Shown one piece after another: positions 1 through 64,000 of a stretch of DNA of 64,000 nt. The notes under the pieces are model-generated. The model was not told the origin of the DNA, made no database searches, and saw nothing but the letters and a program-made list of their open reading frames with translations. Numbering within the stretch: position 1 is the first letter of the stretch; each line of letters begins with the position of its first letter. This DNA is from Limnanthes douglasii subsp. nivea. Lineage: Eukaryota > Streptophyta > Magnoliopsida > Brassicales > Limnanthaceae. The stretch lies in contig JAUPFV010000003.1 in NCBI GenBank assembly GCA_036936605.1, positions 148,150,997-148,214,996 of the forward strand, given 5' to 3'. The position numbers and the translations under genes were made by a program.

Positions 1-472
1 GTTTATTTTTTACTCAAACTAAAGTCCTTGGAAGGCCAAGGCACTCTTTTTGTTGTGGTGTCCGGTATTGTTCGGACAGGTTTTTTTTGCTGTACCCTGA
101 CTTATTCACAAGTCCTTGGAAGGCCAAGGCAATTTTAAGTTGTTGAATGAATGTTTCTATTTTGCACAACCATCATCTTCTTTCATTGTTTGTTTTAGTT
201 TAGATAGCTAGGGTTTAAGTAGCTTTTAGTTGTTGTATTGTGAGAGTGTTTAAATTCTCTGGCTAGAGTTTAAATAGCCCTCAAATATTTCAGTCCGGGT
301 AGTATAACAAGAGATAGAACTTGGAAAATACTTATAAAATTTTGAAGAAGGTATCGAATTTTATTCAACCATCCGGACACCTCATTAAAACCTCCCCGTG
401 CCACCAGAGAGGAAAGAGTATGCCCCCAAATATTTACATGGAAGTTCAAACACGTAAATATTTACACAAGTG
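1..472. repeat. Element A non-coding 3' region with paired 16-bp palindromes
   Basis: There is no gene here. The stretch separates the pol stop of element A from the end of its antisense gene, which lies outside the window. It holds two copies of the palindrome CCTTGGAAGGCCAAGG (26-41 and 113-128), each a 6-bp stem with a 4-nt loop. The same pair occurs in B, C and D at the same place. A conserved segment with ATTAAAACCTCCCC and AAATATTTAC follows at about 380-470. The position between convergent genes suggests a role in ending transcription; that is inference. Confidence 0.75.
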
Positions 473-3400
473 TTATTCCAAGTACATTCGAAGATGCTCA
501 ATGCTCCAAGGATGAGTTAGAACCCTGCCATCTTTGTCTTCCAACCAATAAGTTCCAGGCTTGATTCTTTCAAGCACAATATACGGACCCTCCCAGGTAG
601 GGGCCAGCTTTCCGAAGAGCTTTTCTTTAGTGTGTAAGAAGACCTTCCTTAATATTTTGTCCCCTGGTTGGAAATCTCTTCTTTTAACTTTAGAAGCAAA
701 CCTGCTTCTCATCAAACCCTGATAGTGTGCCACTCTTAGGCGAGCTTTAACCCGTCTTTCTTCTATGAAATCAAGTTGATTTCTGATGGACATCTCATTA
801 GCGTGTCCGGAGAAGTTGTGAACACGAAAGGAAGGGAGTGTCTTCTCTATGGGGGCTACTGCATCCATTCCATAGACCAAGGCGAAGGGTGATTCTTGTG
901 TTGCAGCCCCAGGCGTTGTTCGGTAGGCCCACAAGACTTCTTGTAAATAACTAGGCCACTTCCCAGCAGCCCCTTCCAGATTCTTCCTTAAACCGGACAG
1001 TATAGTTCTATTAGCCACTTCAAGCTGCCCATTGGCTTGTGGGTGGAAAGGTGAAGAAAAACAATGCTGTATACCCCTTGAGGCACAGAAGCTTTCCATT
1101 TCTCTATTGTCAAACTGTGGCCCATTGTCTGTTGTTATTTTCTGTGGGACACCAAATCTGCAACATATGTTGGACATAATGAATTTTATGACAGCTTTTG
1201 ATGTTGTCCGTGCCAGGGGAGCTGCTTCTATCCACTTTGAGAAGTAGTCAATGGCCACAATTATAGTTCTACGCCCTCCGGACGCCACAGGGAGAGGCCC
1301 TACTAAGTCCAACCCCCATCGAGCAAAAGGGATGGGCTCAGAAATTGACTCCAAAGGAATGGCTGGTACATGAATTTCATTGTTGTACCTTTGGCATGGG
1401 TCACACCTCTTCACCAATTCCTTAGCATCTTTCATAATCGATGGCCAATAATATCCGGAGAGTAATACTCTTCTTGTTAGAGCTCTAAATCCACAATGGG
1501 CTGATCCCTCACCATCATGTAATTCGGAAAGGACCACTTGTGACTCATCATCCCCCAAACAACAAAGAAGAGGTTTACTGTAAGATTTTTTGTACAACAC
1601 TTCTCTCAACATAATGAAACCATGAGCCTTGTGTTTCAATGTTCTGGCTTGTGATTTATCTGAAGGCACAATACCATCGGACAGATATTGTATGAGAGGA
1701 GATCTCCAGTCTTGAGGCCGGTTCACTTGTATTTCAAAAACTTCCTCTTTTTCACCCTTACTAAGTTGAATAGAAGGGCTTTCAAGCACATGGATCCATG
1801 GGTAAGACTCCGTATATGCTATTGTTGCCAATGAGTCTGCTAGCTCATTTTCTGCCCGGGGAATGTGTTCATAGACAACAGCTTTAAATTTTAGGGCTTC
1901 ATTCTTGAGGAGGAGTAAATATTTCACAAGTTGCTCCTTTCTAGCCTCAGATTGGCCTAATGCATGGTGGATAAGCAATTGGGAGTCACTTAGCAGTTTG
2001 ACCCTGTTAGCCCCACAGATGTAGGCTAACTTTAACCCAGCTATAGCTACTTCGTATTCGGACTCGTTATTAGATGCCCTGAAAGCAAAACAAATAGCCT
2101 GGTACATACTATCTCCATAAGGGGAAGTTAAACATATTCCTGCACCACATCCCATAGTGCTAGATCCACCATCTGTTCGGACGATCCAGACTTTCTTATC
2201 TTTTGGATCAGTAGCTTGCTCCGAATCCCTATCGGAGTGGAATTCAACCAGGAAATCAGCCACTGCTTGGGCTTTTACTGTTGTCCGGGGAGAAAAGTCT
2301 ATGTCGAAGTCCCCCAATTCTACTGACCACTTAGTCATTCTGCTCGAGATGTCTGCTTTTTGAAGGACATTTTTTAAGGGAAAAGAGGTTTGGACGATGA
2401 TTGGATGAGCCTGGAAATAAGGCCTCATCTTTCTTGCAGCTATCACCATGGCTAACGCCAGTTTTTCGAGTTTCAAGTAACGCCTCTCAGCGTCAATCAA
2501 GCTTTTGCTGATGTAGTACACTGGGTGGGGATGCCCATCGACCTCTCTTACCAACACAGCACTGATGGCACAACTTGAAACGGCCAAATACACAAAGAGA
2601 GTCTCGCCATCAACTGGTTTGAACAAATTTTTGGGAGAGGAAAGATGTTTCTTGATTTCATTGAATGCCTCATCACACTGTGGGGTCCACTCGAACCCCT
2701 TCGCAACCTTCAAAGTTTGAAAGAATGGAGCACACCTGTCCGAAGACCTCGAGATGAATCTGTTTAAGGCATCTAATCTCCCCGTTAACCGCTGTACTTC
2801 TTTGATGTTTCGAGGAGGTTCCATCCGGAAAAGAGCATTCAACTGGTCCGGATCGGGCTGTATTCCATGCTCACTTATGATATAGCCTAGAAATTTTCCG
2901 GACTGTACTCCGAAAACACACTTTTCAGGGTTTAACTTTAAATTTACTTTTACCAAGTTGGCAAAAGTTTCTTGGAGATTGGATAAGTGTAGCTGCTCAT
3001 CCACACTTTTCACCATCATATCGTCAATGTATACCTCCATATTTCTTCCAATTTGATCAGCAAAGGCTTTGTTCACCAATCTCTGATAAGTAGCCCCAGC
3101 ATTTTTCAACCCAAATGGCATTACCTTGTAACAATGTAGACCCCGATCAGTGACAAACGTGGTATGCTCTTGATCTTTTGGATCTACTTGAATCTGATTG
3201 TACCCGGAGAAGGCATCCATAAAGGAAAGCAACTTGTTCCCATAAGTAGAGTATACTAACTGATCTATCCGGGAGACCGGATACAAATCTTTTGGGCAAG
3301 CTCTATTAAGATCTGTGAAGTCAATGCACATGCGCCATTTGCCATTTTTCTTTTTTACCAGGACAGGATTGGCAGTCCACAAAGGGTATTGAGATTCTTT

Positions 3401-3760
3401 AATGTGCCCCATCGTTGTGAGTCTGTCAACCTCTTGTACTATGACATCAGTATTTTCTTTTGAGAAAGCTCTACTCTTTTGAACCACTGGTGCTACATCT
3501 CTCCGGACAGATAGGTGATGAGATATCACTTCTGATGGAACTCAAGTAACATCAGCATTGCACCAAGCAAAAACATGCTGATGGTCTTTCAAAAACTTCA
3601 ACATCTTTTCTTTCAACATTGGTGGCATCTTGGACCCTATCTTGACACTCTTGCCTTCTTCCAAACAGTGCGTTTCAACCTCTTCGACTGGTATCAATAC
3701 TCCAGGGGTCTCTCTGGGGTCATCAATTTCACCCTCACCTCCAGAAAGGCCCTCAAACTG
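473..3760 (-). pseudogene. pol: Element A pol (RT, RNase H, aRNase H, integrase)
   Basis: Reverse transcriptase comes first, with FMDAFSGYNQI and the catalytic YIDDMM. A degenerate gypsy RNase H follows, then a second RNase H with TDGGSS, ESEYE, SDSQ and ADSLA, then integrase with an HHCC-like finger ending CDPC, the D-D-E core (IDYFSKW, TDNGPQF, GQLEVAN) and a C-terminal WEGPY segment. It lies in the same frame as gag-protease and starts directly after UAG CAG UUU. A TGA near 3541-3543 (glycine in B and D) breaks the N-terminal part; from 3529 to the stop at 473 the frame is open. One substitution of note is YSTYGNK where relatives have DSTSGN. The product would copy and integrate the element. 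Confidence 0.9.
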
Positions 3761-6103
3761 CTATTGATCATTTATTCGGACTGCCCCTAGCGTTCGAGGA
3801 GCCAGGACAGTGGCATAGCATTCTCTTGCAATCTTTTGGCTGCTCCGGACAACCCCAACCTGTCCTTGAACAGCATACTTTAAGCACTGGTGGACTGTTG
3901 AAGCCACTGCATGCATCCTAGAGAGCCAAGACCTCCCTAGAATAGCATTATAGCAAGTGGGACAATCCACCACAATAAAGAGTATTCTAACCATTTTCTT
4001 GAAAGGGCCCCTGCCCAATAACACCTCTTCTTCGAATTCTCCGATCACATCGGCTGAGCTGCCTGTGAAGCCCACGATTGACCTGTCCGACTTTTGAATC
4101 ACAACTGGATTTTTCATTTTCTTATAAGTGGTTAGGAAAAGGATATTGGCTGAGCTGCCAGTATCCACCAGGATTCGCCTTATTTCATTGCCCCCTATAG
4201 ACGCTCCTATGACAACAGCATCCTCATGAGGGCCATCAATGTCTCTCAAATCATCCTCATCGAAAACAATGAAGGGGAATGAGTTCGGTGACTGATAAGA
4301 TGTCATGCCTCCTTCTAGCTGGGAGGCTAAATTATGAACATGCCTCTTTCTCGAAGAAGCAGTAGGAGCTGTCATAGTGTCCCCTCCGAAAATTGTAAGT
4401 GACTCAAAGAATTTAATGAGCCCGGAGACCGACCTAGAACATTTCTCTATAGCACCCACCCTGTTTCGAGTTGGATCAGGATCCAAGTACTCAGAATCCA
4501 CATCAAACCTTTCAATTATAACCATAGCCCCCTCCGGGGCAGCATTACTTGGGCCAACTCGGTGAGTGTTGTCAGGCCTGTTGCCTCCTCTTCTTTTAAC
4601 GTATGCTCCCAACTTCCCCCTTTCAATCAGGTTTTGAACTTCTTGCTTCAATGCTATGCAATCATCAGTGGTATGGCCAATATCATTGTGATATTGGCAA
4701 AAGGAGTTGTTACGATGCTCTCTGGGAGACTGCAAGGTTGCTGGTCTCCGGTAATGCACCTCATCTTTTGTTTTATCGAAAATGGTGGCCACACTTTCTT
4801 TGAGCTCTGCGAACCACTCCGGTTGGACCCATGGCTCTCTTTTGTTTGCGGATTGTTGACTTTGAGCAGGAGCAGCTGGCTGAGATTGAGCTTTTGCCCT
4901 ACCGTGCCCCTGTCCGGTTTCTCTTGCTTTGTTCCCAGACTGGTTTTGATTTGGAGTTGGTGCGACTGGGGTGGACCTCACCTGTCTGTGCACCCTGGTT
5001 TTCTTTTTTTCATCAACGTTTATTTGCTTGCCAACTTGATTTAGCAATCCTCCCCAGGTCATAGCCTTCTTTCTGGTCACTGAATCAGCCAGATTGCTTA
5101 GGTTCAAACCTTACCTTAGGGATGCTATTGCCACATGTTCGAAGCAATCAGCCAACCCATTCTTTGTGTTCACAAAACGACTTATGTATTCTTTCAAGGA
5201 CTCATTTGGCTCCTGGGCACAATGGATTATTGTGTCTACATTGCCCTTTAACTCCTTACTCCCTACAAACTGCCTTCGAAAGGCCACTCAAAACGTATCA
5301 AAATCTTTAATACAACCCTGAGGCAGGCTGTTGTACCATTTTAGAGCACTCCCCGTGAATGATTGGGAGAATGCCCTACAAAGTAGTTTATCATCGTCAT
5401 CAAAGTTCATCATGAAGTTCTTGAATTGCTCCAGATGATTGTCCGGATCAGTACTGTCATCGTACTTTTCCATTTTAGTGCTGTCAAACCTCTTGGGGAG
5501 GTTTCCGGACAGGATTTTAGAAGATAGTGGAGACTGCCTCCAATTCCTTCCACGACTGAACACAGTATCCTCATTGGGAGTTGCAAAGATATCTGGCTCA
5601 TCGTGGAAAGCAAAGGGATCCATCAGCATTTTGTCCGTATACCTCCGGTGGTGAGATGACCCCTTTCCAATATGCCTTTTCATTCTTCCATGGTGGTCTC
5701 TTTTTCTTGAATATTTCTTAACTTGCTTTTGCTTTTTCCTGGTTCGACCCTCGTCGCTGCTAGAGGACAAGGATTGCTCATTTCCCTCGCTGTCCGAAGA
5801 GCTACCTGAAGATTCTGAGCTTGAGTCAGAACTCTCCACAGGCTTGGACCGGTGAGACTTTTTAGAACTGGCATGTGTCTTTTTGGTGCTCACATGAGTT
5901 TTTGAAGCCTCAGGCTCTCTGGGGTTGCCGGTGTGATGAGAAACTGATGCTTTGGACTTCTCTTTCACGCCCATCTTGGCCTTTTCAGCCCTTAGAGCTT
6001 CTATTTCACCCCTCAATCTGTCACGCTCTTCGATAGTGTAATCATCATTCTCTCCCACCACTTCGAGCAAAGCTGGTGGCACTTCTGGATTGTCCGGATT
6101 CAT
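3761..6103 (-). pseudogene. gag: Element A gag-protease
   Basis: I start it at the ATG at 6103 (MNPDNPEVPP). A longer reading from a GTG upstream looks unlikely. The product has a Ser/Lys-rich N-terminus, a retrotransposon gag domain, a zinc knuckle (CQYHNDIGHTTDDC) and an aspartic protease with VDTGSS. Two nonsense codons break it: TGA for a conserved Trp after DTF (near 5288) and a stop after IASLR (near 5117). The frame then stays open to the UAG at 3763-3761. That UAG is shared with B, C and D, so it looks functional, not decayed. Confidence 0.9.
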
Positions 6104-6155
6104 TCGGACAGAGTTTTTTAGCTGGTTTTGAATGCTTGATTCAGGCACCGTCGCC

Positions 6156-6172
6156 TCCCACTGTGGTCGCCA
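6156..6172 (-). other. Primer-binding-like site of element A
   Basis: Read on the minus strand this is TGGCGACCACAGTGGGA, three bases inside the LTR end, as expected for a tRNA primer site. The same site follows the 5' LTR in B, C and D. I do not assign the primer tRNA. Confidence 0.7.
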
Positions 6173-6175
6173 ATT

Positions 6176-6671
6176 TGGTGTGGATAATAACTGCCTGAGG
6201 GTAGGCTGGTAATTTATAGTGGAGTTTTAAGGTGGTGTATGGGTGTTTAACGGTGGAGTGTGGGTGTTTAACGGTGGAGTGTGGGTGTTTAACAGTTAGA
6301 GTAGAGAGTAGATAGATGATTAAGCAGCTTGGTAGCAGTTAATTCTCATTACCCATAGTTAATGCGGGTGGTTGGGTATTTATAGTGTAATGTTTGGGCC
6401 CTTATGGGCTTTCGGGTCATGTTTAACGGACCCGGGTCATGTTCAAAGACCCATGAGCTCTTAAGTAGGGGAGCAAGTAGCTTAGTCAAGAAGTGTTTAG
6501 GTTTTTTAGTACTTTTGTCATAGTTCGAACTGCCTTAAGTTCATAGTGTTCACAGAAATCTGTCCGGTCCAAGTGACCTGTTCGATCCCTGTCCCTGTAA
6601 CCTGTCCGGTATTCGGAGAGACTTGACCGATCTGCCCTTGTTCGGGGAGCATGCTAAATTCGGACTCATCA
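6176..6671 (-). repeat. Element A 5' LTR (496 bp)
   Basis: The ends are TGGTG and TCATCA on the plus strand. A TATA box lies at 6378-6385 (minus strand TATAAATA). Three short direct repeats of about 21 bp (GTGTTTAACGGTGGAGTGTG type) occur at about 6231-6297. GTCCGG motifs cluster near the outer end. It aligns along its length with the LTRs of B and D. Confidence 0.92.
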
Positions 6672-6856
6672 ATACCAGAAGGAGGTACTAGAGCCATTTT
6701 CAATTGCCACCCTATACAATTTACAAGCCAAAGGGCGGAGACGAAGAATTTTTCTCTAAATCTAAGAGGGGGAGGATCCCAAAGTAAGATCCCAAAAGTT
6801 ATTATTTTTGATTTTTTCAAGTTTAATCCAATCACACCAGATGAAGTGATTATTAT
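6672..6856 (-). pseudogene. Possible LINE ORF2 remnant between elements A and B
   Basis: These 185 bp lie between the A and B LTRs. On the minus strand, if 5 nt are subtracted as a target duplication of element B, the frame of the LINE ORF2 fragment at 17415 continues into this segment. The duplicated 5-mers are not identical (AATAT against ATAAT) and the downstream residues are not clearly LINE-like, so this is tentative. Element A would be a second insertion into the same LINE. Confidence 0.4.
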
Positions 6857-7336
6857 TAATGAGTCATAATTGAGCATGCTCCGCGGACAAAGACAGATCG
6901 GTCCAAAGCCTCCGGACCGGACAGATCGGACAAATCATATGGACCGGACAGATCACTTCGAACACTATGACCTTAGGACTGTTCGAACTATGACAAAAGT
7001 ACTAAAAAAACCTAAACACTTCTTGACTTAGCTACTTGCTCTCCTACTTAGAGCTCATGGGTCTTTGAACATGACCCGGGTCCATTAAACATGATTCGAA
7101 AGCCCATAAGGGTCCAAACATCACACTATAAATACCCAACCACCTGCATTAACTAAGGGTAATGAGAAATAACTGCTACCGAGCTGCTTAATTATCTCTC
7201 TACTCCCTACTCTAAACCGTTCAACACCCATACACCACCTTTCAACACCCACACACCACCGTTCAACACCCATACACCACCTTAAAATATCAATTAAAAT
7301 TACCAATCTACCCCCAGGTGATTATTATCCTCACCA
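6857..7336 (+). repeat. Element B 5' LTR (480 bp)
   Basis: It starts TAATGAGTC (TGATGAGTC in the 3' copy) and ends CACCA. It has a cluster of CGGAC/CCGGACAGATC motifs in its first 110 bp, a TATA box at 7127-7134 and three 21-bp direct repeats (CAACACCCATACACCACC type) at about 7217-7279. Confidence 0.95.
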
Positions 7337-7339
7337 AAT

Positions 7340-7356
7340 TGGCAACCACAGTGGGA
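7340..7356 (+). other. Primer-binding-like site of element B
   Basis: TGGCAACCACAGTGGGA lies three bases after the 5' LTR. It differs from the copies in A and D by one base (CAACC for CGACC). Confidence 0.7.
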
Positions 7357-7408
7357 GGAGAGAGGTGCCTGAATCAAGCATTCAAACCTGCCAAGAAATT
7401 CTGTCCGT

Positions 7409-9751
7409 ATGAATCCGGACAATCCAGAGCTTCCACCGGCTTTGCTCAAAGTGGTGGAAGAGAACGATGAATACACTGTCGAAGAGCGTGATAGGTTAAA
7501 ATGTGAAATAGAAGCTCTGAGGGCTGAGAAGACCAAGATGGGCGTGAAAGAAAAATCCAAAGCATCGGTTGCTCATCATACCGATAACCCCAGAGAGCAT
7601 GAGGCTTCCAAAACTCACGTGAGCACCAAAAAGACTCATGCTAGTTCCAAAAAGTCTCACCGGTCCAAGCCTGTGGAGAGTTCTGACTTGAGCTCAGAAT
7701 CTTCAGGTAGCTCTTCGGACAGCGAGGGAAATGAAAAATCCTTGTCCTGTAGCAGCGATGAGGGTCGAACCAGGAAAAAGCAAAAGCAGGTTAAGAAATA
7801 TTCAAGAAAAAGAGACCACCATGGAAGAATGAAAAGGCATATTGGAAAGGGGTCATCTCACCACCGGAGGTATACGGACAAGATGCTGATGGATCCCTTT
7901 GCTTTCCACGATGAGCCAGGTATCTTTGCAACTCCCAATGAGGATACTGTGTTCAGTCGTGGAAGGAATTGGAGGCAGTCTCCACTGTCTTCTAAAATCC
8001 TGTCCGGAAACCTCCCCAAGAGGTTTGACAGCACTAAAATGGAGAAGTACGATGGCAGTACTGATCCGGACAACCATCTGGAGCAATTCAAGAACTTTAT
8101 GATGAACTTTGATGATGATGATAAACTACTTTGTAGGGCATTCTCCCAGTCATTCACGGGGAGTGCTCTGAAATGGTACAACAGCCTGCCTCAGGGTTGT
8201 ATTAAAGATTTCGATACGTTTTGGGTGGCCTTTCGAAGGCAATTCGTATGGAGTAAAGAGCTGAAGGGCAATGGAGACACCATAATCCATTGTGCCCAGG
8301 AGCCAAATGAGTCCTTGAAAGAATACATAAGCCGCTTTGTGAACACAAAGAATGGGTTGGCTGATTGCTTCGAACATGTAGCAATAGCATCCCTGAGACA
8401 GGGTTTGAACCCAGGCAATCTAGCTGATTCGGTGACCAGAAAGAAGGCTATGACATGGGGAGGGTTGTTGAATCAGGTTGGCAAACAAATAAACGTCGAT
8501 GAAACAAAGAAAACCAGGGTACACAGGCAGGTGAGATCCACCCCAGTGGCACCAACTCCAAATCAGAATCAGTCCGGGAACAAAGCAAGAGAAACCGGAC
8601 AGGGGCATGGTAGGGCAAAAGCTCAGTCTCAGCTAGCTGCTCCAGCTCAAAGTCAACAATCCATAAACAAGAGAGGGCCATGGGTCCAACCGGAGTGGTT
8701 CGCTGAGTTAAAAGAAAGCGTGGCCACTATCTTTGATAAAACAAAAGATGAGGTGCATTACCGTAGACCGGCAACACTGCAGTCTCCCAGAGAGCATCGC
8801 AACAACTCTTTTTGCCAATATCACAATGATATTGGTCATACCACCGATGATTGCATAGCATTGAAACAAGAAGTTCAAAACTTGATTGAAAGGGGGAAGC
8901 TGGGGGCTTATGTGAAAAGAAAAGGAGGAAACAGGCCTGACAACACTCACCGGGTTGGTCCGAGTAATGCAGCTCCGGAGGGAGCCATGGTAATAATTGA
9001 AAGATTTGATGTGGAATCTGAGTACTTGGATCCCGATCCAACTCGGAACAGAGTGGGTGCTATAGAGGAATGTTCTAGGTCGGTCTCCGGGCTCATCAAG
9101 TTTTTCGAGTCGCTTACAATTTTCGGAGGGGACACTATGACAGCTCATACTACTTCTTCGAGGAAGAGGCATGTTCATACTTTGGCCTCCCAGCTAGAAG
9201 GAGGCATGACATCTTATCAGTCACCCAACTCATTTCCCTTCATTGTATTTGATGAAGATGATTTAAAAAACATTGTTGGCCCCCATGAGGATGCTGTTGT
9301 CATAGGAGCATCTATAGGGGGCAATGACATAAGACGAATCTTGGTGGATACTGGAAGCTCAGCCAATATCCTTTTCCTAAACACGTACAAGAAAATGAAA
9401 AATCCAGCTGTAATTCAGAATTCGGACAGGTCAATCGTGGGCTTCACTGGCAGCTCAGCAGATGTGATCGGGGAGTTCGAAGAAGAGGTGTTATTGGGCA
9501 AGGGCCCTTTCAAGAAAATGGTTAGAATACTCTTTATTGTGGTGGATTGTCCCACTTGCTATAATGCTATTCTAGGGAGGTCTTGGCTCTCTAGGATGCA
9601 TGCAATGGCTTCAACAGTCCATCAGTGTTTGAAGTATGCTGTTCAGGGGCAGGTTGGAGTTGTCCGGAGCAGCCAAAAGATTGCAAGAGAATGTTATGCC
9701 ACTGCCTTGGCTCCTCGAACGCTGGGGGCAGTCCGCATCGATGAACAATAG
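7409..9751 (+). CDS. gag: Element B gag-protease polyprotein
   Basis: This is a 780-residue open frame without internal stops. Residues 1-160 are charged and Ser/Lys-rich. The gag domain includes FRRQF and ISRF at about 271-310. The zinc knuckle CQYHNDIGHTTDDC is at about 469-482. The retropepsin active site VDTGSS is at about 645-650, followed by an ILGRSW motif. The protein would form the particle and process the polyprotein. The start is the ATG about 70 bp after the LTR, in the context MNPDNPELPP shared with A and D. It ends in UAG, beyond which pol continues in the same frame. Of the gag genes in the window this is the only unbroken one. Confidence 0.93.
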   Translation: MNPDNPELPPALLKVVEENDEYTVEERDRLKCEIEALRAEKTKMGVKEKSKASVAHHTDNPREHEASKTHVSTKKTHASSKKSHRSKPVESSDLSSESSGSSSDSEGNEKSLSCSSDEGRTRKKQKQVKKYSRKRDHHGRMKRHIGKGSSHHRRYTDKMLMDPFAFHDEPGIFATPNEDTVFSRGRNWRQSPLSSKILSGNLPKRFDSTKMEKYDGSTDPDNHLEQFKNFMMNFDDDDKLLCRAFSQSFTGSALKWYNSLPQGCIKDFDTFWVAFRRQFVWSKELKGNGDTIIHCAQEPNESLKEYISRFVNTKNGLADCFEHVAIASLRQGLNPGNLADSVTRKKAMTWGGLLNQVGKQINVDETKKTRVHRQVRSTPVAPTPNQNQSGNKARETGQGHGRAKAQSQLAAPAQSQQSINKRGPWVQPEWFAELKESVATIFDKTKDEVHYRRPATLQSPREHRNNSFCQYHNDIGHTTDDCIALKQEVQNLIERGKLGAYVKRKGGNRPDNTHRVGPSNAAPEGAMVIIERFDVESEYLDPDPTRNRVGAIEECSRSVSGLIKFFESLTIFGGDTMTAHTTSSRKRHVHTLASQLEGGMTSYQSPNSFPFIVFDEDDLKNIVGPHEDAVVIGASIGGNDIRRILVDTGSSANILFLNTYKKMKNPAVIQNSDRSIVGFTGSSADVIGEFEEEVLLGKGPFKKMVRILFIVVDCPTCYNAILGRSWLSRMHAMASTVHQCLKYAVQGQVGVVRSSQKIARECYATALAPRTLGAVRIDEQ

Positions 9752-9757
9752 CAGTTT
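9746..9757 (+). promoter_or_regulatory. Candidate stop-codon readthrough site between gag-pro and pol
   Basis: The sequence is CAA UAG CAG UUU, and pol follows in the same frame. All four Tat elements keep UAG CAG UU at this point: A at 3763, C at 38896 (UAG CAG UUA) and D at 59115. C fits the UAG CAR YYA context known to promote readthrough in tobamovirus-type signals; A, B and D differ only at the last base. Readthrough is inferred. Confidence 0.65.
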
Positions 9758-12700
9758 GAGGGCCTTTCTGGGGGTGAGGGTGAAATTGATGACCCCAGAG
9801 AGACCCCCGGAGTGTTGATACCAGTCGAAGAAGTTGAAACACACTGCTTGGAAGATGGTAAGAGTGTTAAGATAGGGTCCAAGATGCCACCAATGTTGAA
9901 AAAAGAAATGTTGAAATTTTTGAAAGACCATCAGCACGTTTTTGCTTGGTGCAATGCTGATGTTACTGGAGTTCCATCAGAAGTAATATCCCATCACCTA
10001 TCTGTCCGGAGAGATGTAGCACCAGTGGTTCAAAAAAGAAGAGCTTTTTCCAAAGAAAAGGCTGATGTCATTGGACAAGAGGTTGACAGGCTCGCAAAGA
10101 TGGGGCACATTAAGGAATCTCAATACCCTTTGTGGACTGCCAATCCTGTCCTGGTGAAAAAGAAGAATGGCAAGGGGCGCATGTGCCTTGACTTCACAGA
10201 CCTCAATAGAGCTTGCCCAAAAGACTTGTATCCGGTCCCCCGGATAGATCAGTTAGTAGACTCTACCTCTGGAAACGAGCTGCTTTCTTTTATGGATGCC
10301 TTCTCCGGGTACAATCAGATTCAAGTAGATCCAAAGGATCAAGAGCATACTACGTTTGTCACTGACAGGGGTCTACATTGCTACAAGGTGATGCCATTTG
10401 GTTTGAAAAACGATGGGGCTACTTATCAAAGGTTAGTCAACAAGGCATTTGCTGATCAAATTGGAATAAATATGGAGGTTTACATTGACGATATGATGGT
10501 GAAAAGTGTGGATGAGCAGCTACACTTGTCCGACCTCCAAGAAACTTTTGCCAACTTGGTGAAAGTGAATTTAAATTTAAACCCTGAAAAGTGTGTCTTC
10601 GGAGTGCAGTCCGGGAAGTTTCTAGGCTATATCATAAGTGAGCATGGAATACAGCCCGATCCGGACCAGCTGAATGCTCTTTTCCAGATGGAACCTCCTC
10701 GAAACATCAAAGAAGTACAGCGGTTAACGGGGAGATTAGCAGCCTTAAACAGATTTATTTCCAGATCTTCGGACAGGTGTGCTCCTTTCTTTCAAACTTT
10801 GAAAGGTGCAAAGGGATTCGAGTGGACCCCACAATGTGATGAGGCTTTTAATGAAATCAAGAAACACCTGTCCTCCCCCAAGACTTTGTTCAAACCAGTT
10901 GATGGGGAGACTCTCTTCGTATATTTGGCAGTTTCAAGTTGTGCCATCAGTGCTGTGCTGGTAAGAGAGGTCGATAGACATCCCCACCCAGTGTACTACA
11001 TCAGCAAGAGCTTAATAGATGCTGAGAGACGTTACTTGAAACTTGAAAAATTGGCATTAGCCCTGGTGATAGCTGCAAGAAAGATGAGGCCTTATTTCCA
11101 GGCTTATCCTATCATCGTCCGGACCTTTTTTCCCTTAAAGAATGTCCTTCAAAAAGCAGATATTTCGAGCAGAATGACTAAGTGGTCAGTAGAGTTGGGG
11201 GACTTCGACATAGACTTTGCTCCCCGAACAGCAGTAAAAGCCCAAGCTGTAGCTGATTTTCTGGTTGAATTCCACTCCGATAGGGATTCAGAGCAAGCTA
11301 CTGATACAAAAGATAAGAAAATGTGCATCGTCCGAACAGATGGTGGATCTAGCACTATGGGATGTGGTGCAGGAATATGTTTGACTTCCCCGTATGGAGA
11401 TAATATGTACCAGGCTATTTGTTTTGCTTTCAGGGCATCTAATAACGAGTCCGAATATGAAGCAGCTATAGCTGGGTTAAAGTTAGCCTACATTTGTGGG
11501 GCTAAGAGGGTCAAACTGCTAAGTGACTCCCAATTGCTTATCCACCATGCCTTAGGCCAATCTGAGGCTAGAAAGGAGCAGCTTGTGAAGTATTTACTCC
11601 TCCTCAAGAATGAAGCACTAAAATTTAAAGCTGTTGTCTATGAACACATTCCCCGGGCAGAAAATGAGCTAGCAGAATCATTGGCAACCATAGCATATAC
11701 GGAGTCATACCCATGAATCCATGTTCTTGAAAGCCCTTCTATTCAACTTAGTAAGGGTGTAGAAGAGGAAATTTTTGAAATACAAGTGAAACAGCCTCAA
11801 GACTGGAGATCTGCTCTCATACAATATCTGTCCGATGGTATTGTGCCTTCAGATAAGTCACAAGCCAGAACATTGAAACACAAGGCTCGTGGTTTCATTA
11901 TATTGAGAGAAGTGTTGTACAAAAAATCCTATAGTAAACCTCTCCTACGTTGTTTGGGGGATGATGATTCACAAGTGGTCCTATCCGAGTTACATGATGG
12001 TGAGGGATCAGCCTATTGTGGATTTAGAGCTTTAACAAGAAGAGTATTACTCTCCAGATACTATTGGCCATCAATCATGAAAGATGCTAAGGAGTTGGTA
12101 AGGAGGTGTGACCCATGCCAGAGGTACAGCAATGAAATTCATGTGCCGGCCATTCCTCTAGAATCTATTTCTGAGCCCATTCCCTTCGCTCGATGGGGGT
12201 TTGGTTTAGTAGGGCCTCTCCCTGTGGCGTCCGGAGGGCGCAAAACAATAGTTGTGGCCATAGACTACTTTTCGAAGTGGATAGAAGCAGCCCCCTGGCA
12301 GGGACAACGTCAAAAGCTGTCATAAAATTCATTCTATCTAACATATGTTACAGATTTGGTGTCCCCCAGAAAATAACAACAGACAATGGACCACAGTTCG
12401 ACAATAGAGAAATGGAGAGCTTCTGTGCCTCAAGGGGTATACAGCATTGTTTTTCTTCACCTTTCCACCCACAAGCAAATGGGCAAGTCGAAGTGGCTAA
12501 TAGAACTATACTCTCCGGGTTAAAAAATAATTTGGAAGGGGCTGCTGGGAAATGGCCTAGTTATTTGCAAGAAGTCTTGTGGGCCTACCGGACAACACCT
12601 GGGACTGCAACACAAGAGTCACCATTTGCCTTGGTCTATGGGATGGATGCAGTAACCCCCATAGAGAAGACACTCCCTTCCTTTCGTGTTCACTACTTCT

Positions 12701-13038
12701 CCGAACACGTTAATGAAATGGCAATCAGAAATCAACTTGATTTGATCGAAGAAAGACGAGTTAAAGCTCACCTTAGAGTTGCACACTATCAGGGCTTGAT
12801 GAGGAGCAGGTTTGCTTCCAAAGTTAAAAGAAGAGATTTTCAACCATGGGATAAAGTATTAAGGAAGGTCTTCTTACACACTAAAGAAAAGCTCTTCGGA
12901 AAGTTGGCCCCAACCTGGGAGGGTCCGTATATAGTGGTTGAAAGAATCAAGCCTGGAACCTATTGGTTGGAAGACAAAGATGGCAGAGTTCTAACTCATC
13001 CTTGGAATATTGAGCATCTCCGGATGTACTTAGAATAG
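9752..13038 (+). pseudogene. pol: Element B pol (RT, RNase H, aRNase H, integrase)
   Basis: In order: reverse transcriptase (FMDAFSGYNQI near 10290, YIDDMM near 10480), gypsy RNase H (about 10830-11260), archaeal-type RNase H (TDGGSS near 11337, ESEYEAA near 11451, SDSQ near 11523), and integrase (CDPC near 12110, IDYFSKW near 12260, TDNGPQF near 12380, GQVEVAN near 12481, WEGPY near 12917). Two lesions are visible: a TGA for Trp in SYPW at 11714-11716, and a 1-nt deletion near 12290 (AAPLAG-TTS region). The last RNase H acid is Glu (AESLA) where A and D have Asp. With these lesions the element cannot make its own integrase. Confidence 0.92.
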
Positions 13039-13531
13039 CACTTGTGTAAATATTTACTTGTTTAAACATCTATGTAAATATTTGGGGGCATACTCTTTCC
13101 TCCCCGATGGCGCGGAGAGGTTTTAATGAGGTATCCGGGTTGTTAAATAAAATTCGATGCCTTCTTCAAAATTTTCTAAGTGTTTTTAAAAGTCCAATTT
13201 CTTATCATACTATCCGGACTGAAATATCTAAAGGCTATTTAAACTCTAGCCGAAGAGTTTGAACACTCTCACAATGCAATATCTAAAAGCTACTTAAACT
13301 CTGGCTATCAAAATTAAAATGAACAATGAAAGAAGGTGATGGTTACACAAAACAGAGATATTCATTAAATGAAACAACTTAAAATTGCCTTGGCCTTCCA
13401 AGAACTTTCAATAGTCAAGGTACTACACAAGAAAACCTGTCCGGTCAAGCACCGGACACCATTACAAAAAGAGTGCCTTGGCCTTCCAAGGACTTTAGTT
13501 TGAATTAAAAATAAACAGAGTAAATTGTGGG
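13039..13531. repeat. Element B convergent 3' region with paired palindromes
   Basis: This gap lies between the pol stop and the antisense-gene stop. It contains the palindrome pair in reverse orientation: CCTTGGCCTTCCAAG at 13388-13402, slightly eroded, and CCTTGGCCTTCCAAGG at 13476-13491. The conserved AAATATTTAC and TTTTAATGAGGT segments that follow pol in A and D are at about 13048-13130. No further gene is seen. Confidence 0.75.
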
Positions 13532-16500
13532 TTAAGGTTGAGCCTTTGAAGATGGCTCACCCTCATCTGCCTTCTTGCCCTCGAAGTCGCTTTTCCCTTC
13601 TACCACTTTCTTGCCTTTGGGATCCTCATTCTTATCATCTGGGCTCTCCCCAGTATGTTCCTCATCATCCGAGGAGCCACTAGAGTAGCCATGCCTGTCA
13701 CCTTCGGCCATAGTATGGTATGGGAGGCTTTCGGGCTCAACATAAAGCCACAACTCCCCTAGGTTCCTCTGCGGAAACTTTTCATGGAAAAGTAGGACCA
13801 TGTCAGACCTCACCTTTTCGAGCAGCAGCTCTTCGCTCTTGAGCATCTGGTTGGCATAATTATTAATCCTGGCTTGGATCTTAGCATCCTGCTTCTGTAA
13901 CAAGGCATTTTTCTCCTCAGCAGCCTTGGTCACTACATTCTCAAGAGCAATCTTGTCAGTGGTCAAGTTGGTGATAATCTTCTCCTTTGCTGTGGCCTCT
14001 CCCTTTGAGACAGTAAGGTCTTTCTCCACATCGGACAGCTTCTCCTGGAGGTCTTTAATGGTTTCCTCTGGAGTGGCAACCTTTGTGGTGCTTTCCTCTT
14101 GACTCTTTTTCAGCTTCTCATTTGCCTCCTTTAGCATGTCAGCGTTGACTGTAGCAGTGCGGAGGTCTTCGGACAGCTTTTCCTTCTCAGACTTGAGATC
14201 TTTGATGATATCTGCTTGACCCCGGACTTGTCTTTCCAGTGTGAGTACTGGCTGCACATTGCTAAGCAAAGAATGGGCTATGGTGTCCTTTTCACTAGAA
14301 ACAATGAAAGTCTTACCATTGAAGTTGACCGTATTGGAGCTGCATGGAGGAATGTAAGGCCCTGCGAATTCATCTCTAGGGAGGCTAAGGAAGTATTCGC
14401 CAAGTCCACCTAGACCGGTGATGTCCACTTCATCCAGGTTGAGATCTCCCCCTTCCACCTCATCAGTATGAAAATCCCTTGGGATCTCTTCGGCCAGCGT
14501 TGGGTCAGAAGGGTCAGTTGGGAATGAAGGCTCCGGATCCCGGAGAGCGAGCTCATCTCCCTGCGAAGCCTTTTTCTTTTTGGCTTCCCGGTCAGCGCCT
14601 TCACCTTCTTGTTTGCGAGTCCTCTTGGGAGCCTTTGGAGGTCTTGGAGGGTCTACTTCCTGCCTTTCGGTCTCTTGCTCCACCACTTGCAAGAGAGCAG
14701 CATCAATTTGGCTCTGGGCCGGCCCCTCCGGGGCGGTTGGGGCATCATTCTCAGCATCGCTCGCCACCTTTTTACCTCTTTTCCTGCCTTTCATTTTGCT
14801 CGGGGCTTTGGCCCGGCCTGGTAGGAAGAGTGTCCCGTCTGGTTCATGGGATCTTTTGAGCACAGTGTCCCCAGAAGGTTGAGTGGTAAGCTCCTCCCAA
14901 GTCAGGTCTCTCCGACCTGTGGTGTTCCACAGGTGAGACCTTGCCAAGTTCCCACTGTTAAAGGCACTGTGGAATCGGTTCCCCCAGTTCTCTGCGGCCC
15001 AGGCATTGATTTTGCCACAAGTGACCTGTCCGGCCTTCAAGTAGTCCCCGAACTCCTTAGGCAGTTCTGTTAAAGCAAAAAAAGACCAGTTAAATTAAAT
15101 CAACTTAAAAAAGGAAGAAATAGACAAAGATTCGAAGTGTGAAACTTACGGTCACTCCTCCATCTGCTTCTGAGGAGGCTTGGTTTCTCTCCGGCCTTGA
15201 TCTTCTTGCCGTTTTCCCAAGCGCCACTGACAAATAAAAATTGGCTCCTCCACTTGCTCTCCGACTCCAACAGATCGTTGACAGCCTTGAAGTTGTCCCC
15301 CATATTAAAGTGATAAAAGGGGAACTGGTGATGTTTGCAAAGGTTGGCCACTTCTGCGAACTCTTCCATAGGGAGAGGGATCCCAGACATCCTAGATGCC
15401 ATGATGCATGCCATCAGTGTATACCAGCCGTTGGGGCTCAGCTGGCTCGGGCAGAGCTTAACCAGGTGGAAATATCTGACGATCTCCGGGTCCAGTGGGA
15501 ACCTGAGTCCCTAATTAAATAGCTCTGTAAAAAAGACTATTTCGTTCCGCTTACAGTCCATAGGGGTCTCCGGATGTATGGGGATCCTTATCTTTACGTT
15601 TTCTGGGATCCCCCATTTTGTGCGCATTCGACCCAGTTCAGCAGTATGGATGAATGCATACTTGGTCTTCTGTAAGGCCAAGAGGTATTTGAGCTCAACT
15701 CTATGAAAACACGGCCCCACTTTCTCTTCAAGGCACTCCGGCAGGTCCGGATGCCTCAAGAACAGTTTTTCCTTGCCTTTTTTGGCAGCAGCATTATCAG
15801 TCTGGCCGGAGGACTCAGACTCAAAGGAGACTTCTTCAGCAGAGTCCTCCATTCTTTCCTCCATGATTGTTGGGGGGATATCTGTGGTAGTGGTCCGGGG
15901 AGGATTAAAGCTTGGCTCAGCCTGGCTTCCGGACTGCTGGCCTTCTGTGTTTCTTAGACTTCTACTCTCAGGCTGGGGCTCTGAGGCAGAAGTCTCTCTT
16001 GGAAGTACCGGGCTACTGGCCTCCGGATCAGATGGCCTTTCCCGGGGAGCTCTGATGGGCACTTCAGACCCAGAACTACTGTTTTTTGTCCCCGATTTGG
16101 AGGGAGTATTTTTGGAGGATAGCCCTTTAACTAGCCGGCTTGACCTCTTAACTATCAGCTTCTCCGGAGAGTGCTCTGTGTCAGACCCCATAGCAATAAA
16201 AGGAGAAGTTTTCCTAACACTTGTGACAGTAACTCCTGGCTCAACAGCAGGTACTGACTCCTGAACTGAAGAACCATAGACTATAGGCGAGAGGGTGGAT
16301 TGAAATAACTTTTTGGGCTTAGTACCTTTAGAGGAGGACGATCCTCGATCCGACTCTGTAACGGAGGCGACTGGTCTGTCAATGGGTGATGAAGGTAGTC
16401 CTGCTGCTATTCGTTTCTCCTTCTCAACTTTTTGTGCTCTTTCCAACTCTGAAAGATTGAGCCAGCCGCCTTTGATCAATGCTGTCCTTGCTGTAAACAT
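13532..16500 (-). pseudogene. Element B antisense gene (aORF), two exons, one nonsense codon
   Basis: Exon 1 is 16500-15150 and exon 2 is 15066-13532, with a GT-AG intron of 83 bp (15149-15067). The spliced frame is 962 codons and is interrupted only at 15511-15513, where TAG replaces the Trp codon of D (NWGLRFP). The N-terminus is Ser/Pro-rich. A central domain (GIPENVKIRIPI, then GLRFPLDPE, LSPN, SGIPLPMEEF) resembles the plant 'putative gypsy-type transposon' Transposase_28-like family. Exon 2 has a basic region followed by a long coiled coil (about 14240-13790) and an acidic C-terminus. Function is unknown. Antisense extra ORFs are known in some Tat elements. The similarity to D and C in sequence and intron suggests coding constraint. 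Confidence 0.85.
15067..15149 (-). other. Intron of the element B antisense gene
   Basis: On the minus strand the donor is ACC|GTAAGT and the acceptor TTAACAG|AACTG, 83 bp, phase 1. D has the same intron at 53786-53873 (88 bp) and C has a diverged version near 33546-33637. An intron in the antisense gene means its transcript is made as an independent minus-strand mRNA, since the splice sites would be lost on the genomic sense strand. Confidence 0.8.
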
Positions 16501-16600
16501 AAACTACGAAGGAAACCTTTGCTTTAGAGAGAGAGAGCTCTGAGTAAATTTGCAGAGTAAATGTGAAAGAGATAGTGAAAACAGAAGAAAGTAAGTTTCA

Positions 16601-16607
16601 ATTTATA
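16601..16607 (-). promoter_or_regulatory. TATA box of the element B antisense gene
   Basis: TATAAAT on the minus strand lies about 100 bp before the aORF ATG and is followed by a CT-rich leader. Element D has the same TATAAAT at 52321-52327, 102-108 bp before its aORF ATG. Confidence 0.6.
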
Positions 16608-16934
16608 GTAGATCTGAAAAGAGGAGTTGATTCCTAGGAGAATTCGAAAAGTTTGGCAATGATTAAAAGACGGCGCTGATGTCACCATTTGTAATTAAAG
16701 AGGTTGCTTTTCGAAGAAGGTGGTGCGAAATTCAAGGTGAAAAAACGGCTGGAGTGACCAATCTGAGAGCGACACGTGTCCCACGAACTCTGGCAAAAAC
16801 CGTTTTGAATTCATAAAGCATTATCTGTCCTGGTAAACTCATAAACCTGTCCGGATTAAAAACTACTTCTAGCATCGGACTGTTTTTCAGGTCACTGACA
16901 AGAATACTTGTTCAAACACCTAAAAAGGGGCTCC

Positions 16935-17414
16935 TGATGAGTCCGAATTCAGCATTCTCCCCGGACAAAGACAGATCGGTCCAAAGCCTCCGGACCGGAT
17001 AGATCGGACAGATCATATGGACCGGACAGATCACTTCGAACACTATGACCTTAGGACTGTTCGAACTATGACAAAAGTACTAAAAAAACCTAAACACTTC
17101 TTGACTAAGCTACTTGCTCTCCTACTTAGAGCTCATGGGTCTTTGAACATGACCCGGGTCCATTAAACATGACCCGAAAGCCCATGAGGGCCCAAACATC
17201 ACACTATAAATACCCAACCACCTGCATTAACTAAGGGTAATGAGAATTAACTTCTACCAAGCTGCTTAATTATCTCTCTACTCCCTACTCTAAACCGTTC
17301 AACACCCACACACCACCGTTCAACACCCACACACCACCGTTCAACACCCATACACCACCTTAAAACATCAATTAAAATTACCAATCTACCCCCAGGTGAT
17401 TATTATCCTCACCA
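16935..17414 (+). repeat. Element B 3' LTR (480 bp)
   Basis: It starts TGATGAGTCCG and ends CACCA. A TATA box is at 17205-17212 and three exact-length 21-bp direct repeats are at 17297-17359. The CCGGAC-type motif cluster is at about 16958-17035. A purine tract AAAAAGGGG lies just upstream (16922-16930), as expected for plus-strand priming. Confidence 0.95.
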
Positions 17415-18554
17415 ATATTGTTTTGGAATAACCGAGATTTAATACTATTATGGAAAAATTTAGTATTTTTGTCCCCAAGCTTGATCCAATTTTCTCTGGA
17501 TTTTTGCTGGAAAAAACGATTCTTCAACACGACTAAGAAATATGAAGGATGAGGAAGCCTAATATTCATCCGAGAAAATAATATGGTTGAGAGGGTCACT
17601 TGCAAGATTAGATTTTTCCTTGAGCAATCTTTTTTGGGCAATCAAAACCCTGAAGCTAATGTCGCTAAACTCTTTATGGTTGAGTCCAGCAAGTTCGGAC
17701 TGAAGACAAATGAGTTTATCAGTAACTAGACACATCCCAGAAGAAGATATGGGACTATTCTAATTCTTATAAACAATGTTTTTTAATTGCAGGTGAGTTT
17801 GCCACATGTTAAAGAATTTGAAGGGTTTTTATGCTTTTAACGACGCAAGCCTAGATTTAGCGTAACAATGATATGGTCTGAGGATCAAAGATAACCAAAG
17901 TGAGCGAAAGATATTGAGAAGAGTTCATCCCAAACAGGATTGACAAGGACACAGTCAATTTTGGAGAGGATTGGATTAGAAGGTTGTTTATTAATCCAAG
18001 TGAAGTGAAAAGCAGTAGATGAGAGGTCACTGAGCTCGCTAAGGAAACAACAATTATTAAAATCTTCGATAGCAGAAGACCAATTATCGGAGGAACCTAA
18101 ACGCTCATCTGGATGACGGATGACACTGAAGTCTCCAAGGTAAACCCAAGGTATGTGCTTGTCTACCATGGAAATTGTAATCAAGTCCTTCCAGAGATGG
18201 GCGCGGTCCAAAGCTTCATTGAAAGCATTAATGGCCGTAAGTCTGAAAGAGGCATCAAAATTATAACACTTGGCCAAGCAATGAATGTACTAAGGGGACT
18301 GGGATAATCTAGAAATAATGATAACACTAGGATTCTAAATAATCCAAATTCTACCTAAAGATGATTTCAGTGATAGGTAAGCACATGCCAAAAAGGGTAC
18401 CATTTTCCTAACGATAGAATTTACTTTATACAATTGGACTTTAGTTTCAACAAGAAATTAACAATGAGATACTATTACTAATAACGAAATCAGTAACATC
18501 TTTTTGTCTAACAGGGTCATTTAGACCCCGAACGTTCCAAAAAATAATATTCAT
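17415..18554 (-). pseudogene. LINE ORF2 fragment (endonuclease and start of RT region)
   Basis: The start is the ATG at 18554, giving MNIIFWNVRGLNDP, a standard beginning for the apurinic endonuclease of plant L1 elements. Further on are PWVYLGDFSVIRHPDERLG (endonuclease catalytic region, about 18180-18080), DCVLVNPVWDELF, and the linker WIKLGDKNTKFFHNSIKSR (about 17550-17435) that precedes the reverse transcriptase. Several frameshifts and stops are present. The fragment stops at the element B insertion point, and the reverse transcriptase itself is not found in the window. Confidence 0.85.
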
Positions 18555-18639
18555 TAGAAGAAACACTTACAGCGCATCAGATAATGGTCCCGTCGGAGGA
18601 CAAATCCATTTTACCTTTGGCCTTGACATCTGCGGAGTG

Positions 18640-20430
18640 ATGCCTTTTAGGTGATGAATCTACCTCCTCTCAGCTTTCCACCTCCTTGACCTCTTCAAGA
18701 GAAACAAGACGATGCCCACTAATACGATCTGGGTGAATCTCAAAAGGATCGGATTCCTCCGAAGATGAAATCGGGATAAGATGGGAAAGATGTTTCAATG
18801 GTCCCTTTTTACAAAGACAAGTGGGGTGACAAAAAATAATACAATTAGCACACTGAGGAGGGAGGCCTTGGTACTCAAATTTCACCGTAATACATTTGCC
18901 ACTAATCTTGAAAGTAAGCTCAGATCGGATTTCTAATCCCGTAGAAATCATTATGCAAATATGAACAAAACAGAGTTTTTCCATCCGCTCCATTTGATAA
19001 TCCACATACAATGTGGTTCCTATAATCAAACCAATTTTACTGAAACCCTCCACTGTCCATAGTTCCAAAGGCAAATTAAAACCTTGACCCAAATAGAGAC
19101 ATCCTTATGGGGATCTTTGATGAGGGTGGAAAGAACCTAATTCTTGAGAATGATTAAGTTACCACCAAAATGCCAAATGGCCTATTCCAAAACATTCTTG
19201 GCCATCTCCTCGGAACCAAATTTGAAGAGAAAATATCCTTTGGGAAGAGACAAAAATCCATAAGAACATACTTTCTCCACATAGATTCAACATTTCCTTT
19301 AAATAAGGTAAGGTTATGGGGTTGAGAAAGAAAGTACCTCGATAAGCAAGCCTTTCATATATTCGGTGAGCCCATAGCCGACACATTCAAAATGAAATCA
19401 TCTCCATCATGATCCATTGGGTTAAGACCGATAATCAAATGCGAACGATTATCGAGGTGTCCAGCGATAATACTAGCGTAAGAAGATGGAGTTTGAAGAT
19501 TTATGAGAATTTGAGATAAAGTTACCAATAGGGTTAGCCTTGGAGGATGGAGTATTTGAAGACTTGAAGGAAGATTTGTGAATATGGGATAATTTATTTA
19601 AAAACTCCCTTCCTTTTGGAACTTCTATGGTATTATCAAAGTTTCTAATTAAGGTGAAAGGAACGTAGGAGGAGCCCGCTCCAAGCATACCCTTCCTTTT
19701 ATTTTTCCCAGACCTACCAATTATTAAAACTTAAGTCGGCCTAATAAATTTAAAACTCCAGCCCACATTAACTGTCTGTTGACTCTGCTAACCAGCTTTA
19801 AGTCACCAGATAATGAAGCCAGTGAATTAAAGGTACCATTAATACCCACATCAATATCAGAGATATTCCCAATCTCATTCGAGTTCTAATTAGAAACCTC
19901 AAACCTAATATGCCCAGATGAACGAGAAGCAAAATTAAAGGTTTGGCAATCAGATTCGATAATTAATTTTCAGAAGAAAACCCCAACTTAGACATAAAAG
20001 CAGAGTAGCCAGATGAGGGAGACGCATAGCCATAGGGAACCCTAGTGGCACCCAACTCTACTGAAGAGACTTTAGAGCAAAAGAGAGGTTCGAACGAGAG
20101 GTCTTGGATTAATTGAGCTTTGAGAAAACATGATTAATGGATAGTCGAGACACACGTCCTCCTGTCAGAGCAGATGCGAAAACGACATTCTAGTCCAGAG
20201 ACATGAAGAGTTTTTTGATTGGAGAGACCAAGTTATCATAGATCCCTTTCAAAATGGAGTTCAAACCAACACAGACATAGGGGGATTTAATGATGAAATG
20301 AGGATAGATAACTCTTGGCGCAGAAGAATACTCCACGAGAGGCAGATCAGAGAGGTGGTTCTTAGATAAAAAGAGGAAGCTCTTCATCTCAGGCGATGAG
20401 GGCGCTATTGACAAAGGCTTCATGATGAGG
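18640..20430 (-). pseudogene. LINE ORF1 (DUF4283 / zinc-knuckle protein), decayed
   Basis: The clearest part is 19092-18670. It carries the end of a DUF4283-like domain and FEYQGLPPQCANCIIFCHPTC, the CCHC_4-type knuckle of plant LINE ORF1 proteins. Upstream pieces in other frames (19688-19473, 20423-20190) probably belong to the same ORF1, whose likely start is near 20423. ORF1 proteins bind the LINE RNA. The reading frame is shifted several times, so this is a dead copy. ORF2 begins about 100 bp downstream, the usual order. Confidence 0.7.
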
Positions 20431-20832
20431 GGGGATTTGGTGGCGAGTATAGATTCTTGGGGGGGTTAAAAGGAGGCTCAAAAAATAAGTATATACTAGA
20501 ATGAGAGAGATTTGGTCACCAAAAGAGAGGGTTGGGATATTGGAGAGAGGGAATGATGCCAAAGAGGAAGAGAACGATTTAGTTCGAAGAGGGGAGAACT
20601 AACCAATTTTCCCAGAAGGCTTGGCTGGATGAAGAGAACTAGAGGGATCTATGAAGAACTGGTAAAGGTAAGAGTTTAAAAAAATAATTTTAGGGTGATA
20701 CTTGTGTTTGCTAGAAAGATGAGAGTATGAATTTCAAATAACAGACTTAAATGTTAAATAAGGGAATGAGGAAATATTAACATAGGTAGAGAGAGAGAGA
20801 GAGGAGAGAGAGGGGGGGGGGGAGAGAGAGAG

Positions 20833-20885
<53 letters not shown>

Positions 20886-21790
20886 TAATCGGTGAAATAG
20901 ATTGGTTATGCTTTTGAGAGTTTTGACTAGAATTGAAACAAGATGTTTGTACATGACCATTGGGAACAAAGTTAGATGACCAAACTAAGGAAAGGTCATT
21001 AACCAGGAAACGTTTAGTTGGATATTGAATTTCCGAATTACTGCAGTAAAAGAGGTAAAAGTTGAAAGAATTTGTGTTAGCTAGATTCAGAGAAGAGAGG
21101 GTGATTTTTTAGTGTGGGTTGAAAAGAATGTTGGATAGGATTTTAGAAACTGGGATTGAAGTTAAGGATTTGGATAAGAAATGACTGGGAGGAGAGCTGG
21201 TGATGAAGGGAAAATCCAAGTTATTATTGATGAAGCTGGAAATATAGAGAAGATCATAGACATGAAAGAAGGGAAGAGGGGTCAGTCTGAAGCCATCCAG
21301 GGGCCTATGAATATGATAAACCAGGGAGGCCAGATTAATATCCCCAGACCATAACTTAGAATTCCATACAAAGGGCTTAAAGGGCTTGCAGTGAAATAGC
21401 AATGGAATAGACTTGGATGTAGTCTGTTTTCCAAGATACAACTATTTCCCAGGGGAAAAACATATACTTCATCAAGCAAACCAACAACCACCAAAAGAAA
21501 TAAGGATGAATCATTGAGAGACTCACGACTACAATGGACTGCTTTGGATAGAAGGAGCTTGAGTAAAGGCCAGTATCCAGGGGGTTGTAAGATGTTGCAT
21601 ACAAAGAGAGAAACCTTGGTTAAGCATCTGAGCCCCTTCCAACAACCAATCACCGGAAAGGAAGAGGTTGTGAAAGCCATTAATCATTAAAAAATATGGC
21701 CATCAAGACAGAAGAGATCCAAAGATCAATGAATGTTACTGGAGAGTTACCGTTGAGCAACACAAAAGAGAGGTGAGAGGTGAGAGCTTT
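20431..21790. other. Stretch with no assignable gene; GA tract; possible LINE 5' region
   Basis: The open frames here (for example 21680-21282 and 21441-21109 on the minus strand) overlap, lack recognisable domains and carry no clear start context. The strand is purine-rich, as is the neighbouring LINE, so this may be LINE 5' sequence or a separate decayed element. I make no functional call. Confidence 0.35.
20787..20882. repeat. GA microsatellite with G run
   Basis: An (AG)n tract of about 95 bp, interrupted by a run of ten G and by GGGG. The low-complexity Ser/Leu frame across it is not a gene. Confidence 0.97.
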
Positions 21791-22207
21791 TGAAAAATAC
21801 TATCTTTTGCTTGTATTAATTAACGTTTACTGCATTTTTAGCTTTTACAAGTTGATATAAGTATATACAAAGCACTATATTTTTATATTGTTTGGAAAAA
21901 ATAATTCAAAAGTCACAATATTCGCAAACAACTTCACAAACTTATTCAAATTTTCATTTTCATCATATAATATTTTTTGGTAAGATGTAATGCTATTTTT
22001 TAATTTTATAAGATAAAAATATAATTTAAGGAATAATAAATTATTCGAGACGACTTTACTCTAATACTAGTTGAGATATTTTCATACTTTATATATTATT
22101 AAAAAATAAATATTTTAAGCAATTTTGGATATGAGATCGTGTTTACTCTTTAGAAATTTCAACTTCACGATAGTAAAAAAAAGCCACGTATACTGGCACC
22201 TTTCAAC

Positions 22208-22730
22208 GCACCGCACCTTGTTTCTGAGATGGCAATATATGAAATTAATTTTTTAGAGTTAATTTGGTTGAAAACTAATTGGCTCACGCAATGGAAGTAT
22301 AGAAAAATACACGATAGATTTAAATGTATGTTAATTGTCAATATCATTATTTATCTATGTGACATTCAGTGGATTCCAAACCGGTTACCTTGTTTATGAG
22401 ATGACAATATATGAAGTTGATTTTTTAGAGTTAGTTTAGTTGAAAATTAATTGCCTCATATAATGGAAGTAAAGAAAGATACGTTATAGATGTAAATGTA
22501 TGTTGATTGTCAACATCATTCTTTATCTATGTGACATTCGATGGATCCCGAACCGGTTACCTTGTTTCAGAGATGACAATATATGAAGTTGAATCTTTAG
22601 AGTTAGTTTGGTTGAAAACTAACTGGTTCATGTAATTGAAGTAAAGAAAGATACGTTTTAGATGTAAATGTATGTTGATTGTCAACATCATTATATATCT
22701 ATGTGACATTTAATGAATGCTAAACTGTTT
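22208..22730. repeat. Three tandem copies of a 172-bp unit
   Basis: The landmark ACCTTGTTT recurs at 22215, 22387 and 22559, giving two periods of exactly 172 bp. Each unit has GAGATG(A/G)CAATATATGAA, GAGTTA(A/G)TTT(G/A)GTTGAAAA and ATCTATGTGACATT. Copies 2 and 3 are more alike than either is to copy 1. No coding frame is conserved. Confidence 0.92.
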
Positions 22731-22984
22731 GGCAGTCATTAGCTAATAAGACACCCCAAGTGACATATAAATTTTGATATTGGTGATTTTTTTTAATATA
22801 TATAACTTATGTCATGTCTAGTTTTCTTAAGCTTTCTAACTAATACATTTAACGAACGGTTGGATCAAAACTTCATTCCCACTTGGTTGTAATTATTAGG
22901 TGAAGAAGTACCCAAAATCTTTAATAACTCATACTAATTAGACTACAAAACTAAATAAGTATAACATAAAATTAACACAAATCT

Positions 22985-23100
22985 CTTCCTTTTACGCGAT
23001 GTCTATACCAATTAGACATGAGATATTGTTATTCGATAAGATTTCCATTTAACGCGATGTTTATACCAATTAGACATGAGATATTCTTATTCGATAAAAT
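22985..23100. repeat. 58-bp tandem duplication
   Basis: ACGCGATGT, then TATACCAATTAGACATGAG, recurs with a spacing of 58 bp (22994 and 23052). Confidence 0.85.
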
Positions 23101-23119
23101 TTATAAAAATCTCTTCATT

Positions 23120-23121
<2 letters not shown>

Positions 23122-23155
<34 letters not shown>
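23122..23155. repeat. AT microsatellite
   Basis: An uninterrupted (AT)n run of about 33 bp. Confidence 0.97.
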
Positions 23156-23157
<2 letters not shown>

Positions 23158-24348
23158 GAAAGAGAAATTGAACCTAAGGTACCCACTTAACTATTCTATT
23201 GTCATCTGATACCCGAGCTTTGTTCTATTACCTCTTAATACCCATCTCAACTACCTAATTACCACCTAATACCTAACATTATTTTAATACCCTAACTATC
23301 TTCACCCTTCGTCAACAACCACATAGCCAAAATTTCTCTTTCTTACTTTTTTTTTAAAAGATCTATATCTTTCAAACCGAAGCTCGGAAAAAATAAATGA
23401 TAGTACCATCGCTTTTGTTTTTTTAAAATGAACAAAAGTAGATTCATTGGTGATATTTTTTTATTTTTTTAAAAAACAAAATTTCACCAGTAACAACTCT
23501 TAGGAAATCGAGAGAGTTGCAAACAACTCTCAAGTTAGTTTTTCAAACAACATATTCGTTTTTCAAACAACTCTTAGGTTATTTTTTCAAACAACTCTTA
23601 GGTTATTTTTTCAAACTCTCGGGTTAGTACTGGTGAAGGTTCCGCAACTAAATGACACGTAATAGCCATTTTGCAGGGCATACCGAACGACACATTATAA
23701 CAAAATGTAATTTGTATAATAAAACTCTACGTAATATTCTATAATTAAAACTAACATTCGATATTAAATTCTTTGAAGTTGAAATGATTTTAAAAAAAAA
23801 AACCGTATCCATTATTCAACGAATGCGCATAATGTAAACTCTAAATCTGACGCAATTAATTTACACAAAGTGACAGGTTCAGCTAATTATGACCTCCAAT
23901 TACAAGTATATCTCATCAACCAACTCTTACAAGTATATCTCATCAACCAACTCGGCTACATTTGGAAGCTTGAAATTAAAATCTTCAAGTTGTTTCGGAT
24001 GGTTTTATGATGATAATAACATATAAAAAGGTATTAATATCTTTTTGTGTCTAAGGACAATCGTTAAAGCGTCTAATTTTATTTATGTGTAAACAACCGT
24101 TCTTAAAGATAATAAACACCCAAAATCCATGTTTTGAGTGGTAGATTAAACGTACACACAAACGAATGAATGGATGATTATCCTCGTGCTATGAAAAAGG
24201 ATGGCAGACTTGTATGATATCGCCAGTTATCTGTATATGATTTTGAAATTTGGTACATCAAAACAAATGTATCATTGCAGGATAGAATCGAGAATAAATT
24301 TTATAAAAAAAATTGAATAGTGTTTACATTTACATAATAATAAGTTGT

Positions 24349-27132
24349 TCAATCTCGGAAAAGAAGGAATCTTGCAATTTGATCAAGTCCAGCCTCACTA
24401 TAACATTCAGCAACTCGTTCCAGAGAGTCCGCCCAAGTTCCTTGGATGGAAGCCAGATCCAACAGAAATGCAGCCTCGTCCAATGCGACCTGCAGTAAAC
24501 ATATTGTATTTATACACTGATGGATTCTTTAAAACTTACAATAAGCATTTTTGTTGTACCTAATACTCATAGATAAACAATAAGGCTACCCAAGTGATTA
24601 CCTGAGCAGGTGCCTTTCCTTTCTTTAAATCGTCCCTTTTACCTTCTTGGCTCACCTTCTCCTTGAGATACTCGATTTGCTCATCGTCCCATTGTGCAAT
24701 ACTTGCCACTTCCTGATCGTAAAAAAAAACAAACGTGAGTAAACAAATGTCATTTAAGATGATCCCACTAAAATAAAAGTTGTCTTGCCTCATATGCACA
24801 GCCTAACGTCCACCACGGAGATTTAAGAGCAACCCTTGCAGAATCCTTTGCTTCCGAGTTACGACCAACCCTATACAGTGGTTTCCCGAGAAATTCTTAA
24901 TTGCTTTTTAATCTGGCTCTGAGAATTTATATTGACAGACCAACATACTTTTGCAAGATCATCGCGTAATAAACAAAAGGTCGTCCAAATCCAGGAAAGA
25001 GATCCTTCTTTGTATAGAACTCTCCAGTCACCATAGCTGAAACCTTCAACAACAATAAAGTTATGGGAAAAAGTTCAATTCTTTCTCAATAGAAAAGAGA
25101 AACAAACTCACACGTTGAAGAAAATACTTACATGATCCCCCAGCTCAAAATGCCGGGTTACTTTCCGCTCCAATACATCAGGGAATAGACCAACCTGAAC
25201 AAGGAGATATGAAAGTTAGGAATGAAACTATTTGAAAAAAGATACAGAAATAAGATCATTTCCATGCATATACAAATAGAACATAGTAAAGAGAGATCCA
25301 AATAGGTACCTTCTTCAATAGATAACTATCGAGGTTCTGTATTTGAGATTCAGCAAAATCACCCTTTTTATAAAAAATTTCACCATCCTCCGCCAGAGCA
25401 CGATATAGCTCATTATTACTCCCGTTCAACTCATTTGCATCTTCTTCAACAAGAACACGATGAATATACTGATCTACCTGGCATTTCAAATCCATAGAGC
25501 ATAAACTAACTAGTTATCAATATTATAGACAATAACAAAATGTTATTCGTTTAACGTATTACGTTTTTCGACAGAAGCCAGACTCCATGCTTGTGTACTT
25601 CTACAACCGGCAAGTCCATTCTGTGTTAGGTAGAAACAGTTGATTTTATGAGTTAAAACTAACCCGGAGAATAATAAAATTAATTGTACGACAACAAGAA
25701 GTTACTCTCTTACTTTTCTCTTAGTTCTTGAGAAGAGCAAATTTAAACTGTTTTCTATTTTTCTTAGTTTGGGTTTTGAAAAATTTGAAGACAATAAAAT
25801 GTGAGGTAATACTTAATGAAACTTGAGTAAAATACGTTTGGTGAGAAAATCTGAAGGAACGGATTTAGTGAGGAAGAAAGACAACCAATTATTAGTTGTC
25901 TCATGTTTATTATAGAGTAAAAACAAAAGGTTCCTGGAATACTAGTGAAATATTCTTACTTGAAGTATCTTCTCAGCCGTTCATTGATATCTATATTTCC
26001 TTAATTACCAAACAAGAATTGCCTAGAATGTTTTTTTTTTACTCCAACTTTTTCTAGATCGAGTGAAACGATTTCATGTTCTACTATAACGTCCTATAGT
26101 GTTCTTCCCTCATATATTTTGAAAATCCAACAATGCAAACATACATCACTCGCTTACCCTGCTGGCGCCGTTGGCCAGCGCAGCAATGCAGTCACAGCCC
26201 CTGTTGCCAAGCAATAAGAGATGCACAAATCATCAATTAGCCAACTCAATGACTAATAAGCATTCTATAATAAATAGTAATCTCACCTGAGCCGCTTTTT
26301 GACAGAGGAATAACGAGTGGGATCAAACCTTGCTTAGCTGCAGGAGAAACAATGGTTTCACCTGTACACCATAAAAAGAGCAAACAGGATAAGATAACGA
26401 ATAGACAAAGAGACACGTGCATAACCAAGAAATTTTCTTTTTGTTTATAGGATTGCATACATGTTTTTGTTCATAAATTAAAAGAACATAGATACTCCAT
26501 TTCAACAATTTCGACAACTCCAAGTTATAAGTTGACTCTTATGTTTCATGTGTTTTTCTATGTAGCAAAACATGAAAACACGGAGCCTAGCAGTTTTACT
26601 GCATGGCTTTGATGAAGAATAGATTGCGAGGAACTTTTTGCGTCTGCCATTACCCGTGACCTGACCTCAGGAACTACTAGACTGAATGGCTAATGGTTAC
26701 AATCTTATAGAGCAAAGATAACTAATGCAATAACTAAATCACTGGAGCCATGACTCCCTACTCCTACAAAAATACATCTTAAAGTGATTTAAGGAATGGA
26801 AGACATTGCCACAAGATTGAAATGAATAAACGTATGTAGAAGCAGCCGATAATTTAAGTACCCCAACTTGGTACCTCTTGTTCGAAGTAGTTTAAGCAAG
26901 TTAGAAAGACCCTCCGGAGGTTGAGAGCCAGCAACATCTTTGATGAACGATATATGGTCTGCCGACAAACGACCAGAGTTCAAATCAAAGTTGATTTCAT
27001 TTCCAATTATAGATAGAAAAGTTGGAATTTACCAGAAGAGTAAGAGGATGAAACCCTATGTCTGAAATGGCGAAGAGGAAGTGGTGTGGTAGAAGGCGTA
27101 ATGTGAACTGCTGCTCCTATAACCAGCTTCAT
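24349..27132 (-). CDS. Putative plastid-targeted conserved plant protein, 11 exons, 339 aa
   Basis: Exons on the minus strand: 27132-27033, 26958-26875, 26361-26287, 26200-26158, 25620-25563, 25477-25310, 25194-25132, 25043-24949, 24870-24789, 24712-24602, 24489-24349. The phases fit throughout and the sum is 1020 nt (339 aa plus stop). Ten introns are flanked by AG acceptors; nine donors are GT and intron 9 uses GC (GAG|GCAAGA). The N-terminus (about 33 residues) is Ser/Thr/Arg-rich with few acids, as in a plastid transit peptide. The body contains DHISFIKDVAGSQPPEGLS, LLRWPTAPAG, VDQYIHRVLVEEDAN, GDFAESQIQNLD, GEFYTKKDLFPGFGRPFVY, SPWWTLGC and KKGKAPAQVALDEAAFLL. I recognise it as a conserved single-copy-like plant protein but not a reaction, so no symbol is given. 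It is intact and probably expressed. Confidence 0.88.
24784..24788 (-). other. Non-canonical GC-AG splice donor (intron 9)
   Basis: The minus-strand sequence TATGAG|GCAAGA gives a GC donor. The next acceptor is GATCAG|GAAGTG at 24713. Use of the GC donor keeps the frame and joins GCAYE to EVASIAQW. About one percent of plant introns are GC-AG. Confidence 0.75.
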
Positions 27133-27600
27133 CTTCTTCAGTTGAGTTGCACAAGTTCATTCATTAAATTGATTCTCCTTTGCTGAAGGATAAGAGCCAA
27201 AACCCAGTTTTGCTCAATCAATGGCCATACAAGTTTAGAGCCTCGGTGAACACTTGATTTCTTTTTTTACTTTTTTTTACTGCTGCGTGAATGAGGACTT
27301 TAAATTTGGATTTTGATGAATGTTAAATTTATCGAAATGTAATGTTTCGGAGACTGATTCAAACGGCACAGTGGAACAATGAATTCCACTGAATTGTGCA
27401 ACATACGAGTTATAGGTTTTTTCCTGAAGATTTTGGCATCAAATAGTATATAACATAAGAAAAGACTCTTCCAACGAAATCCTTCTAGTCCACGTCTTTT
27501 AAATGTCGCGTGCCGATTTGGATTTATAACATCATTCACAGCGGCAGACATGTTTTATGTTTCAAAAATACGTGAATCTTTCGACCGTATAATATTATTT
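27133..27600. other. 5' flank of the plastid-protein gene
   Basis: This holds the presumed 5' UTR and promoter. An 83-codon open frame at 27551-27300 on the minus strand lies upstream but has no recognisable domain, so I do not call it a gene. An AT-rich stretch begins at about 27585. Confidence 0.4.
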
Positions 27601-28154
27601 TATATATTTTATTATTATTTATTTAATATATATTTACATTAAAATTAGGTCAAAGGTCAAAGTATTATTTAATGCCTAATAATCAAAGTATTATCCACTT
27701 AAGATCCATATTTTTATATACCTATTAATATTTTTTTATCCTATTCACTTATATAAAAACCTTAATACTCATATTTGAGTCTTTTTCTTCCTAATTTTTT
27801 TCTACCTAACTTTAACAGTTTACTAGTATCATAGGTAATTCTCCATTCTTAATCGATTGTATTTTTATTGTTGTTTGTTGATTTTGATTGTGTTTAAGTT
27901 GATTTCGCAGTTAGTTTTATTGTTATAGGTGTAGAATTCGAGTTTTAGTAAAATTTGTTACTCGAATTTAGATTTCTCTGCATTAGGTTAGTCGATCTGT
28001 TTTTTCTTCTTTCTGTTTTTAGTATTCATCTGTTATTTTACGTTGATAATGTAGTATATTTGTGATATTAGCATTAGTTTTTCGTTGATTTTGAGTATGT
28101 GTGCTAGTTTATATAAGTTTTTAGTTTGCGGGTAATTGTTCTGTGTTTCTACGA

Positions 28155-28340
28155 AGGTGATGCGAAACGTTTTGTTATGAATTTAGTGGTAGATGCAAAA
28201 CGTTAATGTTTTTATTTATGAAGATGTGAAACGGTAGTGTTCTTGTTTGAGAATATGCGAAACATGTTTTACAGATAGATGCAGAACTCATGTATTGTTT
28301 ACTAATGATAGATGCGAAACCCTTGTCTAATGCAGGTACG
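28155..28340 (+). repeat. AGATGCGAAAC motif cluster 1 (about 6 copies)
   Basis: Copies include GATGCGAAACG, AGATGCAAAACG, AGATGTGAAACG, ATATGCGAAAC, AGATGCAGAAC and AGATGCGAAACC. They lie just before the transposase coding region, in a probable leader or intron ending TGCAG at 28336. Confidence 0.85.
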
Positions 28341-28342
28341 CG

Positions 28343-30756
28343 ATGTCTAGTAGTAGAGCGTGCATTTTTAAACTAAATGGGGAGCTGCAATTTATGATCT
28401 TGGTTTGTTTTCTGAGTTTGATATATTGTTAAATTTGTTTTAAGTAGATATGATACGTTGGTTTGGGGTAAATTCAAATTAAGATACTCTTGTGGTAATC
28501 TAGAAAATGTTATCTTAGGTTGTGATGGTGATTTAATTGCTTTGGTATCATTTGTTGATAGTTTGGGTGTTTCAAGTGTTACTATTAAAGTTGAAGGTGA
28601 TGTTGTTGGTGGTGATAATATGAGAGAAACTGCTGAAAGTATAGTTGAAGTTTCAAATGAAGATTTTATTTATGGAAAAACTGGTGAAACTTCTGGTGTT
28701 AATGTTATTAGTCGCAAACACCAAGCACTTGCTACTGTTGGTTGAGTTAATGAAATTAGTGGCATTGGGCAGGTGTTTCAAGATTAAGCAGTAGGTTTAA
28801 GATTAGTTGTTAGTCGATTGGCTTTACAAAGAGGTTTTCTTTTAAATATTTGCATAACAATAAACAAAGAGTAACTATTTATTGCATGAAAAAAGATTCA
28901 AAGGGCTGTCATTGGAGACTTTATGCTAAACAAGAGACGTCTACTGATTTTATTATTATTAAGAAGTATGTCTAAACTCATACATGTGGGACTGGTTTTA
29001 ACAAAGAAAATAAAAGGCATTTCTCATCTGATTTGATTGGAAATGAAATACGTGATTGTGTGAGGAGGAGAGTTGATGTTACAGCTACAAGTGTGAAATC
29101 ATTTTTTAAAAATGATTACGGTTTAGATATTTCTTATCGTGTTTCATGGCTTGCTCTAGAAAAAGCTAGGAGGGTTGTACATGGAGATAGTTCAACTTCT
29201 TATAAACTTCTTAAGAATTATTTTAAAACATTGAAGGTTCTTGATAGCAGTAGTGATTACATACTGGAGTATTCTTTGGAAACCAATGTGTTCAAGCGAT
29301 GTTTCGTAGCATTTGGGTCTTGCCTCTATGGTTTCAATTTGTGTCGTCAAGTTTTATTTGTTGATGGGACTTTTTTAACGGGAAAATATAATGGATTTTT
29401 GCTATCTGCTATAGCCAATGAAGGTAACAATGGTAAGTTTTATTATATTGGAACATATGTTATCTTTTAACTATGTTATATATGAATCTGTGAAAAACAG
29501 GATTGGAGATGAATAACAAATAGATAGATGCGAAACGTTCTGAATAAATAACGTGATAGATGCGACACGTGTAATTTATGATTAACGTGATAAATGCGAA
29601 ACACATATAGTATATGATTAACGAGATAGATGCGAAACATATCTATATCAGTAAGTGATAGTTGCGAAACCTCTTATAATGAGTCATTTATACTATGTTT
29701 TGTACTATATAGTGGTTACAGGTATTTTCCCTGTTGCATTTAGTATTGTTTCGTTTGAAGATACTGAGAATCGGGTATGGTTTTTGGAGATGTTGAAACC
29801 TCATTTTTTGGATCTCAAAATTCATATTAATTAGTGATCGTTATTTATGTATTGTTACTGTTGTTTCCGCTATATTTCCAAATTGCCATCGTGGATACTA
29901 TTTTTATCATCTTATGAATAATTTGAGGCATTATTTAAGGGCTACACCGATGACATTTAAGGATACTATGGTAAGACTGTTTAAAAGATTTGCATATGCT
30001 TATAATCAGAATTCGTTTAATCAATATATGGATGAATTACTTAAGCAGGGAGGTGAGAAGGTTGAAAGTATTTTTAAAAATTTATCTCCTAAGAAATATG
30101 TTTGTGTTTTTTTCAAAGGCAAGAGGTATGGTTCTATGGCATCTACTCCAGCTGAATCTCTTAACAATCAAGTTAAATAATTTTGTGGTTTGCATATACT
30201 CGAGTTAATTGATAGGATTATAGTTTTATAAATGAGTTAAATTTCGAGACGTTTTGGTGATGCTGAACGTTGGACTAGTGATTTGTGTCCTAAATTTGAT
30301 CAAAAGTTTAAAGCTAATGTGGAAGGTCGTCCATGGATAGTTCATTCATCTACTCCTATTTTTGATGAAGTGTTCTGTGATCCTATTATGGTTGTTAATC
30401 TTAGTGTACATCGTTGTTCTTGTGGTTTGTGACAACAAGAGTGTTTTCCTTGTTCTCATGTTGTAGCTGCGATATTTTATATAGATGCAGATCCCATGAA
30501 ATATGTTGAGCCATGCTATTTTGTAAGCTCTTATAAGGAAACATATTCATATGGTGTAGCTATATTTACTACTTTTGGTCAAGGATCTACTTCAAAAACT
30601 TCTCCAGATCTACTTCCTCCAGTTTTAAAAAGAAGAGCTGGACGACCTAAGAAAAAAAGAATTCCATCTAAAGGAGAATTAAGTATTCGTAAGATAACGT
30701 GTTCTTGTTGTCGTAAATCTGGTCATAACAGACGAACATGTGTAGACATTTTGTAA
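28343..30756 (+). pseudogene. MULE transposase (MURA-like), decayed
   Basis: After a divergent N-terminus (28343-28742) come a Mutator DNA-binding domain (RVTIYCMKKDSKGCHWRLYA near 28860-28920), the DDE core (VDGTFLTGKYNGFLLSAIA near 29358; ISDRY near 29835; ESLNNQVK near 30155), a SWIM finger (CSCG...CFPCSH near 30417-30460), an AT-hook-like RRAGRPKKKR and a CCHC knuckle (CSCCRKSGHNRRTC). An intron (29433-29721, GTAAGT...ACAG) splits the core. Lesions: TAA at 28973-28975 before THTCG, a 1-nt frameshift just before ISDRY, TAA at 30178-30180 and TGA inside the SWIM finger at 30430-30432. It would have cut and moved the element; it is dead. Confidence 0.88.
29433..29721 (+). repeat. Transposase intron carrying motif cluster 2 (5 copies)
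   Basis: The splice sites join NNG to IFPVAFSI. Five AGATGCGAAAC-type copies lie at about 29520-29670, spaced 25-40 bp. The adjoining exons have none. Confidence 0.82.
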
Positions 30757-30837
30757 GATGAATGTAATTTTTGATACTTTTAGTTTTTCTAAGCTGTTTT
30801 TTCATAATGATAATAGATTGGGAACATTTCAATGGAT

Positions 30838-31130
30838 GCTAGATGCGAAACCTTTTGTTATATATCGACCTGATAAATGCGAAACGTGTAATAACCAATA
30901 TATGGGCTTTGCTAGATGTGAAACACGTTTTACAAGATTTACTAAACTGGATGCCAAACGTTTGATGACAAGTTTTTTTTTATTTATGATAGATGCGAAA
31001 CATTTGAAAATAAGTTATATTATTTATGATAGATGCGAAACAGCTTACACTAAATACACTAATCTGATAGATGCAAAACTTAGATAATCAAATACTAAAT
31101 ATTTTTTATGGATGCAAAACGTTGGATTTA
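30838..31130 (+). repeat. AGATGCGAAAC motif cluster 3 (about 8 copies)
   Basis: The cluster follows the transposase stop, with copies such as TAGATGCGAAACC, AAATGCGAAACG, AGATGTGAAACA, GGATGCCAAACG and AGATGCAAAAC. Spacing is irregular at 25-50 bp, all on the plus strand. Confidence 0.85.
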
Positions 31131-31440
31131 AGTACATTCTTTTGGCAGTTGCTAAACTAGCTCATAAAATACGTTTTTGATGTAAGTGTTAAAATATGAA
31201 TACAAAAATATATAATAAAAAGATTTAGTTCATTATGAAACAAGTACAATACATGCTAAGTTCAGTCAAACGAAATATAAACTTAAACCAATGTAAAAAC
31301 AGAGTCTCCATATTCAAACTCTATTTAAGCAGACCCTTAGTCTTCTTGTTTGATTTGGGTCATCAAAAACAAAAAAGATAAAATTCTTCCTACTCTTAGT
31401 TAAAAAGAAAAGAAAAGAAAGCAGACCCTTCACCTAACCA

Positions 31441-31848
31441 TCAGTTAGAATCTTGTTCGTCGTCTTCAGAGGCATCTTCCTCCGAATCTTCTTCGTCTTT
31501 AGTGTCTTCATCCTCTTCCATCTGGTCCCGTTTCCTCTTTCTTTTTAAGAGGACAGAAATAGGATCCTCATCTGGCTTTTCTTCATCTTCAGAATAAGCA
31601 TCTTCGGTATAAGCATCTTCAAAAAAAGAACCGAAACTTTCATAAAATATCGCCAGAAAATTCGTCTGTCGTTGTATGTTTCCACTCTTCCCTGGCTTGG
31701 GGGAACGGGTTGGAGAACTGATATCACTATAATAGGGACCATCATCTGAAGAATAGTTAAAATTTGGTATTTTTTCAAAGCAACTTTTAAGAAGTGAAAA
31801 GTTTAGAAGATTTTCACTGAGAATGAAGTGAACTTTTGTGTTTGAGAC
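31441..31848 (-). CDS. 3' exon with acidic tail, unknown gene of the MULE
   Basis: On the minus strand an acceptor (CTTTCAG|GTCTCA) opens a 135-codon frame ending TGA at 31443-31441. It reads VSNTKVHFILSENLLNF, then a Ser/Pro-rich middle (SSPTRSPKPGKSG), then KRKRKRDQ and a long Glu/Asp tail. There is no good internal ATG and no recognised domain. The basic patch followed by acidic residues suggests a nuclear protein. Its upstream exons have not been found; they may have been on the side removed when element C and the palindrome formed. It may belong to a ULP-like or accessory gene of the MULE. Confidence 0.45.
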   Translation of the reverse strand, partial: VSNTKVHFILSENLLNFSLLKSCFEKIPNFNYSSDDGPYYSDISSPTRSPKPGKSGNIQRQTNFLAIFYESFGSFFEDAYTEDAYSEDEEKPDEDPISVLLKRKRKRDQMEEDEDTKDEEDSEEDASEDDEQDSN

Positions 31849-31865
31849 CTGAAAGAATAAAGTGA

Positions 31866-32182
31866 TATTTTATAGAGATAGCTAAAATGTTATAAGAAGG
31901 TGATAAGTTTAAAGATTAAACAAAGATAATATATTGGTTGACATTGTTTAGATTTTTAATTAATACAATGTAATAATGGGTATCTATTAGTTGTCAAGTC
32001 ATGTAAGTAAATAGCAAATCAAAGTAAACGATGAAGTTTACTTACATGACTTGACAACTAATAGATACCCATTATTACATTGTATTAATTAAAAATCTAA
32101 ACAATGTCAACCAATATATTATCTTTGTTTAATCTTTAAACTTATCACCTTCTTATAACATTTTAGCTATCTCTATAAAATA
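31866..32182. repeat. Perfect inverted repeat, 146-bp arms, 25-nt spacer
   Basis: The arms are 31866-32011 and 32037-32182 and match base for base; the spacer is 32012-32036. The arm sequence is related to 41930-42070 and 42410-42560, so it comes from the MULE repeat unit. Absence of any mismatch means the palindrome is very young or is an assembly or template-switching artefact. Confidence 0.95.
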
Positions 32183-32289
32183 ATGGGTATCTATTAATTA
32201 ATTAATGGGTAGCCATTACAGTTGTCAAGTCATATAAACTTAATAATGGGTATCTATTAGTTGTCAAGTCATTATTCACAGCCGGAAAC
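32183..32289. repeat. Short direct repeats next to the broken end of element C
   Basis: TAATGGGTATCTATTA occurs at about 32181 and 32245, and GTTGTCAAGTCAT at 32221 and 32260. These are pieces of the palindrome arm repeated once more. Element C sequence begins abruptly at about 32285, with no LTR. Confidence 0.7.
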
Positions 32290-35130
32290 GCTCTAGTTAA
32301 AGGTGGCTAGTTAAATTTTTCAAAGTTAGAGAGAGCGAGGAAGGTAGAAAGAGAGAACCGTATCGCCGCCGGCCTCCCAGTTTCTCCAAGTGAGAAAACC
32401 AGTCAACCAACTCAGGACGCCGATCAAGGGTCATCCTCTTCCAAAGGAAAAAGAGTCCCAACCTTCCCTTCTAGTTCTTCTGTTCAAGAGTCCCAACCTT
32501 TTGTGCCTAAGGAAAAAGCCGTTTCAAGTATCAGAAAACCCTCCTCCTTTATTGTTATGGGTTCTGATACTGAGAAGTCTCTGAAGAAGATAACCCATCT
32601 CCGAACAACCTGCCAAACCAAAACCCAATCCACACCTTCACTGCCGAAACCCTCAGGATCGTAGGTATCTAAATCAACTCCACGGGCCAAGCCCTCCGGA
32701 TCCCAACCTCAATCAGACACTAGGCCTTCAGAGGCAACAAGCGCTCAACCACCCGAACAACCTTCTGTGCAAGAAACTGACCCCCATTCTTCTAAGGAAA
32801 CTGATAAACCTTCCACAGTGGTGGAGGAGATTATGGAAGACAACATTAAAGAGGCCCATTTCAAGACTGAGACATCAGGTCAAACTGGAGATGCTGCTTC
32901 GGATAAGAAGGGAATGAGTAAGGTAAAAATCTATACGACTCCTCTGGATTCGCTTCCGGAGTGATTATAGGGAAATGTAGGCCCTTGTTTCAAGCACGTT
33001 AGCGTCAAATATCTGCTGGCCTTGCAAAACATCAATTATATCTACACCCATACTGCTGAACTGGGCCGAATCCGGACGAAATAAGGGATTCTGGAGTCTG
33101 TAAAGGTAAGGATACCTATTGCTCTGGAGACTCCCATGAATTGCAAGCTAAATGAGGTGGTAATTTTTACCGAAGTACTAAACTGGGGACTTTGATTCCC
33201 ACCGGACCCATAAATTATTAGGTACTTTCAGTTGGTCAAACTTTGCCCTAGCCAGTTAAGCCCCAATGCCAGGTACTCTCTCATTTCCTGTATCATGTCA
33301 TCAAGGTTGTCGAAGATCCCCCTTCTGATAGAGCAGTTTGCTGCTGTAGCAAGCTTGTGCAAGAATCATCAGATTCTATTCTACCATCACAACATGGGGA
33401 ATGACTTTAAAGTTGTGGACGATTTGTTGGAGTCTGAAAAGAATTGGAGGACACAATTCTTGTTTGTTAGTGAAACATGGGAAAATGGTAGGAAGATTAA
33501 GGCCAACACCAACCATAGCATGCTGACTAATAGGTGGAAAAACACTGGTAATTTCCTTTCTTTTCTTTGTCGTCCAAGTTTTTTTTCTTAAATTATAAGT
33601 GTTTTTTTATTCTGACTAGCTTGTTACTCCTTTTCAGTGCTACCAAAGAAGTTCACCATACATTTGGAGGAGGGGCAAAAGACCTGTGCAAAACTCAATG
33701 CACGGGCTTCAGAACACTGATGGAATGTCTTCCATAATTGCTTCACATCGGGAAATCTCGTGAGGTCTCATCTATGGAACACCACAGGCCGGAGAGACCT
33801 CTCATGGGAACAATTAACCACCCTTCATCCTCCTGGTGTGATTCTCAAAAGGACAGAGGCCAAGGATGGCAAGTTGTTCATACCTTCTATAGCTAAGACT
33901 CCCACCAATATGAAGAATAAAAAGAAGAAATCTGAAGCAAAGTTGGTTCAAGCAGATACAGAAGGGACTGGTTCATGGAACTAGGAGGATTGATGCAGTC
34001 TTGCTCAAAGCAGTGAAGGTTGAAACAGTAAGGGAGGTCGGAGGGTCGTAGAACCCCCCAAAGCCCCCTAAGAAGGACAAGAAACGGAGGGTCAGCAGTG
34101 ATGAGAAAGCTGTTAAGAAGAAGAAGGTCACCCTGGGAGAAAAAATAATTCTCCGTCCTTCAAAAATCCAACCTCCACCAGCCCCTGCTGATCCTACCTT
34201 GCAAGAGAAAATTCCAACAGATCTCCAGTCCGGAGAGATTTTTGGGGGAGGGAATGATGAAGTGGACATCATTTCCCTTCAAGACATTGATTTGTATTTT
34301 AATGATTATGAGAAGGATGATTTTGCAGGTCCCTACCATCCCTCTAATTCTTCCAATATCGTGACCTTCAATGGTAAATCCTTCTTCGTTTCCGGAGAGC
34401 AAGATGTCCTTACCCACTCCCTCCTCGGTCATATCCGGCCAATACTTGATTTGGAAAAGCAGGTAAAAATTCATACCAACCTTATCAACTCTCTCATTTC
34501 TGACAAACAATCTCTGTCAAACAGTCTCCTAAACGCTTAAGTAAGTATAAAGGAACTGAAAAAGGAGATGAAGGCATTGAAGAAGGACAAAAAAGATTCG
34601 GAAACTAAGTTATCCATATTGGAAGCAGCCAGAACTGAGCTCCAAACTAAGTATTCTGACTTAGAAAAATACCTTACAACGTTAAAGGAGGAAGTGAAGA
34701 CCAAGGATGGTGTCATTCAAACCTTAACTGATGAGAATACTAAACTATAGAGCACTGCTTCAGAGATGACCAAGAAAAAAAAGGATTTAAAGAGTCATCA
34801 AGAGCAAGCTATCCAAGCGGGTATTGATAAGTATACCAATGAAGTAGTATACTCTTTAGAAAAGAAAGATGATGGGATCAAGTCTGATATGGTGCTGCTG
34901 TTCCATGAGACCTTTCCGAAGAGGACCATGGGTCCCCTATAGAAGTATGTGGATTATGAAGAAATCTAATTTCATACTATAGCAGATGGTGACAAGCGTA
35001 ACTACTCCAACGGAATCGATTCCACTACTGATTATGAAGAGGGAACTGGTGAGAGTTTGAGTGCCAAACTCAAATTCGTAAAAAAGGTGATGGTGGTGAA
35101 GGCACGTCCGAAGGGAACAACCCCTAAGGT
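32290..35130 (+). pseudogene. Element C antisense gene (aORF), decayed
   Basis: It aligns with the aORF of D from LIKGGW onward: Ser/Pro-rich N-terminus, the Transposase_28-like domain (SRLSKIPLLIEQFAAVASLC near 33300), the SQFLFVS-like motif (TQFLFVSETWENGRKIKA near 33455), the exon 1 end near 33545, an intron of about 90 bp with GTAATTTCC and TTTTCAG, then RSHLWNTTGRRDLSWEQL (33760), DDFAGPYHPSNSSN (34318) and the coiled coil (34460-34860). Many stops and frameshifts are present, including a stop near 32662 and at 34538. The conserved exon layout in such an old copy shows that the gene was present in the ancestor of the family. Confidence 0.8.
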
Positions 35131-35640
35131 CTTATATTGTTTTTTTATATCCAAACAGTCAAAGTCCTTGGATGGCCAAGGAACATTTTGTATTACTATT
35201 TTGTTGAAGTCCGAATAAGTCCTTTGAACACCTAAAGTCCTTGGATGGCCAAGGTATGTTTTGTTTTTCTGTTCGGTTCAAGTCCGAACAGGTTTAATTT
35301 ATCAAACTTTCTTTTGTTTAATATTCTTCTTTAAATTGTTCATGGCTAATGTTTAAGTAGCCCCTAACATTTCAGAAGTATTAAAGTTAGAGTGTTTTAT
35401 ATCCCCGATGACATATATTTAATAGTCATCACTTAACCAAGTTTATTTGATCCACTAAAGACCCAATGTGTTGAACAAATGGTTTATACTTGAATTGAAT
35501 TATAGTAAAACCACTCCGAATGTTTAAGAAGGCATCATATAATATAAAAGACCGGACACCTTATTAAAATCTCCCCACGCCACCAAGGTAGGAAAGAGTA
35601 TGCCCCATAATATTTACATTGATATCTAACAAGTAAATAT
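35131..35640. repeat. Element C convergent 3' region with paired palindromes
   Basis: CCTTGGATGGCCAAGG occurs at 35166-35181 and 35240-35255, 74 bp apart. The conserved ATTAAAATCTCCCC and AAATATTTAC segments are near 35560-35645. No gene is seen. Confidence 0.75.
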
Positions 35641-38600
35641 TTACAAAATTTTTTTGTTCTAAATATAACCTGAGATGTTCAATATTCCATGGGTGCTTCA
35701 AAACTCTCACTTCTTTGTCCTGAATTTTATATGTCCTAGGTTTGAGATTTTGACAGATCTCATAAGGGCCTTCCCAGTTCGGAGCCAATTTATCGAACTG
35801 CTTCTCCTTGGTGTGTAAGAAACCTTGTCTTAACACCTTATCTCCTGGTTGAAAATCTATTCTTTTGACCTTGGAAGCAAATCTGCTCCTCATCAAACCT
35901 TGGTAGTGAGTTGTTCTTAAGTGAGCTTTAACCCTTCTTTCTTATATTAAGTCCAACTGATTCCTAATTTCTATCTCATTAGCTTGTTCAGAATAGTTGT
36001 GAACTCTGTATGATGGTAGGGTAGCTTCTATGGGGGTAATTACATCCATCCCATACACCAAGACAAAAGGATATTCTTGTGTAGCAGCCCAATGAGTAGT
36101 TCGGTATGCCCACAACACTTCTTATAAATAGCTTGGGCACTTCCCCGCAACTCATTCTAGATTCTTTTTTAATCTAGACAAAATAGTCATGTTGGCAACT
36201 TCAACTTGAGCGTTTTCTTGTGGATGGAAATGAGAAGAAAAACAATGTTGAATACCTCTAGAAGCACAAAAAATCTCCATATCTTTGTTATCAAACTGTG
36301 GCCCATTGTCTGTAGTAATCTTTTGGGGGATCCCAAATCTGCAGCATATATTGGATAGGATAAATTTAATGTCATCCTTCAAAGTGGTTCATGTTAAAGG
36401 AGTTGCCTCTATCCATTTTGAAAAGTAATAAATAGCAACTATAATAGTTCTGCACCCCCCGGATGCCATAGGCAGAGGTCCAACTAAGTCCATTCCCCAT
36501 TGGGCAAAAGGTACTTGCTCAGAAATAGACTCCATAGGTACTGCTGGCACATGAATTTCATTGTCATACCTTTGACGTGGATCACACTTCTTTACCATTT
36601 CTTTAGCATCTGCCATTATGGATGGCCAATAGTACCTAACTAACAACACTCTCCGGGTTAGTGCCCTGCACCCACAATGCGATGAGCCTTCTCCATCGTG
36701 TAGTTCAGATAAAACGACTTGAGATTCTTCAACCACCAAACAACAAAGGAGAGGTCTACTTAAAGATTTTTTTATGGAAAACTCCTCTTATGATAAAAAA
36801 AACCACGAGCCTTGTGTTTAATCTTTCTTGCCATAGATTTATCTGAAGGCGAAACCCCATTAGAAATATATTGAAGGAGGGAAAACCTCCAGTCTTTAAT
36901 TTGAATCACCTGTATGCTCATGCTTTACCTATTTTCCTTGTTTTGACTTGGCTGTATGGACGAACACTCCTCTATATGAATCCAAGGGTAGGACTCAAAA
37001 TACGCTATAGTTGCCAAAGAATCTGCTAGTGTATTTCCGATATGGGAATATGCTCATAACAAACACTTTTGAAGTTGGCTGCCACTTTTTTCAGGATGAG
37101 TAAATACTTGATCGATTGCTCCTTCTTAGCCTCAGACTGACCTTAAGCGTGATGAATGAGCATTTGAGAGTCATTCATCAACCGAACTCTCTTAGCCCCA
37201 TATAGGAAGGCCAATTTAAGACCAACTATAGCTGCTTCATATTCAGACTCATTGTTGGAGGCCCTGAATCCAAAGCATATGGCTTGGTACATCTTATCAC
37301 CATATAAAGAGGTTTGGAAAATTCCAGCTCCACAACCCATTGTACTTGAACCACCATCAGTTCAGACCATCCTATCTTTCTTGGTTTTACTTCTGAAGTT
37401 TGTTTGGAGTTCCTGTCCGAATGGAATTCTACCAGGCAATCAGCCACTGCTTGAGTTTTCATAGTTATTCGGGGGGCAAAATCAATGTCGTAATCGCCCA
37501 ATTATACTGACCACTTGGTCATCTTGATTGATATGTATGCCTTCTGAAGAACATTATTTAATGGGAAAGATGTCGAGACAATGATATAATGAGATTGAAA
37601 ATACGGCCTCATCTTTCTTGCCGCAGTCACTAAGGCTAATGCAATCTTTTCAAGCTTTAAGTACCTCTTCTCAGCTCTATTATACTTTTGCTGATGTAGT
37701 ATACCGGACGAGGGTAATTGTCTACTTCTCTTACCAATACTGCACTTATAGCATATTCTGACACAACCAGGTATACATAGAGTGTTTCTCCTTGAACTGG
37801 TTTGAAAAGAGTCTTTGGTAAGTACAAGTGTTTCTTTATTTCAACAAAATCTTGATTGCACCGTGGAGACCACACAAAATCTTTAGCATTATTCAAAGTT
37901 TGGAAAAACGAAGTCAATTTATCTGAAGACCTTGAAATAAAACGGTTTAGGGCAGCCAACCTTGCAGTGAGCCTCTAGACTTCTTTAATATTCCGAGGAG
38001 GATCCATTTCCAATAGGGCATTAAGCTGATCCGGATCGAACCCTAAAGACACATTTTTCTGGATTTAATTTCAAATTCAAAACTGTCAAATTAGAAAAAA
38101 ATTCTTGAAGATCAATTATATGCAAATCCTACTCTAAGCTTTTAACCATCATGTCATCTATGTATACCTCCATATTTCTACCAATCTGACCATCGAATGT
38201 TTTGTTCACCAACCTCTGTTAAGTAGCCCCAACATTCTTTAACCCAAAAGGTATCACTTTGTAGAAATGTAGACCTATGTCTGTTATAAAGGTAGTTTGA
38301 TCTCCATCCTTCAGATCCACCTGTATCTGGTTGTACCTGGAGAAACCATCCATGAAAGACAACAACTTGTTTCCAGACATTGAGTCTACCAACTGATCCA
38401 TCTGGGGGATTAGATAAAGATCTTTTGGGCAAGCTCCGTTAAGGTCAGTGAAATCAATACACATACACTATTACCCATTATTTTTCTTGACTAACACCGG
38501 ATTGGCAGTCCATGAAGGATACTGGGACTCGTTTATGTGTCCCATCTTGGTAAGCCGATCAACCTCTTGTACTATCACATCAGTTTTTTTCTTAGAAAAA

Positions 38601-38893
38601 GCTCTCATTTTCTACACAACATGTGCAACATTACTCCGGATTGACAACTTGTGTGAGATAACGCTTGCGAGCACTCCAGTTACATCACTATTGCACCAAG
38701 ATAAAACCTGATGATTATTTAGTAAAAATGACAACAATTTTGTTTTCAACTCTAGCGCCATTTTGGAACCAATCCTGATATTTCTACCCTTTGCAATGGA
38801 GTGAGTTTCAATTTATTTAACTGGTATTATAACACTGGGAGCCTCTCTTGGGTCATCAATCTCACCCTCTCCCTCAGAAGGCTCTAGTAACTG
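35564..38893 (-). pseudogene. pol: Element C pol, heavily decayed
   Basis: Recognisable pieces in order: RT (GNKLLSFMDGFSRYNQI near 38380; YIDDMMVKS near 38160), gypsy RNase H (37959-37660), aRNase H (near 37500-37150, NNESEYEAAIVGLKLA), integrase (36739-36389 with LVGPLP and YFSKWIEA; ITTDNGPQFDN near 36310; WEGPY near 35785). Multiple stops and frameshifts break it, and a segment between YIDD and the LGY motif is shortened near 38040. Confidence 0.87.
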
Positions 38894-41219
38894 CTAATCT
38901 TCATTAATCCGAACTGCTCCGCCAAAGTTTTAGGAGCAAGAGCAGTTGCATAACACTCCCTCGCTATCTTCTGACTACTTCGGACAACACCTACTTGCCA
39001 TTGGATTGCATACTTCAAGAACTGATTGACTATTGAGGCCACAACATGCATTCTGGAAAGCCAAGACCTCCCAAAAATTACATTGTAGGATGTGGGAAAA
39101 TCTACCATAACAAATAGCACCATCACCATCTTTTTAAAGGTCCCCTTGCCCAACAACACTTCTTTCTCAAATTCCCCAATTACATCCGCATATCTCCCTT
39201 TGAAGCCCATAATGGTTTTGTCTGAGTGTTGAATGACGACCAGATTTCTCATCTGCTTATAGGAGCTTAAAAAGATGATGTTTTCCGAACTGCCCGTGTC
39301 TATCAAAATCCAGCGTATATCATTGCCCCCAATTGATGCTCATATCACCACCGCATCATCATGAGGCCCAACAATATTTCTCAAAGCATCCTCATCAAAA
39401 ACTATTAATAGAAAAGAGGTTTGGTATTTATGGGAAGACATTCCCTCTTCCAACTGAGTGGCCAAACTGTGTACATGTCTTTTCCTTGATGAATGAGTGG
39501 ATGATGTCATAGTATCTCCACCAAATATGGTGAGTGACTCAAAAAAACTGATCAATCCGGACACCGTCCTGGCTTGTTCTACTAGGACCCCCATTTTATT
39601 CCGAGTTGGATCAGGATCCAGGTACTCATAATAAACATCAAATCTTTCAAGAATCACCATTGCCCCTTCTTGAGCAGATTTTCCTGCATTGTTTGTCGGG
39701 CCCGTCCGAGGAGCATTGTCAGGCCTGTTTGCACATCTTCTTTTGACATAAGCTCCCAGTTTTCCTCTTTAAATAAGGTTATACACTTCTTATTTCAATT
39801 CTATGCAGTCTTGAGTATTAGGGCCTATATCATTATGATATTGGCAAAAATAAGTATTTCAGCTTTCTCTGGGAGACTACAGTACCGTCGGTTTTCAAAA
39901 ATGGACTTCATCCTTGGTCTTGTCATATATTGTGGCCACATTTTCCCTTAAATCTGCAAACCACTCTGGTTGAACCCAAGGACCTCTTTTACCTCTTGAC
40001 TGCTGGCTCTGAAACTGATTCTGGTTGGACTGAATTTGTTTAGTCCAGTTGGACCCTTGTCTGGTGTCTATAGTCTTATATCGTGTCTGGTTAGCAGCCA
40101 GAGGGGCTGTTGTGGTGGACCTCACTTGACGGTGCATCCTGGTTTTCTTGATTTCTTCCATATTAATCTGTTTTTTTCCCACTTGATTCAACAGGCCACC
40201 CCAGGTCATGGCTTTCTTCCTGGTTGCCGAATCAGCCAAGTTCCCAGGATTCAACCCTTGTCTTAGAGAAGCAATTGCCACCTGTTTGAAGCAATATGCT
40301 AATCCGTTCTTTGTATTCACGAATCAACTTATATAGTCCTTTAAAGACTTATTTGGTTCTTGGGCACAATGGATTATGGTATCTTCATTGTCGTCTTTCG
40401 GAAGGCAACCCAGAATGTATCAAAGTTTCTAGTACACCCCTGGGGTAAGCTGTTATACCGCTTAAGAGAACTTCCTGTAAAAGTTTGAGAGAAAGCTTTG
40501 CACAAAAGTTTGTCATCATCATCAAAATTAATCATGAAGTTCTTGAATTGCTCCAGATGGTTGTCCGGATCTTTACTTCCATCATATTTCTCCATTTTGG
40601 AGCTGTCAAACCTTTTAGGTATGTTTCCAGACAGTATTTTGGCAGACAAACGTGATTGTCTCTAGTTTTTATTACGACTAAAGACTATGTCTTCATTAGG
40701 TGTTACGAAAATACATGGTTCCGTCTGAAAAGCAAAAGAATCAATCAGCAACTGATTTGCATGCCTGTGGGATGACACTTTGCCCAAATGCCTTTGAAGC
40801 CTACCATGACTATCCCTCTTTCTTGATTATTTTTTTATCAGCTTCATCTTTTTTCTGGATCTCCCTTTATCAGTACTTGATGACAAAGATTCCTCAAGCT
40901 CAGCCTCATTCGAACAACTACTGGAGGACTCTGAATCTAAACTTTCAACAGGTTTGGATCGATGTGTCTTCTTAGAGCTGATGTGAGTATTTTTTGAACT
41001 CAAATGAGTCTTTATTGATGGATCATTCTCCCTATGGTTGTCAGTATGATGAATAGCTGACGCCCCTAATTTCTTTCTTATACAATTTTTTGCTTGTTTT
41101 ATGGCCCTTATCGCCTCTATTTCTGCTCTCAACTTGTCTCGCTCTTCAACAGTGTATTCCTTATTTTCCCCAACCGTTTCCACCACAGAAGGTGAAGTTC
41201 CTTGCTTGTTCGAATCCAT
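38894..41219 (-). pseudogene. gag: Element C gag-protease, decayed
   Basis: It starts at the ATG at 41219 (MDSNKQGTSPSV). Pieces include the charged N-terminus, the gag domain (near 40650-40300), the ISRF region, the zinc-knuckle area near 39830 and the protease. The catalytic site reads MIDTGSSEN near 39300. It ends GATUAGCAGUUA at 38896, keeping the UAG and giving the full CAR YYA context. Frameshifts and stops are frequent upstream. Confidence 0.85.
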
Positions 41220-41272
41220 CAGAACTGGTTCTTTTTAATGGTTTTGAATGTAAAATTCAGGCACCTTCGTGC

Positions 41273-41289
41273 TCCCATTGTGGTCGCCA
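41273..41289 (-). other. Primer-binding-like site of element C
   Basis: TGGCGACCACAATGGGA on the minus strand, three bases inside the LTR. One change from A and D. Confidence 0.65.
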
Positions 41290-41292
41290 ATT

Positions 41293-41643
41293 TGGTTTGG
41301 TTTATTTTGGGCTGGGGGTAGTTTGTTAAAGTTTTTTGGTAAGTTTGAAGTATTTTGTGTTTAGTGTGAGGAGTAGTGAGATAATTAAGCAGACTACTTG
41401 TATTAAATGTTAATTACCCTCATTAATGAGAGTGGTTGGGGTATTTATACTCTTAATTAATGATCCATGGGCTTACCGGGTCAAGTTTAATGACCCATTA
41501 GTCTTTTAAGTTGATTAGCAAATAGCTTAGTAAAAAGGTGTTTTACATTTGTCCTATTCAGATTTTTTAGTGGAGTGTTGTGGTCTGAATTACCCCTGTC
41601 AAGATTAAGCAGTGTGTTGTGTTTGAAGTATCCGAACTCATCA
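41293..41643 (-). repeat. Element C 5' LTR (351 bp), only LTR left
   Basis: The ends are TGGTTTGG and CTCATCA on the plus strand, as in A and D. A TATA box is at about 41440-41447. It lacks the 21-bp direct repeats of the other LTRs and is over 100 bp shorter. The sequence after it (41644 on) matches the MULE repeat unit. Confidence 0.85.
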
Positions 41644-42840
41644 GAGTATCTTAACTACAAAAACATATTACTTCTGTAAGTGATAAGTGGATGAAAAATA
41701 ACTATACCAGAAGATAAAGATTTTCTAAGAGAAAAAAACAATTTATTAGATGTGAAACATTCATTATAATATAAAATCTAGATGCGAAAAAGTGTGTAAA
41801 AATTAAATAGTAGATGCGAAACGTGTTATTTACATTTCTCTAGTAGATGTGAAATAACATGTGAAATATAAGGGACATATGATATGCTAGATGCGTGACA
41901 CTATATTTAAATTTTTGATAGGTAAAATTATAAGAGGGTGAAAAGACTACAAGATTTGAGAGAAATAATATATTTGGTTGATATTCGTGAGCTTTTGTAT
42001 TAATGCAATGTAATGATGAGTATCTTAGACTTGTCAAATCATGTAAGAAAATATCAAATCAAACTAAAGATACTAGTTTGATTTTTGAATTTTTGAAATA
42101 TATATGTGTGATATTGGTTGAGTTTATTAACTACAAAAACATATTTACTTCTGTAAGTGATAATTGGATGAAAAATAATTTGACTAGAAGATAGGAAAGA
42201 GTTTCTAAGAGAAAAAATAAATTGATAGATGCGAAACATTCATTATATATAAATGATAGATGCGAAACCTTATGTAAAAATTAAATAATAGATGCGAAAC
42301 GTGTTATTTACATTTCTATAATAGATGCGAAAGAACATGTGAAATAAAGGGACATATGATATGCTAAATGCGGGATGCTGTATTTAAATTTTTGATAAGT
42401 AAAATTATTAAGAAGGTGAAAAGACTACAAGCTTTGACAGAAATAATATCTTTGGTTGATATTCGTGAGCTTTTGTAATTAATGCAATGTAATGATGAGT
42501 ATGTTAGACTTGTCAAATCATGTAAGAAAATATCAAATCAAACTAAATCTACTAGTTTGATTTTTGACTTTTGAAATATATATATTGTGTGTGTGAGATT
42601 GGTTGAGTTTATTAAACACAAAAACATATTTACTTATGTAAGTGATAATTGGATGAAAAATAATTAGACCACAAGATAGGAAAGAGTTTCCAAGAGAAAA
42701 CATAAACAAATAGATGCGGATCATTCATTAGAATATAAAAGATAGATGCGAAACATATCGATAGATTCGAGATCCACTAATAAATGCAAAACCCTTGTAA
42801 TTACACTCAGATAGATGCGAAACCATAGTTGTTAGATAGT
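41644..42840. repeat. Tandem repeat of about 480-bp unit with embedded motif clusters
   Basis: Two and a half units start at 41644, 42120 and 42605 (periods 476 and 485). Each begins GAGTNTNTTAA, has TAAGTGATAANTGGATGAAAAATAA, then about five AGATGCGAAAC-type copies, then the segment matching the palindrome arm. Element C's LTR abuts the start of the first unit. Confidence 0.88.
41740..42835 (+). repeat. AGATGCGAAAC motif clusters 4-6 (about 15 copies)
   Basis: Five copies in each of three groups: about 41748-41900, 42228-42375 and 42710-42830. All are on the plus strand, although the nearest gene (ULP) is on the minus strand. Confidence 0.87.
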
Positions 42841-44084
42841 TTTGTCATTGAGATATATTTTATAGTATACAAACTCTACAATAAAAAAATATGACAAACA
42901 TCACAAAACGAAGTAAAACAAATATTACAAATCATTGTCCCAATATTTGTTAGTGTTCATGTCATTAAGAAACATGTAGAATATCTCTGCTCTTCTTAAT
43001 AGTTCAATATCAGAAGTTTTTTGAAATTTAATTTTACCATGCAAAATATAATCTTTGAAGTAATCGCAGACCATTACTCCACAATCAAGTGATTCAGGTC
43101 TTTGTTTAGGAATTTTTATTGGACAAATTATCTTTATTGGCTCTTTTGCTTGTAAAATGTTTTTGTTTTTAAGGTATGCAATCTGTAATTTAATAAACAT
43201 AAAAATAAATCAGATGATATATATATATATATATGTTCTATGAAATTATTATTAAAGATAGACACTTATTAATCTTTCTGCAGTTTTTCTTGTTGGATCT
43301 GGACGTTTTGGTATTGAGTTTAGATTTACTGCTTTTTCATGTTCAACATCTATTACAAATAATGTCCAATGGTTAACCTTCTCAGGTCTAGCTTCTGTTA
43401 GAAGCGGAACGAAGATTAAACCTTATGTGATGCCTCGTAGTTTATCGTCAACATATAATGTTACATCCATATTTCGGTTCAGCAGATGCTACATTGGAGG
43501 AGTAATATTTAAAATAATTTATGTTTATAAATTAATGCATGTTGTAAAAGTATTTTATTCTTGCCATTACGCTTCCAGATAAGTATGTTACTCGCATAAA
43601 TTCTCATAGAGTACTTGCAACTGGTATTTGAAAGTTGAGTTGTTTAAGGTTGATATATATAAATATCAATTACATGTGTTGTCAAAAGTTGAAACCAACA
43701 GGCAACAATTTGTTAACATATGTATTGAGAAGCAATGGAAACAAACTAAATTTAAATATAACTTTTACCGTAGAGTCGATTTCATCTTCATCTGTTATCT
43801 CCATCAGAGTACTAACAAAAATATTAGATACTGATACATCTGGACATGACCATACTGTTGGATCAGAATTGTTTTCTCTTTTTTCAATCAGTTCTAATAT
43901 GTAGTATTCCTCTATGTCAATTGTAGCTGTTACTTTGTTCTTAAATGGCCATTATTTTCTGATAATTTCCTTGTTATGTAGTTCTTTAGAGACTTGATGT
44001 TGAGTATAATCTAAAATTAGTTCAAATGAAGGACCGTCATCCAAATCTTTCTGAACCAATGGGAAATAATTGAAACTGTAAGAG

Positions 44085-44690
44085 GAGATAGATGTGAAAC
44101 GTTCAGAAATATAATAGATGAGAAATAAGGGAAACCAAGATAGATGTGAAACATTCAAAAATATAATAGATGGGAAATAAGGGAAACCAAGATAGAAGCG
44201 AAACATATATAATATTGATAGATGAGAAACTTTTTTATTCAGATAGATGCGAAACCTATGAAACTTTCATATGTCAGAAACCAGTGAAAACTAACCTAGA
44301 TGCGAAACCAATGGAAAAAGGTAGATGCGAAAACAATGGAAATAATTTAGATGCAGAACCTTTTTGTAATTATGGTAAATGAGAAAGCAGGAAAACTATG
44401 CTAGATGCGAAACATTAAAAATATGATAGGTGTGAAAGTTTTTCAATCACTTACTTTTTTATTTTGTATATCATTTTCAATTCTTATAATTTCTTTCTCA
44501 ATTGCGGGGTCTAAGTCACTGACTTATGACGTTTGGATTTCTCGGACTTCTGATGCCTTTTCCTTAACAAAACAGAAAACTGGACATTAGATCTGAAACA
44601 TGAGTAAATGTAATACATAAGGAAGATAGATGCGAAACATGTATCTTTAAATACAAAACCAGTATTCAGTTAAACACCAGATGCAGATGA
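44085..44690 (+). repeat. AGATGCGAAAC motif cluster 7 (about 15 copies)
   Basis: This is a dense cluster: 13 copies between 44088 and 44450, then copies near 44590 and 44628. Variants include AGATGTGAAAC, AGATGAGAAAC, AGAAGCGAAAC and AGATGCAGAAC. It lies in a non-coding gap of the ULP-like gene. Confidence 0.87.
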
Positions 44691-45899
44691 ACATATAAAT
44701 ATAAATAACATTAGAGTATTTAAGCCAAAAAAGAAGATAATACACAAAAGTATATATCTTTAAATATAAAAGTTTTTCAAAACATGTTTTGTTAATTCTG
44801 GGTTATCTGTATCACCTCTTTGTTCATAGCATCTTTATTGGTGACTTTAGATTCTTTAGGAACATCCTTTGTCACACCAGATGCTTCAGCAACACTCTTG
44901 TCCCCTTTAAATACTTCAGCTACACTGCTTGTCCCTTCAGATACTACAACAACTGATTCTTTAGCAATAGGAACAACAACATTAGTATTTTTATCCCGTT
45001 CTTCCATAACAATATTGGGATTTTGTTCTTCTATAACATTAACAAGAACTGAGGGATCATCTTTTTTTTCAAAACCAACTTCAATCGGAGTTTCAACTAA
45101 GGGATTGTCTTTCTTTTCAAACCCAACATCACTATTAATAGTGGCATCAACTTGCTTTTCCACCCCAACTTCAATAGGAGTAGAATTCTCATTTTCTTCA
45201 GCAACAATATGTTCAGAAGTAACAATATCAACATTAATAGGGGGATCACTATTAACAGTGGCATCAACTTGCTTTTCCACCCCAACATTCTCGTTTTCAA
45301 CAGCAAAAACATCCTCAGATGTAGTAGCAGCAACATGAAACTCAACATCGCCAATATAGTCATCTTCAACAGCAACAACAACATTATGATCCTGTTTTTC
45401 CAAATCATCTACACTTTTTTCTTGTTGTGGAGGCGGAACCTTATCTTTCACAATAATATTTGGTGTTTTGTCTTGGTTTGCATCATAAACAACAGGGTTT
45501 TCGACTACAATATTAGGTGTTTTTCTTATCTTATTTAGTAATCAGTGGCCTTGGTCATTCAATCTGTTTCTTCTTGAATAAGTTTTTGGTTGATGTTTAG
45601 TTGTTTCCACGTTTAGCTTCAACATAGGTAGTTTAAGTGTGTTTTTATCTTCTCATTTTCTTCGAGTTTCTTTTTTAGTTCATCAATTTATTGTTGAAAT
45701 CCTCAGCGTTCCATTTCATTTTTTTCTACTTTTTCAAATGTTGTTAAGTCAAGGCTCTGGCTAGAGACTGGGTCAGTTTGTGGTTTGGCTGCATCTAGGG
45801 TTGGTGTTGTTTTTAGGACTGGGTCTGGGTGTGGGGCTATGGTTGGGGCTGGGGCTGGGTATATTGTGTTAACTTTCTGCAAAATAATAAGCAATATCA

Positions 45900-46260
45900 A
45901 AGATAGATTTGAAACCTTTGACATTAGAAGATGAATGATAGATGCGGAACCTTAACATTCATAAAACTAGATGTAAAACCTTTAAGTCAAACCAAAATGA
46001 TAGATGCGGAATGTAGTAGAAATAATAGATGCATAACCTAAATAGAGGAGAAAATATGTGGAACGTAAAAGAAAAGATAGATGTGGAACATGTATATAAA
46101 TGATAGATGCGAAACGTAAAACAAAATGATATATGTAGATCCTAAACAGAATGATAGATGAGAAACGTTAATTATAAGTATATGCAAAACCTTCACTAAT
46201 CATGATGCTAGATGCGGTACATCTTAGGATACTATCGATGCTAGATGCAGAATGTATAGT
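45900..46260 (+). repeat. AGATGCGAAAC motif cluster 8 (about 13 copies)
   Basis: Many copies here read GCGGAAC in place of GCGAAAC. Spacing is 20-35 bp. The flanking coding pieces of the ULP-like gene lack the motif. Confidence 0.85.
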
Positions 46261-47439
46261 AAAAATGATAAAACAAGAGATTTTTACCTTTTCTCTTGCT
46301 AGTAATTTTTTCAACCTTCTGTTTTCTGTCTTGAGATGGTATAATATGTCCAAAATGTTGATTTTAGATCTTTTTTCTATTGTCTTTTCAGGTTTCTTGA
46401 GATTTCTAAGAATCTGTTATGCTGTATTCACCTTTCTTGAAATAGGGGCATGAGTTGTATGTACTATCTTCTGTTTGTTCAGAGGATGAGTTTCTACCGG
46501 TAAAGTTCTCTTTCATGTTCTTGTACTGGTTTTCTTCGTTGTGTTGCAGTCTTTTTAGTTCTTGGAACTTTTTACATGGTTGAACTATGTATTGGTCGAG
46601 TGTTGTTTCGCTATCAATAGAATTTGTTGCAGCTGGTTCTTGTAATGTATCCTAATGCAAATCATCTTCATCTTCGTTGAGGTTTACTTGTTTAGATGCT
46701 ATTGGTGGAACAATATCATTTTCTTGAGGAGCATCATTATTTTCTTCTTGTATTTGGAATTCTCCTCCAAATTCTTCATCTTCATCTTCTTCTTTTGTTA
46801 GCTTTAATTCTTCTTCAAGAATCTATAAAATTGTTAAAATTTTATAGTAAAGATATATATATATACATATATATATAGGTAAAATGTGAAAGATTAATGA
46901 AAAACATATCGTAAATATACCTGTTCATTTGTTATGTTTTTTATGGCTTCAACCAAATCTAAATCTGTTTTGCGTTCAATACCCAACCATTTGAAGAATC
47001 TAGGTATCTTATCTTCAATTTCAATATCTTGACATAAAGTTGTGTGTTCCATGATGAATGACTATATATTAACAATACTTTAGATATCATTTATTGACTA
47101 AATATTATATATGAAATAGAACAAAAAAAATACTAACCAGTAAAAGGGCAACACATCCAACTACTCTTCCAGGTTTAGTTTCATGACAAGCTATGATTGA
47201 ATTCATCAAATTTTCCCGGATTGCTTCAGCCCAATTGTAGTTGTTTATTTTATCAAGATGTTCAACATAATACACCACATTTGAAGCTAGTACATCTCCA
47301 GATGTAAAGAAAAACAAGGTAGAACATGCTAGCAATATAAAGAGTATGACAATATCTTTTATTGCCTCTTGTCCAGATATTTTTACTGTTTTCTTTATTG
47401 CATCCGACCAACAAGAAAAACCATTTTTTAAAAAATGGA

Positions 47440-47730
47440 TAGTTGTGAAACCCTAGTAATTACATTCAGATATATGCGGAACCAATTGAAATGTGAAAGG
47501 GAATTTAAAACGATAGATGCGGAACCTATGTGGATGGTAAAAAGCTAGATGTGAAACCTGTATTAATCTTGATAGATGCATAACATGGTTTAATTTGAAA
47601 CAAGCCTAAAGTGATAGATGTGAAACCTATTTTAATGTGAAGCAGATTAAAGAGATAGATGCGTAACGCTATGAAAATTTTAAAGTAAATCAGAATTAGT
47701 AGATGAGAAATAACCTATGCAAATATTAAA
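47440..47730 (+). repeat. AGATGCGAAAC motif cluster 9 (about 8 copies)
   Basis: Copies include AGTTGTGAAACC, TATGCGGAACC, AGATGCGGAACC, AGATGTGAAACC, AGATGCATAAC and AGATGCGTAACG. The cluster lies between the two DUF1985-like exons. Confidence 0.85.
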
Positions 47731-48214
47731 ACAGTCCAAAAATGTGAGAACGATGGAATTGCGAACCTTTATAAGTTTGTTAGTGATTGGTCTTGCTCGT
47801 CTTTCATTAATTTTTCTTCGTCTACTAATTCTGAAAACTTAGGTTCAAAACTTTTGGCTTGAAGTGACATATTTTCATTCTCATGTTTTAACCAAAGATG
47901 ATCTTTATGTCATGGTTTGTAAGCTGTAAAAACTTATCCCCCAATTTAAATGTTTCTTGTTCGTCATCATATGTCATTGTTATCTGTTCAATTGCATCCC
48001 TGTGCTTTTTGTATGTAGTATTCTTTGTTCGAAGATCATAAGATGTTTTTAAAAGTGAGTAAAAGGGTGTCTTATTTGCTGATTCTATATGTTCTGGCCT
48101 TACTTTTGTCTCTTCTATCTGTTTTAACAATATAAAGAGGCCGGACCTATAGAAACATGTTTTTGGTGTCATTTTACATGTAAAAACAATAATAGAGATA
48201 AATATATCAGTTGT

Positions 48215-48610
48215 GATAGATGCAAAAATTATGGAAGTTAGATAAGTGATAGATACGAAATCTATGTAAATGTCAATGCACTAAGACACTAATAAATGTA
48301 AAACCTAAGGAGATCTATAATCAAGAAATCTGCTGGATGCGAAACCTAAAGAGATCTATAATAGAAAAATTTGCTAGATGCGAAACGTATGTCAAATGTT
48401 AAGCAGTACAGACGATAGCTGTGAAACTCTATAAAAACCTGCAAATATGGGGGGGAAGATGATAGTTGCGAAACCTATATAAATATTAATGCACATAAAG
48501 ACTGATAGATGCGAAACCTAAGGAAATCTACAACCAGAAAACACAAGTAGATGCGAAACCTATATAAAAAACCCGCAATTACCCGAATACTATATGCGAA
48601 ATCTATACAA
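48215..48610 (+). repeat. AGATGCGAAAC motif cluster 10 (about 10 copies)
   Basis: The cluster is upstream of the first recognised ULP-like exon. GCTAGATGCGAAAC and GATAGATGCGAAACCTA are the best copies. Spacing is 30-60 bp. Confidence 0.85.
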
Positions 48611-48700
48611 ATGTCACAAAAGCATGTATGAATTTCAGTAACATTTAGTAGGGCTTTCTATAATGGAAATTATATTTTGATTAAGAAGTTTCTACAGCGT

Positions 48701-48728
48701 CTCGTGTCTCACTTTGACGAGACACGAG
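48701..48728. repeat. Short perfect hairpin
   Basis: CTCGTGTCTC and GAGACACGAG form 10-bp arms around an 8-nt loop. It lies upstream of the ULP-like gene. Function unknown. Confidence 0.8.
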
Positions 48729-48779
48729 TAAGCAGTGTTTATCACTGAAAAACAAACTGGAAACAATGTTTTTGAACCC

Positions 48780-49090
48780 TAGATTTCAGTAATCGTAATC
48801 GTAATCGTGATCGAACTGAATAATCGTAATCGTAACAGTATAAAACTTAGTGCTTCACCGTTGTTTGTCGTTGTTGATACTCTGATACTCTAGCCAGAGT
48901 CTTAATCGGAGTTGATACTCTGATTGGAGTCGAACGAACTGTGTTTTTGAATTCGTCGGAGTCGTAATCGGACTATGGTTTTTGAATTCGTCAGATTCAA
49001 TCGTAGTAGTTATCGTTGTTGATTCGCCGGAGTCGTTATCGTTGTTGATTCGCTGGAGTCAATCAGAGTAGGTAGTTGAATTCGATATCG
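48780..49090. repeat. Degenerate short repeats (AATCGT, GTTGTTGATTCGC)
   Basis: Repeated AATCGTAATCGT at 48787-48835, then GGAGTCGTAATCG and GTTATCGTTGTTGATTCGC type repeats to about 49070. This is probably the leader region of the ULP-like gene. Confidence 0.7.
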
Positions 49091-49429
49091 GTGTCGATAC
49101 CGGAGTGAGGATAGGGAGATAGAGGAAGTTAGAGAAAGAGGGGAAATTCGAAAGGGAGAGGGAGAAATTACAAGTGTTCAAAAACGGGTCTTTATATCAA
49201 TGATATTTTTGGAAAGAAATTTGTGAATTATTTTGGGCCTTTATAGGTAATAGGTTTGTAAAATGGATATTCATTGGTATGTCTTCCTTAAAATTATGTA
49301 TTAGAATAAATAATTATCATAAATTAACATAATATACTATTTTCATAAATTTAAATAATAAAATTTAAATAAATAATTAATATAAAATAATACATGATAT
49401 ATTATCTATTTAATAAGAAAACCTAATAA

Positions 49430-49800
49430 ATTCCGGCGTCCCAATCAAACAAACCAAATCTCTATTTGTAGATCTAAAAAAATTATAAATCATGGAATAT
49501 TTTTTTACTTACCTAAATGTTCCAAAAATGGTTTCGAAAAAATATATATAAAAAATAACTCAAAAAATTTTGGAGCCCGAATCAAACAAACGAATTGTCT
49601 ATTTATAGATCTCAAAAAATTATAAATCATGGTATAATTTTTTTAACTTAATAAAATATTCCGAAAATCATTTTGATACTACTAAACAAATAAATAAAAC
49701 TAAAAAAATCCGTGTTCAAATCAAACAAACCAAGTCTCTACTTTATAGATATCAAAAAGATAAAATAAAAAATTGTATAATTTTTATATTAATTTAACTA
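49430..49800. repeat. Three imperfect tandem copies of a unit of about 138 bp
   Basis: AATCAAACAAAC recurs at 49443, 49580 and 49719. Each unit then has CTCTATTT(G/A)TAGATCT and AAAATTATAAATCATGG-like sequence. It lies just outside the presumed right end of the MULE. No gene. Confidence 0.8.
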
Positions 49801-49965
49801 ACAATTTTTTCTATATAAGTTTTATAAAAAAACAACACCTCTCAATTGGTGTTAAGAGAGATATTTCATCTTTTTTAACCTCATTTCATCTTTTAAAGCC
49901 ACGTTATTAAAGATTATGCACCGCAGCATATCAAAAATACACATTTGTTAATCGAAATTTTCAGT

Positions 49966-50087
49966 ACTGCATATGTTCTAATAGAACTCTTATAAAATTA
50001 TAGACGACTCTTTAAACCCCACCACTACTGCATATGTTCTAATAGAACTCTTATAAAATTATAGACGACTCTTTAAACCATACCACT
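49966..50087. repeat. 61-bp tandem duplication
   Basis: ACTGCATATGTTCTAATAGA and the following 40 bp are repeated at 49966 and 50027 with very few differences, so the duplication is recent. Confidence 0.92.
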
Positions 50088-50621
50088 ATAGTACGTTCGA
50101 TATGAAAAATTAAATTTTATTATTTTCGCAACAATTTTATTTTGGAAAAAAATGTTATCTGTTAGGAAGTTCACAATCTTAATTTTTTAATCTTGGGTTG
50201 GTTCTTATAATGTTTAGTTTAAAAGTTTTCTCATGATTTGACTCAACATTTTTATAAATTTAATAGTGTTCCAGTGGAGTGATCCATGGTCCGCATTGAT
50301 GCTAGAATACTTATTTAAAATTTTACTTCTAAATATTTTCGTTCGAATTTAATACCGATTTTCAAAATTTTACCTTCTTCGAAGTGATGCACTTCGGCAT
50401 CCTTCTATGGTATCACAAAACTAAAGGGTTCTTTCGGATCAACCATCTCGACCTCCACAAAGAGTCCCGAAAACTGCTAATTCTTCTATGGATTAGATTT
50501 TTTTTTTATATATTTACGCTTAATCTTTCTTTCACATTTTTTAGCTCCAATGATGCAACATAACATTCATCTGTAATTTTTTGGTTACTCTGGACAACAA
50601 TCACCATGTACCTTACCCATA

Positions 50622-50715
50622 TAGGCGGAGCTAGTAGGGAGCTAGAAGCCCATTCTTTTATGTATATAATATATTTAGTATTAAGTAATAACAAATAGAC
50701 TTTAATCTAGTTGAA

Positions 50716-50751
<36 letters not shown>

Positions 50752-50938
50752 CTTTGGTCATTGTAAACACGATTCAAAAGATCACTTTAAAAATTCCCGA
50801 AACGTTTATTTCTCTATCATAATAAAAAAAAATCTTCTATGATTGTCACCATAGCAAATCCAAATACATTCTAAATAGTTTAATAACCATGAGGTCTAGG
50901 ACACCGCAGTGTTTTGGTCCTAGCTACGCCACTGATCC
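50622..50938. mobile_element. Candidate small DNA-transposon insertion in E1
   Basis: Removing about 315 bp restores the order of the protease segment (LKYIVG, then WVRYMVIVVQS). The insert's ends are near-inverted: AGGCGGAGCTAGT on the left and, reversed, AGTGGCGTAGCTAGG on the right. It contains an AT tract (50719-50750). It resembles non-autonomous hAT-like ends, but I could not find an exact target duplication. Confidence 0.45.
50719..50750. repeat. AT microsatellite
   Basis: An uninterrupted (AT)n run of about 30 bp. Confidence 0.95.
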
Positions 50939-51540
50939 TACAATGTATTTCAGGCACAGGTGGATAGTGGAAGCTATTGCATGTATCGATCGAGCCAATA
51001 GCTTGCACCACGTGGTGGGTCAGGATCCAGAAACTCATTGGTCAAATCACACACAATCGTCTATTGGGTGACATTTACCATATTATAATTTTTCATATTT
51101 GGAAATTCCATATGAGTCCCCGATCTATCTTCCCCGACAGATCCGATCCATCACCAAAAGTACTATGAGCCCTAATATTATTCCTCACGTACTGTAACAA
51201 CTTGCCATTATCGATCAAAATCTGGATCTCAGCCTTAATACTATGAAATATCTCGCCCACAGAGCGAAGTCATTATGGTAATTGTAGAACTTACCACTAA
51301 GATCCTCTCGAGGCTTAGTCATCTGGAGAGGGGGCCTAAACTGTACTTGGACCTTAGCCTTCTGGTAGATCCATGCCATATTCTCAGTAAATTTTGTAAA
51401 ATTCTCATACCTCATCCACTTGCTCATTCGGTCATCTTGACCTCTGCCCCATAACCAGTTGTTGGTACACAACTGGAATCTCCCCCGAATGTAGTAACCC
51501 AACTTGTGGCCCACGAGCGATAGTATAGACTTGTTACTGC

Positions 51541-51991
51541 TGATGTGGATAATAATTGCCTGAGGGTAGGCTAGTAATTTCAAGTGGAGTTTCAAGGTGG
51601 TGTATGGGTGTTTAACGGTGGTGTATGGAGTAGAGAGATGATTAAGCAGCTTGGTAGCAGTTAATTCTCATTACCCATAGTTAATGCTGGTGGTTGGGTA
51701 TTTATAGTATGATGTTTGGGCCCTTATGGGCTTTCGGGTCATGTTTAATGGACCCGGGTCATGTTTAAAGACCCATGAGTTCTAAGCAGGAGGGCAGGTA
51801 GCTTAGTCAGGAAGTGTTTAGGTTTTTTAGTACTTTAGTCATAGTTCGAACAACCTTAAGGTTACAGTGTTCAAAGTGATCTGTCCGGTCCAAATGATCT
51901 GTCCGGTTTATGTCCTTGTAATCTGTCCGGTATTCGGAGAGACTTAGACTGATTTGCCCTTCCGGGAAGTATGCTGAATTCGGACTCATCA
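51541..51991 (-). repeat. Element D 3' LTR (451 bp)
   Basis: It runs TGATGTGG to CTCATCA. The TATA box on the minus strand is at 51699-51706. It contains three CTGTCCGGT motifs (about 51880-51930) and one and a half of the 21-bp direct repeats. Confidence 0.96.
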
Positions 51992-52320
51992 TGAGCCCCT
52001 TTTTTAGGTGTTTGAGCAAGTGTCCTTGTCAAAGAACTGAAAAACAGTCCGATGAATGAAGTGGTTCTTAATTCGGACAGAACAGTGGGTATACCCGGAC
52101 AGGTTAAGCTTTACGAATCCCAAACGGTTTTTGCCAGAGTTAGTGGGACACGTGTCGCTTTCTGATTGGCCACTCCAGCCGTTTTTTCACCTTGAATTTT
52201 GCACCACCTTCTTTAACAAGTAACCTCTTTAATTGCTAATAGTGACATCAGCGCCGTCTTTTAATCATTACCCAACTTTTTGGATTCTCCTAGGAATCAA
52301 CTCCTTTTTTTCAAATCTAT

Positions 52321-52327
52321 TATAAAT
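52321..52327 (+). promoter_or_regulatory. TATA box of the element D antisense gene
   Basis: TATAAAT lies 102 bp before the ATG at 52429 and is followed by a CT-rich leader (TCTCTCTC). It matches the site in B. Confidence 0.6.
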
Positions 52328-52428
52328 TCACATTCATTTTTCACTGTATTACTATCTCTCTCAAATCTTACTCTGCAATTTTACTCAGAGCTTTCTCTCT
52401 CTAGAACAAAAATTCCCTTGGTTGTTTT

Positions 52429-55358
52429 ATGTTTACAGCAAGAACAGCATTGATCAAAGGTGGTTGGCTCAACCTTTCAGAGTTGGAGAAAGCGCAGAAG
52501 GTCGAAAAAGAAAAGCGAATAGCAGCAGGGCTACCATCATCACCAGTTGATAGACCGGTTGCTTCTGTTACAGAATCAGATCGAGGCTCATCCTCCTCCA
52601 AAGGTACCAAGCCCAAAAAGCTCTTTCAATCCACCCTTTCTCCCATAGTATCTGGTTCCTCAGTTCAGGAGTCAATACCTACTGTTGAACCAGGAGTCAC
52701 CGCTACAAGCGTTAGGAAAACCTCACCTTTTATAGCTATGAGGTCTGATTCTGACCACTCCCCGGAGAAGCTAGTCGTTAAGAGGCCTAGCCGGTTAGTC
52801 AAAGGACTAACCTCGAAGAATACTCCCTCGAAATCGGGGGCAAAAAATAGTGACTCTAGGTCTGGAGTGCCCTTTAGAGCTCCCCGGGAGAGGCCGTCCG
52901 GTCCGGAGGCCAGCAGCCCAGTACCCCCTAGAGAATCTTCTGCCTCAGAAACCCAACTTGAGGTGAGAAGTCAGATGAATACGGGCAGTCAGCAGTCCGA
53001 AGGGCAGGCTATGCCAAGCTTCAATCCTCCCCGAACCACTTCCACCGAAGTCCCTCCAACAATTATGGAGGAGAGAATGGAGGACTCTACTGAAGAGGTC
53101 CCCTTTGAGTCTGAGTCCTCCGGACAGGCTGATACCACTGCTGTTGCTGCCAAAAAGGGCAAAGAAAATTTGTATCTGAGGCATCCAAACCTGCCGGAGT
53201 GCCTTGAGGGGAGAGTGGGGCCGTGCTTCCACAAAGTCGAGTTTAAGTACCTCTTGGCCTTGCATAAGACCAAGTATGCATTCATCCATACCTCTGATCT
53301 GGGTAGAATGCGCACCAAATGGGGGATCCCTGAAAACGTGAAGATAAGGATCCCCATTAATCCGGAGACCCCAATGGACTGTAAACGAAACGAGATAGTC
53401 TTCTTTACGGAGCTATTTAACTGGGGACTCAGGTTCCCACTAGACCCGGAGATCGTGCGCTACTTCCACCTGGTCAAGCTCTGCCCAACACAGCTAAGTC
53501 CCAATGGATGGTTCACTTTGATGTCATGTATCATGGCGTCTAGGTTATCTGGGATTCCTCTTCCTATGGAAGAGTTCGCAGCAGTGGCCAACCTGTGCAA
53601 GCATCATCAGTTCCCTTTCTATCATTTTAACATGGGAAACGATCTCAAGGCTGTTGATGATCTCCTGGAGTCGGAGAGCAAATGGAGGAGCCAATTTTTG
53701 TTTGTCAGTGGCTCATGGGAAAACGGAAAGAAAATCAAGGCCGGAGAGAACCCAAGCCTCCTCAGGACTAGGTGGAGGAGTGACCGTAAGTTCCTTAACT
53801 TGAGTCTCTGTCCGTTTTTCTCTTTTTCTTTAAGTTAAGTTTATATTAACCAATTTCTCTTCTGTTCTATTAGAGCTGCCAAAGGAGTTCGGGGACTACC
53901 TGAAGGCCGGACAGACTACCTGTGGCAAAATCAATGCTTGGGCCGCAGAGAATTGGGAGAATCGATTCCACAAGGCCTTCACCCCGGGGAATCTAGCTAG
54001 ATCTCACCTGTGGAACACCACATGTCAGAGAGACCTAACTTGGGATGAGCTCACCACCCAGCCTGATGAAGACACTGTGCTGAGAAGGTCCCACGAACTG
54101 GATGGGACACTCTACCTGCCTGCCCGGGCCAAAGCCCCAAGCAAAATGAAGGGCAGAAGAAAAGGCAAGAAGGTGGCAGGTGATGCTGAGAAGGATACCC
54201 CAACAGATCCAGAGGGGCCAGCCCAAGTTCAAATTGATGCAACCCTCTTGCAAGTGGTGGAGCAGGAGACCGAGAGGCAGGAAGTAGATCTTCCAAAACC
54301 TCCAAGGGCTCCCAAGAGGACTCGCAAGCAAGCAAGTGAAAGTGCTGACCGGGTAGTTAAGAAGAAGAAGAAGACTTCACAAGGAGATGAGCTCGCTCTC
54401 CGGGATCTGAAGCCCTCTTTTCCCACTGGCCCTTCAGACCCAACGCTGGCCGAAGAGATCCCCAGAGAGTTTCACACTGATGAAGTCGAGGGGGGAGAGC
54501 TCAACTTGGATGAAGTGGACATCACCGGTCTGGGCGGGCTTGGTGAATATTTCCTTGGCCTGCCCAGAGACGAGTTCGCAGGGCCCTACATCCCTCCGAG
54601 CAGCTCCAATACGGTCAACTTTAACGGTAAGACTTTCATGGTTTCTAGTGAGAAGGACACTATTGCCCATTCCCTGCTTAGTAATGTGCAGCCAGTTCTT
54701 ACACTGGAAAGACAAGTCCGGAGCCAAGCAGACACCATTAAAGATCTCAATTCTGAGAAGGATAAGCTGTCCGAAGACCTCTGCATTGCTACTACCAATG
54801 CTGATTTACTTAAGGAAGCACACGAGGAGCTGAAGAGGAGTCATGATGAGAGCAACACAAAAGTTGCCACCCTAGAGCAGACCATAAAAGATCTCCAGGA
54901 GAAGTTGTCTGGTATGGAGAAAGATCTCACGGTCTCACGGGGATAGACCACTGCAAAGGAGAAGCTCATCACCAACATGACCACTGACAAGATTGCTTTG
55001 GAAAATGCAGTGACTCAGGCTGCTGAAGAGAAGATCAAGGACCAGGGAGATGATACAAAGCGAAGAGCTAATGATTCAAAGGGTGAAGTCTGATATGGTT
55101 CTCCTTTTTCACGAAAAATTCCCGAAGAGGAGACTGGGGGACTTATGGCTCTATGTGGATGATGATGACCTTCCATATTATACTATGGTTGATGAGGGAT
55201 TTTCCGGTGAGTCCTCTTCTGATAATGAAGAGAAAACCGGAGAGAGCCCAGGTGAAGAGGAGAATGATCCCAAGGGCAAAAAAGTGGTCGAAGGGGGGAG
55301 CGACATCAAAGGCAAGAAAGTAGACGAGGGTGAGCCATCTTCAAAGGCTCAACCTTAA
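52429..55358 (+). pseudogene. Element D antisense gene (aORF), two exons, broken near the end
   Basis: Exon 1 is 52429-53785 and is fully open (452 codons plus one base). The intron is 53786-53873 (GTAAGT...TTAG). Exon 2 begins 53874 (QLPKEFGDYLKAGQ). Exon 1 holds the N-terminal MFTARTALIKGGWLN, a Ser/Pro-rich region, then the Transposase_28-like domain (about residues 265-445: PENVKIRIPI, NWGLRFPLDPE, QLSPNGW, SGIPLPMEEF). Exon 2 holds RSHLWNTT, a basic segment (KKKKKTS), DEFAGPYIPPSSSN and a coiled coil. A TAG at 54944-54946 (Glu in B) and a deletion or frameshift near 55040 break it; the acidic C-terminus continues to 55358. The high identity to B in coding but also in splice sites supports a real gene. 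Confidence 0.87.
53786..53873 (+). other. Intron of the element D antisense gene
   Basis: GACC|GTAAGTTCC to TTCTATTAG|AGCTGCC, 88 bp, pyrimidine-rich end, phase 1, at the same codon as the intron in B. Confidence 0.82.
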
Positions 55359-55825
55359 TTTATGGTGTACTTTATTTATCCTTTACTCAAACTAAATTCC
55401 TTGGAAGGCCAAGGCACTATTTTTGTTGTGGTGTCCGGTTTTATTCGGACAGATTTTTTGTACTGTGCCCTAACTTGTTCAAAAAGTCCTTGGAAGGCCA
55501 AGGCAATTTTAAGTTGTTGAATGAATGTTTCTATTTTGCTCAACCATCATCTTCTTTCATTATTTGTTTTAGTTTAGATAGCTGGAATTTAAGTAGCTTT
55601 GAGTTATTGCATTGTGAGAGTGTTAAGATTCTCCGGCTAGAGTTTAAATAGCCCTTAGACCTTTTAGTCCGGGTAGTATGACAAGAGATAGAATTTTGAA
55701 AATACTTAGAAAATTTTGAAGAAGGCATCAAAGTTTATTGAAAGCTCTCCGTGCCACCGAAGAGGGGAATGTATGCCCCCAAATATTTACATGGATGTCT
55801 AAACAAGTAAATATTTACACAAGTG
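55359..55825. repeat. Element D convergent 3' region with paired palindromes
   Basis: CCTTGGAAGGCCAAGG is exact at 55399-55414 and 55488-55503. The conserved AAATATTTAC segments are near 55780-55820. No gene. Confidence 0.78.
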
Positions 55826-58800
55826 TTATTCCAAGTATATTCGAAGGTGTTCAATATTCCAAGGGTGAGTTAAAATCCTGCCATCTTTGTCTTCCAACCA
55901 ATAAGTCCCAGGCTTGATTCTTTCAACTACAGTGTACGGACCCTCCCAGGTTGGGGCCAGCTTTCCGAAGAGCTTTTCCTTAGTATGTAAGAAGACCTTC
56001 CTTAATACTTTGTCCCCTGGTTAGAAATCTCTTCTTTTAACCTTAGAAGCAAACCTGCTTCTCATCAAGCCCTGATAGTGTGCCACTCTAAGATGAGCTT
56101 TAACCCGTCTTTCTTCTATCAAATCAAGTTGATTTCTGACGGCCATCTCATTAGCATGTCCGGAGAAGTTATGAATACGAAAGGAAGGGAGTGTCTTTTC
56201 TATGGGGGCTACTACATCCATTCCATAGACCAAGGCAAAGGGAGACTCTTGTGTTGCAGCCCCAGGCGTCGTCCGGTAGGCCCACAAGACCTCTTGTAGA
56301 TAACTAGGCCACTTCCCAGCAGCCCCTTCTAGATTCTTCCTTAAACCGGACAGTATAGTTCTATTAGCCACTTCAACCTGCCCATTGGCTTGTGGGTGGA
56401 AAGGTGAAGAAAAGCAGTGCTGTATACCCTTGAGGCACAGAAGCTTTCCATTTCTCTATTGTCAAACTGTGGCCCATTGTCTGTTGTTATCTTCTGTGGG
56501 ACACCGAATCTGCAACATATGTTGGACGGAATGAATTTTATGACAGCTTTCGATGTTGTCCCTGCCAAGGGAGCTGCTTCTATCCACTTTGAGAAGTAGT
56601 CAATGGCCACAATTATAGTTTTACGCCCTCCGGACGCCACAGGGAGAGGCCCAACCAAGTCCAATCCCCATCGAGCAAAAGGTATGGGCTCAGAAATTGA
56701 CTCCAAAGGAATGGTTGGTACATGAATTTCATTGCTGTACCTCTGGCATGGGTCACACCTTCTTACCAGCTCCTTAGCATCTTTCATGATTGATGGCCAA
56801 TAGTATCCGGAGAGTAACACTCTTCTTGTTAAAGCTCTGAACCCACAATGGGCTGATCCCTCACCATCATGCAATTCGGAGAGGACCACTTGTGACTCAT
56901 GATCCTCTAAACAACGTAGGAGAGGTTTACTATAGGATTTTTTGTACAACACTTCTCTCAACATAATGAAACCACGAGCCTTGTGTTTCAATGTTCTGGC
57001 TTGTGACTTATCTGAAGGTATAATACCATCGGACAGATATTGTATGAGAGGAGATCTCCAGTCTTGAGGTCGACTCGCTTGTATTTTAAAAACTTCCTCT
57101 TTTCCACCCTCACTAAGTTGAATAGAAGGGCTTTCAAGCACATGGATCCATGGGTAGGACTCCGTATATTCTATTGTTGCCAATGAGTCTGCTAGTTCAT
57201 TTTCTGCCCGGGGAATGTGCTCATAGACAACAGCTTTAAACTTTAGCGCTTCATTTTTGAGGAGGAGTAAATATTTTACCAACTGCTCCTTTCTAGCCTC
57301 AGATTGGCCTAAGGCATGGTGGACAAGTAACTGGGAGTCACTTAGAAGCTTGACCCTTTTAGCCCCACAGATGTGGGCCAACTTTAACCCAGCTATAGCT
57401 GCTTCGTATTCGGACTCGTTATTAGACGCCCTGAAAGCAAAACAAATAGCTTGGTACATGCTGTCCCCATATGGGGAAGTGAGACATATTCCTGCACCAC
57501 ATCCCATGGTGCTAGACCCTCCGTCTGTTCGGACAATCCATACTTTCTTGTCTTTTGAATCAATAGGTTGCTCTGAATCCCTATCGGAGTGGAATTCAAC
57601 CAGAAAATCAGCCACAGCTTGGGCTTTTACTGCTGTTCGGGGAGCAAAGTCTATGTCGAAGTCCCCCAACTCCACTGACCACTTCGTCATTCTGCTTGAA
57701 ATGTATGCTTTTTAAAGGACATTCTTTAAAGGGAAAGATGTCCGGACGACGATAGGATGAGCCTGAAAGTAAGGCCTCATTTTTCTTGCAGCTATCACCA
57801 GAGCTAATGCCAATTTTTCAAGTTTCAAGTAACGCCTCTCAGCATCAATCAAGCTTTTGCTGATGTAGTACACTGGGTAGGGACAACCATCGACCTCTCT
57901 TACCAACACAGCACTGATGGCACAACTTGAAACGGCCAAATACACAATAAGAGTCTCCCCGTCAACTGGTTTGAACAAAGTTTTGGGAGAGGAGAGATGT
58001 TTCTTGATTTCATTGAATGCCTCACCACACTGTGGGGTCCATTCGAACCCTTTTGCACCCTTCAAAGTTTAAAAGAATGGAGCACACCTGTCCGAAGACC
58101 TGGAGATGAATCTGTTCAAGGCAGCTAATCTCCCCGTTAATCGTTGTACTTCTTTAATGTTTCGAGGAGGCTCCATCTGGAATAAGGCATTGAGTTGGTC
58201 CGGGTCGGGCTGTATTCCATGCTCACTTATGATATACCCTAAGAACTTCCCGGACTGCACTCCGAATACACACTTTTCAGGGTTTAGTTTTAAATTCACT
58301 TTTGCCAAGTTGGCAAAAGTTTCTTGGAGATCGGACAAGTGCAACTGCTCATCCACGCTTTTCACCATCATATCGTCAATGTAAACCTCCATATTTCTTC
58401 CAATTTGATCAGCAAATGCCTTGTTGACTAACCTTTGATAAGTAGCCCCAACATTTTTCAAGCCAAAAGGCATCACATTGTAGCAACGTAGACCCCTATC
58501 AGTGACAAACGTGGTATGCTCTTGATCTTTTGGATCTACTTGGATCTGATTGTACCCGGAGAAGGCATCCATGAAGAAGAGCAGCTTGTTCCCAGAAGTA
58601 GAGTCTACTAACTGATCTATCCGGGGAACCTGATACAAATCTTTAGGGCAAGCTCTGTTAAGATCGGTGAAGTCAATCCACATGCGCCATTTGCCGTTTT
58701 TCTTTTTTACCAGGACAAGATTGGCAGTCCATAAATGGTATTGAGATTCTTTGATGTGCCCCATCTTTGTGAGCCTGTCAACCTCTTGTACTATGACATC

Positions 58801-59112
58801 AGCCTTTTCTTTTGAGAAAGCTCTCATCTTTTGAACCACTGGTGCCACATCTCTTCGGACAGATAGGTGATGGGATATCACCTCTGATGGAACTCCAGTA
58901 ACATCAGCATTGCACCAAGAAAAAACGTGCTGATGGTCTTTCAAGAATTTCAACATCTCTTCTTTCAACATTGGTGGCATCTTGGACCCTATCTTGACAC
59001 TTTTGCCTTCTTCCAAGTAGTGCGTTTCAACCTCTTCAATTGGAATCAACACTCCAGGGGTCTCTCTGGGGTCATCAATCTCACCCTCACCCCCAGAAAG
59101 GCCCTCAAACTG
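55826..59112 (-). pseudogene. pol: Element D pol with several lesions
   Basis: All domains are present: RT (YIDDMM near 58380), gypsy RNase H, aRNase H (TDGGSS near 57530, ADSLA) and integrase (CDPC, IDYFSKW, TDNGPQF, WEGPY). Lesions: a stop in PFFQTLKG near 58069, a stop before KADISS near 57712, a 1-nt deletion in the integrase core near 56430 (after FCASR), and TAA for Gln at 56021-56023 (RRDFQPG). The stop at 55826-55828 is shared with A. Confidence 0.9.
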
Positions 59113-61450
59113 CTATTGATCATTTATACGGACTGCCCCCAGTGTTCGTGGAGCCAAGGCAGTGGCATAGCATTCTCTTGCAATCTTTGGCTGCTCCGGA
59201 CAACCCCAACCTGTCCCTGAACAGCATACTTTAAACACTGATGGACTGTTGAAGCCACTGCATGCATCCTAGAGAGCCAAGATCTCCCTAGAATAGCATT
59301 ATAGCAAGTGGGACAATCCACCACGATGAAGAGTATTCTAACCATTTTCTTGAAAGGGCCCCTACCCAATAACACTTCTTCTTCAAACTCCCCGATCACA
59401 TCGACTGAGCTGCCCGTGAAGCCCACGATTGATCTGTCTGACTTTTGAATCACAACTGGATTTTTCATTTTCTTGTAAGTGGTTAGGAAAAGGATATTGG
59501 CAGCTTCCAGTATCCACCACAATTCGCCTTATCTCATTGCCCCTATATATGCTCCTATGACAACAGCATCCTCATGAGGGCCAGCAATATCTCTCAAATC
59601 ATCCTCATCGAAGACTATGAATGGGAATGGGTTTGGTGATTGATAAGATGTCATGCCTCCTTCTAGCTGGGAGGCTAAATTATGAACATGCCTCTTTCTT
59701 GAAGAAGTAGTAGGAGCTGTCATAGTGTCCCCTCCGAAAATCGTCAGTGACTCGAAGAATTTAATGAGCCCGGAGACCGTCCTAGAACACTCCTCTATAG
59801 CACCCACCCTATTTCGTGTTGGATCCGGATCCAAGTATTCAGATTCCACATCAAACCTTTCAACTATTACCATTGCTCCCTCCGGGGCAGCATTACTTGG
59901 ACCAACCCGGTGAGTGTTGTCAGGCCTGTTGCCTCCCCTTCTTTTAACGTATGCTCCTAACTTTCCCCTTTCAATCAAGTTTTGAACCTCTTGTTTCAAC
60001 GCTATGAAATCATCAGTGGTATGGCAAATATCATTGTGGTATTGGCAAAAGGAGTTGTTGTGATGCTCTCTGGGAGACTGCAAGGTTGCTGGTCTCCGAT
60101 AGTGCACCTCATCTTTTGTTTTATCGAAAATGGTGGCCACGCTTTCTTTGAGCTCTGCGAACCACTCTGGTTGGACCCATGGCACTCTTTTGTTTCTGGA
60201 TTGTTGACTTTGAGCAGGAGCAGCTGGCTGAGACTGAGCTTTTGCCCTACCATGCCCCTGTCCGGTTTCTCTTGCCTTGTTCCCGGAGTGGTTTTGATTT
60301 GTAGTTGGTGCCACCGGGGTGGATCTCACCTGTCTGTGCACCCTGGTTTTCTTTGTTTCATCAACGTTTATTTGCTTGCCAACCTGATTTAGCAATCCCC
60401 CCAGGTCATGGCCTTCTTTCTGGTCACCGAATCAGCCAGATTGCCTGGGTTCAAACCTTGCCTTAGGGATGCTATTGCCACCTGTTCGAAGCAATCAGCC
60501 AACCCATTCTTTGTGTTCACGAAACGACTTATGTATTCCTTCAAAGACTCATTTGGTTCCTGGGCACAATGGATTATTGTGTCTCCATTGCCCTTCAGTT
60601 CCTTACTCCCTACAAACTGCCTTCGAAAGGCCACCCAGAATGTATCAAAATCTTTAATACAACCTTGAGGCAAGCTGTTGTACCATTTCAGAGCACTCCC
60701 CGTGAAAGATTGGGAGAATGCCCTACACAGTAGTTTATCATCATCATCAAAGTTCATCATGAAGTTCTTTAATTGCTCCAGATGATTGTCCGGATCAGTA
60801 CTGCCATCGTACTTCTCCATCTTAGTACTGTCAAACCTCTTGGGGAGGTTTCCGGACAGGATTTTAGAAGACAGTGGAGACTGCCTCCAATTCCTTCCAC
60901 GACTGAACACAGTATCCTCATTGGGAGTTGAAAAGATACCTGGCTCATCGTGGAAAGCAAAGGGATCCATCAGCATCTTGTCCGTATACCTCCGGTGGTG
61001 AGATGACCCCTTTCCAATATGCCTTTTCATTCTTCCATGGTGATCTCTTTTTCTCGAATATTTCTTAACCCGCTTTTGCTTTTTCTTGGTTCGACCCTCA
61101 TCACTGCTAGAGGACAAGGATTTTTCATTTCCCTCACTGTCCAAAGAGCTGCCCGAAGATTCTGAACTCGAGTCAGAACTCTCCACAGGCTTGGACCGGT
61201 GAGACTTTTTAGAACTAGCATGAGTCTTTTTGGTGCTCACATGAGTTTTGGAAGCCTCATGCTCTCTGGGGTTATCGGTGTGATGAACAACCGATGCCTT
61301 GGATTTTTCTTTCACGCCCATCTTGGCCTTTTCAGCCCTCAGAGCTTCTATTTTAAGCTTTAACCTGTCGCGCTCTTGGACAGTATACTCATCGTTTTCT
61401 TCCACCACTTCGAGCAAAGCTGGTGGGAGCTCTGGATTGTCCGGATTCAT
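59113..61450 (-). pseudogene. gag: Element D gag-protease with two frameshifts
   Basis: The start is the ATG at 61450 (MNPDNPELPP). The gag domain is open to about 60395, where one base is missing in the CCCCCC run (TWGGLLNQ becomes TWGDC). The next frame covers the zinc knuckle, here CQYHNDICHTTDDF with two changed residues. A second frameshift near 59525 falls right at the protease active site, where VDTGSS is damaged to WILEAA. A third lies near 59190. The UAG at 59115-59113 is kept. Such a protease would be inactive. Confidence 0.9.
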
Positions 61451-61503
61451 ACGGACAGAATTTTTTGGCAGGTTTTGAATGCTTGATTCAGGCACCTCTC
61501 TTC

Positions 61504-61520
61504 TCCCACTGTGGTCGCCA
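61504..61520 (-). other. Primer-binding-like site of element D
   Basis: TGGCGACCACAGTGGGA on the minus strand, identical to A. Confidence 0.7.
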
Positions 61521-61523
61521 ATT

Positions 61524-61974
61524 TGATGTGGATAATAATTGCCTGAGGGTAGGCTAGTAATTTCAAGTGGAGTTTCAAGGTGGTGTATGGGTGTTTAACG
61601 GTGGTGTATGGAGTAGAGAGATGATTAAGCAGCTTGGTAGCCGTTAATTCTCATTACCCATAGTTAATGCTGGTGGTTGGGTATTTATAGTATGATGTTT
61701 GGGCCCTTATGGGCTTTCGGGTCATGTTTAATGGACCCGGGTCATGTTTAAAGACCCATGAGTTCTACGCAGGAGGGCAGGTAGCTTAGTCAGGAAGTGT
61801 TTAGGTTTTTTAGTACTTTAGTCATAGTTCGAACAGCCTTAAGGTTACAGTGTTCAAAGTGATCTGTCCGGTCCAAATGATCTGTCCGGTTTATGTCCTT
61901 GTAGTCTGCCCGGTATTCGGAGAGACTTAGACTGATTTGCTCTTCCGGGGAGTATGCTGAATTCGGACTCATCA
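61524..61974 (-). repeat. Element D 5' LTR (451 bp)
   Basis: It runs TGATGTGG to CTCATCA, with 7 differences from the left LTR. It is followed by the ACTGC duplication. Confidence 0.96.
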
Positions 61975-61979
61975 ACTGC

Positions 61980-62640
61980 ACCCCCAGAAGAAGAACGGTT
62001 TGAGGATCCTCAGATGGCCCAAGCATTTTTGTAATATTTCACCTGAACCATTGAAGTTATTTATATCATCATTTTGCTTATTTTTATTCTATGATGTCGC
62101 ACATTTTACTGTGATTCATGTTAGCCCAAATGAGATCAAACTTGAGTTAAACAAAAATCACTTCTGTGTATGAATTTTTTTATATGAATATTTGATCACG
62201 CCTTAACCAATTTTATTGAAATTTTTTATTAGACCCGTAGCTTGGACATTTACGATCACTCCTCGGCCGATGCTCCTCTCTGACCAACAGTTGTTGGTTT
62301 ACAAGGAAAATTTGTTCAGACTTTCTTGGTCACCCGGAGCTCGAAAAACTTTCTTAACCAGCTCTTGTTGGAAACATATACAAAGAAAATTAGTTTGGAA
62401 CTTCTCAAACACTTCGAGCTCGAGGCTATACCTCGACCAACATTTGTTGGAAATATTTATAAGAGAAATAGTAAGAACTAAAACATGTGCATTGAGTAAA
62501 ATCAAGATATTTTCTACGACAAAGGTTTTATTATGTGTCGGTTACATAGGTACCTCGTTAAAACCTTCATGCACCACAAGGGTGGGAAATAGTATGCCAC
62601 TAGAGCTTTAATCATTTACAAATAATTTAGTACAATATAA
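61980..62640. repeat. E2 3' non-coding region
   Basis: It contains repeated short palindromic motifs (CCAACAGTTGTTGG near 62283, CCAGCTCTTGTTGG near 62358, CCAACATTTGTTGG near 62438) reminiscent of the CCTTGG...CCAAGG pairs in A-D. A block TCGTTAAAACCTTCATGCACC near 62552 and GTATGCCACT correspond to the segment after pol in A. No gene is seen. Confidence 0.6.
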
Positions 62641-62649
62641 ATTTTACAA

Positions 62650-64000
62650 CATAAATACAAGTTTACACAAGGTAAAGTCGGAGGTGCTGAATATTCCACG
62701 AGTGTTGAAGTTTCCTCCCTTCTTTATCTACCAATTTATAAGTTCATGCTTTAACTTTCTCTACCACGGTGTAAGCACCTTCCCATTTTGGGCCAAGCTT
62801 GCCGAGACTCCGATACTTTGTATGCAAGAACACTTTTCTTAAAATCGTTTCCCCTAAATTGAAGTCACATATTTTGATTTTAGAAGCGTACAAACTCCTC
62901 ATGAAATTTTGGTAATGTTGGACCCGTAAGTAAGATTTTGTTCTTTTCTCCTTAATGAGATCTAATTTCGCTTTCCTCATTTCCATCTTGGGAATAACCG
63001 GAGACCATGTGTGATGGCATAACCATTTCTACTAGGATTACTACATCCATACCTTATACAAGAGATAAAGATGTTTCACCCGTGGTAGTTTGAAGAGTTG
63101 TCATGTAAGCCCATAAGAAATCTAAAAGATAATTAGACCATTTCCCAACGGCCTATATTAGAGTCTTCTTAAAAACCTCCAAAATGATTCGGTTCGTGAC
63201 CTCTACCTGCCCATTTTCTTTAAGATGAAAAAGGGTAGAAAGATGTTGCTTTATTCCTTTCGTTCGACACAAAGTAACAATTTTCCGCATTATGGAATTG
63301 AAGATCATTGTCTATGGTGATAAAACTTGAGGATTCAAATATGTGACAAATGTAATTCAGAATGAAATTGACATTTTTGGAAGTTACCCTCGAGAGAGGT
63401 TCGACCTCCACCGATTTTGAAAAATAGTCTAATATAATAATGATGTGCTTGTGGTTCTCTGAAGCGCTCGGTAGGGGTCTGAAAAGGTATATGCCCCATC
63501 GGTCAAAATATCGTGCCTCGAAGATTGATTCAATCATATAACAAAATAAATAAACTGCATTAACAAAAAACTGCCACTGGTCACATTTTTTCACAAATTC
63601 CTTAGCATCATACAAAATAGTATGACAAAAGAATCCCGCCAGCAAAACCTTATGGGTTAACGTCTTGTAACTATAATTTACCAATCTGGACCCACAATGG
63701 AGCGCTTTTAAAATCATGGATGTTTCTTCGGGCCACAATCCTTGAGTAGAGGTTGGCGTAGCTCTTGTTTATACAAAGTCCCACTTAACATGAAAAATTT
63801 ATTCGCCCTAAATTTTAACTTTGGCGTCGTAACTTTATCCTCAGAGCAAATACCATTTTTAAAACTTCCCGACGTCATCCCTATAGTATTTGACTGGCCT
63901 AATATTTAGCTCAAGAATTTTCTCATGATTTGGCTCATGTTTCTTATCAATTGAGGGATGCTCATACAAAGTGACATATGGTTTGGTTTTAGAGCAATCT
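62650..64000 (-). pseudogene. pol: E2: 3' part of a diverged Tat-like pol (integrase), cut by the window end
   Basis: On the minus strand, 63738-63220 carries the integrase finger (AKEFVKKCDQW), RWGIYLFRPLPSA and LDYFSKSVEVEPL (first catalytic Asp) and TIDNDLQFHN (second Asp region). 62986-62744 gives RVQHYQNFMRSLYASKIK and WEGAYTVVEKV, the C-terminal part. Stops and frameshifts occur between them. The similarity to A-D is clear but lower, so it is a separate, older subfamily. The RNase H end would be beyond 64000. Confidence 0.8.

Follow-up and report, generated by a model that had tools for sequence, protein, structure and literature searches.

The window, i.e., the whole 64,000-nt stretch of Limnanthes douglasii subsp. 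nivea DNA that was analyzed, contains a MULE whose noncoding DNA carries arrays of a short motif in a single orientation. This motif (RATAGATGCGAAAC) is probably the target site of a protein made by the MULE itself, most likely the product of its PMD-like/Ulp1 gene, which would counteract silencing. Binding of the protein to the DNA, demethylation and the identity of the partner are what we infer from the comparisons given below. The pattern matches that of the VANDAL/VANC anti-silencing MULEs and of their Ulp1-carrying (KIU) branch, and the element is a new and unusually rich example of this known kind. Being broken, the window copy can serve at most as a target.

The Element and Its Genes

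An earlier note on this DNA had named a MULE as the host of the motif. MULE protein domains and a 9-bp target-site duplication (TSD) bore this out, and the limits of the element were redrawn as follows, with a fragment of an LTR retrotransposon inside them.

27639..27647, no strand: left TSD, TTAAAATTA; the same 9-mer occurs at both ends, adjoining ends common to other copies
27648..49287, no strand: MULE, 21.6 kb with the nested LTR-retrotransposon fragment; ends from homology to short copies and from the TSD
28343..30753, plus strand: transposase gene disrupted by stop codons and frameshifts, with DBD_Tnp_Mut, the MULE domain, SWIM and a C-terminal CCHC-like knuckle (by eye)
31441..31869, minus strand: acidic ORF, the third element gene, conserved in relatives
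32272..41640, minus strand: nested, truncated Ty3-like LTR retrotransposon; limits approximate, by eye; ~71% identical to copies at 6.9-17.4 kb and 51.5-62.0 kb
42928..48172, minus strand: PMD-like/Ulp1 gene, a VANC/KIU-like candidate, broken; many exons (placed by eye), with a PMD-like N-terminus, an acidic repeat region and a C48 peptidase domain
49288..49296, no strand: right TSD copy, TTAAAATTA; 9/9 match to the left copy

The two termini of the window element were alike at 11/24 positions, i.e., terminal inverted repeats are absent or degenerate, as in VANDAL/VANC. When a read-through translation of the transposase gene, with stops as X, was compared with Pfam, MULE (PF10551; 4.7e-11) and DBD_Tnp_Mut (PF03108; 7.3e-6) were both past the cut-off and SWIM (0.0013) fell just under it; in NCBIfam, an IS256 transposase at E 0.074 was the sole match. 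Searches of the transposase and the PMD region against the protein collection drew 3022 and 3015 candidates, none of them at an E-value of 1e-3.

Within the PMD-like/Ulp1 gene, Pfam recognized Peptidase_C48 (PF02902; 5.8e-7, 30 bits against a cut-off of 20.7) and, under its cut-off of 34.9, PMD (9.4e-5, 22 bits), while the VANC domains DUF1985 and DUF287 were not listed at E-values up to 10. The His, Gln and Cys of the Ulp1/C48 active site are kept, and the position of the catalytic Asp is occupied by Asn. Among solved structures, the last Ulp1 exons gave SENP2 as the best match (E 0.028) and a longer Ulp1 query gave 0.35; the best match of the PMD part (0.11) is at chance level. A structure model of the PMD exon had a mean pLDDT of 57, too poor to serve as a search query. 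Relatives conserve the acidic ORF as a gene of the element, with matches of 60% (93 aa) in L012, 56% (99 aa) in L014 and 57% (30 aa) in L032 (L numbers denote fetched stretches). Nothing ties it to the motif, and the PMD/Ulp1 gene is the better candidate partner because motif type goes with the PMD/Ulp1 clade (see below).

A One-Way Motif in Noncoding DNA

The earlier note had counted about 80 copies of the motif by eye and proposed a count with a position weight matrix (PWM) on both strands against shuffled sequence. Exact copies of AGATGCGAAAC numbered 20 on the plus strand and 0 on the minus strand of the window, and with up to two mismatches 86 matches were found on both strands together, compared with 15.2 expected and a maximum of 27 in 100 shuffles. 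With an iterated position matrix (cut-off score >9), the MULE without its insert (10.2 kb) yielded 77 copies on the plus strand and one on the minus strand, and 200 shuffles gave a mean of 0.91 and a maximum of 4. The count by eye was thus confirmed; the statement that reverse-complement copies are lacking held except for the single minus-strand hit. When each cluster was scored with a matrix from which it had been excluded, the clusters held 75 plus-strand and 0 minus-strand copies. The remaining DNA of the window (43.3 kb) gave plus 0 and minus 4, and the 10.5-kb insert gave plus 0 and minus 1. In fact, the stretch at ~31.2-41.7 kb without plus-strand PWM hits is where the LTR-retrotransposon fragment sits; no left LTR and no plus-strand motif copy was found in this fragment. 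The PWM copies of the element form the following arrays.

28158..28320, plus strand: array 5′ of the transposase; 4 PWM copies and, at 28222 and 28253, two further copies with one mismatch
29526..29670, plus strand: array in the transposase intron; 5 copies, period 32-36 bp
30815..31120, plus strand: array 3′ of the transposase; 9 copies
41748..42823, plus strand: arrays 3′ of the PMD/Ulp1 gene; 14 copies, mostly within a 478-bp tandem unit (41644-42755)
44090..44438, plus strand: array in a PMD/Ulp1 intron; 13 copies, period 26/52 bp, and one extra at 44628
45905..46253, plus strand: intronic array of the PMD/Ulp1 gene; 12 copies and one weak extra at 46895
47441..47711, plus strand: array of 8 copies, in the intron that separates the first PMD-like exons
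48218..48602, plus strand: array 5′ of the PMD/Ulp1 gene; 9 PWM copies, spacing mostly 41-47 bp

Inferred exons make up 54% of the element, yet 76 of the 77 copies are noncoding. The exon depletion that the note had proposed to check was therefore seen, and its claim that exons lack the motif failed only at one copy (at 30483). Arrays do occupy the transposase intron, the flanks and the gaps of the ULP-like gene, as had been claimed, but 5 of the 15 noncoding gaps counted (58-123 bp each) were without a copy and two had a single one.

The arrays are local tandem repeats, with steps mainly of 25-27, 31-36 and 40-44 bp in addition to the 478-bp unit, and the tandem periods differ from cluster to cluster. 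The irregular spacing of 20-60 bp described in the note was thereby replaced by preferred steps, and its view that the arrays are no satellite was partly right. These local repeats with cluster-specific periods are what would be seen if the arrays were passive minisatellites, expanding without function in noncoding parts. Additionally, a comparison of two copies of the 478-bp unit found motif bases less well kept (61/75 identical) than the rest (371/397; p = 0.002, or p = 0.003 with CpG excluded); since they diverge more than the rest of the unit, the window copy shows no present constraint on the motif. We nevertheless regard the minisatellite explanation as quite improbable. Separate arrays with unrelated flanks and different periods repeat the same 11-15 bp and keep one orientation over 10 noncoding segments of the element, and passive repeats are not expected to hold one word across unrelated units. 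The motif is all that the clusters have in common: flanks were 32-36% identical, compared with 31% expected, and motifs 75%, a value inflated by the score-based choice of hits. Moreover, the motif persists in relatives whose PMD exon is as little as 60% identical.

A test of helical phasing with 74 motifs gave p = 0.001 at 10.75 bp (jitter null, 17 periods tried); stronger motifs gave p of at least 0.15 there, and 13.0 bp, half of 26, scored above it with all motifs. The motif word has an internal CpG. A literature search for the 11-mer returned matches that were off topic, as judged by title. Three stretches of viral contigs with motif doublets (L001, L002 and L003) were taken as unrelated: L001 contains genes whose coding period of 15 bp looks by eye like pentapeptide repeats, L002 shares its hits, and in L003 there is a 33-bp tandem repeat.

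The Same Motif in Other Copies of the Host Genome

Across the 1.78 Gb of the host genome, there were 20,017 exact matches to the 11-mer, compared with 219 to the reversed control. The note had suggested a search for related MULEs and their subfamily motifs; arrays were present in 3/3 relatives fetched by a match to the PMD exon (plus/minus 41/0, 48/1 and 0/56), and other PMD-gene clades carried other motifs (see below). The motif was antisense to the PMD/Ulp1 gene in all six gene-bearing copies (window, L012, L014, L032, L033 and L034).

Short copies without genes were also found. L021, L015 and L023 retain the element ends (at least 19/24 like the end sequences used) and carry 15, 24 and 6 motif copies, with TSDs of 9/9, 8/9 and 8/9, respectively; L015 helped to define the element ends, and L021 and L023 are independent of that definition. 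The termini of L015 were alike at 19/24 positions, and no clean terminal repeat emerged when L015, L022 and L026 were searched for repeats. A looser TSD scan (14/24) added L019, L020, L026 and L028, together with the control L031 and 8 of 81 letter-shuffled controls. Among the 16 C1 loci fetched by motif A (L015-L030, with L012 and L014 excluded), 14 had no match to the window proteins at E 1e-4; in L020 and L030, a distant PMD N-terminus was the sole match.

In each of the four copies having the transposase in view, the motif reads with the transposase. This orientation would also be explained if it were the transposase, or the product of the acidic ORF, that bound the arrays inside the element, and if the arrays served transposition rather than anti-silencing; a transposase could mobilize just such gene-less copies, which keep both ends and arrays. 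Known MULE transposase sites, however, sit in terminal repeats, and here the arrays fill introns of both genes. Motif type also goes with the N-terminus of the PMD gene, although this excludes the transposase weakly, as the transposase of family B differs too (44-53% identical). A role in transposition thus seems unlikely to us.

Sister Families With Other Motifs

A second complete family, E2, whose transposase is 44-53% and whose Ulp1 is 36-44% identical, has its own motif, TTAGGCTGCGAATTGT, with 67 TGCGAA cores and none in matched exons. The third motif, GAGAGTTGTTTGCAACT, is characteristic of the PMD clade to which L030, L041, L042, L043 and L044 belong, and it occurred 3,812 times, compared with 0. 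Motif type followed the PMD-gene clade, with four types (A, B, C and D, the last from one decayed locus) across 13 loci with a matched element gene; for this comparison L020:1-4000 and L030:6001-10000 alone were used, so that the separate motif-A copies of both, fetched for motif-A clusters, were left out. Similar density in unrelated DNA, which the note had listed as evidence against its reading, was not seen: the background of each motif was 0-0.4 per kb in the remaining DNA of the window and in the random L031, and L035, L036 and L037 lay at this level too. Families B and C had motif copies on both strands, and one-way orientation is not a rule among sister families. Family B has everted dyads, TTCGCA-N8-TGCGAA, and L043 carries two motif types, with B-type and C-type arrays.

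The Ulp1-bearing L035, L036 and L037, in which no PMD N-terminus was matched over the 5-6 kb fetched, had no comparable dispersed array, showing that Ulp1 alone is not predictive of arrays. One 32-bp tandem repeat with a word of its own was noted in L035.

Many copies of the motif are intronic, and a 15-bp word could be read by a host factor too, be it as a splicing or transcription signal or as a host DNA-binding site aiding or limiting expression. A single host factor would leave unexplained the different motifs of different families in one host, and we consider such a reading highly improbable. Splicing in particular was ruled out, as copies are antisense to the minus-strand gene and arrays also occur in intergenic and flanking DNA and in gene-less copies.

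Proposed Mode of Action

The DNA-level, VANDAL/VANC-like interpretation offered in the earlier note held up in the genomic tests, namely strand bias, enrichment, exon depletion, arrays in relatives and clade-specific motifs. Under self-addressed anti-silencing, many protein molecules from an active copy would bind the dense one-way arrays in introns, intergenic DNA and flanks. Like VANC, the bound protein may strip DNA methylation and silent marks from its own copy as well as from sister copies and those gene-less derivatives in which the arrays remain, the outcome being that this family alone would escape silencing. Local tandem duplication would expand the arrays in DNA outside the coding sequence, while the protein would change together with its motif, giving each subfamily its own word.

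More tentatively, and with considerable doubt on our part, several PMD/Ulp1 MULE clades could each have built a separate self-addressed anti-silencing code (A, B, C and perhaps D), with L043-like copies possibly recording a motif switch under way. New in kind would be the CpG in the target word, which might let methylation gate binding, and the everted dyads of family B, which might imply a different, dimeric recognition.

In the papers cited here, sequence-specific anti-silencing by a transposon-made protein was tested in Arabidopsis. With some 20,000 exact copies of a first word, 3,800 of a second and several protein clades in a single host, the protein-motif code could be read by comparison, and the same genome would put to the test how selfish elements evade silencing while sparing their host. 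Proteins able to strip methylation from a chosen short word would also be useful epigenome tools.

Comparison With Known Systems

According to the account of VANC21 in Hosaka 2017 (PMC5735166), its motif is short, noncoding, family-specific and tandemly repeated in the same orientation. VANDAL21/Hiun of Arabidopsis is likewise described there as a MULE with dense, same-orientation, often tandem arrays in introns, intergenic DNA and terminal noncoding DNA, and with a motif that varies between related families. It differs in its motif, YAGTATTAY, and in the VANC domains DUF1985/DUF287 (PMC5735166), whereas the present element has a PMD-like + Ulp1 gene and a CpG in the motif.

A review (PMC13317346), which cites Sasaki 2022 EMBO J, says of Ulp1-carrying VANC genes that each acts on its own family. 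Kaonashi/KIU, which are non-TIR MULEs, resemble our element, as far as their description in that review goes, in that one element gene next to the transposase has an Ulp1 domain; this gene is said to act on own-family motifs (PMC13317346). MULE-Solanaceae_1 and other plant MULE groups (42, 47-50) have a SWIM transposase and, where stated, a 9-bp TSD, and some or most of their members also carry a PMD gene that runs antisense to the transposase; unlike here, no motif arrays are described for them in Table 1 of that source (PMC6446971).

VANDAL6/VANDAL8 with VANC6 is presented in PMC5735166 as another motif system within one host, also in noncoding tandem repeats, but with the motifs AGTTGTCC and AGTTGTAC. 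In a letter-shuffle comparison, motif A showed no similarity to the published VANC21 and VANC6 motifs (p 0.35-0.72). By eye, motif C and the VANDAL6/VANDAL8 motifs have AGTTGT in common.

Structure of the element

The element and its left neighbor comprise the following features, in window coordinates.

24300-27250, minus: probable host gene of several short exons, recognized by eye, directly left of the element
27648 and 49287: ends of the element, inside a 9-bp duplication (TTAAAATTA)
31441-31869, minus: acidic ORF, in the interval between transposase and insert
Within the element: the insert, a truncated LTR retrotransposon, with zero plus-strand motif copies
43.3-43.4 kb: Asn at the Ulp1 catalytic Asp position, seen also in L033, L035, L037, and L038 of the host genome (5 of 7 loci scanned had the stretch)

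The plus-strand read-through protein matched MULE (4.7e-11), DBD_Tnp_Mut (7.3e-6) and, near threshold, SWIM, and the minus-strand protein matched Peptidase_C48 (5.8e-7) and, below threshold, PMD (9.4e-5); DUF1985 was absent from the domain search of these proteins. Counterparts of the acidic ORF were found in three related loci (L012, L014, L032), and it is therefore the third gene of the element. The terminal sequences recur in short copies elsewhere.

Motif A is arrayed on one strand outside exons

The 11-mer AGATGCGAAAC occurs exactly 20 times on the plus strand of the whole window and 0 times on the minus strand, and 86 sites with two or fewer mismatches were found vs. 15.2 expected. A 24-column matrix of the element's word (motif A), iterated to convergence, gave 77 copies at 28158-48602, in good agreement with the roughly 80 copies that an earlier note had placed at 28155..48610. 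Excluding the insert, the element contained 77 plus- and 1 minus-strand matches, vs. a mean of 0.91 per shuffle in 200 dinucleotide shuffles (maximum 4); the insert contained 0 and 1, and the remaining 43.3 kb of the window 0 and 4, respectively. The claim that all copies share one orientation thus held but for a single minus-strand copy in the element. When each cluster was scored with a matrix built without it, 75 plus- and 0 minus-strand copies were recovered. Unsupervised 8-mer counts in the noncoding parts of the element were led by TAGATGCG (31 vs. 0.7 expected) and TGCGAAAC (27 vs. 0.5), with 0 reverse complements of either.

Exons, whose limits were set by eye and homology, make up 54% of the element and contained 1 of the 77 copies, so that their reported absence from exons was confirmed for 76; the depletion p value (7e-25) assumes independent copies, which these are not. 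Ten of 15 noncoding gaps counted held the motif, and the five empty ones were each 58-123 bp. The arrays consist of local tandem repeats with a period of ~25-52 bp, plus one 478-bp unit. The motif alone is common to separate arrays, the flanks being 32-36% identical vs. 31% expected.

Relatives and gene-less copies in the host genome

A search of the host assembly (1.78 Gb, 633 contigs) found the exact 11-mer 20,017 times, whereas the reversed pattern was present 219 times. On contig C1 the analysis covered 20 regions: 18 at motif clusters, one extension of the first cluster region (L013), and one control (L031), the last two with 0 copies of motif A. L014 carried transposase, acidic ORF, Ulp1, repeat, PMD, and N-terminal exons with 68 plus- and 0 minus-strand motifs, and L012, a cut locus, had 42/0. 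The 16 regions L015-L030 had 3-24 copies each without family-A genes (major strand 177, minor 3). Six of them (L015, L016, L017, L018, L025, L027) shared terminal sequence with the window element, and target-site duplications were found in L021 (9/9), L015 (8/9), and L023 (8/9); at least some gene-less copies therefore retain ends and arrays.

A PMD-exon query gave at least 211 matches, from which L032, L033, and L034 were picked by identity (60-68%), ignoring motif content. All three of these related MULEs, which the earlier note had proposed seeking, had dense arrays (41/0, 48/1, and 0/56, respectively; score >11). In L034 the PMD/Ulp1 gene is on the plus strand and the motif on the minus, so the motif is antisense to this gene in 6/6 gene-bearing family-A copies; transposase and motif were both visible in only four of the six.

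Other families have their own motifs

Four loci were examined from Peptidase_C48 matches. A comparable array was not found in L035, L036, or L037. The fourth, E2, extended to 12.5 kb, has the full gene layout, with identities of 44-53% (transposase), 36-44% (Ulp1), 43% (PMD), and 38% (N-terminus). Its own motif, B (TTAGGCTGCGAATTGT), shares the hexamer TGCGAA with motif A; these cores number 45 plus and 22 minus, with 0 in matched exons and 16 everted dyads (TTCGCA-N8-TGCGAA). L030, fetched for motif A, contains a separate PMD N-terminus with a third motif, C, whose 17-mer counts in the host genome were 3,812 vs. 0; motif C was present in 4/4 loci picked by that N-terminus, L043 among them. 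A 173-bp tandem satellite adjoins the N-terminal exon of the PMD gene (L030:8510-10000). A fourth motif, D (ATCACATGTT, 10/0), was seen at a single locus, L020. Other PMD-gene clades thus carried motifs different from A, in a small set of 13 gene-bearing loci, some of them selected on motif content (the window copy itself, L012 and L014, and unintentionally L020 and L030). Besides motif A, the genome holds no fewer than two more motifs, and perhaps three.

Across 12 loci, family-A N-termini were 39-78% identical among themselves (39% for L014-L033 only) and 26-39% to others, and those of B and C loci were 57-81% alike with no clean split. The N-terminus of L043 is closest to that of E2 (71%), and L043 bears both motifs, B in arrays upstream of the N-terminal exon and C mostly in introns, which possibly reflects a motif switch. 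Strict one-way orientation was confined to family A and the lone D locus. B and C occur on both strands, which for C partly reflects a word that is almost an inverted repeat, so one-way orientation is no general rule.

Comparison with published systems

Work by Sasaki in EMBO J (2022) reportedly describes how DUF1985, DUF287, and Ulp1 domains were lost and gained, and assigns a role to the density of motifs and to their helical spacing. Three further sources describe VANC21 bound to YAGTATTAY, in noncoding one-orientation arrays like those of family A, and VANC6 motifs AGTTGTCC/AGTTGTAC (Hosaka 2017, PMC5735166); noncoding regions as ground contested by VANC and RdDM (Sasaki 2023, PMC10398659); and KIU, Ulp1-carrying VANC genes that target own-family motifs, with Ulp1 capture dated to the monocot/eudicot split (review, PMC13317346, which cites the 2022 work). 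The kind is therefore already known, and, judged from sequence, the present element appears to be a new member, one with a PMD-like domain.

Ulp1 site and state of the window copy

Compared with SENP2 (E 0.028), the window Ulp1 retains His, Gln, and Cys and has Asn at the catalytic Asp position. The HWT stretch was found in 4/6 other loci scanned, with Asn in 4/4 (by eye). Its recurrence suggests that Asn is a trait of the lineage, not a product of decay, and a putative Cys-His-Asn triad is possible.

Stops and frameshifts, identified by eye, break the transposase and PMD/Ulp1 genes. The CpG of the motif is CG in 42/77 copies and TG, CA, or TA in 26/77, losses that would fit decay of methylated CpG. 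Conservation across the two longest units of the 478-bp repeat is lower in the motif (61/75) than in the remainder (371/397). Taken together, these observations indicate that the window copy is most likely dead, its motif being without sign of present selection.

A near-perfect 317-bp palindrome (31866-32182; arms 94% identical; RNA fold -223 kcal/mol, z -37) is an inverted duplication whose sequence matches part of the 478-bp unit (41917-42068) at 78-79% identity. This palindrome could be a source of hairpin RNA and of siRNA directed at the family, a parallel being Mu killer in maize.

Other features

The motif likeness in L001, a viral-contig stretch, was rejected as chance; it reflects in-frame GATGCGAAAC doublets in genes that have a 15-bp coding period and look pentapeptide-repeat-like by eye. 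Large LTR retrotransposons of one family occupy 6859-17420, 51541-61974, and 1-6674 of the window, and the two copies with both LTRs carry long extra ORFs antisense to pol.
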